Positions 1 to 64,000 of a DNA stretch of 64,000 bases are shown here, piece after piece (the stretch's first letter is position 1; every line of letters starts with the position of its first letter). The position numbers were made by a program, and so were the translations under genes. The notes beneath the pieces are model-generated. The model saw only the letters and a list, made by a program, of their open reading frames with translations. It did not search any database and was not told the DNA's origin. Source of the DNA: a virus; IMG/VR virus record IMGVR_UViG_3300009105_000002, positions 1-64,000 of that record, one strand, 5' to 3'.

Positions 1-1
1 G

Positions 2-76
2 ATATTTGCTTCACGATATAAATTATATTTACCGACAGAAGAAGAATTAATCAGAGAGCTTAAAAGACAACGTTAA
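2..76 (+). CDS. C-terminal end of a DUF1016/YhcG-like nuclease (partial)
   Basis: An open frame enters from the left edge and stops at 74-76. Its last residues read RYKLYLPTEEELIRELKRQR, which resembles the usual end of DUF1016 (YhcG, PD-(D/E)XK superfamily) proteins, where a YxLYLPxEEEL motif is followed by a charged helix. Only 24 residues are visible, so the family call rests on this short motif. It is the only gene left of the first dif-like site and may be chromosomal or belong to another mobile element. Confidence 0.5.
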   Translation: MFASRYKLYLPTEEELIRELKRQR

Positions 77-125
77 TCAAAAACTTGCACCACCAGTGCA
101 AGAAATTATATATAACCTATTGTAG

Positions 126-150
126 AATTCCCAGACAATGTCTGGGAATT
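126..150. repeat. Perfect 12-bp inverted repeat with 1-bp spacer
   Basis: AATTCCCAGACA is followed by one base and then TGTCTGGGAATT. It lies 50 bp after the stop codon of the truncated gene. No T-run follows, so an operator or a recombinase/replication protein site is as likely as a terminator. Confidence 0.8.
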
Positions 151-154
151 TATC

Positions 155-210
155 AACCCCAGAGGTTTATATCGACCCCTGATTGTGGGTTCTAGGGGGT
201 CGATGGGGTT
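155..210. repeat. Nested inverted repeat overlapping G-runs
   Basis: ATCGACCCC (171-179) pairs with GGGGTCGAT (196-204), and the outer AACCCC (155-160) pairs with GGGGTT (205-210). The right arm is part of a G-run series, so the hairpin and a G-quadruplex would be mutually exclusive structures. Confidence 0.7.
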
Positions 211-219
211 TGTAGGGGG
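187..219 (+). other. Canonical G-quadruplex motif
   Basis: Four G-runs of 3, 5, 4 and 5 bases (187-189, 195-199, 205-208, 215-219) are separated by loops of 5, 5 and 6 bases on the plus strand. This fits the usual G3+N1-7 rule. It sits about 240 bp from the dif-like site in a gene-free stretch. Confidence 0.65.
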
Positions 220-316
220 TGTGAATATAGCCCTGTAGGGGAGAGGCATAACTTGCCAATCTAGTAATAATCCTGCCATAAGGGCCTGAAAGGGGCCTAA
301 TTAAGCCTAATAGACG

Positions 317-372
317 CATAGAGACAGTTTCCTATGATGGACTAACATGTGGAGATGGAAACAGTCTCTATG
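317..372. repeat. Long imperfect inverted repeat next to the attachment region
   Basis: CATAGAGACAGTTTCC (317-332) and GGAAACAGTCTCTATG (357-372) are inverted copies with one mismatch across 16 bp, separated by 24 bp. It ends 12 bp before the perfect DnaA box at 385-393. It could be a protein-binding site or a hairpin used in replication; no T-run supports termination. Confidence 0.75.
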
Positions 373-380
373 AGCAAAAT

Positions 381-488
381 AGTGTTATCCACAGGGTTTT
401 CACAAATAGCTGTAAGTCGTTGAGCCATATATACTTGCGGCAGTTTAATTTATATAGGCAAGTTAACATAAGATACATTTTAAAAAGT
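381..488 (+). repeat. Element copy 1: DnaA box, inverted repeat, dif-like XerC/XerD site (left boundary of phage 1)
   Basis: TTATCCACA (385-393) is a perfect DnaA box. An inverted repeat follows (GTAAGT near 412, ACTTGC near 433). The block ends in a dif-like site: XerD-like arm AGTTAACATAA (461-471), 6-bp centre GATACA, XerC-like arm TTTTAAAAAGT (478-488). The first 13 bp and the 21 bp at 459-479 are identical to those at 42660-42758, with exactly the same spacing; the bases between match only partly. The inverted repeat is kept by paired changes. The XerC arm differs between copies, as expected for junctions of an element that uses the host Xer recombinases. Confidence 0.7.
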
Positions 489-520
489 ATTTTATAACTG
501 TTTAATTAATCTAAACAGCT

Positions 521-557
521 AAGCCAAGCAGGATCAAATTCTTGCTTGGCTTTTTTA
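521..557 (+). terminator. Rho-independent terminator
   Basis: AGCCAAGCA pairs with TGCTTGGCT and is followed by a T-rich tract (TTTTTTATTTTT). It lies between the dif-like site and the endolysin gene and would stop transcripts entering from the left flank. Confidence 0.8.
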
Positions 558-577
558 TTTTTAGGGAGGTGCTTCTT

Positions 578-1036
578 ATGACATTCGAATGGAAAGAATG
601 TCCAAACTTACCAAACCCAAAATGGTTTATACCTTTACTTATTATATTCCTCTTTATAGTGTTTTTCTGCTCACTTGCTTTTGCAGAGGAAATAACAGCT
701 CCACCAATTTGGAAAGTTTTAATGGCAGAAGCAGTATCAGAAGGTTATGACGGCATGTACGCTGTAGCATGCGTCATAAGAAATCGAGGGGGTGATTTAC
801 GTGGATTTATGGGAGCGAAAAGATCAGATCTGGACGAATTTTGTAATCGCCAGGGTAAGAGACATATTGAGATGGCGAAACGAATTGAGACTCTTGTATT
901 TAAAAATAACGCTAAAGATATTACAGGTAAGGCTACGCATTTTGAAAACGTGGGGAAATATGGAACACCCTATTGGGCTAAGGAAATGGTAGTCACATGT
1001 AAAATTGGCAAACACACATTCTTTACAAGGAGGTGA
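578..1036 (+). CDS. Exported cell-wall hydrolase, SleB/Hydrolase_2-like endolysin
   Basis: This 152-residue protein starts with a hydrophobic segment (about residues 17-36) ending in SLAFA-EE, a plausible Sec signal or signal anchor. The mature part follows the SleB-type pattern: AVACVIRNR early, then GKATHFENV, TPYWAKEM and a terminal IGKHTFF. The family cleaves peptidoglycan (lytic transglycosylase or amidase type). ATG 578 is chosen because GGGAGG lies 6 bases upstream; the upstream in-frame start at 542 lies inside the terminator. Placing lysis first, next to the left end, is consistent with a phage genome opened at its attachment site. Holin-like genes lie at the other end (38529-39088). 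Confidence 0.75.
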   Translation: MTFEWKECPNLPNPKWFIPLLIIFLFIVFFCSLAFAEEITAPPIWKVLMAEAVSEGYDGMYAVACVIRNRGGDLRGFMGAKRSDLDEFCNRQGKRHIEMAKRIETLVFKNNAKDITGKATHFENVGKYGTPYWAKEMVVTCKIGKHTFFTRR

Positions 1037-1042
1037 TATCCA

Positions 1043-1360
1043 ATGACAGCAAAAGAAAGAACTAGAAAGACAATCCACGAGTTATACGAGAAATACTATG
1101 CCGACAGAAAAAACGGCAACAATGGTAACGGCAAAATAGCCATAGGAATGAAGCGACACCTGCTAGGCTCTTCAAGAAATGACTTAGTGTTACAAGCTAA
1201 ACAACGCGGGATAAAGAATTTCAGAGTCATGAATAAGGAACAGCTGACCGAGATTCTACAAGAAGATACAACGGTAGAGCGCGCACAAGAAATAGCGAAT
1301 CAGGCGGTTAGTCGCTGGAAGGCAGGCTGGAGCAAAAATAAGGCGGTGATAAAGCAATGA
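1043..1360 (+). CDS. Small basic phage protein, possible SAP/Rho-N-like helix pair
   Basis: This 105-residue charged protein has a strong ribosome site (AAGGAGGTGAT) before ATG 1043. Around residues 52-76 the sequence NDLVLQAKQRGIKNFRVMNKEQLTEIL looks like the two-helix SAP or Rho N-terminal fold, which often binds nucleic acid. The rest is not recognised. It sits just after the endolysin and overlaps the next small gene by 4 bp, suggesting coupled translation. The function is unknown. Confidence 0.6.
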   Translation: MTAKERTRKTIHELYEKYYADRKNGNNGNGKIAIGMKRHLLGSSRNDLVLQAKQRGIKNFRVMNKEQLTEILQEDTTVERAQEIANQAVSRWKAGWSKNKAVIKQ

Positions 1361-1473
1361 ATGATTATTACAAGGATAGATTAAAGGATGCGGAGTTTAG
1401 CGCAAAAGTCATAGCAATATGTATAATCTTGGCGGGTTTATTGACATCAATCTGCATGCTTTTTGATTTATAA
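1357..1473 (+). CDS. 38-residue single-span membrane peptide
   Basis: ATG 1357 overlaps the stop of the previous gene (ATGA arrangement). The product is a short charged head (MNDYYKDRLKDAEF) followed by one hydrophobic helix (residues about 17-37, ending LFDL). Overlap with the upstream gene and a clear membrane segment support it. It may be a small lysis helper, but nothing specific shows this. Confidence 0.5.
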   Translation: MNDYYKDRLKDAEFSAKVIAICIILAGLLTSICMLFDL

Positions 1474-1537
1474 AGAGGAATTTGGATTATAAAAAGAACT
1501 CGGCATATAAGATAGAACAATATTTTGGAGGTTTGAT

Positions 1538-2632
1538 ATGAGAGCGAGCGCACTTCCCATAGTTTCAAAATGCAGAGGATCCCACAAGCTTACGAAGGGA
1601 CATGGATCCGTAATCTCCAGGCTCGGAACAGCGTTCCACGAAGCAGCCAGGGCCCAAGTTTTACATGAACCGATGGACATGGCGGGCTTGACAATTAGAT
1701 ACGGCCTGACAGAGGACGAAATAAGGAGCCTGAGGGCCGGGCTTTACAACCTTATTATAAACATCCCTGAAGGAGCAACGGTTCTGGCTGACAATACGCA
1801 ACTCATAGGGCTGAACGGAAAGCTAAGCGGGACCCCAGATCTGGCTGTCTATCACAAAAAGACAGTTCTTATCGTAGATTGGAAATCCGGATGGGGTGAC
1901 GTGGAACCTCCAGAGACTAACAATCAAATAATAAGTTATGCAATTTTGATTTTGGAAGAACTGGAAAAAAAGGGTCTCGAGATCCATGGCTTTAATCTGA
2001 TGATCGTGCAGCCAAAGCTCGGCCAGGTAAAGAGCGTAAACATGACACCGGAACAGATTCGAGCGCTGGCCAAAGACATCGAGACAATTATCGATGAGGC
2101 AGAGAAAGAAGGCGAGCCAGAATTTACAACAGGGCCATGGTGTGCGGCGTGTTTTAAAAGCATGAACTGCCCAGCCTTCGCGGGCCAGGTGCAGGCCCTG
2201 GCAAAGTTTCTGGTGCCAGGCTCCGAGCTCGAGGCAAAGACAGCTGTGGCTGCCCTGCTGCCATTCGCTAAGGCCTGCAGTTTTATGGCCAAGAAGATAG
2301 AAGATCTTGCCAAGGCTTATGTCGATAAGCATGGTGAGCTGAACTTGGGTTATAGCCAGAAATACATCAAGGCAATCGACCAAAGAAAGGAGGTAGAAGT
2401 AAGAAAAGCATTGCGTATTTTAAAGGAATACTTTCCAGAGGATCAAATCTTTGATGAGTGTATATCGATAAGTCTCACCAAGATCATGAATCTGGCGAAG
2501 GCAACAAAAAGGGGACTGACGACAATTTTAAGTAACAGGCTGACCCAGGAGGGAGCAATAACACAAAAGCCTATAACGTCGTATCGCATAATTAAAGGAG
2601 GAGATAATGGTAGAAAAGAAAGCCTTGAGTAA
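1538..2632 (+). CDS. PD-(D/E)XK exonuclease, Cas4/DUF2800-like, RecT partner
   Basis: This 364-residue protein begins after GGAGGTTTGAT. The nuclease core is visible: a glutamate-containing helix near residue 34 (GTAFHEAARA), then GTPDLAVYHKKTVLIVDWKSGW (about residues 107-128), giving the D...(D/E)xK motif, and a QiisYAIL helix after it. Cysteines in WCAACFKSMNC resemble the Cas4/AddB-type Fe-S cluster region, though only part of the set is obvious. The next gene, overlapping by 26 bp, is RecT, so the pair should act as a phage exonuclease and annealing system for double-strand end recombination. There is no trace of RecE itself. Confidence 0.8.
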   Translation: MRASALPIVSKCRGSHKLTKGHGSVISRLGTAFHEAARAQVLHEPMDMAGLTIRYGLTEDEIRSLRAGLYNLIINIPEGATVLADNTQLIGLNGKLSGTPDLAVYHKKTVLIVDWKSGWGDVEPPETNNQIISYAILILEELEKKGLEIHGFNLMIVQPKLGQVKSVNMTPEQIRALAKDIETIIDEAEKEGEPEFTTGPWCAACFKSMNCPAFAGQVQALAKFLVPGSELEAKTAVAALLPFAKACSFMAKKIEDLAKAYVDKHGELNLGYSQKYIKAIDQRKEVEVRKALRILKEYFPEDQIFDECISISLTKIMNLAKATKRGLTTILSNRLTQEGAITQKPITSYRIIKGGDNGRKESLE

Positions 2633-3704
2633 AACGGAAGGCACGGGAGATATCCGAAGCCTTATACAATCGGATGCAGGAAAGAAACAATTTGCGCTCG
2701 CATTACCAAAGCACATAAAGCCGGACAGGTTTGTAAGGGTAGCACTTACGGCGTTCACCAAGAACCCAAAGCTGTTGAGTTGTACCAAAGAAAGCCTTTT
2801 ATCCGCGCTTTTAGATTGCTCATCCATGGGCATAGAACCGGATGGCAGAAAAGCTCACCTTATACCTTATAACGATAAAAAGAACAATCGAATTATTTGC
2901 ACGCTTATCGTCGATTATAAGGGCCTGGTGGATATCGCCAGGAGATCCGGAGAGATAGCCGATATCCATGCGGACGTGGCATGCGAGAATGATAAATTTG
3001 AATGCAGCTATGGAACAGATTCTAAGCTTACCCATGTCCCGGCGCGCAGCAATAGAGGCAAAGTCGTTCAAACCTATAGCTTTGTAAGACTGAAGGACGG
3101 ATCCTCGAGCTTCGAGGTTATGAATATCGAAGAGATAGAGAAGATCAGGACCAGATCGAAGGCAGCAAACAACGGACCATGGGTTACGGACTGGAACGAG
3201 ATGGCGAAGAAGACAGTCTTCCGAAGGCACTCAAAATGGCTTCCGGAATCACCAGAGATGCAGATGGCCCTGGAGAAAGATTGGGATAAGCCTACGGATA
3301 TATTTTCCCCAGGAGATATCGCAGCTCCGATGGTCGGTTTAAGGAATGACAAAAAAAACAAACCACAGCCGGCGATAGATGTACAGGCAGGCCCGGGAGC
3401 AAAAACAGAAAAACCCGAGGAACAACAACAGGCTAAGCAATTTATGCCGTCGCCTTCGGACTTGACAAAGACATCCTCGACTGTCATGAAGCGCGAGATC
3501 ATGGCCATGATAAGAGACGTTGTAGGAGAAGATGAGAAGGCGGTAGCGGATACCCTGATGGCCTACACGACGTACATAGGAGGAAACGGAGTGAAGGTAA
3601 TGGGAATAAGAGATATAAATGACCAGTTATTCAACGACGAGTGGGTCGTAAGAGCGCATGAGAAACTGGCGAAGTCTTATATCGAGAGGGCAGGGAAGAA
3701 ATAA
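2607..3704 (+). CDS. recT: RecT-family single-strand annealing protein
   Basis: The 365-residue product matches RecT over residues about 10-220: KKQFALALPKHI and RFVRVALTAF near the start, LLSALLDCSSMGIEPDGRKAHLIPY, then VDYKGLVDIARRSGEI, WNEMAKKTVFRRHSKWLP. These are the conserved RecT blocks. The C-terminal part (about 235-290) is low-complexity and glutamine-rich, followed by a unique helical tail. The start has AAAGGAGGAG upstream and lies inside the exonuclease gene, so the two are translationally coupled. It anneals complementary single strands during phage recombination and replication. Confidence 0.92.
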   Translation: MVEKKALSKTEGTGDIRSLIQSDAGKKQFALALPKHIKPDRFVRVALTAFTKNPKLLSCTKESLLSALLDCSSMGIEPDGRKAHLIPYNDKKNNRIICTLIVDYKGLVDIARRSGEIADIHADVACENDKFECSYGTDSKLTHVPARSNRGKVVQTYSFVRLKDGSSSFEVMNIEEIEKIRTRSKAANNGPWVTDWNEMAKKTVFRRHSKWLPESPEMQMALEKDWDKPTDIFSPGDIAAPMVGLRNDKKNKPQPAIDVQAGPGAKTEKPEEQQQAKQFMPSPSDLTKTSSTVMKREIMAMIRDVVGEDEKAVADTLMAYTTYIGGNGVKVMGIRDINDQLFNDEWVVRAHEKLAKSYIERAGKK

Positions 3705-3767
3705 AGGGTTCAGGCTTTTGAAAGTTTTTGATTTAGGGGTTTATGAATACAGAAAAAAGGAGGAGCG

Positions 3768-3932
3768 ATGAAGATTAGATTTGACAAAAACGACGTGCAG
3801 GAGATCCTTAAAAGACATGTTGAGAAGATAATCCCAGGATCCAAGGTAACGGATATCAAAGATAAATACGATGACTATGAATGCATCGCAGAAATAGAGC
3901 CACAGAAAAAGGAAGAATTGATAACGACATGA
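3768..3932 (+). CDS. 54-residue acidic hypothetical protein
   Basis: A strong ribosome site (AAAAAGGAGGAGCG) precedes ATG 3768. The product begins MKIRFDKNDVQEILKRHVEKI and is rich in charged residues with no membrane segment. It fills the gap between recT and the next small gene. No family is recognised. Confidence 0.6.
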   Translation: MKIRFDKNDVQEILKRHVEKIIPGSKVTDIKDKYDDYECIAEIEPQKKEELITT

Positions 3933-3945
3933 CGGAGGAACTTGC

Positions 3946-4146
3946 GTGAGAATTTCTGAGATTAAAACAGGAGATTGGATTATAAATTTTAAAATTAAGC
4001 GAGCAAAACCTTGGTATGTTTGTGGAAAATATACAGGTTTTGTCGTAATGCGCCGTAGACCTAAAATCGGGAAGATAATATCTTTGATGCCAGGACAACT
4101 AAGAGATTTTAAAAAATTTTGTGAAAACTGCGGTGAACCAGTATAG
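3946..4146 (+). CDS. 66-residue hypothetical protein with paired cysteines
   Basis: It starts with GTG 3946 after GACGGAGGAAC. It is lysine- and arginine-rich and ends FCENCGEPV, so a single CxxC pair is present near the C-terminus. It lies 14 bp before the SMC-like ATPase gene. The function is unknown. Confidence 0.5.
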   Translation: MRISEIKTGDWIINFKIKRAKPWYVCGKYTGFVVMRRRPKIGKIISLMPGQLRDFKKFCENCGEPV

Positions 4147-4160
4147 GAGGGCTAAGAGCC

Positions 4161-5519
4161 ATGAAGATTTTGGAACTAAGAGCAGAGAACATAAAGAACC
4201 TGAAGGCGATTGAAATTAGGCCTGGAGATGATGCTGTAATACTTTCTGGAAAAAATGGAGCTGGAAAATCGGCGATCCTTGATAGTATTTTTATAAGTTT
4301 GACCGGCAAGAAGATCGAACAGCCAATCAGAAACGGAGAAAACCGGGCAGAGATAAACGTGGACCTGGGAGATTATAAGATCCGGAGAATCTTCACAGAG
4401 AAGTCGGATAGGCTCGAGGTATTAAGTAAGGAAGGCGCGGCCTTTAAATCACCGCAAACCTTGCTGAATGCGATATTCGGAGATTTATCCTTTGACCCGC
4501 TCGCCTTCTCTAACATGAAAGAGAAGCCTCAGCGAGAGCTTCTGGCCCAGCTTGTAGGTCTGGATTTTACGGAGATCGATGCAAAGAGGGTTGCCCTTTA
4601 CAACGAACGGACCGTAAAGAACAGGGAAATCAAAGGAAGCGATTCAGGACAATATAGGGATGATCCTAATGCGCCCCTGCCTCTGGAGAGCCTTGTAAGC
4701 AAGATGGAAGTGCCGAAGCCGGGCACGCCAAGACTGGAGATATCCATAGCCGAGGAGATAGCCAAGATCGAGGTCATTGAAGATAAGCGGGATAATTATC
4801 TGGATGCCTTAAAAGCAAAGGAAACTCTCGAGGCTGAGATAAAACAGACAGGAGAAGGCATAGAAAAAGAAGAGAAAGAATATAACCAGAAAATTAATGA
4901 GCTCATCGATGAGGTAGCCAGGATTAATGAGGAGATAGCGCGATTGCGGCGGGCAAAAAAAGACAATGCTGAGGGAGGAATTGCAGCCATAAACAAAACG
5001 TATGAAAAAATTCAAACCATGGCCATCCCTGAAGAAGTAAAACAAGAGGATATTGCAAAAGCGCGTCAGGCCTTGTCCGACATCGAGGCCACGAACATCA
5101 AAATCCGCAAGGCCATCGAATACGACAAGAAGCAGGCTGAGCTCAAAGAGGCCAAGCGCGTCATTAAGAACCTCGAGGACGGCATGATGAAGATAGAGAT
5201 CGAGAAGGACCGCAGGCTTAAAGAGGCGAAATTCCCGATCGAAAGCCTGAGTCTTACAGATACATGCGTCATTTATAACAATAAGCCTTTCAGTCAGCTA
5301 TCTACAGGAGAGCAAATCCGCATTTCAACTGCAATCGCCATGACGCTGAATCCGCAGCTCAAGATAATCCTTATCCGAGAAGGCTCCCTATTAGATTCCG
5401 AAGGATTGAAAGCAGTGACAGAGATTGCAAAAGGCAGAGATTACCAACTCTGGATTGAGAAAGTTTCTGACGATAAAGGCGTAGGCATATATATCGAAGA
5501 TGGGGAGATAAAAAGTTAA
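4161..5519 (+). CDS. SMC/Rad50-like AAA ATPase of phage recombination modules
   Basis: The 452-residue protein has Walker A GKNGAGKSAI at about residues 31-40, a central helical coiled-coil region (about 190-345) and the ABC-type signature LSTGEQIRIS near 386. The Walker B region reads LKIILIREGSLLD rather than a string of aliphatics plus DE, a form I associate with short phage members of this group. It follows exonuclease and recT and precedes a ParB-like gene, so it probably helps process or organise DNA ends, as Rad50/SbcC-like ATPases do. No SbcD-like nuclease is visible in the window. Confidence 0.8.
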   Translation: MKILELRAENIKNLKAIEIRPGDDAVILSGKNGAGKSAILDSIFISLTGKKIEQPIRNGENRAEINVDLGDYKIRRIFTEKSDRLEVLSKEGAAFKSPQTLLNAIFGDLSFDPLAFSNMKEKPQRELLAQLVGLDFTEIDAKRVALYNERTVKNREIKGSDSGQYRDDPNAPLPLESLVSKMEVPKPGTPRLEISIAEEIAKIEVIEDKRDNYLDALKAKETLEAEIKQTGEGIEKEEKEYNQKINELIDEVARINEEIARLRRAKKDNAEGGIAAINKTYEKIQTMAIPEEVKQEDIAKARQALSDIEATNIKIRKAIEYDKKQAELKEAKRVIKNLEDGMMKIEIEKDRRLKEAKFPIESLSLTDTCVIYNNKPFSQLSTGEQIRISTAIAMTLNPQLKIILIREGSLLDSEGLKAVTEIAKGRDYQLWIEKVSDDKGVGIYIEDGEIKS

Positions 5520-5552
5520 CTGATATAAAACCATGAAAGGAGGGTCAAGGAA

Positions 5553-7211
5553 ATGGGAGATCTAAAGAATATCTTATTGTCTGAAATAAGCGTATCAAAG
5601 CACAACCCGCGCAAGCATCTGGATGATGGAAAGATGCAGGATCTGATTAAGTCGGTTATTGAAAAGGGAGTAATCCAGCCGATACTTGTACGCCCTAAGA
5701 ACGGAAAGTGCGAGATAGTATACGGTGAGCGTAGATTCAAGGCGGCAAAAGAGGCGGGTCTTAAGGCGATACCGGCCGTTGTGAAGGATCTTGATGATAA
5801 GCAGGCGCTTGAATTTCAGGTGATAGAGAACCTGCAACGCGAGGACGTGCATCCTTTAGAGGAAGCAGAAGGGTACGAGGTATTGATGAAAAAGCACGGT
5901 TATAAAACCGTGGATGATATCGCAGCCAAAGTCGGAAAAAGCAGATCCTATGTTTACGGCCGGATAAAGTTATGTGATTTAATCCCAGAAAACCGTAAGC
6001 TATTTTATGCAGGTAAATTTTCGCCTTCCGTGGCGCTTCTCGTGGCCAGGGTACCGGCGCATCTACAGAAAGAAGCGGGTAATAAAGTCGCGTATGGACA
6101 GTACGGTCGCGGATATCCTATGTCCTACAGAGATGCAAAGGAATATATCCATGAACATTTTATGCTACAGCTCAAAGAGGCACAGTTTGACACAAAGGAG
6201 AAAGGCCTAGCCGGCAAGATATCCTGTGCGGAATGCCCAAAGAGGACAGGTAACCAAAAAGAGCTTTTTGAGGACGTAAACCGTGCAGACGTCTGCACTG
6301 ATCCGGCCTGTTTTGAGGCAAAGAAGAACGCCTTCACGCAGAGAACTATTGCAAAAATGAAAGCACAGAAGAAGGCCGTACTTTCCCAGGATGAGGCAAA
6401 AAAATTATTCCGGTATCAGAACGACGAAACCCCGGAGCATAAATATACCAACTTGGAAGATCAACACTACTATGGCGGTAAATATAGGGACCTGCGTGGC
6501 ATAGCTAGGGCTACCAAGGATCTGGAAATCGTCCACGCGGTGCAGCCATATTCCGGCAAGATCATCCAGATGGTCAAAAACGAGGACGTCCCCAGGATCC
6601 TTAAAAACGCAGGGATCAAGCCGGGTTCGGACGGCTCTTCAGGCAGAGACGCGAAATCCATGGCGCAGGCAAAGAAACAGAACCGGGTCAAAGAGGCAAA
6701 GAGAGGGTTTTGGATTAGCAAGGTCTCAATCGCCAAGGACCGCAGATGCATGAACGTAGTCATCTTGGACATCCTTTTGCATGACCTGGGGATAGGGGTA
6801 GCCAATTCACTCCTGCCGTTCAAGACCAGAGAGAGCTATTATCGCTCTTGGGATATACCAAAGCTATATGAACTCGGAGATGATGCTGTCCAGAAGTTAA
6901 TAGTCAAGGTTATATCCAAAAAGAGCGAATATCTCCTTGATGACGATTTAAAATTCCTATGTGGCGAGCTCGGGTTTGATATGTCCAGGGATTATGTGAT
7001 CACGGAGACATATCTCAATGCCATGACGAAAGACGAGCTGGTAAAACTGGCTAAAGAGATCGGGATGATAAAGGCACTGGAGGAGAAGAATATCGATTGC
7101 TCTGACATGGGTTCGGTGAAGAAAAAGGCGCTTGTGCAGGCGTTCCTAACATGGAACGGACTCAAGGGTAAGATTCCTAAGGAGCTCAGCGGCTCAAAAA
7201 AGAGGAAGTAA
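5553..7211 (+). CDS. ParB/Spo0J-family protein with cysteine motif
   Basis: This 552-residue protein starts after AAAGGAGGGTC. Residues about 5-95 are the ParB N-terminal domain: LSEISVSKHNPRKH, IQPILVRPKNGKCEIVYGERRFKAAKEAG and ENLQREDVHPLEEAEGY. A KorB/Spo0J-like helix-turn-helix follows (TVDDIAAKVGKSRSYVYGRIKL). Around residues 225-260 a CAECP...CTDPACF motif could bind zinc. The C-terminal half is unique. There is no ParA nearby, so classical partition is doubtful; many phage ParB-like proteins act in replication or regulation, and some ParB folds hydrolyse CTP or cut DNA. Confidence 0.8.
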   Translation: MGDLKNILLSEISVSKHNPRKHLDDGKMQDLIKSVIEKGVIQPILVRPKNGKCEIVYGERRFKAAKEAGLKAIPAVVKDLDDKQALEFQVIENLQREDVHPLEEAEGYEVLMKKHGYKTVDDIAAKVGKSRSYVYGRIKLCDLIPENRKLFYAGKFSPSVALLVARVPAHLQKEAGNKVAYGQYGRGYPMSYRDAKEYIHEHFMLQLKEAQFDTKEKGLAGKISCAECPKRTGNQKELFEDVNRADVCTDPACFEAKKNAFTQRTIAKMKAQKKAVLSQDEAKKLFRYQNDETPEHKYTNLEDQHYYGGKYRDLRGIARATKDLEIVHAVQPYSGKIIQMVKNEDVPRILKNAGIKPGSDGSSGRDAKSMAQAKKQNRVKEAKRGFWISKVSIAKDRRCMNVVILDILLHDLGIGVANSLLPFKTRESYYRSWDIPKLYELGDDAVQKLIVKVISKKSEYLLDDDLKFLCGELGFDMSRDYVITETYLNAMTKDELVKLAKEIGMIKALEEKNIDCSDMGSVKKKALVQAFLTWNGLKGKIPKELSGSKKRK

Positions 7212-7311
7212 ATTTATACGACGCTTGGTGGCCCTGACACAGCCTAAGTGCAGGAAAATACCTTCATATCAAACTGCAGCCAGCGCGTTAAAACCCGAAT
7301 AAAGGAGCGTT

Positions 7312-7917
7312 ATGGCAAGAAAAAGACAATTAGACCCGGAGTTCTTCAAGGATGAGGACATGGCGGATATCCCCTTTGAGGGCCGGCTATTCTACGCGGG
7401 CACCTGGTGCTTCTGCGAAGATACAGGGGTGTTCGAGGTTAAACATAGGACATTAAAGGCCGAGATATTCCCATATGATAACTTGGATACAAAGTCCTTA
7501 TATGAGCAGCTGAGAGATAAAGGGATGTATGTAGAATACAGTGTAAACGGCGCTATATACGCCTTTATAAGGGGGTTTCACAACAGGCAGACCATACAGT
7601 GGCCCTCGCAGTCTTTTTTGCCTCTACCGCCTAAGCCTTTTGTTGCCAGGATACCTTCAAAAATACGCAATCTCAATAAGTCCTCATTGAGCCTTCACGT
7701 AGCCCTCACTGAGCAATCAGCAAGAGTAGAGAAGAATAGAATAGAATTGAATAGAATAGAATTAATAGAATTAGATCATATAGATATCAATATAAATAGC
7801 CTTAAAAAACTCTTTAATTCAAAAACAAAACTTAAAGACCATCTCCTGAGGACAAGAGGTATGAAAGAAGAAAGAGTAGATGAGATTTTAAAGAAGCATT
7901 TCTCTAACTTAAAGTAA
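7312..7917 (+). CDS. Replisome organiser-like (DnaD/lambda O-like N-terminal) protein
   Basis: The 201-residue protein opens with MARKRQLDPEFFKDEDMADIP..., then RLFYAGTWCFCEDTGVFE and KAEIFPYDN, which is the winged-helix N-terminal pattern common in phage replication initiators. The C-terminal part is low-complexity (repeated RIELNRIELIELD) and ends in a short helical domain (LLRTRGMKEERVDEILKKHF). It would bind the phage origin or recruit host helicase. A 100-bp gap without genes precedes it. No helicase or polymerase is visible in this phage, so replication must lean on the host. Confidence 0.65.
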   Translation: MARKRQLDPEFFKDEDMADIPFEGRLFYAGTWCFCEDTGVFEVKHRTLKAEIFPYDNLDTKSLYEQLRDKGMYVEYSVNGAIYAFIRGFHNRQTIQWPSQSFLPLPPKPFVARIPSKIRNLNKSSLSLHVALTEQSARVEKNRIELNRIELIELDHIDININSLKKLFNSKTKLKDHLLRTRGMKEERVDEILKKHFSNLK

Positions 7918-7990
7918 TGAAAGATGTTATACGAGAAATAGGCATTATAAAGACGCAATGAATGTAACACTATAAAAAAAGGAGGATATT

Positions 7991-8254
7991 GTGAAACATA
8001 AACTTATAGGCAACTATCCAACTCGGGATGTATGGCTCGATGGTAAGTTGTTGGACCCAAAACCGAGCCAGGAACATAGGAATCATTCGCCTGATGGCTT
8101 TAATTGGGGATATGGAGGATCTGGGCCTGCACAGTTAGCCTTGGCAATAGTACTTAAGATAACTGGTAAACCAAACGGTTATCAAGAGCTTAAGTGGAAA
8201 GTTATCGCTATGTTACCGCAAGGCAAATCTTTTGTGACCGAATTCGAGCTATAA
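7991..8254 (+). CDS. DUF6166-like phage protein
   Basis: GTG 7991 follows AAAGGAGGATATT. The 87-residue product contains SPDGFNWGYGGSGPAQLALAIVL, the hallmark block of the DUF6166 group found in phages and plasmids. The biochemical role of this family is not known to me. It heads a run of very small genes between replication and packaging genes. Confidence 0.65.
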   Translation: MKHKLIGNYPTRDVWLDGKLLDPKPSQEHRNHSPDGFNWGYGGSGPAQLALAIVLKITGKPNGYQELKWKVIAMLPQGKSFVTEFEL

Positions 8255-8272
8255 AAAGGGGGTTGCAAAGCA

Positions 8273-8491
8273 ATGGCAGAGAAAGAGGTCATTTTATCAA
8301 ACGGCATAACAGTATTCTTGGATGATAATATTCAACCAACGAGCTGCAGGTCTTGCAACAAGATAATATGGTTTGCCAGGACAGCTTATAACAGGCATAT
8401 GCCTATCACAAAAAATGAGAATGGCGAATGGATATCGCACTTCCAGGATTGTCCGGCGGCTAAGTATCATAGGAAAGGGTGCAAAGGATGA
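8273..8491 (+). CDS. 72-residue protein with CRSC zinc-like motif
   Basis: ATG 8273 follows AAAAGGGGGTT. The sequence has TSCRSCNKIIWF and later FQDCPAAKYHRKGC, giving a CxxC plus further Cys/His that could form one zinc site. It overlaps the next gene by 4 bp. Function unknown. Confidence 0.6.
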   Translation: MAEKEVILSNGITVFLDDNIQPTSCRSCNKIIWFARTAYNRHMPITKNENGEWISHFQDCPAAKYHRKGCKG

Positions 8492-8604
8492 AAAGAATAC
8501 CAAGAAATTGTAAAAACAAGAAAAGATGTTTTTGGTCCGGCAAAATACCTACTTTTTGTCAAGAATGTGGTGGATTTGTCCCCAAAGGTAAGAACAATGA
8601 TTAA
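8488..8604 (+). CDS. 38-residue basic cysteine-rich peptide
   Basis: ATG 8488 lies inside the stop of the previous gene. The product begins MKRIPRNCKNKKRCFWSG and ends FCQECGGFVPKGKNND, containing four cysteines with one CxxC. The chain of overlapping starts supports translation. Function unknown. Confidence 0.5.
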   Translation: MKRIPRNCKNKKRCFWSGKIPTFCQECGGFVPKGKNND

Positions 8605-8773
8605 CATCGGCCACATCACAACATCAGATAAATCTATATTGAAACGCTATAAGAAGGCCCATAATCCAGAGGAACTGGAAGGCTCGCAGAAGCCCTGCCC
8701 GCACTGCGGCCACGGGACCATTTACAGACATGGCAGGATGTGGACACCGTGTCCTGCTTGCAGGAATAAATAA
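8597..8773 (+). CDS. 58-residue double-CxxC zinc-ribbon protein
   Basis: I choose ATG 8597, which overlaps the stop of the upstream peptide (ATGATTAA); an in-frame GTG at 8567 lies inside that gene. The C-terminal half has CPHCGHGTIYRHGRMWTPCPAC, a clear two-knuckle zinc ribbon. Such phage proteins often bind nucleic acid or RNA polymerase, but no partner is shown here. Confidence 0.6.
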   Translation: MINIGHITTSDKSILKRYKKAHNPEELEGSQKPCPHCGHGTIYRHGRMWTPCPACRNK

Positions 8774-8943
8774 TGAGCAAAGAGAGTGAATTTTCTGGTG
8801 GAAGAATAAGACCTGAATGCCCTGATTGCGGGCAATTTTGTAAAATGCCTAAACATTATTGGGCAAGTCATAGGGGAAGCTTCGCTAATAGCTATTGTAA
8901 GCGGTGCAAAAAGAAAGTTAAGTTGAGCGTAGAGTTTATTTAA
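8773..8943 (+). CDS. 56-residue zinc-ribbon-like protein
   Basis: ATG 8773 overlaps the previous stop (TAATG). The product has CPDCGQFC in the first half and YCKRCKKK near the end, so two CxxC-type knuckles. It is the fourth small cysteine-rich protein in a row (8273-8943), which suggests a related or co-acting set. Confidence 0.6.
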   Translation: MSKESEFSGGRIRPECPDCGQFCKMPKHYWASHRGSFANSYCKRCKKKVKLSVEFI

Positions 8944-8985
8944 CCAAGGGCGCAAACAGCAGCGTCTCGAAGAAAGGGAGGTAAT

Positions 8986-9183
8986 ATGTACGGCAAGGTT
9001 AAATGGTTCGACAATAAAAAAGGATATGGCTTTATTACGCCCGAAAATGGAAAAGATGTATTTGTTCATCATACGGCCATAAAGGGAACGGGATATAGGA
9101 CATTAGAAGAAGGTCAGGAAGTAGAATTTGATGTTGTCGAAGGAAATAGGGGGAAACAGGCGGCTAACGTAGAAAAATTATAA
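8986..9183 (+). CDS. csp: Cold shock protein (CspA family)
   Basis: This 65-residue protein matches the whole CspA fold: [14 protein letters not shown] (RNP1), DVFVHHTAI (RNP2), then [13 protein letters not shown] and [14 protein letters not shown] precedes the start. CspA-type proteins bind single-stranded RNA or DNA and melt RNA structure. It may act on phage mRNAs, which carry many hairpins in this genome (see 9426-9491 and 19163-20687). Confidence 0.95.
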
Positions 9184-9188
9184 ACAAG

Positions 9189-9425
9189 ATGAGCATGAGT
9201 CAGGAAAATATAATATTGGAATATCTGAAATCAGGCAAGAGCCTTACGCCTATGGATGCGCTTACTCTTTGTAATTGCTGGGCGTTATCGAGCCGGATTT
9301 CCGAGATCCGCAAAAAATACCCTTCTATAGACATACAGGTAGATACGATTCATGATGAAGCGACAGGAAAACATTATGCAAAATATTATATTCCTCGAGA
9401 GGCCCAGATGGAAATGAAATTATAA
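9189..9425 (+). CDS. Helix-turn-helix protein of phages
   Basis: The 78-residue product has a winged-helix layout: SQENIILEYLKSGKSLTPMDALTLCNCWALSSRISEIRKK, followed by a beta hairpin with HYAKYYIP. It matches the small HTH domain common next to replication genes in phages. The ribosome site is weak. It is probably a regulator of early phage genes. Confidence 0.65.
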   Translation: MSMSQENIILEYLKSGKSLTPMDALTLCNCWALSSRISEIRKKYPSIDIQVDTIHDEATGKHYAKYYIPREAQMEMKL

Positions 9426-9491
9426 ACAGGGAAGCCCCGGTACGCAAGCCGGCGAGCGGGGGCAGGGCCCGCCAACTAAAGGAGGTAGCGC
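9426..9491 (+). other. GC-rich intergenic hairpin leader
   Basis: GCCCC/GGGGC and GCGGG/CCCGC pairs (9433-9474) make overlapping hairpins just before the AAAGGAGG site of the next gene. The segment is visibly richer in G and C than its neighbours. It could control translation of the 9492 gene. Confidence 0.45.
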
Positions 9492-9920
9492 ATGGTGAAC
9501 CAGAGACTTGCACCAAACCAGGAGGACAAAATAAGGGACATGCGGGCCCAGGGCAAGACTCCGCAGGAATGCGTGGATTATATGAAGAAAACCTACGGGA
9601 TAGACGTGCCGCTATGGAAGATAAGTTATGTTGTCGGAAAAGGCCGCGCTGGAAAGAAAAGAGCCCGAGGGGGGGGTAAGGTGAAAAAGCAATTTAACAA
9701 TAGACTCGAGGTAACCGAGGCCATGGAAAGCAAGCTCGGCATGGCTGTGCCAATCGAGGAAGCCGTAAAGGACATTACAAAAGGCATGCAGCAGATATTT
9801 GAAGGTTACACAGCCATATTCATGCACTTAAGGCTTGAAGTGATAAAAGAAGCGGGCAAGGTCTTTAGGATGGCCAAAGAGGCCGGCATAGAGATAAAAG
9901 GAGAGGACATACAAGAATAG
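9492..9920 (+). CDS. 142-residue HTH-like hypothetical protein
   Basis: It begins MVNQRLAPNQEDKIRDMRAQGKTPQECVDYMKKTYG, a helix-turn-helix-like pattern similar to terminase small subunit or resolvase N-termini, then a basic stretch (GKGRAGKKRARGGGKVKKQF) and a helical C-terminal domain. DNA binding is plausible. It lies ahead of a 359-bp gene-free stretch. The true TerS is better placed at 13516. Confidence 0.5.
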   Translation: MVNQRLAPNQEDKIRDMRAQGKTPQECVDYMKKTYGIDVPLWKISYVVGKGRAGKKRARGGGKVKKQFNNRLEVTEAMESKLGMAVPIEEAVKDITKGMQQIFEGYTAIFMHLRLEVIKEAGKVFRMAKEAGIEIKGEDIQE

Positions 9921-10132
9921 ATTACCACAGGCGCGTGAAACGCATCGCACCGTCGACCTCCTCCGAGCAAGAATAAAGATGGAAAAGTAAATAATTCGTC
10001 ATGGTATGACATATCTCGACTTACAATTATATCTAAAAAACCTGTTATGAAACAGCCTGATTTTATAGAAGGAAAGCAAGCAAAAGGAGAACAAGGTCCG
10101 GCATATAAACCGGATTTTCGATTATAAAATAA
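9921..10132. other. Gene-free stretch before the RNA candidate
   Basis: No convincing coding frame; the longest ATG frame gives 26 residues (MKQPDFIEGKQAKG...). A CCGG-armed hairpin lies at about 10096-10114. It may be the promoter and leader region of the structured RNA that follows. Confidence 0.4.
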
Positions 10133-10262
10133 TGGCCGGTTGACCCTTCACGGAAATGACAGGTCCGGTAGATTGCGGTAAAGAGCGCTTCTTGTGGGAG
10201 AAGCGCCCCATAGTAAACCTCGCCGTCCGATGAGCAGCCGCAAGCAGAATGCGGAGACCGGC
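10133..10262 (+). ncRNA. Structured RNA resembling the RNase P specificity domain
   Basis: GGCCGGT (10133-10139) closes with ACCGGCC (10256-10262). Inside are GCGCTTCT/AGAAGCGC (10184-10205, 6-base loop) and CCGCA/TGCGG (10237-10253). Order and wording follow bacterial RNase P RNA: GCGGTAAAGAGCGC (compare GCGGTAAGAGCGC of J11/12), a P12-like hairpin, then AGTAAACCTC (compare GGTAAACYCC of J12/11) and GAGCA. No catalytic domain (GAGGAAAGTCC-type P4 motif) is seen near it, so only a specificity-domain-like RNA is suggested. The structured-RNA call is firmer than the RNase P resemblance. Confidence 0.45.
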
Positions 10263-10279
10263 CTTAAGAAAGGAAAAAG

Positions 10280-10882
10280 ATGAAAGAACGCTCCATAATT
10301 ATGTGCGCAGAAGATGTAATAGCGACTCTTGAAGGTAGAAAGACGCAGACGAGGAGAGTTATTAAGCCACAGCCACTAAAAATAATCTATTGTGGTAGAA
10401 AGGTAGGGCGACCAAAGGAAGAATATGATTGGAAAAAATTAGCTACACCGAAGAAAGATTTAGTGAAGGCTTGCCCCTATGGTCAAGTCGGAAATAGGTT
10501 GTGGGTGAGGGAAAGCTATACATTAACTAATTATAAAAACCCTGTGTATAGAGCTGATTTTAAAGATAAAGATGGAATGTTTTGGAGTAGAGTAGCGATT
10601 GACCCAAAAGATGTAAAATGGTATCCTTCAATTTTTATGGCAAAAAACCTTTCTCGCATAACCTTAGAGATTACTGATGTAAGGGTGGAGAGGTTGCAGG
10701 AGATAAGCGAGGAAAATGCTAAAGCAGAAGGAACTAACTATATCACAACTTGTCCATATTGTTGTCCTAATTGTCCAACTTATATAGATTATTTCCGTGA
10801 GTTATGGAACTCCATCCACAAAAAAGAACATAGATGGGAAGATAATTGTTGGGTGTGGGTGATAACATTTAGGAGGGCATGA
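10280..10882 (+). CDS. ASCH-domain phage protein
   Basis: The 200-residue protein follows the phage ASCH pattern: RSIIMCAEDVIATLEGRKTQTRRVIKPQP at the start, CPYGQVGNRLWVRESY, SRITLEITDVRVERLQEISEENAKAEG, and W..I......WEDNCWVWVITF at the end. ASCH folds resemble PUA domains and are thought to bind RNA or modified nucleosides. A CPYCCPNCP insertion near residue 155 could hold a metal. It follows the structured RNA with a 17-bp gap, so an RNA-related role is attractive but not shown. Confidence 0.8.
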   Translation: MKERSIIMCAEDVIATLEGRKTQTRRVIKPQPLKIIYCGRKVGRPKEEYDWKKLATPKKDLVKACPYGQVGNRLWVRESYTLTNYKNPVYRADFKDKDGMFWSRVAIDPKDVKWYPSIFMAKNLSRITLEITDVRVERLQEISEENAKAEGTNYITTCPYCCPNCPTYIDYFRELWNSIHKKEHRWEDNCWVWVITFRRA

Positions 10883-10883
10883 T

Positions 10884-11141
10884 ATGGGATTTCCAAAGGA
10901 GATAGATCCAAAGAAAGTAGAAAAAGCAGTCAAAGATATTATTTGCGAGCAGCTCGGACTCAAGGAAGTTAAGAATGAACAGAATTTGTCAATAGACCTT
11001 AATGTTGATGAGCTTGATATGATTGAGCTTTGCATGGTGTTTGAGGAGAAATGGGGTATAGACATTAGCGATGAAGATGCAGAGAGATTGACAACAGTTA
11101 AAGATGCAGTGAATTATATTATTGGGAGGACGAAGCAGTGA
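10884..11141 (+). CDS. Acyl carrier protein-like, lacking the phosphopantetheine serine
   Basis: The 85-residue product aligns along the whole length of bacterial ACP: VKDIICEQLGLKE, then LNVDELDMIELCMVFEEKWGIDISDEDAERLTTVKDAVNYI. In normal ACP the DSL motif carries the serine that receives 4'-phosphopantetheine; here it reads DEL, encoded GATGAGCTT. So the protein cannot be modified in the standard way. The partner-binding helix (ELCMVFEEKWGI) is kept. It may bind ACP partners in the host, such as the synthases or regulators that recognise ACP. AGGAGG lies upstream. Confidence 0.85.
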   Translation: MGFPKEIDPKKVEKAVKDIICEQLGLKEVKNEQNLSIDLNVDELDMIELCMVFEEKWGIDISDEDAERLTTVKDAVNYIIGRTKQ

Positions 11142-11317
11142 GAAAATGTAAATCTGGATGGGATAGATCTCTTGGCACAAGTAAACGTAAGCAGGGCATT
11201 AGGACGCCAAAGGCGCCGCAGAATATTACAGGGCATTTTACAATAAGAGGAAGTCAACTTCCCAAGGAAAGCGGGCTTGCAGAATTTATAGCAAAGCTAA
11301 TAAGAAAGGAGACATAA
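11138..11317 (+). CDS. 59-residue basic hypothetical protein
   Basis: GTG 11138 overlaps the stop of the ACP-like gene. The product starts with MRKCKSGWDRSLGTSKRKQG and is basic. Its stop overlaps the next ATG (ATAATG). Function unknown. Confidence 0.5.
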   Translation: MRKCKSGWDRSLGTSKRKQGIRTPKAPQNITGHFTIRGSQLPKESGLAEFIAKLIRKET

Positions 11318-11556
11318 TGTTTTTAAAAATAGGCAAGGCCCTGATCAATCAGGATTATATTTCGCATTGCATCGTCGATGAGGATGCAGGAAGGATATTA
11401 ATCAATCTTAAAAGCGGCGCGTTGTTCATGTTCGGGAAAACATCAGAGACATTCGATCCTCGAGGCAAGGAAAAAGGTGTGACATATTTATCAAGCGATG
11501 AGTTTTATTCGCTTCAATGTTATTTGAAAGGAGATTTTTGCCGCAATGTGGCTTAG
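11317..11556 (+). CDS. 79-residue hypothetical protein
   Basis: AGAAAGGAGACATA precedes ATG 11317. The sequence MFLKIGKALINQDYISHCIVDEDAGRILINLKSGALFMFG has a beta-rich pattern. It ends CYLKGDFCRNVA and overlaps the next gene. No family is recognised. Confidence 0.6.
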   Translation: MFLKIGKALINQDYISHCIVDEDAGRILINLKSGALFMFGKTSETFDPRGKEKGVTYLSSDEFYSLQCYLKGDFCRNVA

Positions 11557-11701
11557 ACGCTTAATGCAATATAACTTCCGCAAGAAGGCCCGGAAGTTGA
11601 TCAGGCAATATCAAGAGCTCGAAAGGATCCATGGTAGAGGCATAAAGGAGATGAAGAAAATTCAGGCCAAACTTGGAGTAATGAGGAGAGTTGAAAAATA
11701 G
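11546..11701 (+). CDS. 51-residue very basic coiled peptide
   Basis: ATG 11546 is preceded by AAAGGAGATTTTT and overlaps the previous gene. The product MWLRRLMQYNFRKKARKLIR... is almost entirely a basic helix, and may bind nucleic acid. It overlaps the next gene by 11 bp. Confidence 0.5.
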   Translation: MWLRRLMQYNFRKKARKLIRQYQELERIHGRGIKEMKKIQAKLGVMRRVEK

Positions 11702-11927
11702 AACGGAGCTTATTTTGGCCAGAAATAGATTACTGGAATTTAATGTTATTGAAGTCTATATCCCTCGCAAGTTCTTACTGAAGTGTCTGCGGAAGGAAAC
11801 TCTCACAAGGAAAGAAAAGACAAAAATTACCCAAAAAATGAAGGAAATAGAAAAAAATCTTTATAGGCTCAAGCATGCGGCTTCTGTCGTCGCTGTTCTA
11901 AAAGAGAAGCATTTCACTAATCTATAG
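11691..11927 (+). CDS. 78-residue basic helical hypothetical protein
   Basis: TTG 11691 lies within the upstream gene, preceded by GAGGAGAG. The product MKNRTELILARNRLLEFNVIEVY... is lysine-rich with a predicted coiled segment (TRKEKTKITQKMKEIEKNLYRLKH). It is the last gene before the terminator at 12000, so it closes the early operon. Confidence 0.5.
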   Translation: MKNRTELILARNRLLEFNVIEVYIPRKFLLKCLRKETLTRKEKTKITQKMKEIEKNLYRLKHAASVVAVLKEKHFTNL

Positions 11928-11999
11928 GTCTTATTGTAATATTCTTATAAATATATAAACTTTATATTAGAGGCAGGAGACGTCTTGCTTCGAAATTAT

Positions 12000-12038
12000 A
12001 GGCCCGTTACCGTTCGAACGGCGGTAGCGGGCCTTTTT
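12000..12038 (+). terminator. Strong Rho-independent terminator of the early region
   Basis: AGGCCCGTTACCG pairs with CGGTAGCGGGCCT (one G-U) and is followed by TTTTTCTTT. It ends the run of small early genes before the packaging module. Confidence 0.85.
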
Positions 12039-12064
12039 CTTTGGAAAGTAAAGGATGGCAGGAC

Positions 12065-12138
12065 CGCAACCGGGCGGGTCGACCCTTGCCATCTCTGTAT
12101 ATTGTGAGTATACAGCGCTCTACTTGAGCTACGATTGC
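12065..12138 (-). tRNA. Degenerate tRNA-like cloverleaf (possible tRNA-Val CAC pseudogene or mimic)
   Basis: On the minus strand GCAATCG-TA-GCTC-AAGTA-GAGC is a typical acceptor and D-arm start, and CGGTTGC near the end completes a 7-bp acceptor stem with one U-G pair. The middle arm has a 7-base loop CTCACAA (anticodon CAC) on a 7-bp stem instead of 5. The D-loop lacks its GG, and the third arm (GGCAAGGGTCGACCCGCC) lacks a proper TTC-type loop. So it has tRNA shape but not the elbow contacts. No CCA is encoded. Confidence 0.4.
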
Positions 12139-12200
12139 GGTAGAGATATCTTATCAAACTTTGCCTTAAATGGCAAACAATTGCATTTGTGAGGTGCGTC

Positions 12201-12251
12201 ATGAGACATAAATGCAAAACCCCATCAAATGGCATAGCGAGAAAAGAATGA
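12201..12251 (+). CDS. 16-residue upstream peptide overlapping the methyltransferase start
   Basis: GAGGTGCGTC precedes ATG 12201. The frame ends with TGA at 12249-12251, overlapping an in-frame methyltransferase ATG at 12248. This layout suggests the methyltransferase may start at 12248 by coupling. The peptide (MRHKCKTPSNGIARKE) resembles no family. Confidence 0.3.
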   Translation: MRHKCKTPSNGIARKE

Positions 12252-13540
12252 TACAAGACCTCAGTTTAGCAGAATATAATCCGAGAAAAGCCACAGAAAA
12301 ACAGACCGCAGATCTCTCCGCTTCACTTGAACGATTCTCCCTGGCTGATCCAATCATTATTAATAAGAACAATAGGGTCATAGGCGGGCATTTTAGAATC
12401 AAAGTTTTACAAGAAAAAGGCACCCAGGAAATAGATGTCAGGGTGCCAAATAGAGAGCTGAACGAATCGGAAGAAAGAGAGCTTAATCTGAGGCTTAATA
12501 AGAATTTAGGGGATTGGGATATCGATGCACTATCTAATTTCGATGAGAGCTTATTGAAAGATATCGGGTTTAGCAGCGAGGAAATAGATAGCATTTTTGA
12601 TCTGAATATCAGCGAGCCTGAAGAGTTTGACATAGAAAAGGAGTTGGAAAGACTAAAGATAGAAGAGATCAGGGTTAAAAAGTGCGATATCTGGCAGCTG
12701 GGGAATCATCGGTTAATGTGTGAGAGCTCAACGAGCCTTGAGGCCTTGGAGAAGCTTGTAGACGGCCAGAGAATGGATTTTTGCTTTACTGACCCGCCCT
12801 ATATTCTTGATTATCTTAAGACAAAGTATAAGGGCAAGCCGAGCTGTAAGGGGTTTGGATATAGGGCTAACCGGAGATATCTCGAGACAGATTCCGCGCC
12901 GCAATTTAATGAATGGATACCGAATATAGCCAAACTCTTGAAAGAAAATGCCAGCATAATCATTTATGAGAACTGGAAGAATATTATACCACTATGGCAG
13001 GAGATGGAGAAGCATTGGAAGATCCGTAATTTAATCGTTTGGCATTTATCAAACCGTGTCCAGGGCTTTGCTGCGAAATATAGATTCTTCAATAAGTATG
13101 ACATAGCAATGCTCGCAACCCATGGAGATATGAATATTAACTCAGAGACCGAGGAAGAACTCTTACAGAATGAATATGAAATGGCAGTTTACGCAACATC
13201 AGGTAAGCCACACTGGGAGTCCTATCAAAAAGGCAAGAAATATTGCCCAACCGATGTAATTACTTTTAGGGCAAGCGATCGCACTCATTCGGGCCAGGGG
13301 ATAATATTCGGGACTAAGCCTGTAGAGATCTTAATTCCTTACATAAAAGTTTTGACCAAAAGAGACGATAACGTGATTGAACCTTTTGCGGGCTCCGGAT
13401 CTACGCTTATTGCCTGCGAAAGGATGAAAAGGCGTTGTTTCTGTATGGAACTGGTGCCGACTTATTGTGAAGTGATTATAAATCGCTGGGAAAAATATAC
13501 AGGGAAGAAGGCAGGATGTATAACCGCTGGAAGAGATTAA
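12212..13540 (+). CDS. ParB-like domain fused to DNA adenine/cytosine-N methyltransferase
   Basis: The 442-residue protein has an N-terminal ParB-like domain (SLAEYNPRKA, ADPIIINKNNRVIGGHFRIKVLQEKG, ELNLRLNKNLGDWD) and then a beta-class amino methyltransferase: IWQLGNHRLMCESS, catalytic motif TDPPYILDY near residue 193, and the SAM motif EPFAGSGSTLIACERMKRRCFCMEL near 390. This fusion is common beside phage terminase genes. It methylates phage DNA, either to evade host restriction or to mark packaging substrate. The start could be 12212 or the coupled ATG 12248. The end overlaps TerS by 25 bp. Confidence 0.9.
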   Translation: MQNPIKWHSEKRMIQDLSLAEYNPRKATEKQTADLSASLERFSLADPIIINKNNRVIGGHFRIKVLQEKGTQEIDVRVPNRELNESEERELNLRLNKNLGDWDIDALSNFDESLLKDIGFSSEEIDSIFDLNISEPEEFDIEKELERLKIEEIRVKKCDIWQLGNHRLMCESSTSLEALEKLVDGQRMDFCFTDPPYILDYLKTKYKGKPSCKGFGYRANRRYLETDSAPQFNEWIPNIAKLLKENASIIIYENWKNIIPLWQEMEKHWKIRNLIVWHLSNRVQGFAAKYRFFNKYDIAMLATHGDMNINSETEEELLQNEYEMAVYATSGKPHWESYQKGKKYCPTDVITFRASDRTHSGQGIIFGTKPVEILIPYIKVLTKRDDNVIEPFAGSGSTLIACERMKRRCFCMELVPTYCEVIINRWEKYTGKKAGCITAGRD

Positions 13541-14016
13541 AAGCTATAACCAAAAGCCTGGATAACGGCGCGTCCTTAACTGCGGCATGTAAGGGTGTCG
13601 GGATACGTTTCGTCACGCTTTGGAGATGGCGAAAGGATAATCCCAAGATAGATGCGTTCATACAAAAGGCGCTCGATAATCAGATTCAGATAGTAGAGGA
13701 TGCCTTATTCAAGCGCGCCACAGGATATCGATATGAAGAAGTCACAAAGGAAAGAGAAGAAAGCGCGTCTGAAAAACGCATTGCAAAAGTAGTTGTTAAA
13801 GAGGTCCTACCGGACACCACCGCCCAGATTTTCTATCTTACTAACCGGGCTCCGGAGAAATGGAAAGATAGAAGGGCGCTTGTTAATAACACCGTAATAA
13901 ACAACCCTAAAGACAGCAAACGCAAAGACCCATTTAAAGACATACCTGTACCCGTTTTAAAAAGAATGGTTGATCAATCTGAAGGAAAAGTTGATGACGG
14001 AAACGGTAGAAAATAA
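13516..14016 (+). CDS. terS: Terminase small subunit
   Basis: This 166-residue protein has an N-terminal helix-turn-helix (ITKSLDNGASLTAACKGVGIRFVTLWRWRKDNP), a long helical oligomerisation region, and a C-terminal part with AQIFYLTNRAPEKWKDRR. The last block is typical of TerS proteins of this group. It overlaps the methyltransferase upstream and TerL downstream. It recognises the packaging site and recruits the large subunit. Confidence 0.85.
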   Translation: MYNRWKRLKAITKSLDNGASLTAACKGVGIRFVTLWRWRKDNPKIDAFIQKALDNQIQIVEDALFKRATGYRYEEVTKEREESASEKRIAKVVVKEVLPDTTAQIFYLTNRAPEKWKDRRALVNNTVINNPKDSKRKDPFKDIPVPVLKRMVDQSEGKVDDGNGRK

Positions 14017-15499
14017 TATTATAAACGGCGCTAAATTATCTCTTGCCATAAGAGATGCTGATTCATTCTGCGAGTATGTGTTAAAAGATGATAAGGGCCA
14101 AAAGGTTACGCAGGCGTCTATTCATCGTGAGATGAATGAGCATATAGATGAATGCCGCAGACGCGGCGTAAGATGCGGCATATTGGCGCCATGGAGACAT
14201 GGTAAGACAGAACAAATTGCCATTGCCCGTACGCTTCAATTCTTAGGTGAAAATCCTAATAATAGAATCCAGATTGTAACTAATACGGATGCCAATTCAG
14301 TGTCAAGGGTGGATTCCATATCCAGATATATAGAACACGATGAAGATTATCATGAAGTATACCCCAATATAGCCCCAGGAGAGAAGGAATCCTGGTCCAA
14401 ACATAAACTCATAGTTCAAAGAGAGACAAAGATAAAAGACGGCTCTGTCGAGGCGTGGGGTATTACCACGTCCGGCACAGGTTCAGGCTGTGATTACTTA
14501 ATAGTCGATGACCCGGTAGACCTTAGGAATGCAATACTTAATCCCGCAATGCGTAAGACCGTAAAAGACTCTTTTTACAACGTATGGTCAACGAGGCTTG
14601 AGCCTAACGGATTTATGATCTATATCGCAACGATCTGGCATGAGGATGATCTAACGTCAGAGCTTTTAAAGAACCCGGAGTATTATTTCCTCGTGATGAA
14701 GATATCCCAAGACTTCAGCTGCATAGAATGCGAATCGCCGTTTAAAGGTAAGTATACGATACCGCTCTGGGATAAGTGGCCGAAAGAAAAGTTAATCGCA
14801 AGGCATAATGAAATAGGCTCGCGCGCGTTCAATCGAGGGTATAGACAGGAAGCATTGTCAGACGAGGACAGGACTTTTAACTATTACCTTAATATATTTA
14901 AGAAAGGTATCAAAATTAGTGATGTGGTTCGCCGCGACTGGCCTAGGGTGGGCGGCATGGATCCATTTGGCCAATGGGTAGTTATATTCACATTGGCATT
15001 GAGCCCTGAGGGCAGGAGATACCCGGTTGAGATCAGGCGTGGCAAGTGGGATCCTAAAGTGGCAGTAATGGAGTTGATCGATTCATATAGAATGCATAAG
15101 CATCAGATTATCTGTGTTGAAAATAATGCCGCGCAGTCTGCAATAAGGCAGTGGGCCCTGGAGAAGGGATCAGCAGGGATGCCGCTTGTGCCTTTTACCA
15201 CAGGTTCACAAAAGGCGCATCCGGAATTAGGTCTTCCAGGTATGAATGTTGAATTCGAGAACGGATCATGGGTTGTTGCGGATCCGGAGCATGGACTGGA
15301 TTGTCAATGCGCGTGGTGTATTTGGAAGATGGAGTTAAGGACACATCCTGTAAGCACGACAGCTGATACAGTAATGGCATCATGGCTTGCGCGCGAAGCA
15401 GCCAGGGCGCTTATGGCGGGAGTGTGTCAGCCTCAGGCCGAAGAGGTTGTCACTATGGAAGACGTAGGTTTAGAGCGCGTTAAAATAGGGGATTATTAA
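13994..15499 (+). CDS. terL: Terminase large subunit
   Basis: The ATPase domain shows Walker A APWRHGKTEQIAIA (about residues 64-77) and Walker B DYLIVDDPVDL (about 167-177). The nuclease half has an acidic start GGMDPFGQWVVIF and HQIICVENNAAQSAIRQWA. I choose ATG 13994, preceded by AAGGAAAAG, over the TTG at 13970 without a ribosome site. The protein cuts and pumps phage DNA into the prohead. It overlaps TerS, and its stop overlaps a tiny repeat-encoding frame before the portal gene. Confidence 0.93.
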   Translation: MTETVENNIINGAKLSLAIRDADSFCEYVLKDDKGQKVTQASIHREMNEHIDECRRRGVRCGILAPWRHGKTEQIAIARTLQFLGENPNNRIQIVTNTDANSVSRVDSISRYIEHDEDYHEVYPNIAPGEKESWSKHKLIVQRETKIKDGSVEAWGITTSGTGSGCDYLIVDDPVDLRNAILNPAMRKTVKDSFYNVWSTRLEPNGFMIYIATIWHEDDLTSELLKNPEYYFLVMKISQDFSCIECESPFKGKYTIPLWDKWPKEKLIARHNEIGSRAFNRGYRQEALSDEDRTFNYYLNIFKKGIKISDVVRRDWPRVGGMDPFGQWVVIFTLALSPEGRRYPVEIRRGKWDPKVAVMELIDSYRMHKHQIICVENNAAQSAIRQWALEKGSAGMPLVPFTTGSQKAHPELGLPGMNVEFENGSWVVADPEHGLDCQCAWCIWKMELRTHPVSTTADTVMASWLAREAARALMAGVCQPQAEEVVTMEDVGLERVKIGDY

Positions 15500-15585
15500 T
15501 GCTGCATGTTTATCCATTAGAAGGTATAGAGCATACATTAGAAGGTATAGAGCATACATTGAGAGGTGACCGATGTTTGGATTAA
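15499..15585 (+). CDS. 28-residue peptide built on a tandem repeat
   Basis: ATG 15499 overlaps the TerL stop (TAATG) and the frame ends inside the portal gene. It contains a 21-bp repeat (15516-15557, two full copies and a partial third), giving LEGIEHT twice. It may only serve to couple translation of TerL and portal. Confidence 0.3.
   Translation: MLHVYPLEGIEHTLEGIEHTLRGDRCLD
15516..15563 (+). repeat. 21-bp tandem repeat, 2.3 copies
   Basis: The unit ATTAGAAGGTATAGAGCATAC is repeated at 15516 and 15537, with a degenerate third start at 15558. It spans the terL-portal gap and keeps a reading frame open. Confidence 0.85.
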
Positions 15586-17786
15586 GCATAGTCAAAGACA
15601 AAGCTCTTAAAGCGATCAAAGAAACTATGACGTTGTATCAAAGGACCTTGGAAGATATCGGGTGGATCAACCTTAGCATGGAGGATACAACGCAAGAGGC
15701 TTTTATAGGTGAAGGTTTTAAGAAAATGCTGAAGCGTTGCAAGATGTATTACTATCGCAATCCTCTTGCCGGTCATTGGGTTAACTTAACAACGGATTTT
15801 GTTTTTGGCGAAGGCGTCGGGGTACCTAAGAGTAAAGATAAAAAGATTCAAGAGGTAATAGAAAATTTTTGGAACGATCCAGATAATAAGATATCACTTA
15901 CATCTTTTATGGCACAGCATTTGTTATCGAATAAGCTTCAGTACGAAGGGAATTTATTTTTTGCTTTATTCTCAGATGAATTGGGCGACGTCCGGGTCCG
16001 CATAATGAACACTGAGGAGATATCGGATATCATTCGGGACGAAGAGGACAGGATGAGGGTTAATTTTTATAAGGTGCAGACAAAAGAAAAGAAGTTTAAT
16101 TTTTCATCTGATAGTTACGATGTATCAATGGTTAATTATAAATACTATGCTGACTGGACTAACTTAGAGCCGAACGATTTCGGAATACCGGAGAATAAGC
16201 TTATAAAAGAAGTATCCATATTTCATGTAAAGATAAATTGTGACATTAACGATAAGTTTGGCGTGCCAGAGTTATATAGAGGCATAGATTGGATTAAGGC
16301 CAATAAGGAAGCGTCTGAAGATCTTGCGACATTGGTTCGCAGCTTATCAACGCTTGCATGGAAAAAGAAGGTTAAGGGAACACCCGCCCAGGTGACAGCG
16401 CTTAAGAATGCTTTACATGCAAAGACGGACCTTACGAATATAGGCCCGGGTGCAGGATCAACGCAGATAGAAAATCAAGGCATAGATACTCAGGCCATAG
16501 ATGTAAAGGCAGGAGGAGCAAATATAAATGAAATAAGTATCAGACAGTCAAAGCTCATGGTGTGTGCGGCATCAGGCCTTTTCGAGCATTACTTCGGGGA
16601 TCCGTCAACAGGCAATATGGCCACAGCGACAACAATGGAATTACCAATGGTTAAGAAGTTCACAAAATATCAGATCATCTGGGCCGGGATATTTGATGCA
16701 ATATTACAATATCAGATTAATAAAAAGATTGAGGTAGGATTGCTGGATGGCCAAATTGAATATGATGTTAAGACGCGCAGAAATAAAGTAGAGACTAAGA
16801 TTGATAGAACGATAGATCAGGATTTCCCTCCGATATTAGAAAAGGATCCCAAGATAACAGCTGAAGCATTAGAGATAGGGAAACGTGCAAAGTTAATAGG
16901 AGACGAGACAGCGGCACAGATATTTTTGCTCGCGCTTAATCAAAATAATATAGAAGAAGAGATAGGTAAGATAGATTTTACAAAGGTTGAGGCGGTTCCT
17001 GGAGAACCAGGCAATCCAGAACCTAAGCCTAAGAAAACAGAAGAGAAAGAAATTAAGGAAGCAGTGGAAGTGGCAGACAGGAAGAAGGCAGCACGGTTTG
17101 CTAAGAAGGGTAATTATGTGTTACAGAGGATGAATGGATACAAAAAGGCTTTAGCAGGGCATTTGGTCACGCTTCAAAAGGGAATACAGCGATCGATGAA
17201 GGCCGCAGGTGATAAAGGTAAGATTGTCGGGATCGTAGAAGGATTAGACGCTCATATGATGAAATTTACAAAGGGCATGTTAAAATCTGCTGAATTATAT
17301 TATCCGATTGCGATTGATATAGGAGAAAAGTATTTGCAGTCACATTTAAAAGAGTCACAGATCACAGAGTCTATTTATGAAGCGAGTAGAGGAAATGAAA
17401 CGCTTCTTAGTCGCAGATTAGCTTGGAACAAAGGATATATTGAAAGTTCACTTGTGCCGGATATCACGGCAACGATACAAAATAGAATGAGGACTACGTA
17501 TGACACTGCAGATGATTTTTATGATGCAGTGAATAAATCAGTAGGGTCCTTTGAGGGTCGGATAGGGCAATATGCAGGGGCCTTTTGGACAGTAGAGGAA
17601 GAGGCAGTTAAAGAAGCAGGTAAAGGGACAGGGTTACAGGCAAAATTCGCAGGGGCTGATGATTCAAAAACGTGTCAGGGTTGTAATGACGCGATGGCAG
17701 GAAACCCCTGGCCAATAGATCAGGTGCCGGAACCAGGATCTCATACATGTAATGGGAACTGTAGGCACGCGATCCAAATAATTTAA
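15573..17786 (+). CDS. Portal protein fused to MuF-like head morphogenesis domain
   Basis: The 737-residue protein has the portal region at about 1-440: MYYYRNPLAGHWVNLTTDFVFGEGVGV, YEGNLFFALF, FHVKINCDINDKFGVPELYRGIDWIKANKEA. After a linker (PEPKPKKTEEKEIKEAVE) comes a helical domain and a C-terminal MuF module with zinc ligands in CQGCNDAMAGNPWPIDQVPEPGSHTCNGNCRHAI. Most phages encode portal and MuF as two genes, so the fusion is notable. It forms the portal ring and links to the inner head. Confidence 0.85.
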   Translation: MFGLSIVKDKALKAIKETMTLYQRTLEDIGWINLSMEDTTQEAFIGEGFKKMLKRCKMYYYRNPLAGHWVNLTTDFVFGEGVGVPKSKDKKIQEVIENFWNDPDNKISLTSFMAQHLLSNKLQYEGNLFFALFSDELGDVRVRIMNTEEISDIIRDEEDRMRVNFYKVQTKEKKFNFSSDSYDVSMVNYKYYADWTNLEPNDFGIPENKLIKEVSIFHVKINCDINDKFGVPELYRGIDWIKANKEASEDLATLVRSLSTLAWKKKVKGTPAQVTALKNALHAKTDLTNIGPGAGSTQIENQGIDTQAIDVKAGGANINEISIRQSKLMVCAASGLFEHYFGDPSTGNMATATTMELPMVKKFTKYQIIWAGIFDAILQYQINKKIEVGLLDGQIEYDVKTRRNKVETKIDRTIDQDFPPILEKDPKITAEALEIGKRAKLIGDETAAQIFLLALNQNNIEEEIGKIDFTKVEAVPGEPGNPEPKPKKTEEKEIKEAVEVADRKKAARFAKKGNYVLQRMNGYKKALAGHLVTLQKGIQRSMKAAGDKGKIVGIVEGLDAHMMKFTKGMLKSAELYYPIAIDIGEKYLQSHLKESQITESIYEASRGNETLLSRRLAWNKGYIESSLVPDITATIQNRMRTTYDTADDFYDAVNKSVGSFEGRIGQYAGAFWTVEEEAVKEAGKGTGLQAKFAGADDSKTCQGCNDAMAGNPWPIDQVPEPGSHTCNGNCRHAIQII

Positions 17787-17800
17787 AGGGAGGTAGTGAG

Positions 17801-19156
17801 ATGAAAAAGGTACTTGATTTTGTAATCCAGGGATCGGAGAAAGATTGGAAGGCGATCAAAGAAGCTGTTGTTGTAGGTAGTTTTGAGGAAATGAGAGCCA
17901 AGGTGGATGCGGCATTAAGCGCATCTGGATTTTTTCCAAGTGAAGACACAAATGGTAAATACATTAGTGGTGTTTATATCAGAAGCATGTTTCCCGCAAA
18001 GGTGGTTGTAAGTTATAACGGTTTTCTGTATCAAGTATCTTATTCGATAGTTGATAAGGCGGTGATCCTAGGTACGCCTAAGGAAGTCGAAGAGGCGTAT
18101 ATTATAAAGGAAAGCATTGAGGAAGATTTAAAAGAAGCAAAAATAAAAAAGATCAGAGAAGCAAGAGATGAAGATGTTATGGTACTTGATTTTATAAGTC
18201 TTAAAGAAGCAAAATGGAATGATGAGACAAGTGAAGTTGAAGTAGTGTTGATTGAGGCCGGGACTAACCTCGAGAAGAAGCGACATTATCCCGTTCAGAC
18301 AATAAAAGAGGCGGCCTCGAGGTTCTCTGGCCTTAAGATGTATATAAATCATCCTACCAGGGCAGAAGAGAAGGAAAGGCCTGAAAGAGATTTAAAAAGT
18401 TGGGCATCTACGATCGTGGAGTCACGATTTGAAGGTGGAAAGGCTGTAGCGCGCGTTTCAATACACGATGCATGGCTTCGTGAAAGGCTGAAGGATCCTG
18501 TAGCAAGGGAGCATATCGGCCTTTCTATAAATACGGGCGGAAAGATCTCCATTGGTAAAATTGGAGGTCAGGAAATGCAGATAGTCGAGAAAATAGTCTT
18601 TGCACGGAAAAGCGGCCTGGCCAGTGTGGACTGGGTGACAGAGCCCGGAGCAAGAGGACGCGTTAGTCGGCTACTGGAAAGCAGAACGGAGGATATTAAT
18701 ATGGATTGGACGACAGTAACATTAAAAGAAGTCAGAGAGGCAAGGAAGGATCTAGTCGAGGCAATTATTAAAGAGGCCATCGAACCGATTCAGGCAAAGC
18801 TTACCAAAGCCGAGGCTGATTTGAAAGAGGCTATTGAAAAGATTGCAGACTTTGATAAGAAGCAGAAGACCGATGCGCAGTCAGTATTGGTTGAAGCGTC
18901 TTTGAAAGAGTCAAAGGCCCCTGATGCAGTAAAGGACAAGGTCAGAGATCACTTTAAGGTCAACCTCATAGAAGGATCTGAGGCAGATCTTAAGGAAGCA
19001 ATAGGCAAGATAGTAAAGGCCGAGCTTGATTATGCAAATAAGCTAAGCGGAAAGGGTAAGATAAGTCTTGGGGATAACCAGCCTGGTGACCTTAAGGAAT
19101 CTATCCAGAACGACTTAGATGCAAGGGCCGGCATAGTAAAAGAAGAGAAGAAGTAA
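17801..19156 (+). CDS. Prohead protease/scaffold-like protein
   Basis: AAAGGGAGGTAG precedes ATG 17801. The N-terminal 110 residues are a small separate domain. Residues about 125-300 look like the viral capsid protease region: KMYINHPTRAEEKERPERDLKSWASTIVESRF, VAREHIGLSINTGGKIS, and VIEK-like IVEKIVFARKSGLASVDWVTEPGARG. His of INHPT and Ser of LSIN would be the catalytic candidates. The C-terminal third is a charged coiled coil typical of scaffolds. Position between portal and capsid genes fits protease plus scaffold. Confidence 0.7.
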   Translation: MKKVLDFVIQGSEKDWKAIKEAVVVGSFEEMRAKVDAALSASGFFPSEDTNGKYISGVYIRSMFPAKVVVSYNGFLYQVSYSIVDKAVILGTPKEVEEAYIIKESIEEDLKEAKIKKIREARDEDVMVLDFISLKEAKWNDETSEVEVVLIEAGTNLEKKRHYPVQTIKEAASRFSGLKMYINHPTRAEEKERPERDLKSWASTIVESRFEGGKAVARVSIHDAWLRERLKDPVAREHIGLSINTGGKISIGKIGGQEMQIVEKIVFARKSGLASVDWVTEPGARGRVSRLLESRTEDINMDWTTVTLKEVREARKDLVEAIIKEAIEPIQAKLTKAEADLKEAIEKIADFDKKQKTDAQSVLVEASLKESKAPDAVKDKVRDHFKVNLIEGSEADLKEAIGKIVKAELDYANKLSGKGKISLGDNQPGDLKESIQNDLDARAGIVKEEKK

Positions 19157-19162
19157 ATCCCG

Positions 19163-19180
19163 CCTACGTAAAGTCGTAGG
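19163..19180 (+). repeat. Intergenic hairpin before decoration gene
   Basis: CCTACG and CGTAGG are separated by 6 bases in the 56-bp gap between protease and decoration genes. No T-run follows, so RNA processing or stability control is more likely than termination. Confidence 0.55.
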
Positions 19181-19212
19181 AAGATTACTTTAAAACGGAG
19201 GATTAAAAGATC

Positions 19213-19575
19213 ATGGCAAATAATTATAAGTATTCAGGAAAGCGTGTCACGATTTCCCCTGCAGCGCCGGTTGCTTCTGGTGTATTGGCGAGGCAGGTAG
19301 GTTTTATCGGTATACCTTTGAATAACCGAGTAGCAGGAGAGTCAGTTGCATTTGCTCTCGAAGGTGCATGGGGTATGACTTATGCAGCTTATGGAGCATA
19401 TCAGCCGCCGGTAGGTACGATTCTTTATTGGGATACGACTGCTAGCGCATTATCCATAGGTGCAGCGAATGATGATTACCCGATAGTAAAGGTTGTCACA
19501 GCGGTTAGCGCGACCGATGGTTCGTTCGATGGTTTGCTGCTTCCTCAGGGCAAGGCATACGGATTAGAGCAGTAA
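19213..19575 (+). CDS. DUF2190-like capsid decoration (cement) protein
   Basis: The 120-residue protein fits DUF2190: early KRVTISPAAPVASG, GFIGIPLNN, VALxG-type VAFALEGAWGM, PVGTILYWDTTASALSIG, and AYGLEQ at the end. DUF2190 members coat or stabilise capsids in many phages. It sits between protease and major capsid genes and is flanked by hairpins on both sides. Confidence 0.8.
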   Translation: MANNYKYSGKRVTISPAAPVASGVLARQVGFIGIPLNNRVAGESVAFALEGAWGMTYAAYGAYQPPVGTILYWDTTASALSIGAANDDYPIVKVVTAVSATDGSFDGLLLPQGKAYGLEQ

Positions 19576-19576
19576 G

Positions 19577-19592
19577 CTGTAAAGATTTACAG
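19577..19592 (+). repeat. Intergenic hairpin before capsid gene
   Basis: CTGTAAA and TTTACAG are separated by two bases, immediately after the decoration gene stop. It is one of three hairpins bracketing the most abundant virion genes. Confidence 0.6.
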
Positions 19593-19639
19593 TAGTAAGC
19601 AGGCGTGCTAATACGCAAAACACGAAAGCGAGGAATGTG

Positions 19640-20626
19640 ATGAGAAAAAGTTTACTCAAAATGTATCACGACTTGAAAGAGTCGGCCTCATCGAGCGACT
19701 TTCCTTATCTATTGGGTAATACCATGCATAAGAAGTTGCTTGCGAGGTTTAATGGGTGGCCATCACCTTGGCGCCAGTATGTTTTAAAAGGTGACCTGAA
19801 TGATTTCAGGACGCATGACAGGATATTGCTGTCTGAAGCACCGGACCTCTTGAAGATAGAGGAAGACGGCAATTATAAGGATGCAAAGTTTTCGGATTAC
19901 AGGTATCAGATCAAAGCTGATACTTTTGGCAGGACATTTAAGGTAACCCGTCATGCGATCATCAATGATGATCTTAACGGTATAATGAAGATGCCTCAGA
20001 TGTTTGGCCGCGCAGCGATAAGGACGCTCGTAAAACAAATCCTTGGATTATATGCGGCAGGTAGCCATAAATGCTATGACGCTAAGTCATTGTTCCACGT
20101 TGATCATAGTAATTATTTGGCTACACCAGTCGCTCTTGCTAATTCAGCGGCAGGATTGACGGCGGTTGCAGATTGCTGCAATCAGATCGAAGCAGGGACA
20201 GATCCAGATACCGGTGAGTTATTAGGTGTCAGGCCGAAGTATCTATTGACAGGCACCACGCTGAGCAAAAAGGCCGCGGCGCTTTTGAAATCATCACAGA
20301 TTATACCTACTTCTACAGGCGGTGGCGGTACGTATAATCCAGTAGCAAGTTTAGAGCTGTTAGTTGATCCTTTGATTGATACGCAGCTTTCGACTACGTG
20401 GTGGGCTGTATTAGCTGATCCAGCAGATTGCCCTATCGTTGAAGTAGGGTTCTTGAATGGATTAGAGACTCCGGAGCTATTGGCTTTGAAGCCTAATACA
20501 TACAGGGTTGCAGGCGGCGGTGAAGATCCTTACGGTTTTGAGTTCGATGATATGGATTTCAAAATGAGGTGGGATTTTGGCTTGCAGCTAGCAATGTACC
20601 AGGGTATTTGCAGAGGCAAGGAATAA
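19640..20626 (+). CDS. Major capsid protein, Mu gpT-like HK97 fold
   Basis: The protein of about 328 residues contains gpT-like blocks: GRTFKVTRHAIINDDLNGIMKMPQMFGRAAIRTLVKQ, then KSLFHVDHSNY (compare gpT LFhadHgN), LLGVRPKYLLTG, and a C-terminal DPYGFEFDDMDFKMRWDFG. ATG 19640 is preferred, with GCGAGGA upstream; GTG 19637 is one codon earlier. It forms the icosahedral shell. A strong hairpin follows the stop. Phage 2 carries a different member of the same broad family at 61356. Confidence 0.9.
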   Translation: MRKSLLKMYHDLKESASSSDFPYLLGNTMHKKLLARFNGWPSPWRQYVLKGDLNDFRTHDRILLSEAPDLLKIEEDGNYKDAKFSDYRYQIKADTFGRTFKVTRHAIINDDLNGIMKMPQMFGRAAIRTLVKQILGLYAAGSHKCYDAKSLFHVDHSNYLATPVALANSAAGLTAVADCCNQIEAGTDPDTGELLGVRPKYLLTGTTLSKKAAALLKSSQIIPTSTGGGGTYNPVASLELLVDPLIDTQLSTTWWAVLADPADCPIVEVGFLNGLETPELLALKPNTYRVAGGGEDPYGFEFDDMDFKMRWDFGLQLAMYQGICRGKE

Positions 20627-20650
20627 ATCTCTGCGCGCATTAAAGAAGAT

Positions 20651-20687
20651 ATATAGGGTGCGAGGTCTGAAACCTCGCCCCCTATAT
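20651..20687 (+). terminator. Strong hairpin after the capsid gene (attenuator or processing site)
   Basis: ATATAGGG and CCCTATAT with inner GCGAGGT and ACCTCGC form a 15-bp stem with one mismatch and a 5-base loop. Only a short T stretch follows, so it may be a partial terminator or an RNA-stability element that sets capsid versus downstream expression. Confidence 0.6.
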
Positions 20688-20701
20688 TTGTGAGGTGACA
20701 G

Positions 20702-21079
20702 ATGGCTTTTACGTATGATTTAAGTACGAATGTAGGAAAGGTTAGAAATTTAATCGGGGATGCCGTTGATTCAGGGCATTTGTTAGAAGATGCGGATATA
20801 ACTTCGTTTTTAGCAATGACGACGAGTGATCTCTATATGACAGCGTATCATTGCTTGATGCGGATTGCTAATTCTCAGGCCTTATTGGCCAAAATGAAAC
20901 AGGCCGGGGACTACAAAGAGGATCTTAGATCTGTTGCTAAAGAGTTAAGAGAGAATGCCAAGATGTTTAAGGAGATGTCAGAAAATATACCTGCTGAAGC
21001 ACAAGCAGAACATTTTAGAAATGATTTTAGCTATAGAGATATCACTGACCGTAAAGCTTTAAGGAATGATAATACATGA
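20702..21079 (+). CDS. Putative head-tail connector protein
   Basis: The 125-residue protein starts NVGKVRNLIGDAVDSGHLLEDADITSFLAMTTSDLYMTAYHCLMRIANSQALLAKMKQAGDYKED. This all-helical layout resembles gp6/gp15-type connectors, whose genes usually follow the capsid gene. It overlaps the first methyltransferase gene of the sugar island by 4 bp. Confidence 0.6.
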   Translation: MAFTYDLSTNVGKVRNLIGDAVDSGHLLEDADITSFLAMTTSDLYMTAYHCLMRIANSQALLAKMKQAGDYKEDLRSVAKELRENAKMFKEMSENIPAEAQAEHFRNDFSYRDITDRKALRNDNT

Positions 21080-21582
21080 AGAAGCAATGGAAAGATAGTT
21101 ATTGGTATACAGTGCCTTGCGCACGTGCGCGCATAGAAGAAATTGTAAGACGCGCAAAAGGATCATATAAGGTTCTTGATGCCGGATGTAGCGATGGTTT
21201 TTTATCACAGGCCCTTAAAGAGGCAGGCTTTCATGTTACGAGTATAGATAATAATGATAAGGCTATTAAACAAGCGGATGAGTTCTTTGGGATTAAGGTC
21301 ATTAAAGCGGATGTCGAAAATCTGCCTTTTATGGATGATGAGTTTGATCTATCAATAGGTGGAGAATTGTTGGAACATTTAGTCAATCCGGGCAAAGGAT
21401 TATCAGAGCTTTTTAGGGTTGCAAAAAATAGAGTTATATTAAGTCTTCCGATAGGTAAATATTGGTTAGGATGTAAAGATCATCTATGGGAAATAAATGC
21501 GACAATTATAGAACATGATAAAGGCAAAAAAGATATACTTGAGAAAAAAATAACTGTTTTGGAATTTATAAAAAGACGATGA
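21076..21582 (+). CDS. Class I SAM-dependent methyltransferase
   Basis: The 168-residue protein has motif I VLDAGCSDGFLSQAL, a motif II acidic region SIDNNDKA, and FDLSIGGELLEHLVNPGKGLSELFRVAKNRVILSLP, typical of Methyltransf_11-like enzymes. It starts inside the connector gene (ATGA overlap) and overlaps the next gene by 4 bp. In this setting it probably methylates a sugar or lipid-linked glycan, but the substrate is unknown. Confidence 0.8.
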   Translation: MKKQWKDSYWYTVPCARARIEEIVRRAKGSYKVLDAGCSDGFLSQALKEAGFHVTSIDNNDKAIKQADEFFGIKVIKADVENLPFMDDEFDLSIGGELLEHLVNPGKGLSELFRVAKNRVILSLPIGKYWLGCKDHLWEINATIIEHDKGKKDILEKKITVLEFIKRR

Positions 21583-22109
21583 ATATAATAGAGATAGCTC
21601 AAGAGGCAGTAAAATTACCAATACCTGAATGGATGGCAGTTGATATAAAAGGCAATCATGGTCAAGCGCCTTATTATAGATTTTTATATTTACTGGCCAA
21701 GGAAATGAAGCCTCAGGTAATGGTGGAGCTTGGAACTATGGAAGGCCTGGGAGCTATGTGTATGGCAAAAGGTAATCAGGATGGCCAAGTGATGGCAATA
21801 GATAAAAATATAAAGGATCTACATCCGGCATGCATAATGCCTAATGTGCAATATCTCAGGCAGGATAGTTTAGATGAATGCAACATAAGAGATATTGACA
21901 TATTATTTATAGATACTGATCATAACGGCCGGGCATTGTTTGAATATGAAGCTTGGAAGGGCAGAATGGCTAAGGGTGGAGTGATGTTATTCGATGATGT
22001 GAATTTAAACACAGAGATGAAAGTATTCTGGCATGAATTTAATCCTGAAGGTCAAAAGATAGATCTCCCAGAGCTACATGGTAGTGGATTCGGAGCGGTA
22101 GTCATATGA
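21579..22109 (+). CDS. Class I SAM-dependent methyltransferase (Methyltransf_24/CmcI-like)
   Basis: The 176-residue protein shows MVELGTMEGLGAMCMA (SAM loop), GQVMAIDKNIKDLHPAC, and ILFIDTDHNGRALFEYEAWKGRMAKGGVMLFDDV. The IDTDH motif is the metal-binding and catalytic block of cephalosporin hydroxylase/O-methyltransferase-like enzymes that modify sugars. It is coupled by 4-bp overlaps on both sides. Confidence 0.75.
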   Translation: MNIIEIAQEAVKLPIPEWMAVDIKGNHGQAPYYRFLYLLAKEMKPQVMVELGTMEGLGAMCMAKGNQDGQVMAIDKNIKDLHPACIMPNVQYLRQDSLDECNIRDIDILFIDTDHNGRALFEYEAWKGRMAKGGVMLFDDVNLNTEMKVFWHEFNPEGQKIDLPELHGSGFGAVVI

Positions 22110-23056
22110 ATATAGTAGTTTTTTCTTGCGCTAATACAGGGAATTTCGGGGATGATATCATTCTTGAAGGTATAAAGAAAAAGTTTTCGCGGGAATATCC
22201 CGATCATGGTGGAGTTATAAGGCAGATATTAAGGATCAATGCTGAAACAGCAAAATTTATCAATGAGCAGGATTTTCTGATTATAGGTGGTGGTGAGATA
22301 TTATCGAATTCAGATATGTTGAAGCAAATAATAAAATATGAGATAAAGATTCCTTATATGTTTTTGTCAGTGGGTATTGGAAGCAGTAAAGATATACTTC
22401 CATATTTAAAAAAGATACACCCTACAGCTTGGTATGCAAGGACACAAAAGGATCTTGATATATTGAAGGAGTGCGGAGTTAAAAACGCAATGATTCATAA
22501 GGATCTATTGTTTGAATGTTGTACCAAAAGAAAACCCAATGGCCGGATAGGATTTAATATAAAAAATCAAAAGAAACCATCTGTATTTATAGAGTCAATG
22601 GCGCATACACTCGACACTATGATTGCGGCTGGGATAGAGATAGATCTATTGGCTTTAAATTGTAAACCTCAACAGCCAATCAGTTATTGCGGAGAGAATA
22701 TATTAATATCTGACTGCAGCGACCTTGATTTGATGGAAAAAATACAACATAGGATGAAAAAGGATATCAATATAGTGACTTATAATGGCAAAGATCCTTT
22801 GAGATTTTTGGATATACTGGCTGATTATGAGGCTATAGTAGGAGAGAGATTGCACTCAATAATGGTGGCATTTCATGCAAAAATAGACTTCCGGGCGATT
22901 CCATATCATCCAAAAATCGATAAATTCCTTGATATGCATGGATTAAATGATAAGAAAATAGGCAATACGCCGGTAGATATCGGCATGGCAATAAAAGAGA
23001 TATGGTTAAAGAGGCCCGAGAGGCCTAGAAAGGGGATTTATGAACATACTGCATGA
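22106..23056 (+). CDS. Polysaccharide pyruvyl transferase family protein
   Basis: The 316-residue protein has the family layout: NTGNFGDDIILEGI at the start, DFLIIGGGEILSNSDML, SVGIGSS, AWYARTQKDLDILKECGVKN, and a C-terminal VGERLHSIMVAFHAKIDFRAIPYHPKI. This is PF04230 (WcaK/CsaB-like), which adds pyruvate ketals to surface sugars. No signal peptide. It overlaps its neighbours by 4 and 17 bp. Confidence 0.85.
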   Translation: MNIVVFSCANTGNFGDDIILEGIKKKFSREYPDHGGVIRQILRINAETAKFINEQDFLIIGGGEILSNSDMLKQIIKYEIKIPYMFLSVGIGSSKDILPYLKKIHPTAWYARTQKDLDILKECGVKNAMIHKDLLFECCTKRKPNGRIGFNIKNQKKPSVFIESMAHTLDTMIAAGIEIDLLALNCKPQQPISYCGENILISDCSDLDLMEKIQHRMKKDINIVTYNGKDPLRFLDILADYEAIVGERLHSIMVAFHAKIDFRAIPYHPKIDKFLDMHGLNDKKIGNTPVDIGMAIKEIWLKRPERPRKGIYEHTA

Positions 23057-24041
23057 GCTTAATCAGCTCGAATATGGAGGAGTTGAGCGGATGATTGCCA
23101 ATCTTATCAAATTTGATAAGAAAAATAAGCATTCGATTCTTGCTTATCAGGATGGACCGTTCAGAGAGGAATTAAAAGATGTAGAAATTATTATAGCGCC
23201 AAAGGAAAAAGGCAAAGAATTAGATTTTGAAACTGATCTTATTCATATTCACTCGGGAGGAGCGGTGAGTGAGCTGGCAATGTCAGTCGGGAAGGGTTTT
23301 CCAATAATTGAGACAATTCATTCTCCGATTCGTTCACCCATGAGAAGTGAATTGATTGCTCAAAGGGTCGGAGTGACAGATGTCGTGAGTAAATTAAATC
23401 ACGATTGTATTACGATTCATAATGGCTTGGATTTTTTGGAGATTATGCCTACAAAGGAACCTGAGGATATTAAAAAAGAACTCGGGATAAAAGAAGGATT
23501 GCCGGTTATAGGCAGGCTCGGCCGGATAGGCGAAGATAAGTATCTCGAGGAATGGCTTCTGGTTTGTAATTATTTGCAAAGGATGGGTTTAGAATTTATA
23601 CCTTTAATAATAGGCGACGAGACCATTGGTTTAAATGGCTATATAGGTAAGCTTAAACTTATGGCCGCCTCGCTGCCAGTCAAAAATGTTATATGGGCCG
23701 GACATAAGGTAGATGTGGCCAATTATTTGCAAATCATGGATGTATTTTTATATCCATCAGCTACAGAAGGATTTGGTCTTGTTTATGTTGAGGCAATGTT
23801 TAATGACGCGGTCCTTGTGACATATGAAAACGAAGTATCGAAGGAAATAGCAGCCGGGTATTCAATATTGACTGGTCCTAGCATCGAAGATCTTGCTATG
23901 GGTGTTATTAAAGGATTGGATATCAATATGAAGGACGCTATTACATCAGTGGCCAGGGGATGGGTTGAAGGCGAATTTAACGCAGAGCAAATGGTAGAGA
24001 AATACGGAGAATTGTATGAGCGAGTTAACAAATGTTCTTAA
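23040..24041 (+). CDS. GT4-family glycosyltransferase
   Basis: The 333-residue protein is a GT-B glycosyltransferase: HELNQLEYGGVERMIANLIKF near the start, PVIGRLGRIGEDKYLEEWL in the middle, then VIWAGHKVDVANYLQIMDVFLYPSATEGFGLVYVEAMFNDA with the EX7E-type motif (E...E around EGFGLVYVE). It overlaps the upstream pyruvyltransferase and the downstream neck-like gene by 26 bp. Confidence 0.88.
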   Translation: MNILHELNQLEYGGVERMIANLIKFDKKNKHSILAYQDGPFREELKDVEIIIAPKEKGKELDFETDLIHIHSGGAVSELAMSVGKGFPIIETIHSPIRSPMRSELIAQRVGVTDVVSKLNHDCITIHNGLDFLEIMPTKEPEDIKKELGIKEGLPVIGRLGRIGEDKYLEEWLLVCNYLQRMGLEFIPLIIGDETIGLNGYIGKLKLMAASLPVKNVIWAGHKVDVANYLQIMDVFLYPSATEGFGLVYVEAMFNDAVLVTYENEVSKEIAAGYSILTGPSIEDLAMGVIKGLDINMKDAITSVARGWVEGEFNAEQMVEKYGELYERVNKCS

Positions 24042-24615
24042 TGCCAGCATAGATATCAAGAGAATGATGGATGAGGTTCTTGATAAAGCAGCTGTAGTTG
24101 CATCGATGAGTCTTGATCGGCAGCCAGCAGAGGAAGTATACCTTCAGATTGAAGTGGAAGGATGCACAGTAGGATCCGGGCTTGTAAGTTTTGATGGATC
24201 AACGACTGAACAGGTTGCTTTTACCGCAGATGGTATAAATGTATCAACTAAGGGATTCACAAGCGTGTCTGGGATCACAGTTGCAGAGATATCTGATGGT
24301 TTTATTACGATCAGGGGAGTCAGCAAGCTTGGCCAGAATATAAATCAAGAAGTCAGTATTTATACAGGTATGTCGGTTATGTTTTATCCTCTGACTGGCA
24401 GGGCAAAAGAGATTTTGATGATAGCAACTGGTCAAAAGGATATAGCAATTTATAAATTCATGGCCCCACCTGCAAATATTATCAAACGTAACGATTTAAT
24501 GTATGCAGTATCGGGAATTCAGGGATTAACGCGAGGTCAAGTTGATTCTGTTAATGAAATAGTTGATCTTGATGGCAATACTCATCATGTAGAATGTAAC
24601 ATCTTAGGCCTTTGA
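24016..24615 (+). CDS. Putative head closure or tail-neck protein
   Basis: The 199-residue protein has a middle beta-rich domain (EEVYLQIEVEGCTVGSGLVSFDG...VAFTADGINVS) and a C-terminal stretch FMAPPANIIKRNDLMYAVSGIQGLTRGQVDSVNEIVDLDGNTHHVECNILGL. The last part resembles phage head-closure/stopper folds, where a YxV and a terminal beta strand are usual. Sandwiched between glycosyltransferase genes, it is coupled to the upstream gene. Confidence 0.5.
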   Translation: MSELTNVLNASIDIKRMMDEVLDKAAVVASMSLDRQPAEEVYLQIEVEGCTVGSGLVSFDGSTTEQVAFTADGINVSTKGFTSVSGITVAEISDGFITIRGVSKLGQNINQEVSIYTGMSVMFYPLTGRAKEILMIATGQKDIAIYKFMAPPANIIKRNDLMYAVSGIQGLTRGQVDSVNEIVDLDGNTHHVECNILGL

Positions 24616-24633
24616 GGCCGTAAAGGAGGAAAC

Positions 24634-26961
24634 ATGCGATATTCAGTAATCATAGTGACACATAACGGGTTGGAATTTACGGTTAAATGTATAGCCAGCA
24701 TAGTGCGCCATACGCAGGATTATGAGCTTATAGTGGTGGATAACGGCTCAAAAGACGGCACTGTAGGGTATTTAGAGGAATTATCGAGGCGCAGAGATAA
24801 CGTTCATATCATCTTAAATAAAGAAAATTCGACATATGCCAAGTCTAATAATCAAGGATATGAAATATCTGAAGGTGATCATGTATGTTTTTTGAATAAT
24901 GACACGGTGGTTAATGAAGGATGGCTTGATCACATGACGGCACATCTTTATAAAAATAATTCACTCAGCAATATCGGTATTGTAGGGCCTATAACAAATT
25001 GCTCGAATGGTAAACAGGCATATGGCAATATTCAGGATCCTAAGGTCTGGTATGAACAGAATAAAGGCAGATGGTGCCATGCCGGCAGGCTTTATGGATG
25101 GTGTTTATTGATGAAGAGGGCTCTTTTGAATGAGATAGGTATATTTGATGAGCAGTTTGAAAATTCACATGAGGATAATGATATATGCCTCAGGGCGCAA
25201 TTGGCTGGATACAGGCTTGTAATAGCTTTTGATACATGGATTCATCATACAGGCCAGGGGACATTCAGGAATTTTTATACTACTGAAGAATATCTAAGTA
25301 ATGGCCAAAAAAATTCAGAAAAATATTTTAATAAGTGGTGGGATCCACGGCCAAGGAAGCTTGTAGCAGTTTATAGACTTGGCAATTGCGAGCAGTATAT
25401 AGAGGAAAGCATGAAGCAGACCTCTAAATTTGCGGATTCTATTATAGTGCATTTATGTAGATCTACGGATAAGACAGAGGAAATTGTCAAACGGTTTCCG
25501 AAGGTTATTAAAATAGGCAGATATGACGGTGCCTTTCAGGAGGACTTTGAACGCAACTGGTTACTGCAGGAAGCATTAAAAACAGATGCAGATTGGTGCA
25601 TATCAGTTGACGGAGATGAGGTCTACGAGGATAAATTTGTCGAGAGGGTTCAAAAGATGATGAATCCGCGCAATCCGGAGATATTTGCTTATAGTTATAG
25701 ATGGCGCACTATTTGGGAGAGGCGCAATGGAGACGAATATTTTAGAGCTGATTCTACTTTTGGTGATTTTACTAATCACAGATTTTTTAGGCTGATAAAA
25801 AGACAGGAGATTACTTCAATTCATCCGGAAGGACATCATTGCGGATCAAACCCGATTATAGCACCTGAAAATATCACATGGTCGAATATTAGGGTAAAGC
25901 ATTTAGGATATGATACGACCGATCAGAGGCAAAAGAAGTATGAATTTTATCAGGCGAATGACCACTTTAAGGATTCAAGAGATATTGGAAATAAGGATTA
26001 TTCGCATTTGATAGATATGAATGTGCAGCTTGAAAAGTATGATCCTAATAATGGCATCAGTTGCATCATGATGGTCAAGAATGAAGAGGAAAGAATTCAG
26101 GCATGCATAAGTAATTTAGAATGTTTAGTGGACGAATATATTATTGTTGATACAGGATCAACGGATAAAACGGTTGAATTGATAAAGCATTTTGCCAAAT
26201 ATTCATCTGTACCAGTGAAATTATTACAGATGCCCTGGCCGGACAATTACTCAATACCTCGTAACTTTGCAAAGTTACATGCTACGCAGAAATGGATCCT
26301 TATGATGGATGCGGATGAGAGATTTGAGATGGAAGACATCTATAAATTGTTCAAAATGATAGAGTCTGAGGCAGATGCGATAATCTTCCATGTTATAAAT
26401 TACCTTAAGAAAACTATGCCCGGGCAAAAACCAGTATATGCATCTACGGAGTCAGTCAGATTGTATCGTAATATTCCAGAGTTTTATTATACAGGAATAA
26501 TTCACGAAACGATTGATGATTCGATGGCGGCTATGAAAAATAGAAGACCAGTGAAGATAGGACGTTCGCCGGTCAAATTACATCATGGTGGATATCTTAA
26601 GGATAAAAATAGAGTGGAAGGTAAGCTTCAATATTATACAAAACTTAATGAACAGCAGATTGAAATAACAGAAGGCAAGGATCCACGGCCTTATTTTAAC
26701 CTTGCGCTTCATTGGTTGAACAATGATGAAGAGAAAAAGGCCTTACAGTGCTTTCAGAAATCGATACAAGTCAATCCGAGATTTTGGCATTCACATCAGC
26801 AGATGGCAGCTTTGAATATAAAAAGTACAAAGATATTTTTAGAGAATGTGTTGCAATTTATCCCAGAGACTCATCCTTTTGTGCCTGAGGCCAAAGAGAT
26901 ATTAGAATATTTGAAATCAAAAAGCATCGGGAATGTAAAGGTAGGAAAAAATGCCTGTTAG
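24634..26961 (+). CDS. Multi-domain GT2 glycosyltransferase with TPR tail
   Basis: This 775-residue protein has three GT-A-like units. The first (1-210) has SVIIVTHNGLEFTVKC, DNGSKDGT and VCFLNNDT. The second (about 245-450) has VYRLGNCEQYIEESMKQ and SVDGDEVYE. The third (about 470-680) has SCIMMVKNEEERIQACI, DTGSTDKT and LMMDADERFE. A TPR-like end follows (NLALHWLNNDEEKKALQCFQKSIQVNPRFWHSHQQMAAL). The second and third units resemble SunS-like or WaaE-like enzymes. It likely builds a short glycan on a phage protein. It overlaps the tail-completion gene by 11 bp. Confidence 0.88.
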   Translation: MRYSVIIVTHNGLEFTVKCIASIVRHTQDYELIVVDNGSKDGTVGYLEELSRRRDNVHIILNKENSTYAKSNNQGYEISEGDHVCFLNNDTVVNEGWLDHMTAHLYKNNSLSNIGIVGPITNCSNGKQAYGNIQDPKVWYEQNKGRWCHAGRLYGWCLLMKRALLNEIGIFDEQFENSHEDNDICLRAQLAGYRLVIAFDTWIHHTGQGTFRNFYTTEEYLSNGQKNSEKYFNKWWDPRPRKLVAVYRLGNCEQYIEESMKQTSKFADSIIVHLCRSTDKTEEIVKRFPKVIKIGRYDGAFQEDFERNWLLQEALKTDADWCISVDGDEVYEDKFVERVQKMMNPRNPEIFAYSYRWRTIWERRNGDEYFRADSTFGDFTNHRFFRLIKRQEITSIHPEGHHCGSNPIIAPENITWSNIRVKHLGYDTTDQRQKKYEFYQANDHFKDSRDIGNKDYSHLIDMNVQLEKYDPNNGISCIMMVKNEEERIQACISNLECLVDEYIIVDTGSTDKTVELIKHFAKYSSVPVKLLQMPWPDNYSIPRNFAKLHATQKWILMMDADERFEMEDIYKLFKMIESEADAIIFHVINYLKKTMPGQKPVYASTESVRLYRNIPEFYYTGIIHETIDDSMAAMKNRRPVKIGRSPVKLHHGGYLKDKNRVEGKLQYYTKLNEQQIEITEGKDPRPYFNLALHWLNNDEEKKALQCFQKSIQVNPRFWHSHQQMAALNIKSTKIFLENVLQFIPETHPFVPEAKEILEYLKSKSIGNVKVGKNAC

Positions 26962-27463
26962 TGGAGCAGATGTAGTTGCCAGAAATATAAAAGCATTCGG
27001 AGGCGGGTTTGAAAGGCATGCTACGAAGGTAATGAAAAAAGCAGCTGATATACTTGATGGAGAAGTCACTAAAAATATGAGCTTATCTGATCATAGCCAG
27101 GCTGATCTTACTAAATTAGGGCATCCTTATGCGCGCAGGCATGGGCCTGAGGGCAAAGGATTACATAAGCCGCCATGGTTAGTTCATCGACAGAGCGGCA
27201 AACTATTAAGTAGTAAATTCAAGGGATCTAGTGAAGCATCTGTACTAGGAGGTCAGCTTAAAGTCAGCGGATGGGTGGGATTGGATCAAGGAAGGACTGG
27301 ATATGCGCAGGCTATTATCTGGGGTACATCGAGAATGATACCTAGAGATGTATTATCAGGTAGTTTGTTTAATAAAAGATTTCAGGGCAAAGTAGGAGTT
27401 CTGTTAAATACTAATCTCAGGGATTTAGTTGTAAATTTCAGAGGAGCTGAAACGCATGGCTGA
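26951..27463 (+). CDS. HK97 gp10-like tail completion protein
   Basis: The 170-residue protein has KAFGGGFERHATKVMKKAADILDGEVTKNM at the start and then HPYARRHG and WLVHRQSGKLLSSKF, typical of the gp10/neck family with a central loop. The end has TSRMIPRDVL. It probably joins tail to head. The gene starts inside the GT gene. Confidence 0.65.
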   Translation: MPVSGADVVARNIKAFGGGFERHATKVMKKAADILDGEVTKNMSLSDHSQADLTKLGHPYARRHGPEGKGLHKPPWLVHRQSGKLLSSKFKGSSEASVLGGQLKVSGWVGLDQGRTGYAQAIIWGTSRMIPRDVLSGSLFNKRFQGKVGVLLNTNLRDLVVNFRGAETHG

Positions 27464-27869
27464 ATATAAGGTAATAGAAAAAATACGAAATATATTAAAA
27501 GCGGATACAACTATAAAAGGATTTGTGAAGGATAAAGTTTACGCTCAACATCCGTCTACTATTGAAAATCCTATATTTCCAGCAATATCGATTGCGCTTT
27601 TGCCCGGACAGGCAAGGACTAACGTGCCAGCCATGGTGGATATAGTTATTCAAATAGATTTGTGGTTTCCTGTTGATAAATATACAGTTGACGATGTCAT
27701 GACTTGTTTTAGAAGAGTGAGGGCATTGCTTCATCGTGAAACTTTGAAGGATACAACGATAGATATTGAATTAAAACAGATCATGGAAACAGGCATCGGG
27801 CCGTTGATGTATGATGTTGATTCTAAATCACATCATTTGCCGGCCAGATATGCGGTGGTGGCAATATGA
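27456..27869 (+). CDS. Tail terminator-like protein (DUF3168-like)
   Basis: The 137-residue protein opens EKIRNILKADTTIKGFVKDKVYAQHPSTIENPIFPAISIALLPG, then VDIVIQIDLWFPVDKYTVDDVMTCFRRVRALLH. This pattern fits gp11/tail terminator proteins that cap the tail tube. It overlaps both neighbours by a few bases. Confidence 0.7.
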   Translation: MAEYKVIEKIRNILKADTTIKGFVKDKVYAQHPSTIENPIFPAISIALLPGQARTNVPAMVDIVIQIDLWFPVDKYTVDDVMTCFRRVRALLHRETLKDTTIDIELKQIMETGIGPLMYDVDSKSHHLPARYAVVAI

Positions 27870-28060
27870 TAAAAGAATGGCTATGCATAGCTTGTAAATT
27901 TACATTAGCTTGGATTGAAGATAATAAAATAATTCGTATTAAGCGAAAAGATTTATATGTAGATGTAGAAGGTGGAAAAGTAACGATTACTTGTTGCCGG
28001 TGTGGCAAGAGAAATACGGCAATTGACGATAAAGTAAAATCTGAAGGAAAGGAGGAATGA
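27866..28060 (+). CDS. Small four-cysteine zinc protein
   Basis: The 64-residue product has WLCIACKF and later TCCRCGKRN, so two CxxC pairs about 40 residues apart. It looks like a Com-type or general zinc ribbon. It lies between tail terminator and tail tube genes, an unusual place for a regulator. AAGGAGG follows it for the next gene. Confidence 0.55.
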   Translation: MIKEWLCIACKFTLAWIEDNKIIRIKRKDLYVDVEGGKVTITCCRCGKRNTAIDDKVKSEGKEE

Positions 28061-28064
28061 GACA

Positions 28065-28619
28065 ATGGCTTATAATGTCCCAACGTATCAACACAAGCGG
28101 TTTTCTTTTGGTCCTGGAGTATTGTATTTAGGATCGGAAGGAACGACACCGACTGTGGAACTCGGAGCAGTAAAGGGCAATGCAGAACTTTCAGTTGAGA
28201 GAACGCGCCTTGAGATTTTTCAGGGTAGCCCTCAGTCAAAAGTGAAGCAATATGCTATTAAGGAAGAAGTAATCCTTAAGGTAACTGGCATAGAGTGGAA
28301 TTTTGACAACTTTAATGCAGCCCTGGGCGCAGGTGTTACAGGCGCAAGCAACCCGGATGAGACGTTTGAATTCGGCGGAGACATGGATATGGCTGATAAG
28401 GCAGTGAGATTTCTGCACATACAACCTGATGGCAGTACCATAGACATTCACATGTTTAAGGTAGAAGGCGCAGGTAAGATTGCTATGACGTTTAATGAAG
28501 CAGATACTCATGAATTTCCTTATGAGTTTCATTCAGTCGAAGCGACAACAGGTTTTGATGCCGCAGCTCTAGCAGCGAACAAGAAGCATTTTAAGATAAT
28601 TAGGACAGTAGCAGCTTAA
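28065..28619 (+). CDS. Major tail (tube) protein
   Basis: The 184-residue protein starts YQHKRFSFGPGVLYLGSEGTTPTVELGAVKGNAELSVERTRLEIFQGSPQSKVKQYAIKEEVILKVTG, a phage tail-tube pattern, and ends in FKIIRTVAA. AAAGGAGGAATGAGACA precedes it. Position before the chaperone pair and tape measure supports it. Confidence 0.8.
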   Translation: MAYNVPTYQHKRFSFGPGVLYLGSEGTTPTVELGAVKGNAELSVERTRLEIFQGSPQSKVKQYAIKEEVILKVTGIEWNFDNFNAALGAGVTGASNPDETFEFGGDMDMADKAVRFLHIQPDGSTIDIHMFKVEGAGKIAMTFNEADTHEFPYEFHSVEATTGFDAAALAANKKHFKIIRTVAA

Positions 28620-28638
28620 CTTAGGAGGAGACATAGAG

Positions 28639-29034
28639 ATGTCCAATTCCGCTTTTATACCAAAGACTAAAAAGATTCAGATTGTCGGGAAAGAATTTGA
28701 GATTAAGCCGTTTGTAATAAGAACAAGGACTAAATTCCTGAAAATAGTATTTGATATTTTTAGGGAATTATCAGAAAAGAGATCAGAATTAAAATTGGAT
28801 AATATCCAAACTCGAAATGTAGCACAGCTAGTGCCAGTGCTTGCGGAAGCAGCCGGGGAGAGATTGATTGATATCTATGAATTGGTTATTAGTGAACCTC
28901 GGGAATGGATGATAGATAATGTCCAGATCAAGGATGAAATAGCCATCATAGAAGCAATTCTGGAGGTTAATGATATCTCTTTTTTGGTGTCACAGGTCAA
29001 GAACATCGGTCAACAGGTGAAAAAGTTGCAATAG
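28639..29034 (+). CDS. Tail assembly chaperone, short form (G-like)
   Basis: The 131-residue product starts IPKTKKIQIVGKEFEIKPFVIRTRTKFLKIVFDIF and ends VKNIGQQVKKLQ. It sits directly between tail tube and tape measure genes, the classical G position. Its last codons contain AAAAAG at 29020-29025, and a -1 shift there reads into the 29040 frame. Confidence 0.7.
   Translation: MSNSAFIPKTKKIQIVGKEFEIKPFVIRTRTKFLKIVFDIFRELSEKRSELKLDNIQTRNVAQLVPVLAEAAGERLIDIYELVISEPREWMIDNVQIKDEIAIIEAILEVNDISFLVSQVKNIGQQVKKLQ
29020..29025 (+). promoter_or_regulatory. Candidate -1 frameshift site of the chaperone pair
   Basis: In the zero frame the codons are GTG AAA AAG TTG CAA TAG. A -1 slip on the two lysine codons gives AAA AAA GTT GCA ATA GAT GAG and continues in the downstream open frame. 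The heptamer GAAAAAG is not the ideal X XXY YYZ form, so the efficiency would be modest. Confidence 0.5.
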
Positions 29035-29039
29035 ATGAG

Positions 29040-29330
29040 TTGATTGTGTTTTTGGCCTGTGAATGCGGATGGGATCATGATTTTATATTAGACCATCTGA
29101 CATGGGCGCAGTTAAAAGTATATTACGAATTAATAAATAAGAAGAAACTGCAAGAGTTAAAAATAAGAACGATTGCAACGTTTAACGCTGTAGCTTACGC
29201 ATACGGTTCAATGAAGAAAGAAGCATTTATGAGGTTTATAGATAAGTTAGATCCGCCGGGAATAGTTAAAGATGGCGGTCCGGCGTTTGATAAAATGAGA
29301 CAGGATGGCTTTCCAGTGGAGGAAAAATAA
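29040..29330 (+). CDS. Tail assembly chaperone, T-like extension
   Basis: The 96-residue frame reads LIVFLACECGWDHDFILDHLTWAQLKVYYELINKKK and is offset -1 from the 28639 gene. As a separate gene it would need the TTG at 29040, which lacks a good ribosome site. Fusion by frameshift to the upstream chaperone fits the lambda G-GT scheme. Confidence 0.65.
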   Translation: MIVFLACECGWDHDFILDHLTWAQLKVYYELINKKKLQELKIRTIATFNAVAYAYGSMKKEAFMRFIDKLDPPGIVKDGGPAFDKMRQDGFPVEEK

Positions 29331-29331
29331 G

Positions 29332-29538
29332 ATGAAATTTAAAGTTACTATGATATGTAAGGAAATTTGGCGTGCTGAAACGGTTGTGGAAGTAGAACAA
29401 CAATTTTCAGATGTGGCTTTAGACATGGAAGCGATTAAAGATGAGGCGTGGGGAAAGTTTGATGCAATTTGTGCAAGGGATTTGGAACAAGAAAATTATA
29501 CAAAGGTAGAAGAAATAAAACCAATGAGGTTTAAATAA
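29332..29538 (+). CDS. 68-residue acidic hypothetical protein
   Basis: ATG 29332 is chosen, with GGAGG about 12 bases upstream; the in-frame ATG 29305 lies within the previous gene. The product MKFKVTMICKEIWRAETVVEVEQQF... is acidic. The end overlaps the tape measure start. Function unknown. Confidence 0.5.
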   Translation: MKFKVTMICKEIWRAETVVEVEQQFSDVALDMEAIKDEAWGKFDAICARDLEQENYTKVEEIKPMRFK

Positions 29539-31802
29539 TGCCTTTATTCGGCGCAGGTAACTTAGGATCTCTAGTTGTCAAGATAGAAACGGATCTGACT
29601 AATCTTAACAGAGGGCTAGAGACGGCCAACACAAAGATACAAAAATCCAGCGGAGCTATACTCAAAATGGCCAGTCAAGTCGGCCGGCAGATGACGATTG
29701 CCGGGGTGGCTGTCACAGCGGCCATGGGAGGCATGGTAAAGGCCTCTATTGACTTCGAGAGTGCCTTTGCAGGGGTTAGGAAGACCGTTGATGCCACAGA
29801 GGCTGAATTTAAGCAATTAGAAGGCAATTTTAGGGGTCTATCCACAGAAATACCCATCACAGCCACAGAATTGGCTCGTATAGGCGAAAAAGCAGGCCAG
29901 CTGGGCATCCGGGGCGTTGAAAACCTTACTAAATTCACAGAGACGATTGCATTAATCGGAGTTACTACGGATCTAACCACTGAGGATGCAGCTATTCAGT
30001 TCGCCAGGATTACCAATGTCATGCAGGAGCCAATTGCAAATATTGACCGTATGGGCGCGTCTATAGTAGATCTGGGTAATAACTTCGCAGCCAATGAAGT
30101 TGAAATTACCAATTTTGCTACGCGTGTAGCAGGTGCCGGCAAGCTTATGCATATGACAACAGCTAATGTGTTAGGTATAGGTACGGCATTTACAGCTGTG
30201 GGTGTTAAGGCGGAAATGGGTGGCACTGCAGTTCAAAAGGTTATATTGAAAATGATCGCGGCAGTGGCATCGGGCAATAAGGATCTAGAGGTATTTGCAG
30301 AAGTAGCAGGTATGACGGTTGAAGAATTCGTGAAGATGAAGGAAAAGGACCCTTCTGAAGTGTTTGTGCGGTTTGTGGAAGGCATAGGAGAGCTTGGAGA
30401 TGATGCTATACCTATATTAGAGAGCCTGGGGTTATCAAATGAGAGGGTCCGTAGTTCATTTTTAAGAATGGCGAGCGCAAGCGATACCTTAAGAAGCGCA
30501 ATTGATAGATCTGATATAGCATGGGATGAAAATACAGCTTTGCTGATCGAGGCTGAGAAGCGTTTTAAAACTACCGCATCACAACTTAAGCTTCTGGTAA
30601 ATAATATCGTTGAGGTTGCGCGTAAAGTCGGAGATACATTATTACCTGTTCTTAAGCCCATGATAGAGGATTTTAAAGAGTGGATTCAAAAAGTAGGAGA
30701 ATGGATCACAGCACATCCTCAATTTACAGCAGGGCTGGCCAAAGCAGTAACTTTATTTGGACTTTTAATGCTTACGATAGGACCAATTTTAATAGTGCTT
30801 CCGCAGTTAGTTACTTCTATTCAAATGATTACAACTGCAATTAATTTGATGAAAGTATCATTAGGCGGTGTTGCAGGTATAGCAGGGGCAGCATTTATAG
30901 GATGGAATATAGGCAGAGTGCTTGGTGAAGTCACAGGATTAGATGAGGCATTAAGCGGAGAAGAAGGCCTTTTCACTAAAATGTGGGAATGGCTTGATAA
31001 GATTGATCCTAGGCTTGAAAAAATGATTGAGACCATTACGAGAATAGCTGAGGCTACAGCTACACTTGGCTTTTCAGAGTTATTTAGAGGAGAAAAAGAA
31101 GCACCTGAGGAAGAAGAGGAAGAGGAAGATAATACAAAAGAGAAAGAAGCAAAGAAGACAGCAATATTAGAAGCAGAAAACGAAAAGAGGATGACCAAAG
31201 AAAGACTTAGAAATGCAAATAAAGCAAAAATGTTATTAATAGAAGAAGGGAGAGAAAAGAAGAGCTTAGCTTCAAAAACAAAATGGTATGATAAATATTA
31301 TAAGGATAAGGACGACTTTCAGCAGAAATCTTTTGATAATATGAAGCGAGTTTTAGCCGGGGCCGCTCAGGAAAGTAAGGCGGCAGCGGTTGCTTTGTCA
31401 GCAATAAGAATTGGCGAAGCGATTATGAATACAGCGGCAGGTGTTACATTTGCATTGGCTTCATATCCACCGCCAATAAGTTATGTGTGGGCAGCTATTA
31501 CAGCAGCTATGGGCGCAATTGAAATTGCTACAATTGCATCAGTAGGTTTCGCAGAAGGGACTGATGAAATTCCTGCAAATGTATCTCCAGGAGAGATGAT
31601 TGTGCCAAGGACATTTGCCTCAGCTATCAGGTCAGGAGATATTACAGTTGCAGGCCCTGAGGGAAGCAATTCAGGAGGCAAGATAATTCAAGAATTAAAT
31701 ATTATATTTGAAGGTGATCTTAAATTAGAAAATGATACAGACATAGAAGACCTTGCAGAACAGTTAGGCGATGAAATAGAACGCAATTTGAGGGTCGTAT
31801 GA
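29538..31802 (+). CDS. Tail tape measure protein (TP901-type)
   Basis: The 754-residue protein has an N-terminal coiled region, then the TP901 core: FAGVRKTVDATEAEFKQLEGNFRGLSTEIPITATELARIGEKAGQLGI, DLTTEDAAIQFARITNVM, GIGTAFTAVGVKAEMGGTAVQKV. Hydrophobic segments follow at about 395-455 and a long charged helix (about 515-600). The end has PANVSPGEMIVPRTFASAIRSG. Its length sets tail length; about 750 residues suggest a tail of moderate length (inference). Confidence 0.92.
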   Translation: MPLFGAGNLGSLVVKIETDLTNLNRGLETANTKIQKSSGAILKMASQVGRQMTIAGVAVTAAMGGMVKASIDFESAFAGVRKTVDATEAEFKQLEGNFRGLSTEIPITATELARIGEKAGQLGIRGVENLTKFTETIALIGVTTDLTTEDAAIQFARITNVMQEPIANIDRMGASIVDLGNNFAANEVEITNFATRVAGAGKLMHMTTANVLGIGTAFTAVGVKAEMGGTAVQKVILKMIAAVASGNKDLEVFAEVAGMTVEEFVKMKEKDPSEVFVRFVEGIGELGDDAIPILESLGLSNERVRSSFLRMASASDTLRSAIDRSDIAWDENTALLIEAEKRFKTTASQLKLLVNNIVEVARKVGDTLLPVLKPMIEDFKEWIQKVGEWITAHPQFTAGLAKAVTLFGLLMLTIGPILIVLPQLVTSIQMITTAINLMKVSLGGVAGIAGAAFIGWNIGRVLGEVTGLDEALSGEEGLFTKMWEWLDKIDPRLEKMIETITRIAEATATLGFSELFRGEKEAPEEEEEEEDNTKEKEAKKTAILEAENEKRMTKERLRNANKAKMLLIEEGREKKSLASKTKWYDKYYKDKDDFQQKSFDNMKRVLAGAAQESKAAAVALSAIRIGEAIMNTAAGVTFALASYPPPISYVWAAITAAMGAIEIATIASVGFAEGTDEIPANVSPGEMIVPRTFASAIRSGDITVAGPEGSNSGGKIIQELNIIFEGDLKLENDTDIEDLAEQLGDEIERNLRVV

Positions 31803-32539
31803 TATATACATTAATGTTTGGGTCTTATACATTTCCAAATCAAACCTTTGAAGTAGAAAGTTTACCTCTGGTCAATAATATTAAACAAAATACTGTACCT
31901 CGCAGGCATGGTAGTATTATTCAGGATCCATATCTTAAAGCGAGAAAGATTAAAGTAAAAGGGACTATTCATAATGCCACCCGGGCTACTGCATGGACAG
32001 AATTTATGGATATGCAGGAAGCGTTATTGGCAAGCGAAGATAAATTTTATCATCGCGCAGATAGGTATGTAAATTGTTGTTGCAATAAAATAACTCCTAA
32101 ATTTGCAGAAGGGACAGATAAAGGTGTTATTAATATAAATATAGATTTTATATCACAGGATCCGTTTTTTTATATGGCAGCGGCATCTTATAGCGATGTC
32201 AATAATCCTGTAGGAGTAACATTATCTTTTAATATAAATGGATTAGGTAATGTTTTTGCTGAACCTATAATTTACATATGCGCGACAGGTGGAACGATAA
32301 CAGATGAGATTCAGCTTGAAAACCAGACAACAAAAGAACTCTTTGTATTTAATGGCGTAGTTAATAATGGCGTAACCTTAGAAATAGATACCAAGGATTT
32401 TACGGTAGAAAACAATGCAGTTGACGGGATAAGTGAATTTGGAGGAGATTTTTTAACTGTAGCAGCGGGTTCAAATTTATTTAGATTTGTAGGAGCTACA
32501 TGCAGGGTTACAGTGGAACATAAATCAAGGTGGTATTGA
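31799..32539 (+). CDS. Distal tail protein (Dit-like)
   Basis: The 246-residue protein has FGSYTFPNQTFEVESLPLVNNIKQNTVPRRHGSIIQDPYLKARKIKVKGTIHNATRATAWTEFMDMQEAL, the N-terminal Dit ring domain, and a beta-rich C-terminal part. It overlaps the tape measure gene by 4 bp and the Tal-like gene by 1 bp. It forms the hub under the tail tube. Confidence 0.75.
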   Translation: MIYTLMFGSYTFPNQTFEVESLPLVNNIKQNTVPRRHGSIIQDPYLKARKIKVKGTIHNATRATAWTEFMDMQEALLASEDKFYHRADRYVNCCCNKITPKFAEGTDKGVININIDFISQDPFFYMAAASYSDVNNPVGVTLSFNINGLGNVFAEPIIYICATGGTITDEIQLENQTTKELFVFNGVVNNGVTLEIDTKDFTVENNAVDGISEFGGDFLTVAAGSNLFRFVGATCRVTVEHKSRWY

Positions 32540-33648
32540 TGAGGCACAGGATAGAAATCAGAGATACGAATTTTGATATATTGGAAGTATTAGAAAAAGA
32601 AGCAACGAAAATCCAATGGGAATATAAAAGGATAGGTGGATGTGGAAATTTTTCATTTATATTACCAAGGAAATTTGATGATGTAGGATACGTTCGGGGT
32701 GATTTTAATATTCGGATTTATAAGAGAACAGGAGCTGGGACATTTAGCCTTTGGTATCAGGGACTGATAGAAGATAGGTCGCCTGCATTGGGAGATAATG
32801 AAAAGGTGCAAGTCAGAGGATTTGGATATTCATCACAGCTTGAAAGGATACATGTTAGTAAAACTTATACATCGGATGAAATAAGCGTCATAGTAAAAGA
32901 TATCCTCGATACTTATGTTACGCCAAATACAAATATTGCGTATGATGCAGGAGATATAGAAGCTACTTCATTTACAGCAGATAGTTTAGAATTTAAAAAT
33001 GTCTCAGCAGCTAGTGCATTTAAGACGTTAGCCGATCTTGTAGGAACAAGAGAATGGGGAGTCGGAAAAGATAGAAAATTTTTCTTTAAGGCAAGATCTA
33101 CAGCAGTTAATTATAGATTCTGGTTGGGGAAAAATATCACAAAAGTAAATCAACTTGATACATTTAGACAAATAATCAATAGGATGCTTATAGAAGGCGG
33201 TGATGTTGCAGGCACAAAATATACGAGAACTATTAACAGGGCAGCTAGTCAGGTTAAATATGGACTCAGGGAAAAGGTTATCCAAAATGCAGCCATAGTG
33301 ACAAATACAGTAGCAGATCAATATGGAAGCGCGGTCCTTGATGAAAATGAGAATATGTCGCGCAGGGTGACATGTGAACAGATAGATAATGAAACTTTAA
33401 TAGAGGATAGCGTTCCATTAGGAATGGCGGTTATAAAGGAAGCAGGTATAAGGTATAGTGAGAAATATTACGGAGTATTTTTGTACGCAGGAGTCATTGA
33501 ATATCAAATCAATAAGATATTGTATAAGTTAGATGACAGCGGAGGTTTATCAAAAAAATTCAGTTTAGGGAAATTGAGGCCAAGTACTACTGAGAGCTTA
33601 AAGGGAATAGAATACGAAATTGAGCAGCTTAGAGCTGCGAGGGAGTAA
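32539..33648 (+). CDS. Tail-associated hub protein (Tal/gp27-like)
   Basis: ATG 32539 overlaps the Dit stop (TGATG). The 369-residue product has IEIRDTNFDILEVLEKEATKIQWEYKRIGGCGNFSFILPRKF, LWYQGLIEDRSP, and LADLVGTREWGVGKDRKFFFKAR, matching siphovirus prophage tail proteins in the gp27/baseplate hub group. No peptidase domain is evident. The C-terminal end has IEYEIEQLRAARE. Confidence 0.7.
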   Translation: MRHRIEIRDTNFDILEVLEKEATKIQWEYKRIGGCGNFSFILPRKFDDVGYVRGDFNIRIYKRTGAGTFSLWYQGLIEDRSPALGDNEKVQVRGFGYSSQLERIHVSKTYTSDEISVIVKDILDTYVTPNTNIAYDAGDIEATSFTADSLEFKNVSAASAFKTLADLVGTREWGVGKDRKFFFKARSTAVNYRFWLGKNITKVNQLDTFRQIINRMLIEGGDVAGTKYTRTINRAASQVKYGLREKVIQNAAIVTNTVADQYGSAVLDENENMSRRVTCEQIDNETLIEDSVPLGMAVIKEAGIRYSEKYYGVFLYAGVIEYQINKILYKLDDSGGLSKKFSLGKLRPSTTESLKGIEYEIEQLRAARE

Positions 33649-33649
33649 A

Positions 33650-33883
33650 ATGGAAAATCCATATCAGCCTTTAAAAGTAGAAGATGTTGAGGAAAAGATA
33701 AAACTTAATGCAAAAAAAGGAATAAAAATAAGAAAGTTACGGGATTTATTATATGAAGAATTATTTAAAGCAGAGAGAACGCTTTTGAAAATTCAAGCAT
33801 CACTGCATTCGATAGAAATACAAAATCAGAATTTACGGGAACAGATTAAAATTATAGAAAGGAAGATAAATCATGGCAGCTGA
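33650..33883 (+). CDS. 77-residue coiled-coil protein
   Basis: GAGGGAG lies just before ATG 33650; the in-frame start at 33620 falls inside the Tal-like gene. The product is a lysine-rich long helix (EEKIKLNAKKGIKIRKLRD...IQNQNLREQIKIIERKIN). It may be a small tail-tip or assembly helper. Confidence 0.55.
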   Translation: MENPYQPLKVEDVEEKIKLNAKKGIKIRKLRDLLYEELFKAERTLLKIQASLHSIEIQNQNLREQIKIIERKINHGS

Positions 33884-34595
33884 TTATCCTGGAAGTATAA
33901 AAACATTTACAACGAAGACTGACAAAGTTGACCTTGTAATGGCAGCTCATGTAAACGATATCCAAGCAGAAGTCGTAGCCATAGAAACAGAGTTAGGCGC
34001 GGATGTCGCAGGCAGCGCAACGGATTTAGTTACTAGGCTTGCCATTTCACTGGCAGATAGCGGAGCTTTGGCGCAGGGGACAAGTATGCCTGGAACTCCA
34101 GTTATAGGCCAGCCGTTTTATCGAACAGATGAGGATATTTTTTATATATATGATGGCGCAGCGTGGGATGCCATAGGTATGCCTACGGCAACCGCAGGTG
34201 ATATATTATATGCTTCTGCGGAAAATACGTGGTCAAAACTTACTAAAGGAACTTCTGGACAATTTCTTAAAATAGGAGCAACAATTCCCGCATGGGCTCA
34301 TCTAATTGCTAAAGGAACATATACAGGCGACGGAAATGCCACTAAAGCAATAACAGGCGTGGGATTTCAACCTACTGCTCTTATTGTATGGGGTAGAACT
34401 GGAGCTGCGTTTGATATGGGTATAAAAACTTCTGATGACATAGGATTAAGTTCTGCGATAGTAGGTGCTGCAATAAGTGATGACCAGATTCGATCTCTTG
34501 ACGCAGATGGATTTACAGTTGGAGATGGGACAGATGATGCTAATAGATTAAATATTAACGCTGAGTCATATAACTATATTGCTTTAAATATATAA
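33873..34595 (+). CDS. Tail appendage or fibre-like protein
   Basis: The 240-residue protein starts MAADYPGSIKTFTTKTDKVDLVMAAHVNDIQAEVVAIETELG, a common opening of phage tail-fibre N-termini, then PGTPVIGQPFYRTDEDIFYIYDGAAWDAIG and TAGDILYASAENTWSKLTKGTSGQFLKIG, which are fibre-type repeats. The end is a beta-rich tip with GVGFQPTALIVWGR. It has no signal peptide, unlike the next three genes. Confidence 0.75.
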   Translation: MAADYPGSIKTFTTKTDKVDLVMAAHVNDIQAEVVAIETELGADVAGSATDLVTRLAISLADSGALAQGTSMPGTPVIGQPFYRTDEDIFYIYDGAAWDAIGMPTATAGDILYASAENTWSKLTKGTSGQFLKIGATIPAWAHLIAKGTYTGDGNATKAITGVGFQPTALIVWGRTGAAFDMGIKTSDDIGLSSAIVGAAISDDQIRSLDADGFTVGDGTDDANRLNINAESYNYIALNI

Positions 34596-34620
34596 AATGA
34601 ACAAACAAAGGGAGGGTATC

Positions 34621-35871
34621 ATGAACAAGTTATTAGTATTGATTTTTGCAGCTTTGTTAATGGTTCCGGGCATTGCAGGAGCATCGGATAATGCCAGAGA
34701 CATCGGAAATACTGGGTATATAGATACTGCTGTTGTGATAGCTGACGTAACGACCGCTAATACGGCCGCAGTCAATACGAGCAATCAGTTAGAAGTAAAG
34801 TCCAATGTAGATGATGAAGCAGATAGTACTTACTACCAAGATGATGCAGATTGGACAGATAATACCTCAGATCATCAGTTGATAGGTGGCATATATCAAG
34901 GCACGCCTCATTCTATTACTGATGGGGATACCGGGCCGATATCTTTGACAGCAAATGGATTTGTAAAGGTTAGTGATGGTGGGACAGATTTAAACGTGGA
35001 AGTTACAGAAACTTCTTTTGACGCTACACAAGCAACGCATGACAGCTTAAATTGTAATGCTAATATTCAGCAGGGTGATGCTGATATTGCTTCTGATAAT
35101 GAATTATATGTAAGGGGTTCTGGAACAGCCGGCACTGCTGATGAAGCAGTCCTTACAATTCAGGGAATAACTTCCATGACACCGGTGATTGTAACTGGTG
35201 ACTCGGCAGGTTCTTTAACAGTAGATCAAGCGACTGCTACCAATTTAAAGGTACAGATTTTTGGTGATGATATAACCTCTGCTATAAATACTGATGCAAC
35301 AGGAGATCTACAAATCGACGTGGCCACTATTGCCGCAGGGGATAATAATATAGGAAATGTCGATATAGTGACTCTACCCTCTGGCAATTTAGGCCAACAG
35401 GCAATGGCCGCATCACTATCAATTGTACCTGCGAGTGATATTACTGATACAACATATATAGGTGATATAAAATTCGGAGAAGCATTGCCTGCAGGTTCAA
35501 GCAATATAGGCGATGTAGATGTTCTTACGCAAGGCATGGCGCTTGCAAGAAAGGAATCTACGCAGGATTTAAATGTCGGGGCATTAAGCTATACGACGAA
35601 CTTTGCAGCTAAAACGAGAGTAAAACAGATATTATTTACTGCATCGGGATCGATAACTCAAACAGTTACCTTTACATTTGATAGCACAACAGGCGCAACT
35701 TATGACACGGTGATTGCAAGTGAGGATTTAGTAAGTGAAACAAATTATACATACATTCCCTCAGGAGAACTAATATTGGCGAGCGGCGATGAGATTCTTA
35801 TTGCATGTACTAATTCAGGGACACCTGCGGTTAATGCTTATGTAACGGTCATAGGAGAAACTTTAAATTAA
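34621..35871 (+). CDS. Exported beta-rich phage appendage protein
   Basis: GGGAGGGTATC marks ATG 34621; the upstream ATG at 34597 has no ribosome site. The protein opens MNKLLVLIFAALLMVPGIAGA-SD, a clear Sec signal peptide. The mature part is rich in T, D, A and G with shallow repeats (DNNIGNVDIVTLPSG, SNIGDVDVLTQG) and ends in a jelly-roll-like domain (TYIPSGELILASGDEILIACTNSG). It looks like a fibre or surface adhesin. Confidence 0.6.
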   Translation: MNKLLVLIFAALLMVPGIAGASDNARDIGNTGYIDTAVVIADVTTANTAAVNTSNQLEVKSNVDDEADSTYYQDDADWTDNTSDHQLIGGIYQGTPHSITDGDTGPISLTANGFVKVSDGGTDLNVEVTETSFDATQATHDSLNCNANIQQGDADIASDNELYVRGSGTAGTADEAVLTIQGITSMTPVIVTGDSAGSLTVDQATATNLKVQIFGDDITSAINTDATGDLQIDVATIAAGDNNIGNVDIVTLPSGNLGQQAMAASLSIVPASDITDTTYIGDIKFGEALPAGSSNIGDVDVLTQGMALARKESTQDLNVGALSYTTNFAAKTRVKQILFTASGSITQTVTFTFDSTTGATYDTVIASEDLVSETNYTYIPSGELILASGDEILIACTNSGTPAVNAYVTVIGETLN

Positions 35872-35905
35872 CGAAAAAAGAAAACAGATTAAAAGGAGGA
35901 CAGAC

Positions 35906-37609
35906 ATGAAAAGTAAAATTTTGATATTGCTCTTGGCATTGGCATTTGTTGCATCTAGTTCATTTGCTGATGAGAAAAGAGTTGACGGGAAAAAGGTAGA
36001 GACCTTCAAGCGTATCACAGTAGATACTATTAGAGGGGACTCTACAAATGGTTTATATATTGATTCGGATAGGGATGGGGTGACCGAGGCAACAGTTACG
36101 GCTTCAGGAGACATAACTGCAACAAGTTCTTTTATTATTGGCTCGGCTGATATAAATGAAACTGATTTAGAAAAACTTGATGGTATAACTAATGGAACAG
36201 CAGTAGCCAATAAAGCCTTGGTGACCGATGTAAATATTGACATAGATTTAGGTACTGGTGATATGGATGTTACTAATTTAGTCGCAGATGGGACATCAAA
36301 TCTTATTGGTGCAGTTACCATAGGAACTGCTACATCAGCCGCAGGCAATCTTTCAATGTATGACGCAGGGACTCTTACTCTTTATGAGGATGGTGATAAT
36401 TTTAATGTTACCTTGCAATGTAATTCAGGGGAGGCAGTAGGAACACTTACTGGAGGCTTAGATGTTTCAGGTGTAATAACTTCAACGTCTCCCGTATTTA
36501 CCACGCCTAATTTGGGAACGCCATCGGCCTTAGTAGGAACAAATATATCAGGAACAGCGGCAAATCTGACAGCAGGCTCAGTAACAAATGCCACCTTAAC
36601 GACTGCTCTTACTGTAGATACAGGCACGGTTACATTAACTGGTAACGTAGCAAATAGTTCTGTTTTAACTATTGGTGCCGGGGCAGTATCAGTATCAGGA
36701 AGTAATACCGGTGACAATTCAGGAACAGATGATCAGACTTTAGCTGAAGTATTAGCGAGTGGCGCTGACGGGAACGATGTAGATATAACTTCACTCGGTA
36801 AATTAGAGTTCTTTGACGCAGGATTATATTTAGACGCTGACGCTGACGGGGTAATGAATATAACCTCGGATAATACACTTGAATTACATTCTGCTGACTG
36901 GGATATATCTACAACTGGTGCGATTACTAATGCCGCAATAGATGCAGACAATAATACTGTTACCAATATAGTTATAGGTGCGGAATGCACAGGAGCTTCT
37001 ACTTCATTAACTGACACAGCAGATATTTTTTATGACGCTGAATTGACAGCGGCAGCAGTAGAGGCAGCACTTACAAATGACGCGATAGATTTTGGAACAG
37101 GCGTTGTAACAGCTGCTGGATTTACTCTTGCTGCCAATGAAAATATTACTCTTGGTGCTCAGACATTAGACCATGACGGAACTGATTTTGTATTCAATGA
37201 CAGCGTAAATGCTGGGGCAAATGCTATCAAATCAACCGTCAATATGCCTGGAGTGCCTCATCATTTAATCTTCAACGTGGCTAATCCCAATGTCAGGGCT
37301 ACAGCGGATACCCAAATATGTATCTGGCCATTAACGCCTGCGGCATTTAATATAGATAAAATAGAAGTAACGCTTGACGCTGCCGGAAATGAAGTAGCGG
37401 GGGATTTAAAGTATGCGGACACTTTTATAGGCTTGGCAAATCCAGTATTAATAGAAACTTTTGACACTACAAACGGTGTCCGTAGTGATAGCTCTATGTC
37501 TGGGACTGCTGATGTTCCTGCATCAAAGTGTCTATACATACAATTTGACTCTGTTCCTAATGCGGCTATTTTGCAAATGTCGGTAGACATAACTTTTAAT
37601 TACGATTAA
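35906..37609 (+). CDS. Exported repeat-rich fibre-like protein
   Basis: AAAAGGAGG precedes ATG 35906. The signal peptide is MKSKILILLLALAFVASSSFA-DE. The 567-residue protein has many repeats with TLTGGLDVSGVITSTSPVFTT and PNLGTPSALVGTNISGTAANLTAGSVTNATL, a wording common in phage tail fibres and in adhesin-like repeats. The last 100 residues form a separate tip (NAIKSTVNMPGVPHHLIFNVANPNVRATAD). An exported form of a tail-fibre-like repeat is unusual. Confidence 0.65.
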   Translation: MKSKILILLLALAFVASSSFADEKRVDGKKVETFKRITVDTIRGDSTNGLYIDSDRDGVTEATVTASGDITATSSFIIGSADINETDLEKLDGITNGTAVANKALVTDVNIDIDLGTGDMDVTNLVADGTSNLIGAVTIGTATSAAGNLSMYDAGTLTLYEDGDNFNVTLQCNSGEAVGTLTGGLDVSGVITSTSPVFTTPNLGTPSALVGTNISGTAANLTAGSVTNATLTTALTVDTGTVTLTGNVANSSVLTIGAGAVSVSGSNTGDNSGTDDQTLAEVLASGADGNDVDITSLGKLEFFDAGLYLDADADGVMNITSDNTLELHSADWDISTTGAITNAAIDADNNTVTNIVIGAECTGASTSLTDTADIFYDAELTAAAVEAALTNDAIDFGTGVVTAAGFTLAANENITLGAQTLDHDGTDFVFNDSVNAGANAIKSTVNMPGVPHHLIFNVANPNVRATADTQICIWPLTPAAFNIDKIEVTLDAAGNEVAGDLKYADTFIGLANPVLIETFDTTNGVRSDSSMSGTADVPASKCLYIQFDSVPNAAILQMSVDITFNYD

Positions 37610-37668
37610 ACAAGTTGGATTGAACGACTGAAATTTTTTAAGTTAACGACAAGACAAGGGGATCTCAA

Positions 37669-38532
37669 ATGAAAATACTTAAAATTGCATTAGGACTTTT
37701 GTTATTGTTTTCGACATCGGTCTATGCTTTTACCCCGCCTACAGAAGAATACACTTCTGACGAGTATACTAGACTGCTGCTTCATATGAATAATGACGCG
37801 TGGGCTGATGACGGGGAAACTGGGCATACCCCAACAGCGGAAGGTGACCCCGCATTTGACGCCGTCAATAAGAAGTTTGGTTCTCATTCAGGAGAGTTTG
37901 ACGGGAATGACTACATAACTTATCCAGATCACGCTGATTGGTATTATGCAACAGGTCTTCTCACCATAGATTATTGGATAAGATTCGCAACCGACCCTAC
38001 AGCATTATCTACGACATTGATGTATGAGCAGTATGAAGATGGTTCTAATTATGCTCAAATAGCAATTGATGGTAGTGGAAAATTATACCTTTATTACTTT
38101 GAGGGAGCAGCTTCTACTGCTGTGGCTTTTAATACTTCGAGCGCAGTCTTTTTAGCTGCCGACACTTGGTATCACGTCGCAGTAGTTAGATATGGGACAG
38201 GCGAAAACAATATGTATGTGTTTATAGATGGCGATTCAAAATCTTTATCTTGGGCTGCGACCTTAGCAGCAAATGAGGAACTCGGGGATATAGCAGCTCT
38301 CATAGCTATTGGCGCGGAAAACGGCGGGACAAAGGGGTTAAATGGATTGCTTGATGAATACAGGATAAGCAAGGGCATCGCAAGGGATTGGATCCCTCCT
38401 GACATAGGAAATGTGATGATGATACAATGTGTTAAAAATTACATCAATAATTTAAACCCCGATAAGATAGGCACTCCAATGTGGAGCTGTAAGATAAAGT
38501 TAATGTGTTGGTGGAAAAATTTGAAAGGATGA
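37669..38532 (+). CDS. Exported LamG/concanavalin-like adhesin
   Basis: The 287-residue protein has signal peptide MKILKIALGLLLLFSTSVYA-FT. Residues about 32-240 are a LamG-like lectin fold: KFGSHSGEFDGNDYITYPDHADWYY, YWIRFATDPT, WYHVAVVRYGTGENNMYVFIDGD and LLDEYRISKGIARD. The same domain, with long identical stretches, is in phage 2 (58163-59401) but without a signal peptide and with an added repeat tail. It probably binds a host surface glycan. Confidence 0.8.
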   Translation: MKILKIALGLLLLFSTSVYAFTPPTEEYTSDEYTRLLLHMNNDAWADDGETGHTPTAEGDPAFDAVNKKFGSHSGEFDGNDYITYPDHADWYYATGLLTIDYWIRFATDPTALSTTLMYEQYEDGSNYAQIAIDGSGKLYLYYFEGAASTAVAFNTSSAVFLAADTWYHVAVVRYGTGENNMYVFIDGDSKSLSWAATLAANEELGDIAALIAIGAENGGTKGLNGLLDEYRISKGIARDWIPPDIGNVMMIQCVKNYINNLNPDKIGTPMWSCKIKLMCWWKNLKG

Positions 38533-38831
38533 TCATGCCTCCAGAACAGGTTTGTAATAAACATGACGAAACCATGACGCGTTTATTCTCAAAGATAGAA
38601 GAGAATGAAAAAGCCCAAGCAATATTTGTAGCTGAAGTAAAAGGATATATTCAGAACACAAATTCCTTTATACAAAAAGCGGACAAGGTTTTATTCGGAG
38701 ACGAAAGAGGCAATGGGATCATTACTCAGCTTAAGGTTTTATTGAAACATGTAAGTATTCAATGGACCTTAATTATTATCATATTAGGCGGTATAGTAGG
38801 AATAGGAATTAAAATGGTGTGGGGTGGATAA
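38529..38831 (+). CDS. XhlA-like membrane-anchored coiled-coil protein
   Basis: ATG 38529 overlaps the LamG stop; the in-frame start at 38505 is inside that gene. About 100 residues: a helical N-terminal part (CNKHDETMTRLFSKIEENEKAQAIFVAEVKGYIQ) and a C-terminal membrane helix (IQWTLIIIILGGIVGIGIKMVWGG). The layout matches haemolysin XhlA-type proteins that accompany holins. Confidence 0.6.
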   Translation: MIMPPEQVCNKHDETMTRLFSKIEENEKAQAIFVAEVKGYIQNTNSFIQKADKVLFGDERGNGIITQLKVLLKHVSIQWTLIIIILGGIVGIGIKMVWGG

Positions 38832-39088
38832 TGATGAATGTTTGGACATTTCTTTCAATAGTAGTTCTAGCGATTGTCGCATTAGAAATAATCAAAATCA
38901 AACCTGAACCGCCTTTCGATCAACTTCTCAAACCCCGATCACTCTACGCTGGGATGATCTATTTGACATTCTGTTATCTTGCAGTTGTGGGAAAGATAGA
39001 AGCCCGTTTTGTAGTGGAAATAGTAATGTTATTAATGGCATTTTATTTCGGCTTTAAGGCCGGACAAAAAACAGGAGGTGTAAAATGA
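38831..39088 (+). CDS. Small membrane protein, candidate holin
   Basis: ATG 38831 overlaps the previous stop. The product has two to three hydrophobic helices (WTFLSIVVLAIVALEIIKI, MIYLTFCYLAVVG, FVVEIVMLLMAFYFGFKAG) and a short charged tail. Its place after an XhlA-like gene fits a holin. The endolysin is at the other genome end (578). Confidence 0.55.
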   Translation: MMNVWTFLSIVVLAIVALEIIKIKPEPPFDQLLKPRSLYAGMIYLTFCYLAVVGKIEARFVVEIVMLLMAFYFGFKAGQKTGGVK

Positions 39089-39486
39089 AAGCATTATGTA
39101 TTGTGATGGTTTCAATCATGGTGTTGTGTGGTAGTGCTTTGGCAGAAGATTTATCAATTGAAGATTCATTAAAGAAATTACCTGCTCTTAAGCAAGGCAT
39201 TGCATATTCTTTAATGGAACACGATATCCATTATCTTAGCACTCTGGAATTAATCAACTGGAAAGGTATAGCTTTTGAGGCCGGATATTCTTCAAAGGAT
39301 AAGGTTGTAGGAGTTATAAGTTATGAACTTCTAAAACTTAAGGATCTCGGGGTAACAGTACCAGTATTAGATCTTATCGAATGCAGGGTAGGCACTTATG
39401 CAGGCTGGGGTAGGCTTGGCGTAACAAAGGGCAATAATGAGTATGATTATGGACTTTCGGCTACCCTTATAAATATTAAGTTTTAA
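39085..39486 (+). CDS. Exported 133-residue protein of unknown function
   Basis: Signal peptide MKALCIVMVSIMVLCGSALA-ED. The mature part has a beta pattern (YLSTLELINWKGIAFEAGYSSKDKVVGVISYELLKL) and ends in INIKF, a terminal phenylalanine as in outer-membrane beta strands. It could be a periplasmic or outer-membrane protein. It overlaps the holin-like gene by 4 bp. Confidence 0.6.
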   Translation: MKALCIVMVSIMVLCGSALAEDLSIEDSLKKLPALKQGIAYSLMEHDIHYLSTLELINWKGIAFEAGYSSKDKVVGVISYELLKLKDLGVTVPVLDLIECRVGTYAGWGRLGVTKGNNEYDYGLSATLINIKF

Positions 39487-39537
39487 AGGGTTTTAAGGGG
39501 CGTATTTTAATGATCTATGGTCCGGAGGTGATAAGAT

Positions 39538-39750
39538 ATGGCAGGATGGGGTTCTTTTTTAGGCGGTTTAATGGAAAAACTGCCTATCCAAGGCAGGGTA
39601 GAGCGGTGGAAAAATAAACTTGAGAATCTGGAAAAGAAGAGAAAGGAGCTACTTAAAAGTGAATGGACTCCTGAAAAAGGTAAAATGCTCGATCGTATTG
39701 ATCGCGATATTGACAAGCTCAATCAGCTGCTCAAGAACAAGGCCAATTGA
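39538..39750 (+). CDS. 70-residue charged helical protein
   Basis: GGAGGTGATAAGAT precedes ATG 39538. The product has an amphipathic head (MAGWGSFLGGLMEKLPIQGRVERW) and a long charged helix. It may associate with membranes. It lies among lysis-type genes. Confidence 0.55.
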   Translation: MAGWGSFLGGLMEKLPIQGRVERWKNKLENLEKKRKELLKSEWTPEKGKMLDRIDRDIDKLNQLLKNKAN

Positions 39751-39769
39751 TACGGAACCTATAAGGTCT

Positions 39770-39859
39770 ATGTGGGGTAGCAAAGAGCAAGTAATAGAGT
39801 TTTTACAGAGCCCGCAAGCTCAGGCAGAGAGATGGCTTGTGCAGGCATTGGGGGATTAA
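39770..39859 (+). CDS. 29-residue peptide
   Basis: ATAAGG lies 5 bases before ATG 39770. The product is MWGSKEQVIEFLQSPQAQAE plus nine residues. The stop lies one base before the next start. It fills a gap, but support is thin. Confidence 0.3.
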   Translation: MWGSKEQVIEFLQSPQAQAERWLVQALGD

Positions 39860-39860
39860 G

Positions 39861-40334
39861 ATGAGCGAATATGACATTATTTGGCTGGCAAGCGGATCTG
39901 GAATAGGTCTTGTTATTGCTTCTACGCTTTACTCTATTGGAGGTCGGGCAAAGAAGATAATACGACGATTAGGTGGAGCTCTTGTTTTAGCATTGACCGT
40001 TAATATAATCTCTGGATTTAAAGGTATATGGACAGGGCAATTGCTTTTAATACTACCTTTATTATTCGCGGGATTTAGCATGGGATATGGTGCAGATTTT
40101 GTCCCAATGAAAATATTAAGACGCACTCTTTATATGCTCGGGGTATGTGCTTCTGGTGCTATATTTATCTGGGCATTCGGTGGCAATGCTTGGTGGGTTT
40201 TCATTCCACACATTGGGATAGGAGCTTGGTCGATTTATTTAGGGGTTAGAAATCCTATCGATGCAGCTGCAGAGGAATTTTTTATCAGCATGCTCTTGAA
40301 TCTAGGACTTTGTATGTACCCGTTTATTGCCTAG
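39861..40334 (+). CDS. Multi-span membrane protein of both phages
   Basis: ATG 39861 follows GGGGGATTAAG. The 157-residue protein has four or five hydrophobic segments (LASGSGIGLVIASTLYSIG, LVLALTVNIISGF, LLLILPLLFAGFSMGYG, MLGVCASGAIFIWAFG). A basic RAKKIIRRLGGALV motif and the MGYG motif resemble the phage 2 protein at 53758 (TSKNWRRIGIPVII, LGYG), so they may be distant relatives. Function unknown. It converges with the minus-strand gene at 40302. Confidence 0.55.
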   Translation: MSEYDIIWLASGSGIGLVIASTLYSIGGRAKKIIRRLGGALVLALTVNIISGFKGIWTGQLLLILPLLFAGFSMGYGADFVPMKILRRTLYMLGVCASGAIFIWAFGGNAWWVFIPHIGIGAWSIYLGVRNPIDAAAEEFFISMLLNLGLCMYPFIA

Positions 40335-41036
40335 CTTGATTAAAATCTTCTGGTATATATTTTTTATAGCTTCAGGTGATGAAGGGCTGACTCCACAATA
40401 ATGCTTCTTGCTTCCAGGAGAAGTGCTTATACCGATTGTTAAATGCCTACCGTATACCTCAATATATTCCCAATCAGAATCTATGTTAGGATTAACCGTT
40501 TCAGGAAAGACATCAAGAACCTGGAACATTAGATCTATGTTTAAAGCTGGACAAAATCTAAATCGGTGAGTATTTGCTTTAAGGTAATGCCCTATTTTTT
40601 TCTTATCAAATATAAATGTCCCGTCAACATCAAATTGTCCGTAATGAAGCCACTCTGTATCATTGCTTAAAGGCATCATAGTTTGAAGGCATCCCCAGGG
40701 ATTAAAGGCCGGATATTGCCTTGAATCTCCTGTGCAATACTCAATAGGATCGTAGGCCTGCTGCCTCAGCCTATAACACCAATTATAATGAAAAACTTCA
40801 GGCCAAGGCATTTCTTGGTTATCTACATATACGCGCTTATTCCTGACATTTTTAAAGCATTCTATTAATTTGTGCAGGGCTTTAAATTCTCTTCTTTTAT
40901 AACTAACAGTATACACTGAAGCCTTGCCTGAATCTATTTGCTTAAAGGAAAGTTGTGTCTGGGCTTCTTCAAGGGCAAATTTAAAGGCAGGGGAGAAGGA
41001 GTGGTGAAATTCTATAGTTATGGTTCGGTATGACAT
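40302..41036 (-). CDS. 244-residue unknown protein with conserved aromatic core
   Basis: The protein starts MSYRTITIEFHHSFSPAFKFALEE and has FHYNWCYRLRQQAYDPIEYCTGDSRQYPAFNPWGCLQTMMPL and GSKKHYCGVSPSSPEAIKNIYQKIL. No signal peptide or membrane segment. It is not a recognised family; the cysteine- and tryptophan-rich core suggests an enzyme or regulator. It shares a minus-strand unit with 41043-41486, driven from the promoter at 41539-41568. Confidence 0.55.
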   Translation of the reverse strand: MSYRTITIEFHHSFSPAFKFALEEAQTQLSFKQIDSGKASVYTVSYKRREFKALHKLIECFKNVRNKRVYVDNQEMPWPEVFHYNWCYRLRQQAYDPIEYCTGDSRQYPAFNPWGCLQTMMPLSNDTEWLHYGQFDVDGTFIFDKKKIGHYLKANTHRFRFCPALNIDLMFQVLDVFPETVNPNIDSDWEYIEVYGRHLTIGISTSPGSKKHYCGVSPSSPEAIKNIYQKILIKLGNKRVHTKS

Positions 41037-41042
41037 GAAGAA

Positions 41043-41486
41043 CTACGGAGACGGCTTAAGATTTACGCTTACTAATTTCCATTCGCCATTGCCATGGTAT
41101 TCCATTATGACGCTATAACGATTTCTTATTAAAGCTCCAAAAGCATTTTGCGCATCCACATAAGAAGTAACTTTGTATCTATTGCCTGTATTAATTACTT
41201 TATGAACATCAGAACCCCAGGGAAACTTTGCAGTTTTAGGAGCCAAGAGCTCTTTGAGTACAAATTCATGAGCCACTGTATAGGCTTCTATCTTATCTGG
41301 AACATCTACTTTAACTTGTTGTATTTGTTGTTTTTTAAGACGGGTTTTTGATTTGATTTCTGGCGTTATCAACGATAAAAAGAATGCAGTTATACCTATC
41401 AAAAAGGGGATCCCTAAAAATATTATCCCTAAAGCCATTATAGGAGTAGACACAACTTTTCTCTTATTCTTGATTTGTTCAGCCAT
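41043..41486 (-). CDS. Single-span membrane protein with extracytoplasmic domain
   Basis: ATG at 41486 is chosen, because AAGGAGGAAATC lies upstream on the minus strand; a longer in-frame form begins at 41528. The 147-residue product has one membrane helix (PIMALGIIFLGIPFLIGITAFFLSLI) and a C-terminal domain (EAYTVAHEFVLKELLAPKTAKFPWGSDVHKV...YSVIMEYHGNGEWKLVSVNL). The C-terminal domain resembles small exported domains found with superinfection-exclusion or toxin genes, but this is uncertain. Confidence 0.6.
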   Translation of the reverse strand: MAEQIKNKRKVVSTPIMALGIIFLGIPFLIGITAFFLSLITPEIKSKTRLKKQQIQQVKVDVPDKIEAYTVAHEFVLKELLAPKTAKFPWGSDVHKVINTGNRYKVTSYVDAQNAFGALIRNRYSVIMEYHGNGEWKLVSVNLKPSP

Positions 41487-41538
41487 AGTTAAGATTTCCT
41501 CCTTATGAAGACTGGAATTGCTTTCCAATGGTAAGTTA

Positions 41539-41568
41539 ATTATATCATACGAATGGCCCCTTTGTAAA
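41539..41568 (-). promoter_or_regulatory. Sigma70-like promoter, leftward
   Basis: On the minus strand TTTACA, 18 bases, TATAAT. It points into 41043-41486 and 40302-41036, and is back to back with the rightward promoter at 41587. Confidence 0.7.
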
Positions 41569-41586
41569 GAAATTAAAAAATAATTC

Positions 41587-41616
41587 TTGACAGAACTGTT
41601 ATACTTGTATTATACT
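41587..41616 (+). promoter_or_regulatory. Sigma70-like promoter, rightward
   Basis: TTGACA (41587-41592), 18 bases, TATACT (41611-41616). The -35 is a perfect match. It drives the RHH gene at 41650. The two divergent promoters and two DNA-binding genes form an immunity-like control region. Confidence 0.8.
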
Positions 41617-41649
41617 ATAGTAAACAATTAACGTGAGAAGGAGGTACTT

Positions 41650-41826
41650 ATGCCGAGAATAAAAAAATATGGCAAGGCTCACGCAGTAAGGTTTAAAAAG
41701 GATGTTGAAAAAAAGCTCCTTCAGGTCTGCATTCAAAAGGAAGTCAATAAATCCGACATCATTCAGAATGCCGTAGAGTGTTATCTCTTCAACAAAAAAT
41801 GCTTTGCAAAGAGAAGATCGCTGTAA
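41650..41826 (+). CDS. Ribbon-helix-helix regulator
   Basis: AGAAGGAGG precedes ATG 41650. The 58-residue product MPRIKKYGKAHAVRFKKDVEKKLLQVCIQKEVNKSDIIQNAVECYLF is a short strand (HAVRFKKD) plus two helices, as in CopG/Arc proteins. It would bind DNA as a dimer, probably at the divergent promoter region just upstream. It overlaps no other gene and leads a two-gene unit. Confidence 0.7.
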   Translation: MPRIKKYGKAHAVRFKKDVEKKLLQVCIQKEVNKSDIIQNAVECYLFNKKCFAKRRSL

Positions 41827-41839
41827 AGAGAGGGCTATC

Positions 41840-42262
41840 ATGCAAAAAATGTTCAATATGATTATACATAAAGTATCAAAAAAGGGTAAATCTAATTTAA
41901 CATACTCGTATCCTGAATATAAGCTTGTTTTTAAAAGAGGGGCTGTGGCAGCGATCAAGAAAGCAAAAGGATGGAAAAGCGACAACAAGATGGCAATGGC
42001 CTTAGGGATCACAAGGGCAATGCTTTCTGGCATGAAAAGTCAGAAATTAAACGTTACTCATAAGATAATGACGAGGCTGGCATACCAGCTCAGCAATACA
42101 AGAGGCAATTGGTGGACACACTTTGAAATGGTAGAATGGGGACATATACCGCAGAACCACCCATTATACAACCACGACAAGTACATGGGTCGGATACCTT
42201 ACACAGAACATAGCCCAGCAGCTGCTTTTAGAAGCTTAGATTATGAGGCAGAGAGCTTGTAG
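41840..42262 (+). CDS. Lambda-type HTH regulator-like protein
   Basis: ATG 41840, preceded by AAAGAGAGG, is chosen over the in-frame ATG 41804. The 140-residue product has YKLVFKRGAVAAIKKAKGWKSDNKMAMALGITRAMLSGMKSQKLNVTHKIMTRLAYQL, an XRE/Cro-like helix-turn-helix without the usual repressor C-terminal protease domain. It may set the lysogenic state of phage 1. Confidence 0.65.
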   Translation: MQKMFNMIIHKVSKKGKSNLTYSYPEYKLVFKRGAVAAIKKAKGWKSDNKMAMALGITRAMLSGMKSQKLNVTHKIMTRLAYQLSNTRGNWWTHFEMVEWGHIPQNHPLYNHDKYMGRIPYTEHSPAAAFRSLDYEAESL

Positions 42263-42299
42263 GATTCGGGTGGATCCTAAAAAAATCGGGAAAAAGACC

Positions 42300-42328
42300 T
42301 TGACAGGGAAAAGACCATCAGGTAAACT
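42300..42328 (+). promoter_or_regulatory. Sigma70-like promoter
   Basis: TTGACA (42300-42305), 17 bases, TAAACT (42323-42328). It lies 25 bp before a 41-residue coding frame with a strong ribosome site. Confidence 0.7.
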
Positions 42329-42352
42329 ATTAGGTGAAAAGGAGAGAAGCGC

Positions 42353-42478
42353 ATGAAACACAAAGCCCCCAAAGTCGAATTTGAAAAGCGTGGATTTTTT
42401 CTGTCCATTAAATCCCTGTCTCTGAAAGGAACAAGACCACGCTACCTGAAAAGGTTAATGGCTTTGGGGCCCGAGTAA
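42353..42478 (+). CDS. 41-residue basic peptide with its own promoter
   Basis: AAAAGGAGAGAAGCGC precedes ATG 42353. The product is MKHKAPKVEFEKRGFFLSIK followed by a basic tail (SLSLKGTRPRYLKRLMALGPE). It has its own promoter and terminator. It may be a small regulator or a leader peptide. Confidence 0.5.
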   Translation: MKHKAPKVEFEKRGFFLSIKSLSLKGTRPRYLKRLMALGPE

Positions 42479-42493
42479 GAGCAGGGCTTTTTT
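42469..42493 (+). terminator. Short-stem terminator
   Basis: GCCC (42469-42472) and GGGC (42484-42487) make a short stem followed by TTTTTT. A larger but imperfect pairing with the AAAGCCCC stretch at 42361 is possible. Confidence 0.45.
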
Positions 42494-42542
42494 ATTTGTG
42501 AAATGAGAGAGGACCGTAAAAGAGTCTTTAGAAACTGAATGG

Positions 42543-42618
42543 GTAGCGCCGAGAAGGCAGTACGGAGATTAAGCCGTCAGGAGTAGGCCGCAAGGTCGAT
42601 TAAAACCGTAAGGGCTAC
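42543..42618 (+). ncRNA. Three-way-junction RNA candidate
   Basis: GTAGCGCC (42543-42550) closes with GGGCTAC (42612-42618, one bulge). Two inner hairpins are ACGG/CCGT (42562-42577) and GGCC-GCAA-GGTC (42586-42597), the latter with a GNRA tetraloop. No open frame of weight covers it on the plus strand. It ends 42 bp before the second DnaA box element. Confidence 0.4.
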
Positions 42619-42659
42619 AAAGCAAGGGCAAAATAGCTTGCTTGGCGTGACTTGGGTAA

Positions 42660-42767
42660 AGTGTTATCCACACGATTCTAACAATATATCGTAACTTGTT
42701 GAAAGACTTACAGTTACGCATATATTTTTTAAATACCCAAGTTAACATAAGATACATTATAGGCGGT
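42660..42767 (+). repeat. Element copy 2: DnaA box, inverted repeat, dif-like XerC/XerD site (right boundary of phage 1)
   Basis: TTATCCACA (42664-42672), then CGTAACT ... AGTTACG as an inverted repeat (42690-42719), then AGTTAACATAA (42740-42750), GATACA, TTATAGGCGGT (42757-42767). This is the partner of 381-488. The XerC-like arm here is closer to known dif arms than the left copy. The repeat-to-repeat distance is 42,279 bp. Confidence 0.7.
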
Positions 42768-42779
42768 TCGGACATACCA

Positions 42780-42808
42780 ATATTACCACAAGCCTTTATG
42801 TTTGTCAA
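42780..42808 (-). promoter_or_regulatory. Strong sigma70-like promoter reading toward the dif-like site
   Basis: On the minus strand TTGACA, 17 bases, TAATAT. It points left across the dif-like site, the inverted repeat and the RNA candidate. No likely protein lies downstream on this strand (the 81-residue frame looks like a shadow), so an untranslated transcript is possible. Confidence 0.6.
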
Positions 42809-42827
42809 GGGCAAGCTAAAAAAATCA

Positions 42828-43103
42828 CTACCTTCCTTTTAGATAATAACCCTGATGGGCGTCTTTTTCCTGACGATTACCGTTATTACCAAGCAACTCA
42901 AAGATCCTACCTCTCCATTTCTTGATTTTGCTCGATAATGGCAAATCAGGAAACTCAACCTGCAGCTCTGAATAGAAAAGCCTTGTAAGTTGGCTTACAG
43001 AAATGTGGTTGAATTTGCAGAACTCCACTACGTAGTCCTTTAGCCATACAGGTAGTGTTACAACAATCTTCACGGTTTCAGTCTCATAGCGACTCATTAC
43101 CAT
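42828..43103 (-). CDS. Ribbon-helix-helix-like phage 2 regulator
   Basis: ATG at 43103 has AAAGGAGAG upstream at good spacing; a GTG at 43112 is too close to it. The 91-residue product has TVKIVVTLPVWLKDYVVEFCKFNHISVSQLTRLFYSEL, a strand plus two helices. It may control phage 2 or the transcript that crosses the dif-like site. Confidence 0.6.
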   Translation of the reverse strand: MVMSRYETETVKIVVTLPVWLKDYVVEFCKFNHISVSQLTRLFYSELQVEFPDLPLSSKIKKWRGRIFELLGNNGNRQEKDAHQGYYLKGR

Positions 43104-43144
43104 TGGTATCACTCTCCTTTTGGACTTGTGGCAGAGAATAAGTT

Positions 43145-43306
43145 TTATTTAAATCTTTTTCGATAAGCAAGAAAATTAGCAAGGGCCTTCCGCATGATGT
43201 CGCTTTCGTTCCAACCCATTTCCTTTGCTAATTTCGCAACGCGCTTCTTTTGCTTTTTAGGAAGGCGAAATGTTATTTTGGAATGGTAGTTTGTGATGTC
43301 TGTCAT
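43145..43306 (-). CDS. Ribbon-helix-helix (Arc/CopG-like) regulator
   Basis: ATG 43306 gives MTDITNYHSKITFRLPKKQK, then a basic RHH fold (KRVAKLAKEMGWNESDIMRKALANFLAYRKRFK). The promoter -10 ends at 43317, so the transcript would begin about 3-5 bases before the ATG, nearly leaderless. The longer in-frame start at 43345 lies inside the promoter. Confidence 0.65.
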   Translation of the reverse strand: MTDITNYHSKITFRLPKKQKKRVAKLAKEMGWNESDIMRKALANFLAYRKRFK

Positions 43307-43316
43307 ATGTAAGACA

Positions 43317-43345
43317 AGTTTATCATATAACCATAACTTTGTCAA
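43317..43345 (-). promoter_or_regulatory. Sigma70-like promoter of the RHH gene, near-leaderless
   Basis: On the minus strand TTGACA, 17 bases, TAAACT, with the same -35 and -10 hexamers and spacing as the promoter at 42300. The ATG lies about 11 bases past the -10. Confidence 0.7.
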
Positions 43346-43353
43346 GAAAATTG

Positions 43354-43381
43354 TTGCTATTGAAAAAAGGCATGGTATAAT
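43354..43381 (+). promoter_or_regulatory. Promoter of the lipoprotein gene, possibly leaderless
   Basis: TTGCTA, 16 bases, TATAAT (43376-43381). The ATG follows at 43387, only 5 bases after the -10, so the transcript should start at or beside the ATG. Confidence 0.6.
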
Positions 43382-43386
43382 TAGAA

Positions 43387-44193
43387 ATGATGGGTAAATT
43401 TGGATTGTTATTACTCCTCTTGTTTTTTATAAGTGGTTGCGCTACGCTCAATTTTTCTGCCAATTATTATTCCCCTCCATCTAATTATAAAAGTGAAGTA
43501 AATAACTTGTGGACAGAAATAAATTCTAACTTTTCTCTAAAATATAAATACACATTACGCATTGTTGATGACAATGAATGTCAAATGCCGGGTATCCCCG
43601 AAAACGACAATGGAGTTGTTAAATTGCCAGTTAATTATTTAAAATATGTATATCAAAATTATTACGATAATAGATTTACGATATTAACATGTTTAATTGT
43701 TCATGAATTATGCCATAGTGAATATGATTTACCTGACAACCCACCAGAAACTCATTTCCAGACTGATTTAAAAGCAATTTCTTTGTTATCCTGCTATACT
43801 ACTATTTCAGCAGAAGATTATTACAAAAGCATATATGTAGTAAAAAACTATTGGTTTGCCCGCAAGGGTATTGCCGGACATGCCTTTAATGTTGGTTGGA
43901 ACGCTCTCCAAATAGTATCTTTAGTCAATGGAGGTTCTTATTGTTTTATGGATTGGTTTGCTACAGATTTAGATGTGCGCCTAAACCTATTATCAAGCAA
44001 ATATGAAAAAATGCCACCTTGTTTTGCTATTACCAAGGATTCTAAAAATAATACTAATTCAGAAAAATCAGATTTTAAGTTTGCTTTTAAAAAGACAGAC
44101 TACTATAAAATAGAAAGCTTAATTTATCCTGACTATACTGCGGGATTGGATGTATCTGAAAAAACAAGCATTAACATAGTGGGTGAAAAATAA
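43387..44193 (+). CDS. Lipoprotein with HExxH zinc metalloprotease motif
   Basis: The 268-residue protein opens MMGKFGLLLLLLFFISGCATL, a lipobox (ISGC) for lipid attachment. LTCLIVHELCHSEYDLPDN holds the HELCH zinc motif at about residues 108-112. The rest has no known domain. It lies alone on the plus strand at the left end of phage 2, with its own promoter, and converges on the polyvalent gene. It looks like a lysogenic-conversion gene acting at the cell envelope. Confidence 0.75.
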   Translation: MMGKFGLLLLLLFFISGCATLNFSANYYSPPSNYKSEVNNLWTEINSNFSLKYKYTLRIVDDNECQMPGIPENDNGVVKLPVNYLKYVYQNYYDNRFTILTCLIVHELCHSEYDLPDNPPETHFQTDLKAISLLSCYTTISAEDYYKSIYVVKNYWFARKGIAGHAFNVGWNALQIVSLVNGGSYCFMDWFATDLDVRLNLLSSKYEKMPPCFAITKDSKNNTNSEKSDFKFAFKKTDYYKIESLIYPDYTAGLDVSEKTSINIVGEK

Positions 44194-44196
44194 AAA

Positions 44197-47100
44197 CTAA
44201 GGGGAGATTTTAAGTTCCATGTATAGGGCTTTAACGTCTTCTTCTATTGGTTTATCGGCATCTCTGTATTTCTTTCGTAAAACAGGGAGAATTTCTTTTC
44301 TTTCATCATCAGTAGCTATCGAATAAACATTCAATCCTTCTTCAAGGGTGAGCCTTTTAAACGACTCCACGAAAGGAGTTAAGCGCGAATCTTTTGCAAG
44401 CTTCCTATAGCCGTCCCTCCCAAGCACCTCTATGGCCTCCTCTTTAATCTGCCATGGCCGAACCTCTCCTTTTCTGATTCTGTCTTTCTGCACCTTGCGA
44501 TACAAGGTTTTTGCAAAATCCGCTTCTGTGCGAGTAGTATCCGGCATCCTTTCAGAGATATAGCGATACATAAGTTTCTGCGCATTGCTCCGGGCAACAT
44601 AGGAAGGCGCCGCGATTATGCCGGTAATGGATATCAAAATATTTAACAGCGGATCAGGAGAGGTGAGTTGCATTCTTTCATAGTTCTTAAAAGAAAACGG
44701 TTTGGCGTAATTCTTTATGTGGATTGTCCTATCATAAAGTTGCTCCATTAAACCATCCTTTTCATCATAAAGCATGACATTATAAAAATCCTTATTCCTA
44801 AACTGCTCCATGGAAAGTCCGATTAGGGGGTGCCTTTTGCTGACAAATGTTTGTAAAGGCCTTGTAGCGTAGGCATATATATCCTTTGCGTAAGTAGGTA
44901 GAGATAACCGTTCGTCGGATCCATCGGGGTTCTTTCTGCCAGTTCTTGGGAAGAAATAGTCCCTTATTTCTCTTGGGCGCTCCCCTGACAAGACATATGT
45001 TGCAATTGCCCCTATGATCATATATACTATCATCGCGCCGATCCCATACGCCATTTTATGGCTTAATAGCTTATCTCCTGCTCTTATACGGGCTCCTGCA
45101 GTTCCTAAATCAACAGGTATGCCCCCATATTCCCTCCAAGAGCCCAAATTCCACCCTACCGACCTCACAGAGGCCATCAAAACGTCTTTTAAGGTCTTAT
45201 TCCAGAACAGGTTGTCATATATCAGCGATCCCATGCGGTTATCCACGCTATCCCATACCTTTGTAAGCATATACCACAATTGCTCGTCGTTTATTTCTCC
45301 GGAGGCAGCACGCTCCATTTCGCTTTGTGCGAGTTTAGAAAATAGCCCTAATTTGCCGGTAGGAACATACCACTCCATAATCGGCTTGGCAGCGGTTTCT
45401 AAAATGGATCCAAATATATTTAAAGGTAATTTCGCCATAGCAGCTATCTTCTCTATGCCCGATCCTACCAAAATATCCTTAAATGTCTTCTGTAACGCCT
45501 TGATTTGTTGGTTATAATAGAACACATCTATCCTATCTCTGCCTCCAGCTCTTATCATCGTATCTACTTTAAGCCTTAATTTCGGATCCTGTATAGTATC
45601 CATTTGTTGCTTATATGCCCTCTTAATCCGCGAGCCTTCCCATAAGACCTTAATAGGTGCTATTGGAAATGTAATCAAATCTTTCAATCCTTGATAGAGC
45701 TGTCCTTTTATAGTCAGTTTCCGAAGCCCTAATCCTACCGTAGAAGCCCAAACATCAGTAGTAACGTTTAAGCCGTGAAAAGCCGACAACGATAAATTGA
45801 CTTGATTTAGTATGTTTCCAAACCCCCTCACTAAGTTATATCCTGTCGCTATGAGCTTATTGTCGCTTGTCCTTAATCCCGGCGAAAGGTGATTATTTAT
45901 GATTAAAGCCACATCTTTAGGTGCGTAATAATGTCCCAACGTAGTGAACCCGGGTATCTTTATCTTGGCGTCAGCCTCCCCTAATACCAGAGAAGGTCTT
46001 ATGTCAAGGATCGGCCTTAATTGACCGTGCTCATTTAAAAACTTCGTGAATAATTCGTATATATCCGGCGCTAATTTCTTGAATTCCTCCGGCGCATGGA
46101 TCAGCGCTTCCAGTAAAACAGCCTCTTTTTCCCTGTATTTCCTTACATAGTTTTTATAACTCGCAGGTGCGTCTATACCTTTATACCTTGCATCGGCAAG
46201 CGCTCGCCATTGCTCGTTTATATTTTTTCTCCACTCAATCGCCTCTTTGGTAGGCTTTACTTCTTCTGTTCCTACCTTCTTGCCCTTGACATAGGTGTGG
46301 ACATAGGTGTCTTTATACGCCGTGAAAGTATTGAACAGGTTGAACCTATACCCTAAAATATGCCCTATTTCGTGGGCCAATACACTTTCCGGACTGGCAA
46401 ATTTAGTCCTTACTGTTGAAGGCCATTGCGCATACCCCCAACGAGTGCCTCCTATGGTTACAAACCTCTTGGTATCTATTTCAAGGGATTTCGCCACATC
46501 CATAAGTTGTTCCACTAAAATGCTGTCAAACGCCTCTTTCTTCGTTATCTCCGGAGGCATATAGACAGTAAAAGCGGTGTCGTTTATCTTTGCAAACCCT
46601 TGAGGTGGCGTCTTGCGAGAATATACAAACCGGATCATACCCCTATTTTTTAAATCCCTTATGACGTTTTGCGCCATTACATACCGGTCTACTTCGTGGA
46701 GTTTTAGCAATACAAGATCAACAGGATTATTGCTTACCGGTGTAAGCCCGGCCTCAAGGCCTTCTTTAATCGTCATATAAGTTCGTTCTTTAAGAAAACC
46801 CTTCGTGCCTTCCAACCTCTTTTTCCCCATAATCTTTGCTATCACGCCTTTTGCGTGCTCAAATCTCTCCCATATATGAGGAAAATAATTCTTATAAAAG
46901 TTTTGTAATTGCCCTTTCCCAAGATTTTGAACCGACTCTCGCCTTTCATCAAGGAGTTTTCTCATTACGTCGCTGAACGCTTGAAGTTTTTCATTTTCTT
47001 GAGGAAGGCCTTTTTCCATATTATCTATGAATTTATAACTATCCTCCTTGTTCATCCAAGTAAAGGCGCGGTGGGCTTTCTTTAACGCCTCAATAGCAGT

Positions 47101-50100
47101 AACGTCTTTATGTGCCAACTTCGCTAATCCACCCCGCATAACTTGAGAGGTTACTTGCGCGAGATTTGATACCGACGCCGGAGATAGGATTTTAAGAAAT
47201 TCCTTGATATAGTTTATTCTTTCAGGAGGAGGCATACCTGCCTCTACCTTTACTCTATCTGTTATTCTTACTTTTTCCTCTTTTGATTCGATCGTGCCGT
47301 ATCCTTTTGGTGCTTTAGAGGCGACAGATGAACCGCCTGCGCCACCGCCTTTGACCGGTTTTTTATAAAAACCCACTGTAACTCCATAAATAAAATCTTT
47401 ATCAGGTGTTTCTACGAATTCCCCCCCGATCAGTTCTAACCCTTTTTCTTTAGCTTTTTGTTGCAATATTTTAGGCGTCATATCCTCAGCATAATTAACT
47501 TTCTCCTGTGCTTCATATTCTCCAAATCCTGTGCCTGCGTAGCATTTATCACACCACCCCTCGACATATACATTGCCCTCCCAATAATTTATCTTATTGG
47601 GATTATTTACATCAGGAACTTTATCAGTAATTGCTTTAGCGCCCATCTCTTTACTTGGGGTTTCGGCGGCTTTCTCAACCCTCGGCTTAATATGTTCCTC
47701 TACTGCTTTTTCGGAAATCTCTACGCCCACACCCTTTCTGCCGGTAGCAACGGCTTGTTCTATCGTTACGCCGGAACCAGCGAAAGGATCAAAAACCACT
47801 TCGCCTTGTTCAGTAGTCATTTCGATCATAGCTTTTAACATCTTGCGGGGTTTCTCGGTTTGATATCCCCTCGGCCTCACAAGTTTAAAGTTAAGATTTT
47901 TTATAGGTTTTGTGAGTTTCCCGCTAAAATTAAAGACAATTATTCCTTCCGGCTCGATTATATCGCCCCTCATATTACGAACTCTTGTAATTCCGTCTTT
48001 TTGTAATTTAGTATATTCACCCTTACCGACGGCAATCATTTCTAATCTATTGAATACATCTGTATATCTCTGCATTTCCTTTAATCCGGATTTGGCTTGG
48101 GAATACATATAAATCAAAGGAGTATCTGATGTGCGCATTACTTGTCCAAGCCTTTCAACCATAGTATAAAATTGTTCAGGCGTTATATAGTCATACTTAA
48201 TCCCTCTATTGCCTCCGATAACTGCCGGTGTTTTATACGGGACGTCGAGGAATATCATATCAGCTTTAAATCCTTGATCTACGAGTTTCGGCACAATTTC
48301 AAGAGCATCGCCGGTATGTATATAGGCAACATCTCGCCCTTGATTACGCAGAACATATACGCCCTTACCTACTCTTTTAAACGTGCCTTCCTTGGCGCCT
48401 ACGCCTACGATCCTGCGAACATTAGGTTCGAGGATTTCAGTTTCTTTGGCTATCTGCTTTATGGATTTAGGTTCTTCCTTGACGGCTTCTTTGACTTTTT
48501 CTTTTTGAACGATCTTGCCTTTTTCAAATACAAACTCTTTTTGTGTAGCGTCGGGCTTTTCTGCTTTTAATTCTTTTATTAAATCTTTATGCTCAACCTG
48601 TTCCTCGGTAGGTCGGAGAGGCGTCGGAGACATTTTGGCTTCCGGCGCAAGGGAGGGTTTAACAATCCGTGCCTTATCCTCATTTAAAACTATAATCTGA
48701 TCTGCAAGAATTGCTTTGAAAAACTTATGGTCGGTTTCTTTTGCGATTTTCCGAACATTTTTAAAAACTACTGCGTCATACTTTTTAGCGAGTGCGTCAA
48801 AAAACTCTTTCTCTTGATGAAGTGCCGGATGTCCAACCTCTGCCTCGGCTTCCCTATATGCCTCAATACTGTCAACAACCTTTATCTTCGCCCCTTTATC
48901 TATCTCGTATTCAACAGACTCAAGGTTTTTTATTACCTGTTTTGCGCCTACCTTAGCCATCCATTTCTGCTTATCGTAATCATAAAAGGTTTCAGCACCA
49001 GCTTTTTTCAACTCTTTTAAATGTTCTAATCCCCCTACTTCAACAATTTTATCTTCGCCTTCCCTAATAGAAGTTTTTCCCCATATCCTATCTTCTAATG
49101 AAAGATATATCCTGTCCCCAGCAAATCTACCAAGTTTTTCCTCCCCTCCTAATGATCCTGTGCCGTGAATAGGTTTCTTGGTAAAATCAAACCTTTCCCC
49201 TCGTTCCAATGCTTCCTTGCCTTCTTTTGTTGTGAAATGTTTAGCGCGGAGAGGCTTTTCTTCTGATTCACCCGGTTGCTTTTCTGTTACCCATTCGGGT
49301 TCTCGTTCTGTATCTTTCTTGCTTGCGCCTTCAGGATCCCCCTCTGCTTCCCCAGCTCGTAGAGTTTTTTCAATCTCGGATTCTGAGACTTTTTCTTTCC
49401 TGAGTTGCTCTCGTTCTTCTCTGATTCGTTCTTCATTTCCGTATCCCTCCGATAGATTTTTGTAAATCTGTTCTTGCTTTTCTGTTAATTTTTCACCCTT
49501 CTCTTTCTTGTCTATTATATCAAGTGCTTTCTTTTTAGTCAAATTTGTCCAAGCATCTCTGAACCATTGCGGAAATGTAGATCCTTGACCAATCCATTCG
49601 CCTGTTTCTGTCTTTATGCGCTTGCCGGCTTCTCCCCTTTCTATCTCGGATTTCATACCCATAATTAAATCTTTTTCTTCTTGAGGGATTTTCGGTGCAG
49701 AAGGCTCCACTTCCTTAACCGGCTTAAACTTCTTCTCGCCCTCTTTAGCCCACTCTTTTACCCATTCAGGGATTTCGGGCTTCTCTTTTGCAGATTTAAC
49801 AATCTGATTATATTGTTTATCAATCAATCCGCGTGCAAATAATTCATCTATAATCCTATCTTCACTATAACCTCCTTCGCCCTCCCCGAAGGCATCGCCC
49901 TTTAAAAATGTTACCATTCTCCATAGGGGGGAATCTGGATTTTTTAATTCTATAGCTACTAACTCCCGTATTTGTTCTCTTTGTGATTCCTGCAATTTGT
50001 TGAATTTGTGATGGCGTCTTTCGTGCTCAGCTATATATTCTTTATCAGCAATGTTTTCTTTATTTATTATTATAACATTATCATTAGGGCTTATATCTCC

Positions 50101-51261
50101 CAAGTCAAAATCTATAACCCCTGCTCTCCGAGCCATAATAAGAGAATTGCCATCTATTGCCATACCACCCACTGGTCTTAAATTTCCCATTTGTTTGATT
50201 TGTGCAGGAGATAATTCTAATATTTTTTCCCCTCCCTCGCTTGATTTAATTTCAGGCTTAACCGGAGGTAGCGGAATAGGTTGAGGGGTAACAGCTTTGA
50301 CGGCTATCTTGGGCGGCGTAACTTTCACACCTTTTGCGGCTTGATCTAAAAGTTGTTGAGAGGGAGGCCCAAGTTCTATCGGCTTAACTACCTGCTGAAC
50401 ACCGGGTATATTGGCTGTTGGGCCGGTTATGGTTTGTCCGGCACCTGCTGTATATTCCGGAGTCGTTTTTACAATCTTATACATTTCCCTTGAAAGTCGA
50501 GATATTTTATCAAAGGTTCTTGGATCAAGCGTCCGCTTTAATTCCATTATGGCTTTTCTATCAAGAACACCTTGTTTTATGGCTCTATTTATATTGTCAC
50601 CAACCTCAAATGTAATTTCTTTTGCGTTCCGGATTTGCTTTACAGTTTCATATTTTGCGAATTTATAGGCAGAAGGGCTTACCGCCATAAGATATAGATA
50701 TCCAGAGGGGGTTCCTACGGCGTTCCCTAAAACTGATAATGCTTTTGAGGCACCGGGATTATATCCTAATTCATTGAATAATTGCTCATAACTATAAGGG
50801 TGTCCTTCATCTGCTTCGGCTAATCCTTGTCGCCAAAACCCCCTTACTCTTATGGGTGTTAATGGCTTAAAAGTTTGTCCGGAAATAGCTTTCCCCCACT
50901 CCTGCATTACTCTCGCTGATCCGCTTGACTCTCGGGTTTGTGCTGCACCAAGTTCTTTTAAAGGAAACGCTTTAGCCGGATAACTTAACCCGGCTGTCAA
51001 TACTTCGTGCATACCCATTTTAGGTATATTTGTGCCTTTGTATTTCTCGGGGGAAATCATTGGCATTAAGACTTTATTAAGGGCTATTTTTGAGGTTGAC
51101 TCTGCTGCTGGACGGAGTTTTTCCGGCACGGCTTCTTCTACCTTTTTGACAGAAGCCATCTGTTCTTCGCTTTCACGCAGATATTTTTTACGAGGATCTA
51201 TGTCTTCCCTGACAGGTTGGAACCCAGCAAGCCCTACTTCTTGAACGGGGATAAAAGGCAT
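44197..51261 (-). CDS. Giant phage polyvalent protein with methyltransferase and two HExxH motifs
   Basis: The 2354-residue protein has, in order: an N-terminal region (1-400) with low-complexity P/K-rich linkers; HERRH at about 414; a region with HGTGSLGGEEKLGRFAGDRIYLSLED (about 700) that may be ART-like; a winged helix (about 925-970); a methyltransferase with DVPYKTPA (about 1005) and DPFAGSGVTIEQA (about 1160); HEIGH at about 1631; and a hydrophobic segment (about 2070-2090, GIGAMIVYMIIGAIATYVL). The catalytic DPPY is DVPY here. Polyvalent proteins are packaged and injected with phage DNA to protect it. It is the last gene of the virion operon. Confidence 0.85.
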   Translation of the reverse strand: MPFIPVQEVGLAGFQPVREDIDPRKKYLRESEEQMASVKKVEEAVPEKLRPAAESTSKIALNKVLMPMISPEKYKGTNIPKMGMHEVLTAGLSYPAKAFPLKELGAAQTRESSGSARVMQEWGKAISGQTFKPLTPIRVRGFWRQGLAEADEGHPYSYEQLFNELGYNPGASKALSVLGNAVGTPSGYLYLMAVSPSAYKFAKYETVKQIRNAKEITFEVGDNINRAIKQGVLDRKAIMELKRTLDPRTFDKISRLSREMYKIVKTTPEYTAGAGQTITGPTANIPGVQQVVKPIELGPPSQQLLDQAAKGVKVTPPKIAVKAVTPQPIPLPPVKPEIKSSEGGEKILELSPAQIKQMGNLRPVGGMAIDGNSLIMARRAGVIDFDLGDISPNDNVIIINKENIADKEYIAEHERRHHKFNKLQESQREQIRELVAIELKNPDSPLWRMVTFLKGDAFGEGEGGYSEDRIIDELFARGLIDKQYNQIVKSAKEKPEIPEWVKEWAKEGEKKFKPVKEVEPSAPKIPQEEKDLIMGMKSEIERGEAGKRIKTETGEWIGQGSTFPQWFRDAWTNLTKKKALDIIDKKEKGEKLTEKQEQIYKNLSEGYGNEERIREEREQLRKEKVSESEIEKTLRAGEAEGDPEGASKKDTEREPEWVTEKQPGESEEKPLRAKHFTTKEGKEALERGERFDFTKKPIHGTGSLGGEEKLGRFAGDRIYLSLEDRIWGKTSIREGEDKIVEVGGLEHLKELKKAGAETFYDYDKQKWMAKVGAKQVIKNLESVEYEIDKGAKIKVVDSIEAYREAEAEVGHPALHQEKEFFDALAKKYDAVVFKNVRKIAKETDHKFFKAILADQIIVLNEDKARIVKPSLAPEAKMSPTPLRPTEEQVEHKDLIKELKAEKPDATQKEFVFEKGKIVQKEKVKEAVKEEPKSIKQIAKETEILEPNVRRIVGVGAKEGTFKRVGKGVYVLRNQGRDVAYIHTGDALEIVPKLVDQGFKADMIFLDVPYKTPAVIGGNRGIKYDYITPEQFYTMVERLGQVMRTSDTPLIYMYSQAKSGLKEMQRYTDVFNRLEMIAVGKGEYTKLQKDGITRVRNMRGDIIEPEGIIVFNFSGKLTKPIKNLNFKLVRPRGYQTEKPRKMLKAMIEMTTEQGEVVFDPFAGSGVTIEQAVATGRKGVGVEISEKAVEEHIKPRVEKAAETPSKEMGAKAITDKVPDVNNPNKINYWEGNVYVEGWCDKCYAGTGFGEYEAQEKVNYAEDMTPKILQQKAKEKGLELIGGEFVETPDKDFIYGVTVGFYKKPVKGGGAGGSSVASKAPKGYGTIESKEEKVRITDRVKVEAGMPPPERINYIKEFLKILSPASVSNLAQVTSQVMRGGLAKLAHKDVTAIEALKKAHRAFTWMNKEDSYKFIDNMEKGLPQENEKLQAFSDVMRKLLDERRESVQNLGKGQLQNFYKNYFPHIWERFEHAKGVIAKIMGKKRLEGTKGFLKERTYMTIKEGLEAGLTPVSNNPVDLVLLKLHEVDRYVMAQNVIRDLKNRGMIRFVYSRKTPPQGFAKINDTAFTVYMPPEITKKEAFDSILVEQLMDVAKSLEIDTKRFVTIGGTRWGYAQWPSTVRTKFASPESVLAHEIGHILGYRFNLFNTFTAYKDTYVHTYVKGKKVGTEEVKPTKEAIEWRKNINEQWRALADARYKGIDAPASYKNYVRKYREKEAVLLEALIHAPEEFKKLAPDIYELFTKFLNEHGQLRPILDIRPSLVLGEADAKIKIPGFTTLGHYYAPKDVALIINNHLSPGLRTSDNKLIATGYNLVRGFGNILNQVNLSLSAFHGLNVTTDVWASTVGLGLRKLTIKGQLYQGLKDLITFPIAPIKVLWEGSRIKRAYKQQMDTIQDPKLRLKVDTMIRAGGRDRIDVFYYNQQIKALQKTFKDILVGSGIEKIAAMAKLPLNIFGSILETAAKPIMEWYVPTGKLGLFSKLAQSEMERAASGEINDEQLWYMLTKVWDSVDNRMGSLIYDNLFWNKTLKDVLMASVRSVGWNLGSWREYGGIPVDLGTAGARIRAGDKLLSHKMAYGIGAMIVYMIIGAIATYVLSGERPREIRDYFFPRTGRKNPDGSDERLSLPTYAKDIYAYATRPLQTFVSKRHPLIGLSMEQFRNKDFYNVMLYDEKDGLMEQLYDRTIHIKNYAKPFSFKNYERMQLTSPDPLLNILISITGIIAAPSYVARSNAQKLMYRYISERMPDTTRTEADFAKTLYRKVQKDRIRKGEVRPWQIKEEAIEVLGRDGYRKLAKDSRLTPFVESFKRLTLEEGLNVYSIATDDERKEILPVLRKKYRDADKPIEEDVKALYMELKISP

Positions 51262-51960
51262 TTAGATATCCTCCCATTCTCCGTTCCCTTTATACCTTTT
51301 TGAGACACCTTCGGCATTTTTATAAACCCTGCCGACTACCAAATTTTCTTCTGGAATCGGCTTTTTCTGAAACGCCCCTTTGACTTTATCTACTATTTCT
51401 CTAATGTTAATACCACCCTTTTTTTCAACAACAGGTTCTGGTGTTACTTCTTCTTGAACCTCTGGATATTTCGCATCAAAGAGATTGGCTAAATCTGCGT
51501 CTATCCCACGCCAATCAGGGCCAAGTTTACGCATTATATAATTCTCGGCTTCTATCCGTGCTTGTTGCCCTATTCCAAACTCCTCTTTATAACCAGAAGG
51601 ATCAATATAGCCGCCGGCTGCAATTCCACCTTTTATTGCTTCTATCTGCGCCGGAGTAAACTTACGCTTAATAGACAGATCTCCTGATCCGGTTACATCT
51701 AAATACCGATTACCTGATCCACCTTCAACTTGGAAATCATCAAGGACGCCTGTTAAATGCTCTTTTTTTACGCCATATTCTGCCTTTGTTTTCTTTTTAT
51801 GGAGCTCCGCTTGGAACGCCATTTCTTTGCCTAATTCCACGTTCTTATTATAAGCGTCCACGACACTATTTATGGCGTCGCCGGTTGGATTGACACCCGG
51901 CATTTGCGCCATTTGGACACCTGTTTGAAACTGCTCCATAGGTAATCTTAATCGTCCCAT
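51262..51960 (-). CDS. Putative internal virion protein
   Basis: The 232-residue protein starts MGRLRLPMEQFQTGVQMAQMPGVNPTGDAINSVVDAYNKNVELGKEMAFQAELHKKK. The early glutamine-rich helical region resembles small ejection proteins. It abuts the polyvalent gene with no gap. The end (VVGRVYKNAEGVSKRYKGNGEWEDI) looks like a small beta domain. Confidence 0.55.
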   Translation of the reverse strand: MGRLRLPMEQFQTGVQMAQMPGVNPTGDAINSVVDAYNKNVELGKEMAFQAELHKKKTKAEYGVKKEHLTGVLDDFQVEGGSGNRYLDVTGSGDLSIKRKFTPAQIEAIKGGIAAGGYIDPSGYKEEFGIGQQARIEAENYIMRKLGPDWRGIDADLANLFDAKYPEVQEEVTPEPVVEKKGGINIREIVDKVKGAFQKKPIPEENLVVGRVYKNAEGVSKRYKGNGEWEDI

Positions 51961-51972
51961 ATTTTACCTCTC

Positions 51973-53436
51973 TTATGTGTAAGATACTTTGTCTAATCCA
52001 AGACCTTTCTGCATCATCATACCTCCAAATTTACCGAAGATCTCCTTGAATTGTGCCGCTGTTGCATAATCTATGCCGTATTCAAGCATAATCCTGTCCA
52101 GATCCAATTGTGCTATATCGGCATATCTATTAAAGGTTTGCTCGTCTACGCCTAAAGCGGTGCGCATATCCTCGGCCTCTCTGGTCAAAAATTCCTGTTG
52201 GTGTTGGTGTTCAAGGTTTGCTATATAATTCGATTTCTTCTGTGCCCAATCGCTTTCCAATTTCATCATATCTTTTCTGAAAGCAGAATCGGTTTCTATA
52301 TCGGCACCCGGTCGCAATTGCTTGTAGCGAGATACAAGGCTATCTTTTGCATCTTTATAAGCGTTATCAAAATTCGCTAACTGCGCTGTCTTGTAGTCTT
52401 CCGGTAATCCTGAATATTCTGCCCCTAAACGGCCTGTAAGTTTTTCAAGTCCCAATGTTCCAATCGGTGTAACAGCGCCATCTCCTCCTTTTATCTTTTC
52501 AGAAAGACTGGCGACTTCTGCCGATTCAGGCATTTCCGGTTGTTTCATGCCCTGCGCCGCCATAGGAATTGCAAAACCGGCTAAAGTTTTTGGCCAGCTT
52601 TTGCCCAGCAATTTTGTCATAATACCGCCTTGAGAGGCGGCTGATGATGTTTGACCTGCACTTGGTAATCCTGCCTTTGCTACTGAGGGAGCCGGCCCTC
52701 CGTATAAACGACTTACATTACCGGTAGTGGCAGGCTTTGCTATACCCTGCGCTCCAATTGAACCCGTTGATTTTGGCACCGCTGGCGTTGTTGTTTTTGG
52801 GATACTAAACGCGTCTAATGCACCTGCAGTTTTTCCTGCTGTTGCAGTTTTTCCTGCTGCTGCTGCTGTTAATCCTGTGCCTGTAGCAGCCGTTTTTCCT
52901 GCCGTCAATCCTGCGCCTGCGGATCCTGCAAGTGATCCTGCACCTGCAGCCCCCACGGCTGCGCCTCCTGCAGTTAAAGTCGGAGCTGCAAACATTTGTC
53001 CTGCCGTAGCCATATTACCTCCGGCTCCTATGCCGCCTGCCGTATAACCGGTAGCAGGGGCAGCTCCTCCATATAAAGTAGTTCCAGTGGCAGCAGTGGT
53101 TGTTCCAGTTCCAGTAGCAGCTGGAGCAGCAGCCGCTCCTCCTCCGGCCATAAGGCCTCCCCCTAAAGCAGCGGTAAGGATTCCAATAGTAGCATTTCTC
53201 CAAGTTTTCTTATGCTTATATCTAATCCCGTCTTCATCTTCATGGTTGCTATATTTCGCTATCATTTCGTCCATTTCGTGATCAAGAGTCAACCTGTTAA
53301 GCCGGCCATCCCCTAAGTCCATAAGGAAAATTTTACCGTTTTTCCTATCACAAAGACCGAACGAATCTTTCGCATAGCGATAGGGCAAATTTTCAAATTT
53401 TTCCGGACTCATAACTTCAATTGTAAACTTTGCCAT
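51973..53436 (-). CDS. Putative internal virion protein with Ala/Gly/Thr-rich centre
   Basis: ATG 53436 has AAAGGAG 7 bases upstream; the frame from 53484 is longer but unsupported. The 487-residue protein starts MAKFTIEVMSPEKFENLPYRYA and has a very repetitive A/G/T-rich stretch (about residues 90-270), then a helical end (ENYIxNLEHQHQQEFL-type). This composition is typical of podovirus internal proteins that unfold during ejection. Confidence 0.6.
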   Translation of the reverse strand: MAKFTIEVMSPEKFENLPYRYAKDSFGLCDRKNGKIFLMDLGDGRLNRLTLDHEMDEMIAKYSNHEDEDGIRYKHKKTWRNATIGILTAALGGGLMAGGGAAAAPAATGTGTTTAATGTTLYGGAAPATGYTAGGIGAGGNMATAGQMFAAPTLTAGGAAVGAAGAGSLAGSAGAGLTAGKTAATGTGLTAAAAGKTATAGKTAGALDAFSIPKTTTPAVPKSTGSIGAQGIAKPATTGNVSRLYGGPAPSVAKAGLPSAGQTSSAASQGGIMTKLLGKSWPKTLAGFAIPMAAQGMKQPEMPESAEVASLSEKIKGGDGAVTPIGTLGLEKLTGRLGAEYSGLPEDYKTAQLANFDNAYKDAKDSLVSRYKQLRPGADIETDSAFRKDMMKLESDWAQKKSNYIANLEHQHQQEFLTREAEDMRTALGVDEQTFNRYADIAQLDLDRIMLEYGIDYATAAQFKEIFGKFGGMMMQKGLGLDKVSYT

Positions 53437-53767
53437 GTTCCACTCCTTTCGTGTAAGTGCAAAACAAATCGTTTTTATTTCCATTAAATCTGAACCAACA
53501 AACTGATTCGATTTGTGGAAATCTTGTCTTAAAATAATGCCACATCTTCCCTTTTTTAATTGTAACGCCTCTCGAAACTATCTTGTCTAAATAAATAAAC
53601 CTTCCGTTTAAATCTTCTTTTACAATAGACCACATTGGACGCTTATAGCATTTCTTGACATCATTTGTAACGAAATAAGTTACGATAGCCTTCCTTCTTT
53701 CTAACGGAATTACCCTCCCCTTTAATTTCATCACCAAAAAATACCAAAGCATTTTCATTAAAGACAT
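53417..53767 (-). CDS. 116-residue basic protein of unknown function
   Basis: ATG 53767 is preferred, as the longer in-frame start at 53977 lies inside the overlapping membrane protein gene. The product has MKMLWYFLVMKLKGRVIPLERRKAIVTYFVTNDVKKCYKRPMWSIVKEDLNGRFIYLDKIVSRG and ends CTYTKGVEHGKVYN. Rich in basic and aromatic residues. It overlaps the next gene by 20 bp. Confidence 0.5.
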   Translation of the reverse strand: MSLMKMLWYFLVMKLKGRVIPLERRKAIVTYFVTNDVKKCYKRPMWSIVKEDLNGRFIYLDKIVSRGVTIKKGKMWHYFKTRFPQIESVCWFRFNGNKNDLFCTYTKGVEHGKVYN

Positions 53768-54234
53768 GCGCACCCGCCCATTATTGCGTAAATGATTATC
53801 TCCTCTGTATTTAAAACCTTGCCAAAAACTTTTATTTGCGGTTCCGTTTTGATAACTGCTCCAAAAAGCGGCATAGTAATTCCGAGAATAGGTATAGGCC
53901 ATATATTCCGAACCACAACAGCGATAGTGCCTCCGAGCAAGACTCCAATAACCAATCTCGTGCACACCGCAGCCCAAAACGGATTCTCTTTAGTAACCTT
54001 GTAATAAAAGAACCTGCCAATTAAACTCCCTTGGTCTAAAGGCGGAGGGCCGTCGGGGATTCCATACCCTAATCGTAATGGCGCTGCGCTTAACAGCCCC
54101 CACCAATTCCATTTCGCCAAAGCAATTATTACCGGTATTCCTATTCGTCTCCAATTTTTACTCGTCCCTTCTGCTCCTGCCCAACCTCCTAAAAATCCAC
54201 AAGTTATTATCAAAATTGTATTTAGAATAATCAA
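53758..54234 (-). CDS. Multi-span membrane protein, possible relative of the phage 1 gene at 39861
   Basis: The 158-residue product has hydrophobic segments (MIILNTILIITCGFLGGWAGA, FWAAVCTRLVIGVLLGGTIAVVV, IPILGITMPLFGAVI, EIIIYAIMGGCACL). TSKNWRRIGIPVII and LRLGYGIPDG resemble RAKKIIRRLGGALV and SMGYG in the phage 1 protein. Function unknown; it lies between fibre and internal protein genes. Confidence 0.55.
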   Translation of the reverse strand: MIILNTILIITCGFLGGWAGAEGTSKNWRRIGIPVIIALAKWNWWGLLSAAPLRLGYGIPDGPPPLDQGSLIGRFFYYKVTKENPFWAAVCTRLVIGVLLGGTIAVVVRNIWPIPILGITMPLFGAVIKTEPQIKVFGKVLNTEEIIIYAIMGGCACL

Positions 54235-55067
54235 TTTATCACCGCTATTTTAAAAGGCGTTCCGTTGACTATTAAATTAACGTATGCCGCTGAACTTACT
54301 ACTGCTGCGCCGGCCATTGTATCTACTGCTACTCCAAAATCCCATCTATTTGTGCCTCCGTCAGTTGCTATTGGCCCTGTAAAATCCCCTGTCCTTGCCG
54401 TAAAATCCCCTGTCGCTGTAAGGTCTCCGGCAAAATTACCAGTTCCGGCTCTAAAATCGTGCGTGCCTATATTAACTGCCGTGCTCGCACTTGCATAAGG
54501 AACGATCCCTGTTAAACCGGTTCCAATCCCAAGATATGAAGCAGCGTTTATACTACCAGTCGTTAAGATATGTTTTGCCCCTAAATTAAGATTTGAAACC
54601 GCTCCTACGTATGGAAGTATCCTTAGCCCTGTATCTACTTTTAAACCAGTCGCACTCTTTGAAAGCGTAGTGCCGTCTAAATTAAGGGCCATATAAAAAT
54701 TAAGATTAGCACCGCTGTCAGCCGTAGCCAAACCCTCCCCGGCCGTTAAAATCCTTTCATACGCAAGATCGCCGTGCGTTGAAACCATTAAGTAAGTGCC
54801 ATCAAGAGGAGCTCCTCCGTAGCCGGATCCGGCGAACCTCATCCACACCCATCCAGAATTGATCCAGAAGTATGTCCAAAAATCATTTCCTCCGGTAGAA
54901 TTAGCCGATACCCTATAACAAAATTCCCCTTCCCTGCCTGTCCAAGTTGGTGCAGCAGTAACTATCTGTGAAGAATATTTGCCGTAATCAAGGAGTAGCG
55001 TTACTTTATCCTTAAAATCTATGACCTCTTGAGGCATTTTATAGAAATCGTAATCGCCTACTTTCAT
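54231..55067 (-). CDS. Tail fibre-like protein
   Basis: The 278-residue protein has VTAAPTWTGREGEFCYRVSANSTGGNDFWTYFWINSGWVWMRFAGSG, a common opening of fibre or collar proteins, then ITAxGEGLAT-type (ILTAGEGLATADSGANLNFYMALNLDGTTLSKSATGLKVD), GTGLTGI and a final region (GGTNRWDFGVAV). It overlaps both neighbours by 4 bp. Confidence 0.7.
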   Translation of the reverse strand: MKVGDYDFYKMPQEVIDFKDKVTLLLDYGKYSSQIVTAAPTWTGREGEFCYRVSANSTGGNDFWTYFWINSGWVWMRFAGSGYGGAPLDGTYLMVSTHGDLAYERILTAGEGLATADSGANLNFYMALNLDGTTLSKSATGLKVDTGLRILPYVGAVSNLNLGAKHILTTGSINAASYLGIGTGLTGIVPYASASTAVNIGTHDFRAGTGNFAGDLTATGDFTARTGDFTGPIATDGGTNRWDFGVAVDTMAGAAVVSSAAYVNLIVNGTPFKIAVIN

Positions 55068-56536
55068 GCTTTTCCCACTCCAAAGTCCGTGCTCATTAAA
55101 TCTGTCCTATTGAGGTTCCACGGATTTGCCTTACTACTGTCAGATGTAAGTTTATATTGATATACATTGCAAGTTATCGGAACGTCTATGAATTTTACAA
55201 TCTGGTTAACGGATCCAGATACAGCTAATTTAACAGTGTCTCTGTTTCTAAAAGTCCTATCGAAATTAAGGGCTTCACTATAGGTCAGAGTTCCAGAAGA
55301 AGTTTCCTCAAAATACATACACATCTTACGTTGCTTTGAAACTACATTGGGGGCCTTATTGAACATGAACGGGCTCTCATACCACTCGTTTACCCCTGTG
55401 GCTCCCACGCCATTTCCACTATCCAACATCCAGCAATACCCTTGATAATCAAACGCCATAAGATACTGCCTATTAGCGCTTTCAGCCATCGTCATATGAA
55501 AGAAATCCTTACCATACCTGTAAGGGAACCAAGCCCCTGTCCGGAGGTTTAAACACGCCATATGCGTAATTTTGCTTGATGGTGTAATCGCTACGGCTAT
55601 TTTATAGAAGTTTTCATTGGTGTCCACTTCCGCAAAAGAGTTGGGAAGCTGACTATCGTCTATTTTTTCTAAGGCAAATTCACACATTTTATTATCGTTC
55701 TCGATCGCACCGGAAACTATTTCGTCGTTAGATCCGTCAAATATCCTCACTCGCCTATCCCAACAAAGCATCATTATTACTTCGCCATAGTCCTTATAAT
55801 TCACTTTCTTAATCGTGCCGGGAACGGCTCCAAAATCTTTCATTTCCTTATAATCGAAGTCCGGGTTGCCTCCAACATATGAAACCTTAAAAATCTTATA
55901 TTTGGTCATTATGTAAAGAAGTCTTCTGTAAAGAACGGCTCCTGTAATTTCATCATCTTTTGAGGAAGGGAGACTGAACGAATTATCCCAATCGCCGTTT
56001 ATCATTGAATTAAAATCCTCATAAGATACGAGCCTCTTATCAGCTTGGGAGTTCATTAAAAAAGCAAATCCTTGAAATTCTATTGAATATTTACAGTTAT
56101 TCGCCGAATTTGAAAGAACGGTCATTTGTGTTCCTGAAGTTCCGGCCCAATACAAAGGAACATCATAACTGTCGTTGGTAGCAATCAGGTAAGCCTTGAT
56201 CCTATCAAAATACATTCTGCTTGCAGTTTGACTTGTTGCTATATGAGTAAAAGTGCTTCCTAAATTTGTTGAATAAAAAATGCCTGTTCCGGCCCCTACA
56301 ATTAAATTTCTCGTGGAAGCGCCGGATCCGAAGTCAAAGCTCCCCCACCCTCCGGTATTTGCGGTAATGGCCCCGTTCATGGATTTAGCACCGTAGATTT
56401 TCTGCAATGAGCCATCCTGAAACTTCATATTCATACAGTTAGGCGACTGTCCTTCGCTTAAGGAAAATACATTCCTTATAGTGCTTAACCCGTCATTGTA
56501 TTCTTTAGTTGAGGCGTCGCGAACTTTCTGTATCAT
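55064..56536 (-). CDS. Beta-propeller-type tail tube/hub protein of podovirus type
   Basis: The 490-residue protein starts STIRNVFSLSEGQSPNCMNMKFQDGSLQKIYGAK and has repeats with NLIVGAGTGIFYSTNL, LLYIMTKYKIFKVSYVGG, VMMLCWDRRVRIFDGSNDEI-like blades. This resembles P22 gp10-like or T7 gp12-like tail hub proteins. It sits between the adaptor gene and the fibre gene. Confidence 0.65.
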   Translation of the reverse strand: MIQKVRDASTKEYNDGLSTIRNVFSLSEGQSPNCMNMKFQDGSLQKIYGAKSMNGAITANTGGWGSFDFGSGASTRNLIVGAGTGIFYSTNLGSTFTHIATSQTASRMYFDRIKAYLIATNDSYDVPLYWAGTSGTQMTVLSNSANNCKYSIEFQGFAFLMNSQADKRLVSYEDFNSMINGDWDNSFSLPSSKDDEITGAVLYRRLLYIMTKYKIFKVSYVGGNPDFDYKEMKDFGAVPGTIKKVNYKDYGEVIMMLCWDRRVRIFDGSNDEIVSGAIENDNKMCEFALEKIDDSQLPNSFAEVDTNENFYKIAVAITPSSKITHMACLNLRTGAWFPYRYGKDFFHMTMAESANRQYLMAFDYQGYCWMLDSGNGVGATGVNEWYESPFMFNKAPNVVSKQRKMCMYFEETSSGTLTYSEALNFDRTFRNRDTVKLAVSGSVNQIVKFIDVPITCNVYQYKLTSDSSKANPWNLNRTDLMSTDFGVGKA

Positions 56537-56538
56537 TT

Positions 56539-57642
56539 TTACTCCCTGTAATCATATTCCTCAAAATCGCCCTCTAAATCAACCGAATCCAAGCGAGTTA
56601 GATACCTTACCTTTGCGTCCGTCATTATGGTTGCTGTTTTAACATGATGATAAGCATACATAGGATCATCTTGGTTACCTATCAATTCCCGCACTGCTCC
56701 GTGCAATACGGCCAAGTGCATAAACGCCGGCATATCAGGAACAGAGCTGATAACATATTCTGCGCCTGCAACGGAAGAATTTGTGAAAAGAGTTGATACG
56801 GTCAGGGAGGAGTCGTGAGTAATGCCATTTATCCTGAACCACTCGCTATCCTCTTGTATGCCATTAGCGTTTACCCTGATATAATCGCCAGTATTCGCCT
56901 CTAAAAAGCGTGATCCTGTGCCTGTAACGGTGCTTGTGGATCCTGTAATAGTAATCGTGCCCATAGAAGTTTGTCGTAGAGGTTTTGCAACTCGGAAATA
57001 ATCATACCCTAAAGCAATCCCATATTGAGGAGGAGGGATCAATTCTACTTGAGGGTTCCCCGCAGTATCATTTGATACAATCCGGCAACAGCTTGGAGTG
57101 CCCGGCGAGGCAGAATATTCCCTGTAATACTGAATATGTCGCTTTTCCGGAATAATAGTTTTCTTCCCACCTTGCCATAAGATAAGGCCTCCCTTGATTG
57201 GAAACCTATCAAAATCCGGCGCTAATGCGTATATAGGTTGAAAGATATTATAGCTTTGGCTTGAAATATTTGTAGTGCCGGCAATAGGAGGATTAACTGT
57301 GCCTCCCGTAGTATCGGTAAAAGTAAAATCATATACTACATCATTTCCTGAAATCTTAATTTTTCTGCCTGTCATACCTGCAATAAGCGTGGTTCCTGAA
57401 AAAGTCAACTGTGTTGCGCCTGTATTCGCTGAAACTGTGCCGGTGTTATATTTCTGGTCGCAGGTAATCGATGAACTTGCCTTCATAAACTCCCAATCAA
57501 ATTTACCGCTTATCTCCTTCGTGGCCATATCGTTCACTGATCCACGCACTCTTGGTCGATCATTTTCAGAACCGGAACGTGAGATTTCGGCGGCGCGCTC
57601 AATGAGTTCAGTATAAGGGATTTCGTTAATATTTTTGCTCAT
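56539..57642 (-). CDS. Podovirus head-tail adaptor protein
   Basis: The 367-residue protein begins YTELIERAAEISRSGSENDRPRVRGSVNDMATKEISGKFDWEFM, an N-terminal helical adaptor, has beta inserts (NTGATQLTFSGTTLIAGMTGRKIKI), then PIKGGLILWQGGKKTIIPEKRHIQYYREYSASPGTPSCCRIVSNDTAGNPQVELIPPP and YDYFRVAKPL. This resembles the gp11/gp4-type adaptors of podoviruses. Confidence 0.65.
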   Translation of the reverse strand: MSKNINEIPYTELIERAAEISRSGSENDRPRVRGSVNDMATKEISGKFDWEFMKASSSITCDQKYNTGTVSANTGATQLTFSGTTLIAGMTGRKIKISGNDVVYDFTFTDTTGGTVNPPIAGTTNISSQSYNIFQPIYALAPDFDRFPIKGGLILWQGGKKTIIPEKRHIQYYREYSASPGTPSCCRIVSNDTAGNPQVELIPPPQYGIALGYDYFRVAKPLRQTSMGTITITGSTSTVTGTGSRFLEANTGDYIRVNANGIQEDSEWFRINGITHDSSLTVSTLFTNSSVAGAEYVISSVPDMPAFMHLAVLHGAVRELIGNQDDPMYAYHHVKTATIMTDAKVRYLTRLDSVDLEGDFEEYDYRE

Positions 57643-57643
57643 A

Positions 57644-57966
57644 TCAAAACCTCACTTTGAATTTAAAACCTACGTATCTCTCTCCACTTGGAGTAGTTAA
57701 ATTACCTATCTTTGTATGAGAACCTACAAAATAGATGACTTTCCCGACCCTAACTACTCCCCGAATTTTTTTAACAGTTCTTGCCCCTTAAACAAAATCT
57801 TTTGTATCTTCTCTAAGGTGTCAGCTATTTTGTTTACGAGATGATCTTCTGCCGGTTGAAATACATTTATAATTCCGGCGAGCAATTTTAAAATAGCGCC
57901 TATAATACCCGTTGCCATGCTGATTACTTTAAGCAACCATGCGATTCTGTTGGTTATAAATCTCAT
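57644..57966 (-). CDS. Small membrane protein with probable -1 frameshift extension
   Basis: The zero frame (57754-57966) is 70 residues: a hydrophobic segment (LLKVISMATGIIGAILKLLAGII) and a helical tail ending LLKKFGE. An A7 run lies at 57766-57772 in exact A AAA AAA phase. A -1 slip reads through 40 more codons (from IRGVVRVGKVIYFVG to YVGFKFKVRF) and stops at 57644, one base before the next start. The extra frame has no ATG, GTG or TTG at its beginning, so it is not a normal separate gene. It might also be a broken gene or an A7 length error. Confidence 0.55.
57766..57772 (-). promoter_or_regulatory. A7 slippery heptamer
   Basis: TTA AAA AAA TTC in the zero frame, so A AAA AAA is placed correctly for simultaneous -1 slippage. 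See the 57644-57966 entry. Confidence 0.5.
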
Positions 57967-57968
57967 AA

Positions 57969-58163
57969 TTACCTCCCGTTTTTTAACATAAAATCTTTTA
58001 AATCTTCTATCCTTGAATTCACGTCATCTATTCTTGTATCAAAATGACCTCGTAAGCCCTGAACACTTTCTTTTATACTATTTTGAGCTTGGTGACATTC
58101 TCGCGTTTTAACATATTTGCCATTCTTTCCCGAAAAAGTAACGTCAAAACCAAGTAAATTCAT
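57969..58163 (-). CDS. 64-residue helical protein
   Basis: It starts MNLLGFDVTFSGKNGKYVKTRECHQAQNSIKESVQG and has a coiled end (TRIDDVNSRIEDLKDFMLKNG). The start overlaps the LamG stop. A membrane-side coiled role like XhlA is possible, as its neighbour is a membrane protein. Confidence 0.45.
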   Translation of the reverse strand: MNLLGFDVTFSGKNGKYVKTRECHQAQNSIKESVQGLRGHFDTRIDDVNSRIEDLKDFMLKNGR

Positions 58164-59401
58164 TACTTACCTCCCATCCATTTCCCTCGACTCGTTTCCT
58201 GCCACACCGAGTTGTCAGTTTGATAGACAAGGTTCAAAACAAAACCTGAACCCATTACATATGCGCCTCCACCCATCAGAGAAATACCGGTTCCATCTCT
58301 AATCCTCAGTTTAGGGGTATCTGTTGTATGGTGTATAGTTAATAAATCTCCGGTTTTACCTGCGGAAATTTGAGGATTTTTGGAAATTTCAACTATTGTT
58401 TCGTCGCCGCCTCCTGATAGGGCAAAGGGTTGTTCTGACGGGGTTACAGTTTCTATTAAAGTTTTAGTAAAACCCTTACCGACATTAGCATCAGAAGGAG
58501 TAGCTGTATCTAAAAGCGACGTCTTAACAACGGCTTTAAGTATGACCTCTGAAAGAGTAGTCGTATCTGTCATAGGAAGCTTTACTATGGCTTTAGCCCC
58601 AAAGGGTTCGGAGGTAGTAATGGTTTCCGCCACAGACTTTCCTATGGCTTTAGCCCCAAAGGGTTCGGAGGTAGTAATGGTTTCATTGATAGTTTCAGTA
58701 TATTCTGATAAGTTATTATACGCAGCAGTGGGGGGTGTAAAGTTAGAAGTCCATCTTGCTACACCCTTGCTTATACGAAATTCGTCTATCCAACCAACGA
58801 CGCCCTTACTTCCTCCGTTTTCTGCGCCGATGGCTAATATTGCCGCTATATTTCCGAGTTCCTCGTTCTCTGCTAAAGCTGAACCCCAATATATGCTTTT
58901 TGAATCTCCATCTATAAAAGCATACATGTTGTTTTCGCCAGTGCCATATCTAACTACTGCGACATGCTGCCAGTCAGTTGTAAAAACAGCACTGTTAGTA
59001 TTGAACGCAGCAGCAGTAGTTGCACCACTTTCATAGTAATAAAAATATAGTTTCCCGTTATAGCTGAGTATTTGAGCATAGTTGGTGCCATTTTCATATT
59101 GTTCATAAAACATAAATGTTGACGCGACCACAGGGTCAGTATTAAATTTAACCCAAAAATCTATGGTGAAGTTTCCTGTTCCATAATACCAGTCGTCATC
59201 GTCCGCATAAGTTATATAATCGTCTCCGTCTAACAATAAACTCGCAGTTCCAAATTTCTTCTGCGCCGTGTCTAATTGAGCATCGTTTACGCAGGTAGCA
59301 TTACCGTGACTGCCCCCCACAGAAGTATCTGGAACAGTCGTTGACGTATCCGATCCATCACACGCAAGCAATAGTTTTGTATTACTATCGTTACCCGGCA
59401 T
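58163..59401 (-). CDS. LamG-like adhesin with repeat tail
   Basis: The 412-residue protein has the LamG fold at about 10-225: KKFGTASLLLDGDDYITYADDDDWYYGTG, WVKFNTDP, WQHVAVVRYGTGENNMYAFIDGDSKS and WIDEFRISKGVARW. It then carries short repeats with ETITTSEPFGAKAI (about 235-330) and a C-terminal tip (ISKNPQISAGKTGDLLTIHHTTDTP). It has no signal peptide, in contrast to the phage 1 homologue. It probably sits on the tail and binds a host glycan. Confidence 0.8.
   Translation of the reverse strand: MPGNDSNTKLLLACDGSDTSTTVPDTSVGGSHGNATCVNDAQLDTAQKKFGTASLLLDGDDYITYADDDDWYYGTGNFTIDFWVKFNTDPVVASTFMFYEQYENGTNYAQILSYNGKLYFYYYESGATTAAAFNTNSAVFTTDWQHVAVVRYGTGENNMYAFIDGDSKSIYWGSALAENEELGNIAAILAIGAENGGSKGVVGWIDEFRISKGVARWTSNFTPPTAAYNNLSEYTETINETITTSEPFGAKAIGKSVAETITTSEPFGAKAIVKLPMTDTTTLSEVILKAVVKTSLLDTATPSDANVGKGFTKTLIETVTPSEQPFALSGGGDETIVEISKNPQISAGKTGDLLTIHHTTDTPKLRIRDGTGISLMGGGAYVMGSGFVLNLVYQTDNSVWQETSRGKWMGGK
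58585..58684 (-). repeat. 57-bp periodic repeat inside the LamG gene
   Basis: A 43-bp block is identical at 58585-58627 and 58642-58684, a period of 57 bp (19 codons). It encodes the ETITTSEPFGAKAI repeats. The high identity at DNA level suggests recent duplication. Confidence 0.85.
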
Positions 59402-59409
59402 AAATCTCC

Positions 59410-59886
59410 TTAGGCGATTTTTATATTATGCGTTATTTGCAATGTATCTCCGGAGTTCATTGTTACTGCCCCGAATGTTTGCACGGCTAATATCCAACCT
59501 CCAGCGTCAGTTTGCATAATAGCTTCCTCTTGCACGCTTTGATTATCTGAATTACAGGTAAAAGTCTTTACGTATCTCGTAGTATCTCCGCTTGTGGTTG
59601 TGAGCGTGTTTGAAGTTGTCGCTACTGCCCTCACAAGTCCTGCACCGTCGGCTCCAATATACTCTCCGATTGCAGTCGTGGAAGTAGTAATTGAAGTGAG
59701 GTTTGAGCCCAAGGCCATGTATTGTCCGCCCGAGTTGTCCGTAGTAAGACCAAGCAACATAGCGCAAAGACGCTTGCCGGAACTGGTAATAAGGTTTGTA
59801 ACTTTCCTTGTTGCAAAAACCGATCCGTCCGGGTGCCTTGCTACAATCTCTACTTCCCCCATCATTTTCATCATTTCTCCAAACAT
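59410..59886 (-). CDS. Small fibre or decoration-type protein
   Basis: GGGAGGGG precedes ATG 59886. The 158-residue protein has GEVEIVARHPDGSVFATRKVTNLITSSGKRLCAMLLGLTTDN, a short-fibre-like opening, and a beta-rich end (SGDTLQITHNIKIA). It lies between LamG and a cysteine protein. Confidence 0.6.
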   Translation of the reverse strand: MFGEMMKMMGEVEIVARHPDGSVFATRKVTNLITSSGKRLCAMLLGLTTDNSGGQYMALGSNLTSITTSTTAIGEYIGADGAGLVRAVATTSNTLTTTSGDTTRYVKTFTCNSDNQSVQEEAIMQTDAGGWILAVQTFGAVTMNSGDTLQITHNIKIA

Positions 59887-59896
59887 AACCCCTCCC

Positions 59897-60217
59897 TTAG
59901 TTTGATAGTATCCAACTCACATAAGTCGACGACGCTGTAACCAACATCCACGGAACATTTAGGTTTAAGGCAATTCCGCCTGAATTTGTTATATACTGCA
60001 CCACCCTTGCGCTTTCAGGAGGAACAGTCGTCGTAGTTGAGTTAGCTCTTTTTTGACTTGCGCCTATTTCGCCCTCGCCCCCTAAAGATTTTTTAGAGGG
60101 CTTAGGTGTATCGTAACATTCCTCATCAAGCCATAGACCGTCTTTCTGTTTAAGGACGTTCTTATGAAAAACAAACCCACAGCGATCGCATTCTCGTAAT
60201 TGTAATCTATTACTCAT
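59897..60217 (-). CDS. 106-residue protein with a zinc-like N-terminus
   Basis: It starts MSNRLQLRECDRCGFVFHKNVLKQKDGLWLDEECYD, giving CxxC and a further Cys. A low-complexity linker follows (GGEGEIGASQKRANSTTTTVPPESA) and a beta tip. Likely a minor virion protein. Confidence 0.55.
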   Translation of the reverse strand: MSNRLQLRECDRCGFVFHKNVLKQKDGLWLDEECYDTPKPSKKSLGGEGEIGASQKRANSTTTTVPPESARVVQYITNSGGIALNLNVPWMLVTASSTYVSWILSN

Positions 60218-60263
60218 AATAGTATATAAAAATGCAAGGGGAGGTTTTGGCCCCCCCCTAATG

Positions 60264-61247
60264 TTACGGTGCTATTCTACCAGATCTATTTCCGCAAAGT
60301 TGCCATTGACCGCCAAAGCCATTGACAAACTGCCAATAAGCGCCTGATACACATACCATAGCGCCTGTTGACTCTGCGTCATACATACAAGTTGGCCCGG
60401 CAGAAGTTACAATAATTACTGCCGAATTAGGAGCATAGACAGTAACTACTTGCCCGGGAACTCCGCCTTGTAAGTTTCTTAACTGTGTTGCGGTGCCACC
60501 AGAAGCATTCATGTAAATCATCTTTGTTTCTTTGTTGATCGTCACTACATGATTTGCAGAAGTTGCCCCTTTAGGTGGCAGAGCCACCACATTTGTATCT
60601 GCATTGAAGTTTGAAGCAACCTCAAACCATTGGCCGCCGTTCTTTACCAATTCAAGCGTGCCTGAATTAGCCAATGCAAGGTTGCCCGACCCCATTAGGT
60701 TAATCGCGCCAACGGAATTGACTACTGCTACCGCAGAACCTAACGCCAATACAGTTACATGCTGTCCATCGTAACCATTTGAAAGACTATCAATGTTAAC
60801 AGGCGCACCTGTTGATGTATTTACGGCAATTTGTGTTTTGCCGTTCACATTGATAACATCGGCAGCGATATTACTCCCCGATTGAACCGAGAGAACATAG
60901 CTTGTCTGGTTTTGACTTCTCGATATTTCATACCAAGAAGTGTTGTGTTGTATCAGGGATATTACATTGTTGTTTCCGGAAAAATCACCGGAACCGGCTA
61001 AAACAAGCTCGCCGGAATTTGCTACGCTTGTTGAACCTCCGTCAATCATTATAAGCGTTATGACCTGACCTTCCTCGCCACCATCAAAATCGGTTATAAC
61101 CGTAGCGCCTGTATTGACGGCATAAAAAACTGAACCTAACGTAACATCCGGCGTTGCATCGGATTGAGTTAACAGATTATCCGACCGCGCTTGGAAGTTT
61201 TTGTAAGGCCCGTAAGCATGCGCATATCTGGTTCTATCTGCGCTCAT
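60264..61247 (-). CDS. Beta-rich protein with about 95-residue repeats
   Basis: The 327-residue protein has three related units. Each has a VNTG or NTSTG entry, a GGxxGQVxT or GYDGQHVTV turn (FDGGEEGQVITLIMIDG, SNGYDGQHVTVLALG, GGVPGQVVTVYAP), a GSGDFSGNN or GSGNLALANSG core and an SWYEIS or QWFEVAS end. This looks like a repetitive head or tail fibre. It follows the capsid gene, separated by a strong hairpin. Confidence 0.65.
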   Translation of the reverse strand: MSADRTRYAHAYGPYKNFQARSDNLLTQSDATPDVTLGSVFYAVNTGATVITDFDGGEEGQVITLIMIDGGSTSVANSGELVLAGSGDFSGNNNVISLIQHNTSWYEISRSQNQTSYVLSVQSGSNIAADVINVNGKTQIAVNTSTGAPVNIDSLSNGYDGQHVTVLALGSAVAVVNSVGAINLMGSGNLALANSGTLELVKNGGQWFEVASNFNADTNVVALPPKGATSANHVVTINKETKMIYMNASGGTATQLRNLQGGVPGQVVTVYAPNSAVIIVTSAGPTCMYDAESTGAMVCVSGAYWQFVNGFGGQWQLCGNRSGRIAP

Positions 61248-61316
61248 TCAATCCTCCTTGTGAGATCCAAACCGCTTTTACGGAAATATGGACGCTGTTA
61301 AGCATTACCTCGGTAA

Positions 61317-61352
61317 GTGCGAGGCGGGAACAATTAAGCCCCCGCCTCGCAC
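61317..61352 (-). repeat. 12-bp perfect hairpin downstream of the phage 2 capsid gene
   Basis: GTGCGAGGCGGG and CCCGCCTCGCAC flank 12 bases, 4 bp past the stop of the capsid gene on the minus strand. No T-run follows, so it is likely an RNA-stability or attenuation element, as after the phage 1 capsid gene. Confidence 0.65.
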
Positions 61353-61355
61353 AAT

Positions 61356-62276
61356 TTACTGCCCTGTTGAATGATAAAGATTCGATGGCTTGTTAACTTC
61401 CACGCTAAATCTAAATGTTACTTTAAATTTTGCGTCGCCTGTTTCAAAATCTCCATCCTTCGCAAAGGTAATCTTGCGTCTTAGAAACGCGATTGGCCCT
61501 GACTTTCTATTTGGAGGCATAGCAACAAAAGTAAAGGCGTCGGTATCCGTCAGATACGGACTTGCTATCGGCGAAATCCCTATTCCCTTAATAGTATTGA
61601 CCGCGTTATTGCTTGACTCTGGATCATAGCCCGAATTTAACAACTCCTTTGCTTTCCAAAGGTTATTCGGGTGAACCCAAAGCTCTTTAACCTTTATGAT
61701 TTGATACTTTCCAGTATCGTCCTTCGTCGTCGTGAAGTTATCATAAGCGGTTTGAAAACTTGTTACGCCCAAATCCGCGCCCGGCGTTAAGAGATTTGAC
61801 CATGTTCCACCCCTAAGTGCCGTATGTGAATTTGAGAATACTGCTAAACCATCGCCTGCTGTATGGTTCGTGGTTGCCGTGCCATTGTTGATAAGATCGT
61901 GAACAAGAGTTTCCAAAGTCTCTCTTGCTGACGAGCCCAACTCCGCAGTAATATCTCCCATTTCCGTAGGAATATCCGGATATCTCGCGTCATCGATAAG
62001 TTCCTCACTTACCTTTCCGCCCAAACCATAAGTGATGTGGTTCCACCTTTTGGTCGGCCCTTGAACCATATCGTCGTAGACTATTCCCTGCGACTCTGGT
62101 TTTTTAGGTATCTTTCCATATCCCGCGAAATACGCAGCTTCTTCATACGCGTTTTTGGAAGGCAATACTGTTACAAGACGTTTCCAGATCTGTTCACTAT
62201 TCTTCGGCCTATACGCACTAACCGCAATAGCAAACAAACCGGGAACGACTGATTTATTAAACGTAGATCTATTCAT
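61356..62276 (-). CDS. Major capsid protein, gpT-like HK97 fold (phage 2)
   Basis: The 306-residue protein has AYFAGYGKIPKKPESQGIVYDDMVQGPTKRWNHITYGLGGKVSEELIDDARYPDIPTEMGDITAELGSSARETLETLVHDLINNGTATTNHTAGDGLAVFSNSHTALRGGTWSN-type blocks. GLAVFSNSHTALRGG corresponds to the LF..dH motif of gpT proteins. It belongs to a separate branch from the phage 1 capsid at 19640. The upstream neighbours are a decoration protein and scaffold-like proteins. Confidence 0.85.
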   Translation of the reverse strand: MNRSTFNKSVVPGLFAIAVSAYRPKNSEQIWKRLVTVLPSKNAYEEAAYFAGYGKIPKKPESQGIVYDDMVQGPTKRWNHITYGLGGKVSEELIDDARYPDIPTEMGDITAELGSSARETLETLVHDLINNGTATTNHTAGDGLAVFSNSHTALRGGTWSNLLTPGADLGVTSFQTAYDNFTTTKDDTGKYQIIKVKELWVHPNNLWKAKELLNSGYDPESSNNAVNTIKGIGISPIASPYLTDTDAFTFVAMPPNRKSGPIAFLRRKITFAKDGDFETGDAKFKVTFRFSVEVNKPSNLYHSTGQ

Positions 62277-62285
62277 CGTCCCTCC

Positions 62286-62864
62286 CTATATGCCTGCGGC
62301 ATTTAAGCCGGTAGTGATAAGTTTCTGGTGCCTGTTGATCTTAACACGCCACTTACAATAATCGCCGTAATCGTTGTCGCCATCGGCCGCATACATCGGG
62401 CCTAACAACAAAAACTGCCCTGACGAAGTTTGCACTCCGCTACGGTCTAATACTGCATTACTTAATCCGGTTGTCGTATTCCCTGTCGTAGCCAAATAGG
62501 TAAAATCTGCCAAATTGCCTACTTCACTGACAGTCAAAGCTGTTCCTCCCGTATCCTCCTCAATTATAAACTCTTGATTAGGATCGTCCGCGACACCTAC
62601 AAAAACCGGTGGTATCGTAGAACCAATTCCTTTCAGATACGGTGCGTCCTCGTAAGGACAGCTCAAACCGTCTTTTAAAAAGAGTTCCGCAGAACCTAAA
62701 ATAGCATTCGCAGAACCGCATGTAGCCGGTATGACTTTACCAGTATTGTCTAAGGCAACGGGTTGATGTAGATACATTGCTTTCGCTGTGTCCGCGCGAT
62801 AGTAATTTATCTTCACAGCACCGGGGCCCGCAGGGAATAAGCCTTTTGTAAATTGAACGTTCAT
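62286..62864 (-). CDS. Capsid decoration-like protein
   Basis: The 192-residue protein starts AVKINYYRADTAKAMYLHQPVALDNTGKVIPATCGSANAILGSAELFL, then VFVGVADDPNQEFIIEEDTGG and GNLADFTYLATTGNTTTGLSNAVLDRSGVQTSSGQFLLLGP. This pattern is known from head decoration proteins encoded just before gpT-like capsids. 9-bp gap to the capsid gene. Confidence 0.7.
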   Translation of the reverse strand: MNVQFTKGLFPAGPGAVKINYYRADTAKAMYLHQPVALDNTGKVIPATCGSANAILGSAELFLKDGLSCPYEDAPYLKGIGSTIPPVFVGVADDPNQEFIIEEDTGGTALTVSEVGNLADFTYLATTGNTTTGLSNAVLDRSGVQTSSGQFLLLGPMYAADGDNDYGDYCKWRVKINRHQKLITTGLNAAGI

Positions 62865-62866
62865 GC

Positions 62867-63580
62867 TTACTCCTCCTTTGTTTCGTCTTTACCGAAATCT
62901 CTCCCTTCCTGCAAGCCAGGGGTAGTTTCATCGTTCTCCTCGGCCTTGGAAAGTGTCGGCTTATAAAATTTCTTTGGATCTTCTTCGTGCTTACGAATCT
63001 GCACGTTTACCATATCGCTACTTTTCTGTTGAGCCTCTCTTGTTTTTGCTTCGGCTCTCCTTCTGCCCATACACGCCAATATCAAATCGCCTTTCTCTAT
63101 CGCACCCGCAACAGAAAATAGGTAATTCGGCAGTTTTGGAAAAAGTTGCCTATTTACAAAAACCCATCCTTTGTCAATTGCTTCATCAATAGCCCTCTTA
63201 CTGCGGAGGATCCAATGAAAAGCAAATTCTTGAGTATGACGCTCAAGTGGTTTTGGTAATGATAATCTGTGCCGGCCCGGCTCTTTTTCAGGCGCGGCAA
63301 CCTTGGTAACTTCTTCCAAGGTTTGAGGTTGTGTTTTCATACGCTCCGTCAAATACGTATCAACCTCAGTTATCAAAACACTTTTCGTCACATCGGGAGG
63401 CGGAGTAACCCCCTTTGGTTCAACAGGTGGAACTTTTTTTTCTTCCTTTACGGCAGGAGTAGCCTCCGGCTTTTTCTTTTTCTCTGGAAAGCCGAAAACA
63501 GGTTTTTCTTCTTTTTTGTCTTTCTTTACGCCCACGACATCTTCCGGTGTTACTATGTCGGTTTTATTTTGATCGTCCAT
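62867..63580 (-). CDS. Putative scaffold protein
   Basis: The 237-residue protein has a lysine, proline and glutamate-rich N-terminal half (GVKKDKKEEKPVFGFPEKKKK...VPPVEPKGVTPPP), a middle HTQEFAFHWILRSKRAIDEAIDKGWVFVNRQL, and an acidic C-terminal helix. The composition and position before decoration and capsid genes suggest a scaffold. Confidence 0.5.
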   Translation of the reverse strand: MDDQNKTDIVTPEDVVGVKKDKKEEKPVFGFPEKKKKPEATPAVKEEKKVPPVEPKGVTPPPDVTKSVLITEVDTYLTERMKTQPQTLEEVTKVAAPEKEPGRHRLSLPKPLERHTQEFAFHWILRSKRAIDEAIDKGWVFVNRQLFPKLPNYLFSVAGAIEKGDLILACMGRRRAEAKTREAQQKSSDMVNVQIRKHEEDPKKFYKPTLSKAEENDETTPGLQEGRDFGKDETKEE

Positions 63581-63996
63581 TATTGAACCTCTACTTTCTT
63601 TTCACCTGAATTTAATCTTTTCAGGGTAGCCGCGTAATTCTTGAGCGGTATATTATTGTGCTTACAGAAAATTATTTGCTCTTGCGTGAGAACTACTTCC
63701 CCTCCACCCGGCTTAGTCTTCGCTCCGGGCTTTAAACTTGTTTGCCTGACGTTCGTGCGCCTACTGACTTCCTTTTCAATTACCTTTTCTGCGTTAACGC
63801 CTTCCTCTTTCACTTTCAACCCTTGTTTGCGGCACTCGTCTTCCATATCCCTCATTAACATCAAAGGCCCCAAATAATTTGTTTTATAATGAGGTTTTTT
63901 ATCTAAAAGCTCGAACCAGATCTTTGCGTAATCAGAAGTTGGGTCATTTAACTCCGGATATTTCTCCAAAACCCCCTGTTTGTTTGTTTCCATCAA
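63580..63996 (-). CDS. Upstream virion gene, function unknown
   Basis: The 138-residue product starts VLEKYPELNDPTSDYAKIWFELLDKKPHYKTNYLGPLMLMRDMEDECRKQGLKVKEEG and ends NNIPLKNYAATLKRLNSGEKKVEVQ. It overlaps the scaffold-like gene by 1 bp. The ATG lies within the last bases of the window, so the frame could extend beyond it. Confidence 0.45.
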   Translation of the reverse strand: MMETNKQGVLEKYPELNDPTSDYAKIWFELLDKKPHYKTNYLGPLMLMRDMEDECRKQGLKVKEEGVNAEKVIEKEVSRRTNVRQTSLKPGAKTKPGGGEVVLTQEQIIFCKHNNIPLKNYAATLKRLNSGEKKVEVQ

Positions 63997-64000
63997 GCTA

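Follow-up and report, generated by a model that had tools for sequence, protein, structure and literature searches.

Gene content of the neck locus

The window, by which we mean the whole 64,000-nucleotide stretch of viral DNA analysed, carries an island of glycan-related genes set between capsid and tail genes, and the genes given with coordinates in this section all lie on its + strand. Terminase, portal, protease, head decoration (19213-19575; PHROG 122, 4.6e-8) and major capsid protein (MCP; 19637-20626; PHROG 4523, 1e-60) genes lie 5' of the island, while on the 3' side lie the probable major tail protein (MTP; 28065..28619; PHROG 2175 Ig-domain protein, 1e-7), which precedes the tape measure gene, and Dit. 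The left border is formed by a head-tail adaptor-type connector gene after MCP (20702..21079; PHROG 18316/1732, 4e-7, function unknown), aligned in 12 lineages, and the right border by a tail-completion gene of the Neck1/gp10 type (26951..27463), assigned through synteny in eight lineages and a homologue (L048:14582-15079) that matches PHROG 5, 'tail completion or Neck1' (3e-6).

Within these borders we found, in order, a SAM methyltransferase (MT1; 21076..21582; Methyltransf_11, 1.8e-15), a Methyltransf_24-type methyltransferase (MT2; 21579..22109; PF13578, 2.1e-11), a polysaccharide pyruvyltransferase (22106..23056; PS_pyruv_trans PF04230, 2.9e-12; 47.5 bits against a gathering score of 25.3), a GT4-type glycosyltransferase (23040..24041; Glycos_transf_1 PF00534, 2.5e-16), a stopper-like head-tail connector with an extra N-terminal domain (24016..24615), and a 775-residue GT2 enzyme with a C-terminal tetratricopeptide repeat (TPR) region (24634..26961; Glycos_transf_2 in three stretches, 3.4e-54). 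All five enzymes pass their Pfam cut-offs, and the earlier note's placement of glycan genes between capsid and tail genes is borne out, at the coordinates it gave, for every gene it named.

The same note had described these genes as overlapping by 4 to 26 bp and as translated together. Six junctions do overlap, by 4 bp at adaptor/MT1, MT1/MT2 and MT2/pyruvyltransferase and by 17, 26 and 11 bp at pyruvyltransferase/GT4, GT4/connector and GT2/tail-completion, respectively, and joint translation is plausible at these; however, connector and GT2 are separated by an 18-bp gap and GT2 has a strong Shine-Dalgarno sequence of its own (AAAGGAGGAAAC). Overlaps of this size are an ordinary feature of phage late operons. 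Scans for promoters and terminators returned no excess over shuffled sequence (43 vs 57.8, and 7 vs 10.4), and a separate island promoter is therefore neither claimed nor excluded.

Conservation across relatives

We compared the locus with related phage sequences (designated L004 to L087). The order adaptor, GT4, connector, GT2, with other genes interspersed, was kept in each of the 13 distinct lineages whose sequence runs from the adaptor into GT2 (the window, L004, L047, L048, L050, L051, L059, L060, L064, L066, L081, L086 and L087), even though MCP identity among lineages sharing the GT4-connector-GT2 order falls to 38%, and the arrangement is thus not due to chance. GT4 was also present in seven of seven relatives that had been found through the capsid protein and were long enough to show it (L004, L012, L059, L060, L061, L064 and L066), and in every covered relative it sits directly or nearly 5' of the connector gene. 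Likewise, every locus recovered with GT2 as the query lies in the same neck context. Two outgroups lack the island, and in one of these, L067, the adaptor, connector and tail-completion genes are adjacent; L013 was left out as an island-free outgroup since its contig stops 3.5 kb past MCP. A first genome scan based on TerL found no relative.

Both glycosyltransferases are under purifying selection (omega 0.07-0.08; GT4 0.068), and the island enzymes as a whole span 0.068-0.128 compared with 0.060-0.118 for structural genes. Their pairwise distances follow those of MTP (GT2 r 0.91, GT4 r 0.85) and MCP (GT2 r 0.73, GT4 r 0.65; Mantel p<0.01 throughout), and neither diverges faster than MCP. One relative, L066, is integrated as a prophage into the chromosome of a Candidatus Omnitrophota bacterium, so that at least one phage of this group lysogenises these bacteria. 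Its cassette lies on the late strand within the late operon, with the integrase and an S24 repressor on the opposite strand.

The remaining enzymes come and go. MT1 was found in the window, L004, L047, L048, L060, L061, L066 and L087, with no match in L050, L051, L059 and L064, while MT2 occurs in at least eight lineages at 34-72% identity and the pyruvyltransferase also in L004, L064 and L066. Relatives carry other genes of this kind, including MptE-like enzymes (L012, L047 and L050), whose Pfam family includes the Maf proteins, as well as radical-SAM/SPASM and dTDP-glucose dehydratase genes; the window's island has neither an MptE-like enzyme nor a radical SAM. Members of this variable set have moved across the connector in L086 and left remnants in L081. 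The core consists of GT4 and GT2, and the methyltransferase, pyruvyltransferase, MptE-like and radical-SAM genes form an exchangeable cargo.

The three-domain enzyme and candidate acceptors

The third domain of GT2 (residues 475-775) finds its closest solved structures in GmaR (1.2e-21) and SunS (1.3e-16), followed by ThuS (2e-9), so that its GT-A domain is homologous to those of GmaR and of the glycocin S-glycosyltransferases SunS and ThuS. Its best NCBIfam match is TIGR04195 (SunS), although at 66.9-74.8 bits it falls far below the equivalog cut-off of 350. Residues D90, D326xD328 and D559xD561 are invariant across five lineages, and domain 1 resembles polysaccharide-type glycosyltransferases. 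A TPR follows the glycosyltransferase domain (TPR_1, residues 686-717, 2.5e-4, under the Pfam cut-off), and TPR-type chains were matched as well. The AlphaFold model of GT2 (mean pLDDT 56) is too weak to lean on; helix pairs appear in it, and its best Foldseek match, SunS, indicates direction only. GmaR adds GlcNAc to flagellin, and its TPR has been proposed to recognise the substrate (PMC9638930). Like GmaR, the phage enzyme places a TPR after the glycosyltransferase; it differs from GmaR and SunS in having two further GT domains upstream, and no counterpart of the antirepressor part of GmaR was found in it.

The connector at 24016 had been called neck-like by the earlier note, and this is upheld by its position between adaptor and tail-completion gene and by a 115-residue minimal homologue (L050:9175-9522) that matches PHROG 615 head-tail adaptor (4.8e-5) and DUF6093 (2.6e-5). 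The window protein itself had no family match in profile searches, PDB profile searches with the connector family and with the pyruvyltransferase pair gave no match, and the AlphaFold model of the connector (mean pLDDT 48) is too weak to use. Its extra N-terminal domain (about residues 36-120) is Ser/Thr-rich (S+T 22%) and of beta type, and is one candidate acceptor alongside the decoration protein, capsid, tail tube or fibres. The minimal connectors of L050 and L051 coexist with the glycosyltransferases, and the extra domain therefore cannot be the sole acceptor. A Ser/Thr-rich C-terminal tail was sought on MCP and MTP as a hint of an acceptor, and none was seen.

What the island may modify

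We think it reasonably likely that the island is a soluble, lytic-phase glycosylation module for virion proteins of temperate siphoviruses, with exchangeable tailoring enzymes, and that this group of uncultured phages probably fits its own virion proteins with a sugar chain made to order. The stretch from adaptor to tail-completion gene would be expressed in the late phase alongside head and tail genes, the TPR of GT2 would recognise a phage structural protein, and the GmaR/SunS-like domain 3 would place the first sugar on an acceptor side chain. The chain may then be lengthened by the two remaining GT-A domains of GT2 and by the free-standing GT4, with the tailoring enzymes, here two methyltransferases and a pyruvyltransferase, giving it a phage-specific cap. 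This reading is suggested by two core genes held at a fixed neck locus and co-diverging with structural genes, by the kinship of domain 3 with enzymes that act on proteins and peptides, by the lack of any membrane-spanning, flippase or lipid-carrier component in the island, and by the prophage relative that keeps its cassette in the late operon. Counting against it are the distance of domain 3 from the SunS cut-off, the polysaccharide-like domain 1, the negative result for Ser/Thr-rich tails on MCP and MTP, and the fact that pyruvyltransferase and GT4 families act mostly on cell-surface glycans. The earlier note had favoured a virion target over host-surface conversion on the strength of gene overlap; that direction is the best supported, but co-translation or overlap alone cannot name a glycan acceptor, and the stronger evidence for a virion protein is the comparative data together with the GmaR/SunS homology.

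Alternatively, the island could alter a surface glycan of the host cell (LPS or capsule), either while the phage infects or in the lysogenic state, and so shut out competing phages. Pyruvyltransferase, GT4 and GT2 families are common on surface polysaccharides, NCBIfam matches include CsaB, EpsD and TuaG, and the host of the prophage makes LPS precursors (LpxC with a FabA domain). However, Gtr-type serotype-conversion clusters encode a membrane-spanning flippase and polytopic or anchored glycosyltransferases, whereas the island has no GtrA, membrane-spanning glycosyltransferase or lipid-carrier enzyme, and no spans were predicted in its proteins (maximum 19-residue Kyte-Doolittle 0.7-1.35). 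CsaB belongs to the same PF04230 family, yet the phage enzyme, encoded in a late operon, misses its equivalog cut-off (55 vs 213 bits). With GT4 and GT2 tracking structural genes and never parted from the connector gene in any lineage, the prophage retaining both in its late operon, and domain 3 closest to protein glycosyltransferases, we regard surface conversion as unlikely.

Less probable again is mixed tailoring (radical SAM, methylation, S- or O-glycosylation) of an exported phage protein or peptide, or decoration of signal-peptide-bearing fibre-like proteins instead of proteins of the head, neck or tail tube. Peptide maturation is known to involve enzymes of the radical SAM/SPASM, methyltransferase and SunS-like classes, and three fibre-region proteins (34597, 35906 and 37669) bear Sec-type signal peptides, the first two being Ser/Thr-rich (21%). 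Against this, the island showed no gene for a small precursor peptide, the window's island contains no radical SAM, and fibre genes are mobile (those of L004 sit between portal and protease) while the glycosyltransferases stay at the neck. A collection of unrelated morons hitch-hiking in a late operon would fit the turnover, connector crossing and remnants of the cargo, but this view of the island seems very improbable, since GT4 and GT2 are invariant in position and presence, strongly constrained and co-diverging with structural genes. We give least credence to glycosylation of hypermodified phage DNA, since, although some phage glycosyltransferases do act on DNA (Pyle et al. 2024, as cited in PMC12619734) and the gene at 12212 codes for a ParB/DNA-methyltransferase fusion, a Pfam scan of ten phage A proteins (eight early-region) showed no hydroxymethylase, thymidylate-synthase-like or TET/JBP gene, and pyruvyl transfer and a SunS/GmaR domain would be unexpected for DNA.

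Returning to virion-protein glycosylation, the closest known systems are the mycobacteriophages Che8 and Corndog, the latter of cluster O (PMC4351075), for which capsid and tail-tube glycosylation is reported (Freeman et al. 2023, as cited in PMC11256854, PMC12619734 and PMC11600133). Like the island, these siphoviruses have glycosyltransferase genes inside a virion-gene operon, and Corndog also has an O-methyltransferase. However, the Corndog set lies between portal and protease and, in the Che8-like phage Maravista, the putative glycosyltransferases are encoded close to the right end of the genome (PMC11256854), whereas here the glycosyltransferases flank the connector gene at the neck; three GT-A domains in one protein, a pyruvyltransferase and radical-SAM/MptE cargo are further differences. 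Using tblastn against 50,697 phage records, GT4 and the pyruvyltransferase had no match, and GT2 and its domain 3 gave nothing beyond records of SPbeta and of Listeria, Enterococcus and faecal phages, so that, at this sensitivity only, no homology between the island enzymes and those of Che8 or Corndog is detectable. Compared with Maf flagellin glycosyltransferases (PMC11339370), the MptE-like enzymes are confined to relatives and shorter, and no nonulosonic acid genes were seen. On the reading that we favour, the island would work as in Che8 and Corndog, with non-homologous enzymes in another place.

A wider reading, which we offer tentatively and hold to be doubtful, is that protein glycosylation is a core part of neck assembly across the clade, in which a single TPR-guided three-domain enzyme would begin a glycan on a protein of the connector or collar and then extend it, and swappable enzymes of the methyl-, pyruvyl- and radical-SAM types would give each phage a distinct cap, forming a diversifying coat for host adsorption or environmental recognition and not for animal immunity. 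Few phages in culture have so far been shown to glycosylate their virions, and for those the advantage under discussion is antibody escape. Here, the enzymes are non-homologous, their locus is fixed and the hosts are environmental bacteria not in culture, a setting in which antibodies are an unlikely selective force, and the benefit of decorated particles to phages thereby becomes a testable question. The island also supplies a compact candidate three-domain protein glycosyltransferase together with a naturally occurring range of tailoring enzymes that can be exchanged.

Island layout and neck genes

Phage A is a siphovirus read from the + strand over the first ~43 kb of the window, which comprises positions 1-64,000 of an IMG/VR record of 95,319 bp. 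Its genes run from terminase through portal, protease and decoration protein to the major capsid protein (MCP; 19637, +), and later to tape measure and Dit. Just 5' of the terminase genes lies a gene whose product joins a ParB-like domain to an N6/N4 DNA methyltransferase (12212-13540). Between the adaptor gene (20702) and gene 26951 we found MT1, MT2, a pyruvyltransferase (PyrT), a GT4, the 24016 protein and a 775-aa GT2, and gene content and family matches bore out every enzyme that the earlier note had named. The same note had described small overlaps throughout; these hold at 4, 4, 4, 17, 26 and 11 bp, but 24016 and the GT2 gene are separated by an 18-bp gap, and the latter has a strong Shine-Dalgarno of its own. 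A GC-rich hairpin (GCGAGGT-CTGAA-ACCTCGC, 20658-20684) stands between the MCP and adaptor genes, and could hold expression of neck and island genes below capsid level.

The 24016 protein by itself gave no family match. In two relatives, L050 and L051, its slot holds a 115-122 aa protein, and that of L050 matches both PHROG 615 ('connector, head-tail adaptor', 4.8e-5) and DUF6093. The slot in L067, an outgroup, encodes a 115-aa protein matching PHROG 1059 and 615, and on profile comparison its C-terminal part aligns weakly with that of the 24016 family (E 6e-4, probability 28%). On these grounds the likeliest identity of 24016, previously called neck-like, is a head-tail connector protein that carries an extra ~85-residue Ser/Thr-rich beta-type domain. 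Since 26951 is a Neck1/tail-completion gene (its homologue matches PHROG 5), the island fills both gaps of the adaptor, connector and tail-completion trio.

Core glycosyltransferases and variable cargo

We gathered relatives with three query types, namely capsid protein, GT4 and GT2; the GT searches select GT carriers by design, whereas the capsid searches do not. GT4 was present in 7/7 capsid-found relatives of sufficient length (L004, L012, L059, L060, L061, L064 and L066), and the order adaptor-[cargo]-GT4-connector-[cargo]-GT2 was kept in every one of the 13 distinct lineages whose sequence reaches from the adaptor gene into GT2, with the tail-completion gene next wherever the contig extends. 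The island is absent from L015 and L067, which are long enough and have capsids 36-38% identical, and L067 has its adaptor, connector and tail-completion genes directly side by side; L051 carries it despite 38% capsid identity. L004, from another metagenome, has the entire island at 72-82% protein identity, and its junctions between adaptor, MT1, MT2 and PyrT show the same small overlaps. With dS close to saturation (1.4-1.9), omega between L004 and the window was 0.068 for GT4, 0.083 for GT2, 0.084 for PyrT, 0.093 for MT1 and 0.128 for MT2, and 0.060-0.118 for portal, protease, decoration, MCP and adaptor.

Among the lineages compared GT4 and GT2 are invariant and the remaining island genes variable. 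MT1, MT2 and PyrT occur in part of the lineages; L012, L050, L051, L059 and L086 carry MptE-like (PF01973) and radical SAM/SPASM cargo; part of the L086 cargo lies on the opposite side of the connector gene; L081 retains only a radical-SAM remnant; and L061 has a dTDP-glucose 4,6-dehydratase homologue (TIGR01181, 283 bits, under its cut-off of 365). Pairwise distances of GT2 and GT4, respectively, correlated with those of the major tail protein (r 0.91 and 0.85), terminator (0.88 and 0.78) and MCP (0.73 and 0.65), with Mantel p 0.0004-0.008 where tested, and mean divergence (0.63 and 0.65) was not above that of MCP (0.70). GT2 and GT4 belong to the core of the virion operon; their fixed presence and position, and distances that track structural genes, argue against their being morons.

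An apparent homing-type endonuclease ORF, called by eye, lies between GT4 and the connector gene in L048 (11030-11449, -). The fibre module is mobile while the GTs are stationary: it is found between portal and protease in L004 (3729-7929), between MCP and adaptor in L047 and L048, and, in the window, 3' of the tail genes. In this group of phages, proteins that resemble fibres or lectins, from the window (34597-35871, 35906-37609, 37669-38532 and 39085-39486), L004 (3729-7134), L048 (3716-8195) and L072 (10069-13351) start with Sec-type signal peptides, unexpected on tail proteins, whose assembly is cytoplasmic; export of these proteins is one possibility, use of the segment as an anchor another.

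Phage B, host and lifestyle

Two virion gene sets that look complete face each other in the record, phage A (+) and phage B (-), the latter with MCP at 61356-62276 of the window and portal and TerL at 64557-66785 and 67325-68785 of the record (all -). Window 42001-45000 recurs at 100% identity on another contig, 3300009320_000105, and the junction is therefore found outside this record too; it may reflect an assembly error common to both or prophages that are neighbours. Phage B has a sugar cluster (L002, record 79000-95319) with a GDP-mannose 4,6-dehydratase (87646-88608), GT2 genes and B12-binding and SPASM radical SAM proteins, which showed no homology to the phage A island except a weak methyltransferase match. 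Both phages encode a LamG-type tail protein (37669-38532, +, and about 58730-59300, -), which matches between them at 61% over 192 aa and, in DNA, at 80% identity over a 160-bp stretch. They further share a cell-wall hydrolase homologue at 542-1036 as well as a small ORF at 8567-8773, and this common content suggests the same host.

L066 comes from a groundwater MAG assigned to Candidatus Omnitrophota, where its contig is 71.5 kb long. The first 30 kb of that contig are chromosomal, with LpxC (Pfam-confirmed) and, by eye, GlmU-, DnaB-, BamA- and ribosomal-protein-like genes; a tyrosine integrase and S24/HTH repressor follow on the minus strand, then plus-strand phage genes whose last part is the same late operon, island included. 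L066 is a prophage, and therefore at least one member of the group is temperate. A minus-strand gene beside its integrase is common to phage A (40302-41036, 55% identity), and from this relative we infer an Omnitrophota host for phage A.

Proposed virion glycan pathway

GT2 comprises three GT-A domains and a C-terminal TPR, with one acidic metal-binding motif per GT-A domain (D90; D326xD328; D559xD561), invariant in five lineages. GmaR puts GlcNAc on Listeria flagellin and SunS is a peptide S-glycosyltransferase; domain 3 of GT2 is closest to these two, and Foldseek points the same way. Recognition of flagellin has been put forward as the role of the GmaR TPR (PMC9638930). Every island protein is predicted to be soluble, and flippase, lipid-carrier or base-hydroxymethylation genes were not seen among the proteins examined. 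The best reading is a predicted virion-protein glycan pathway, in which a phage structural protein would receive a glycan primed and extended by GT2, extended also by GT4 and capped by the cargo enzymes.

In mycobacteriophage Corndog, genes for an O-methyltransferase and for three glycosyltransferases lie between portal and protease, and capsid modification has been proposed as their role (PMC4351075). For Che8, glycans are reported on the capsid and tail-tube proteins of the virion (Freeman et al. 2023, summarised in PMC11256854, PMC12619734 and PMC11600133). Judged from its genes, the island would work alike, but by the tests run here it is not homologous to either.
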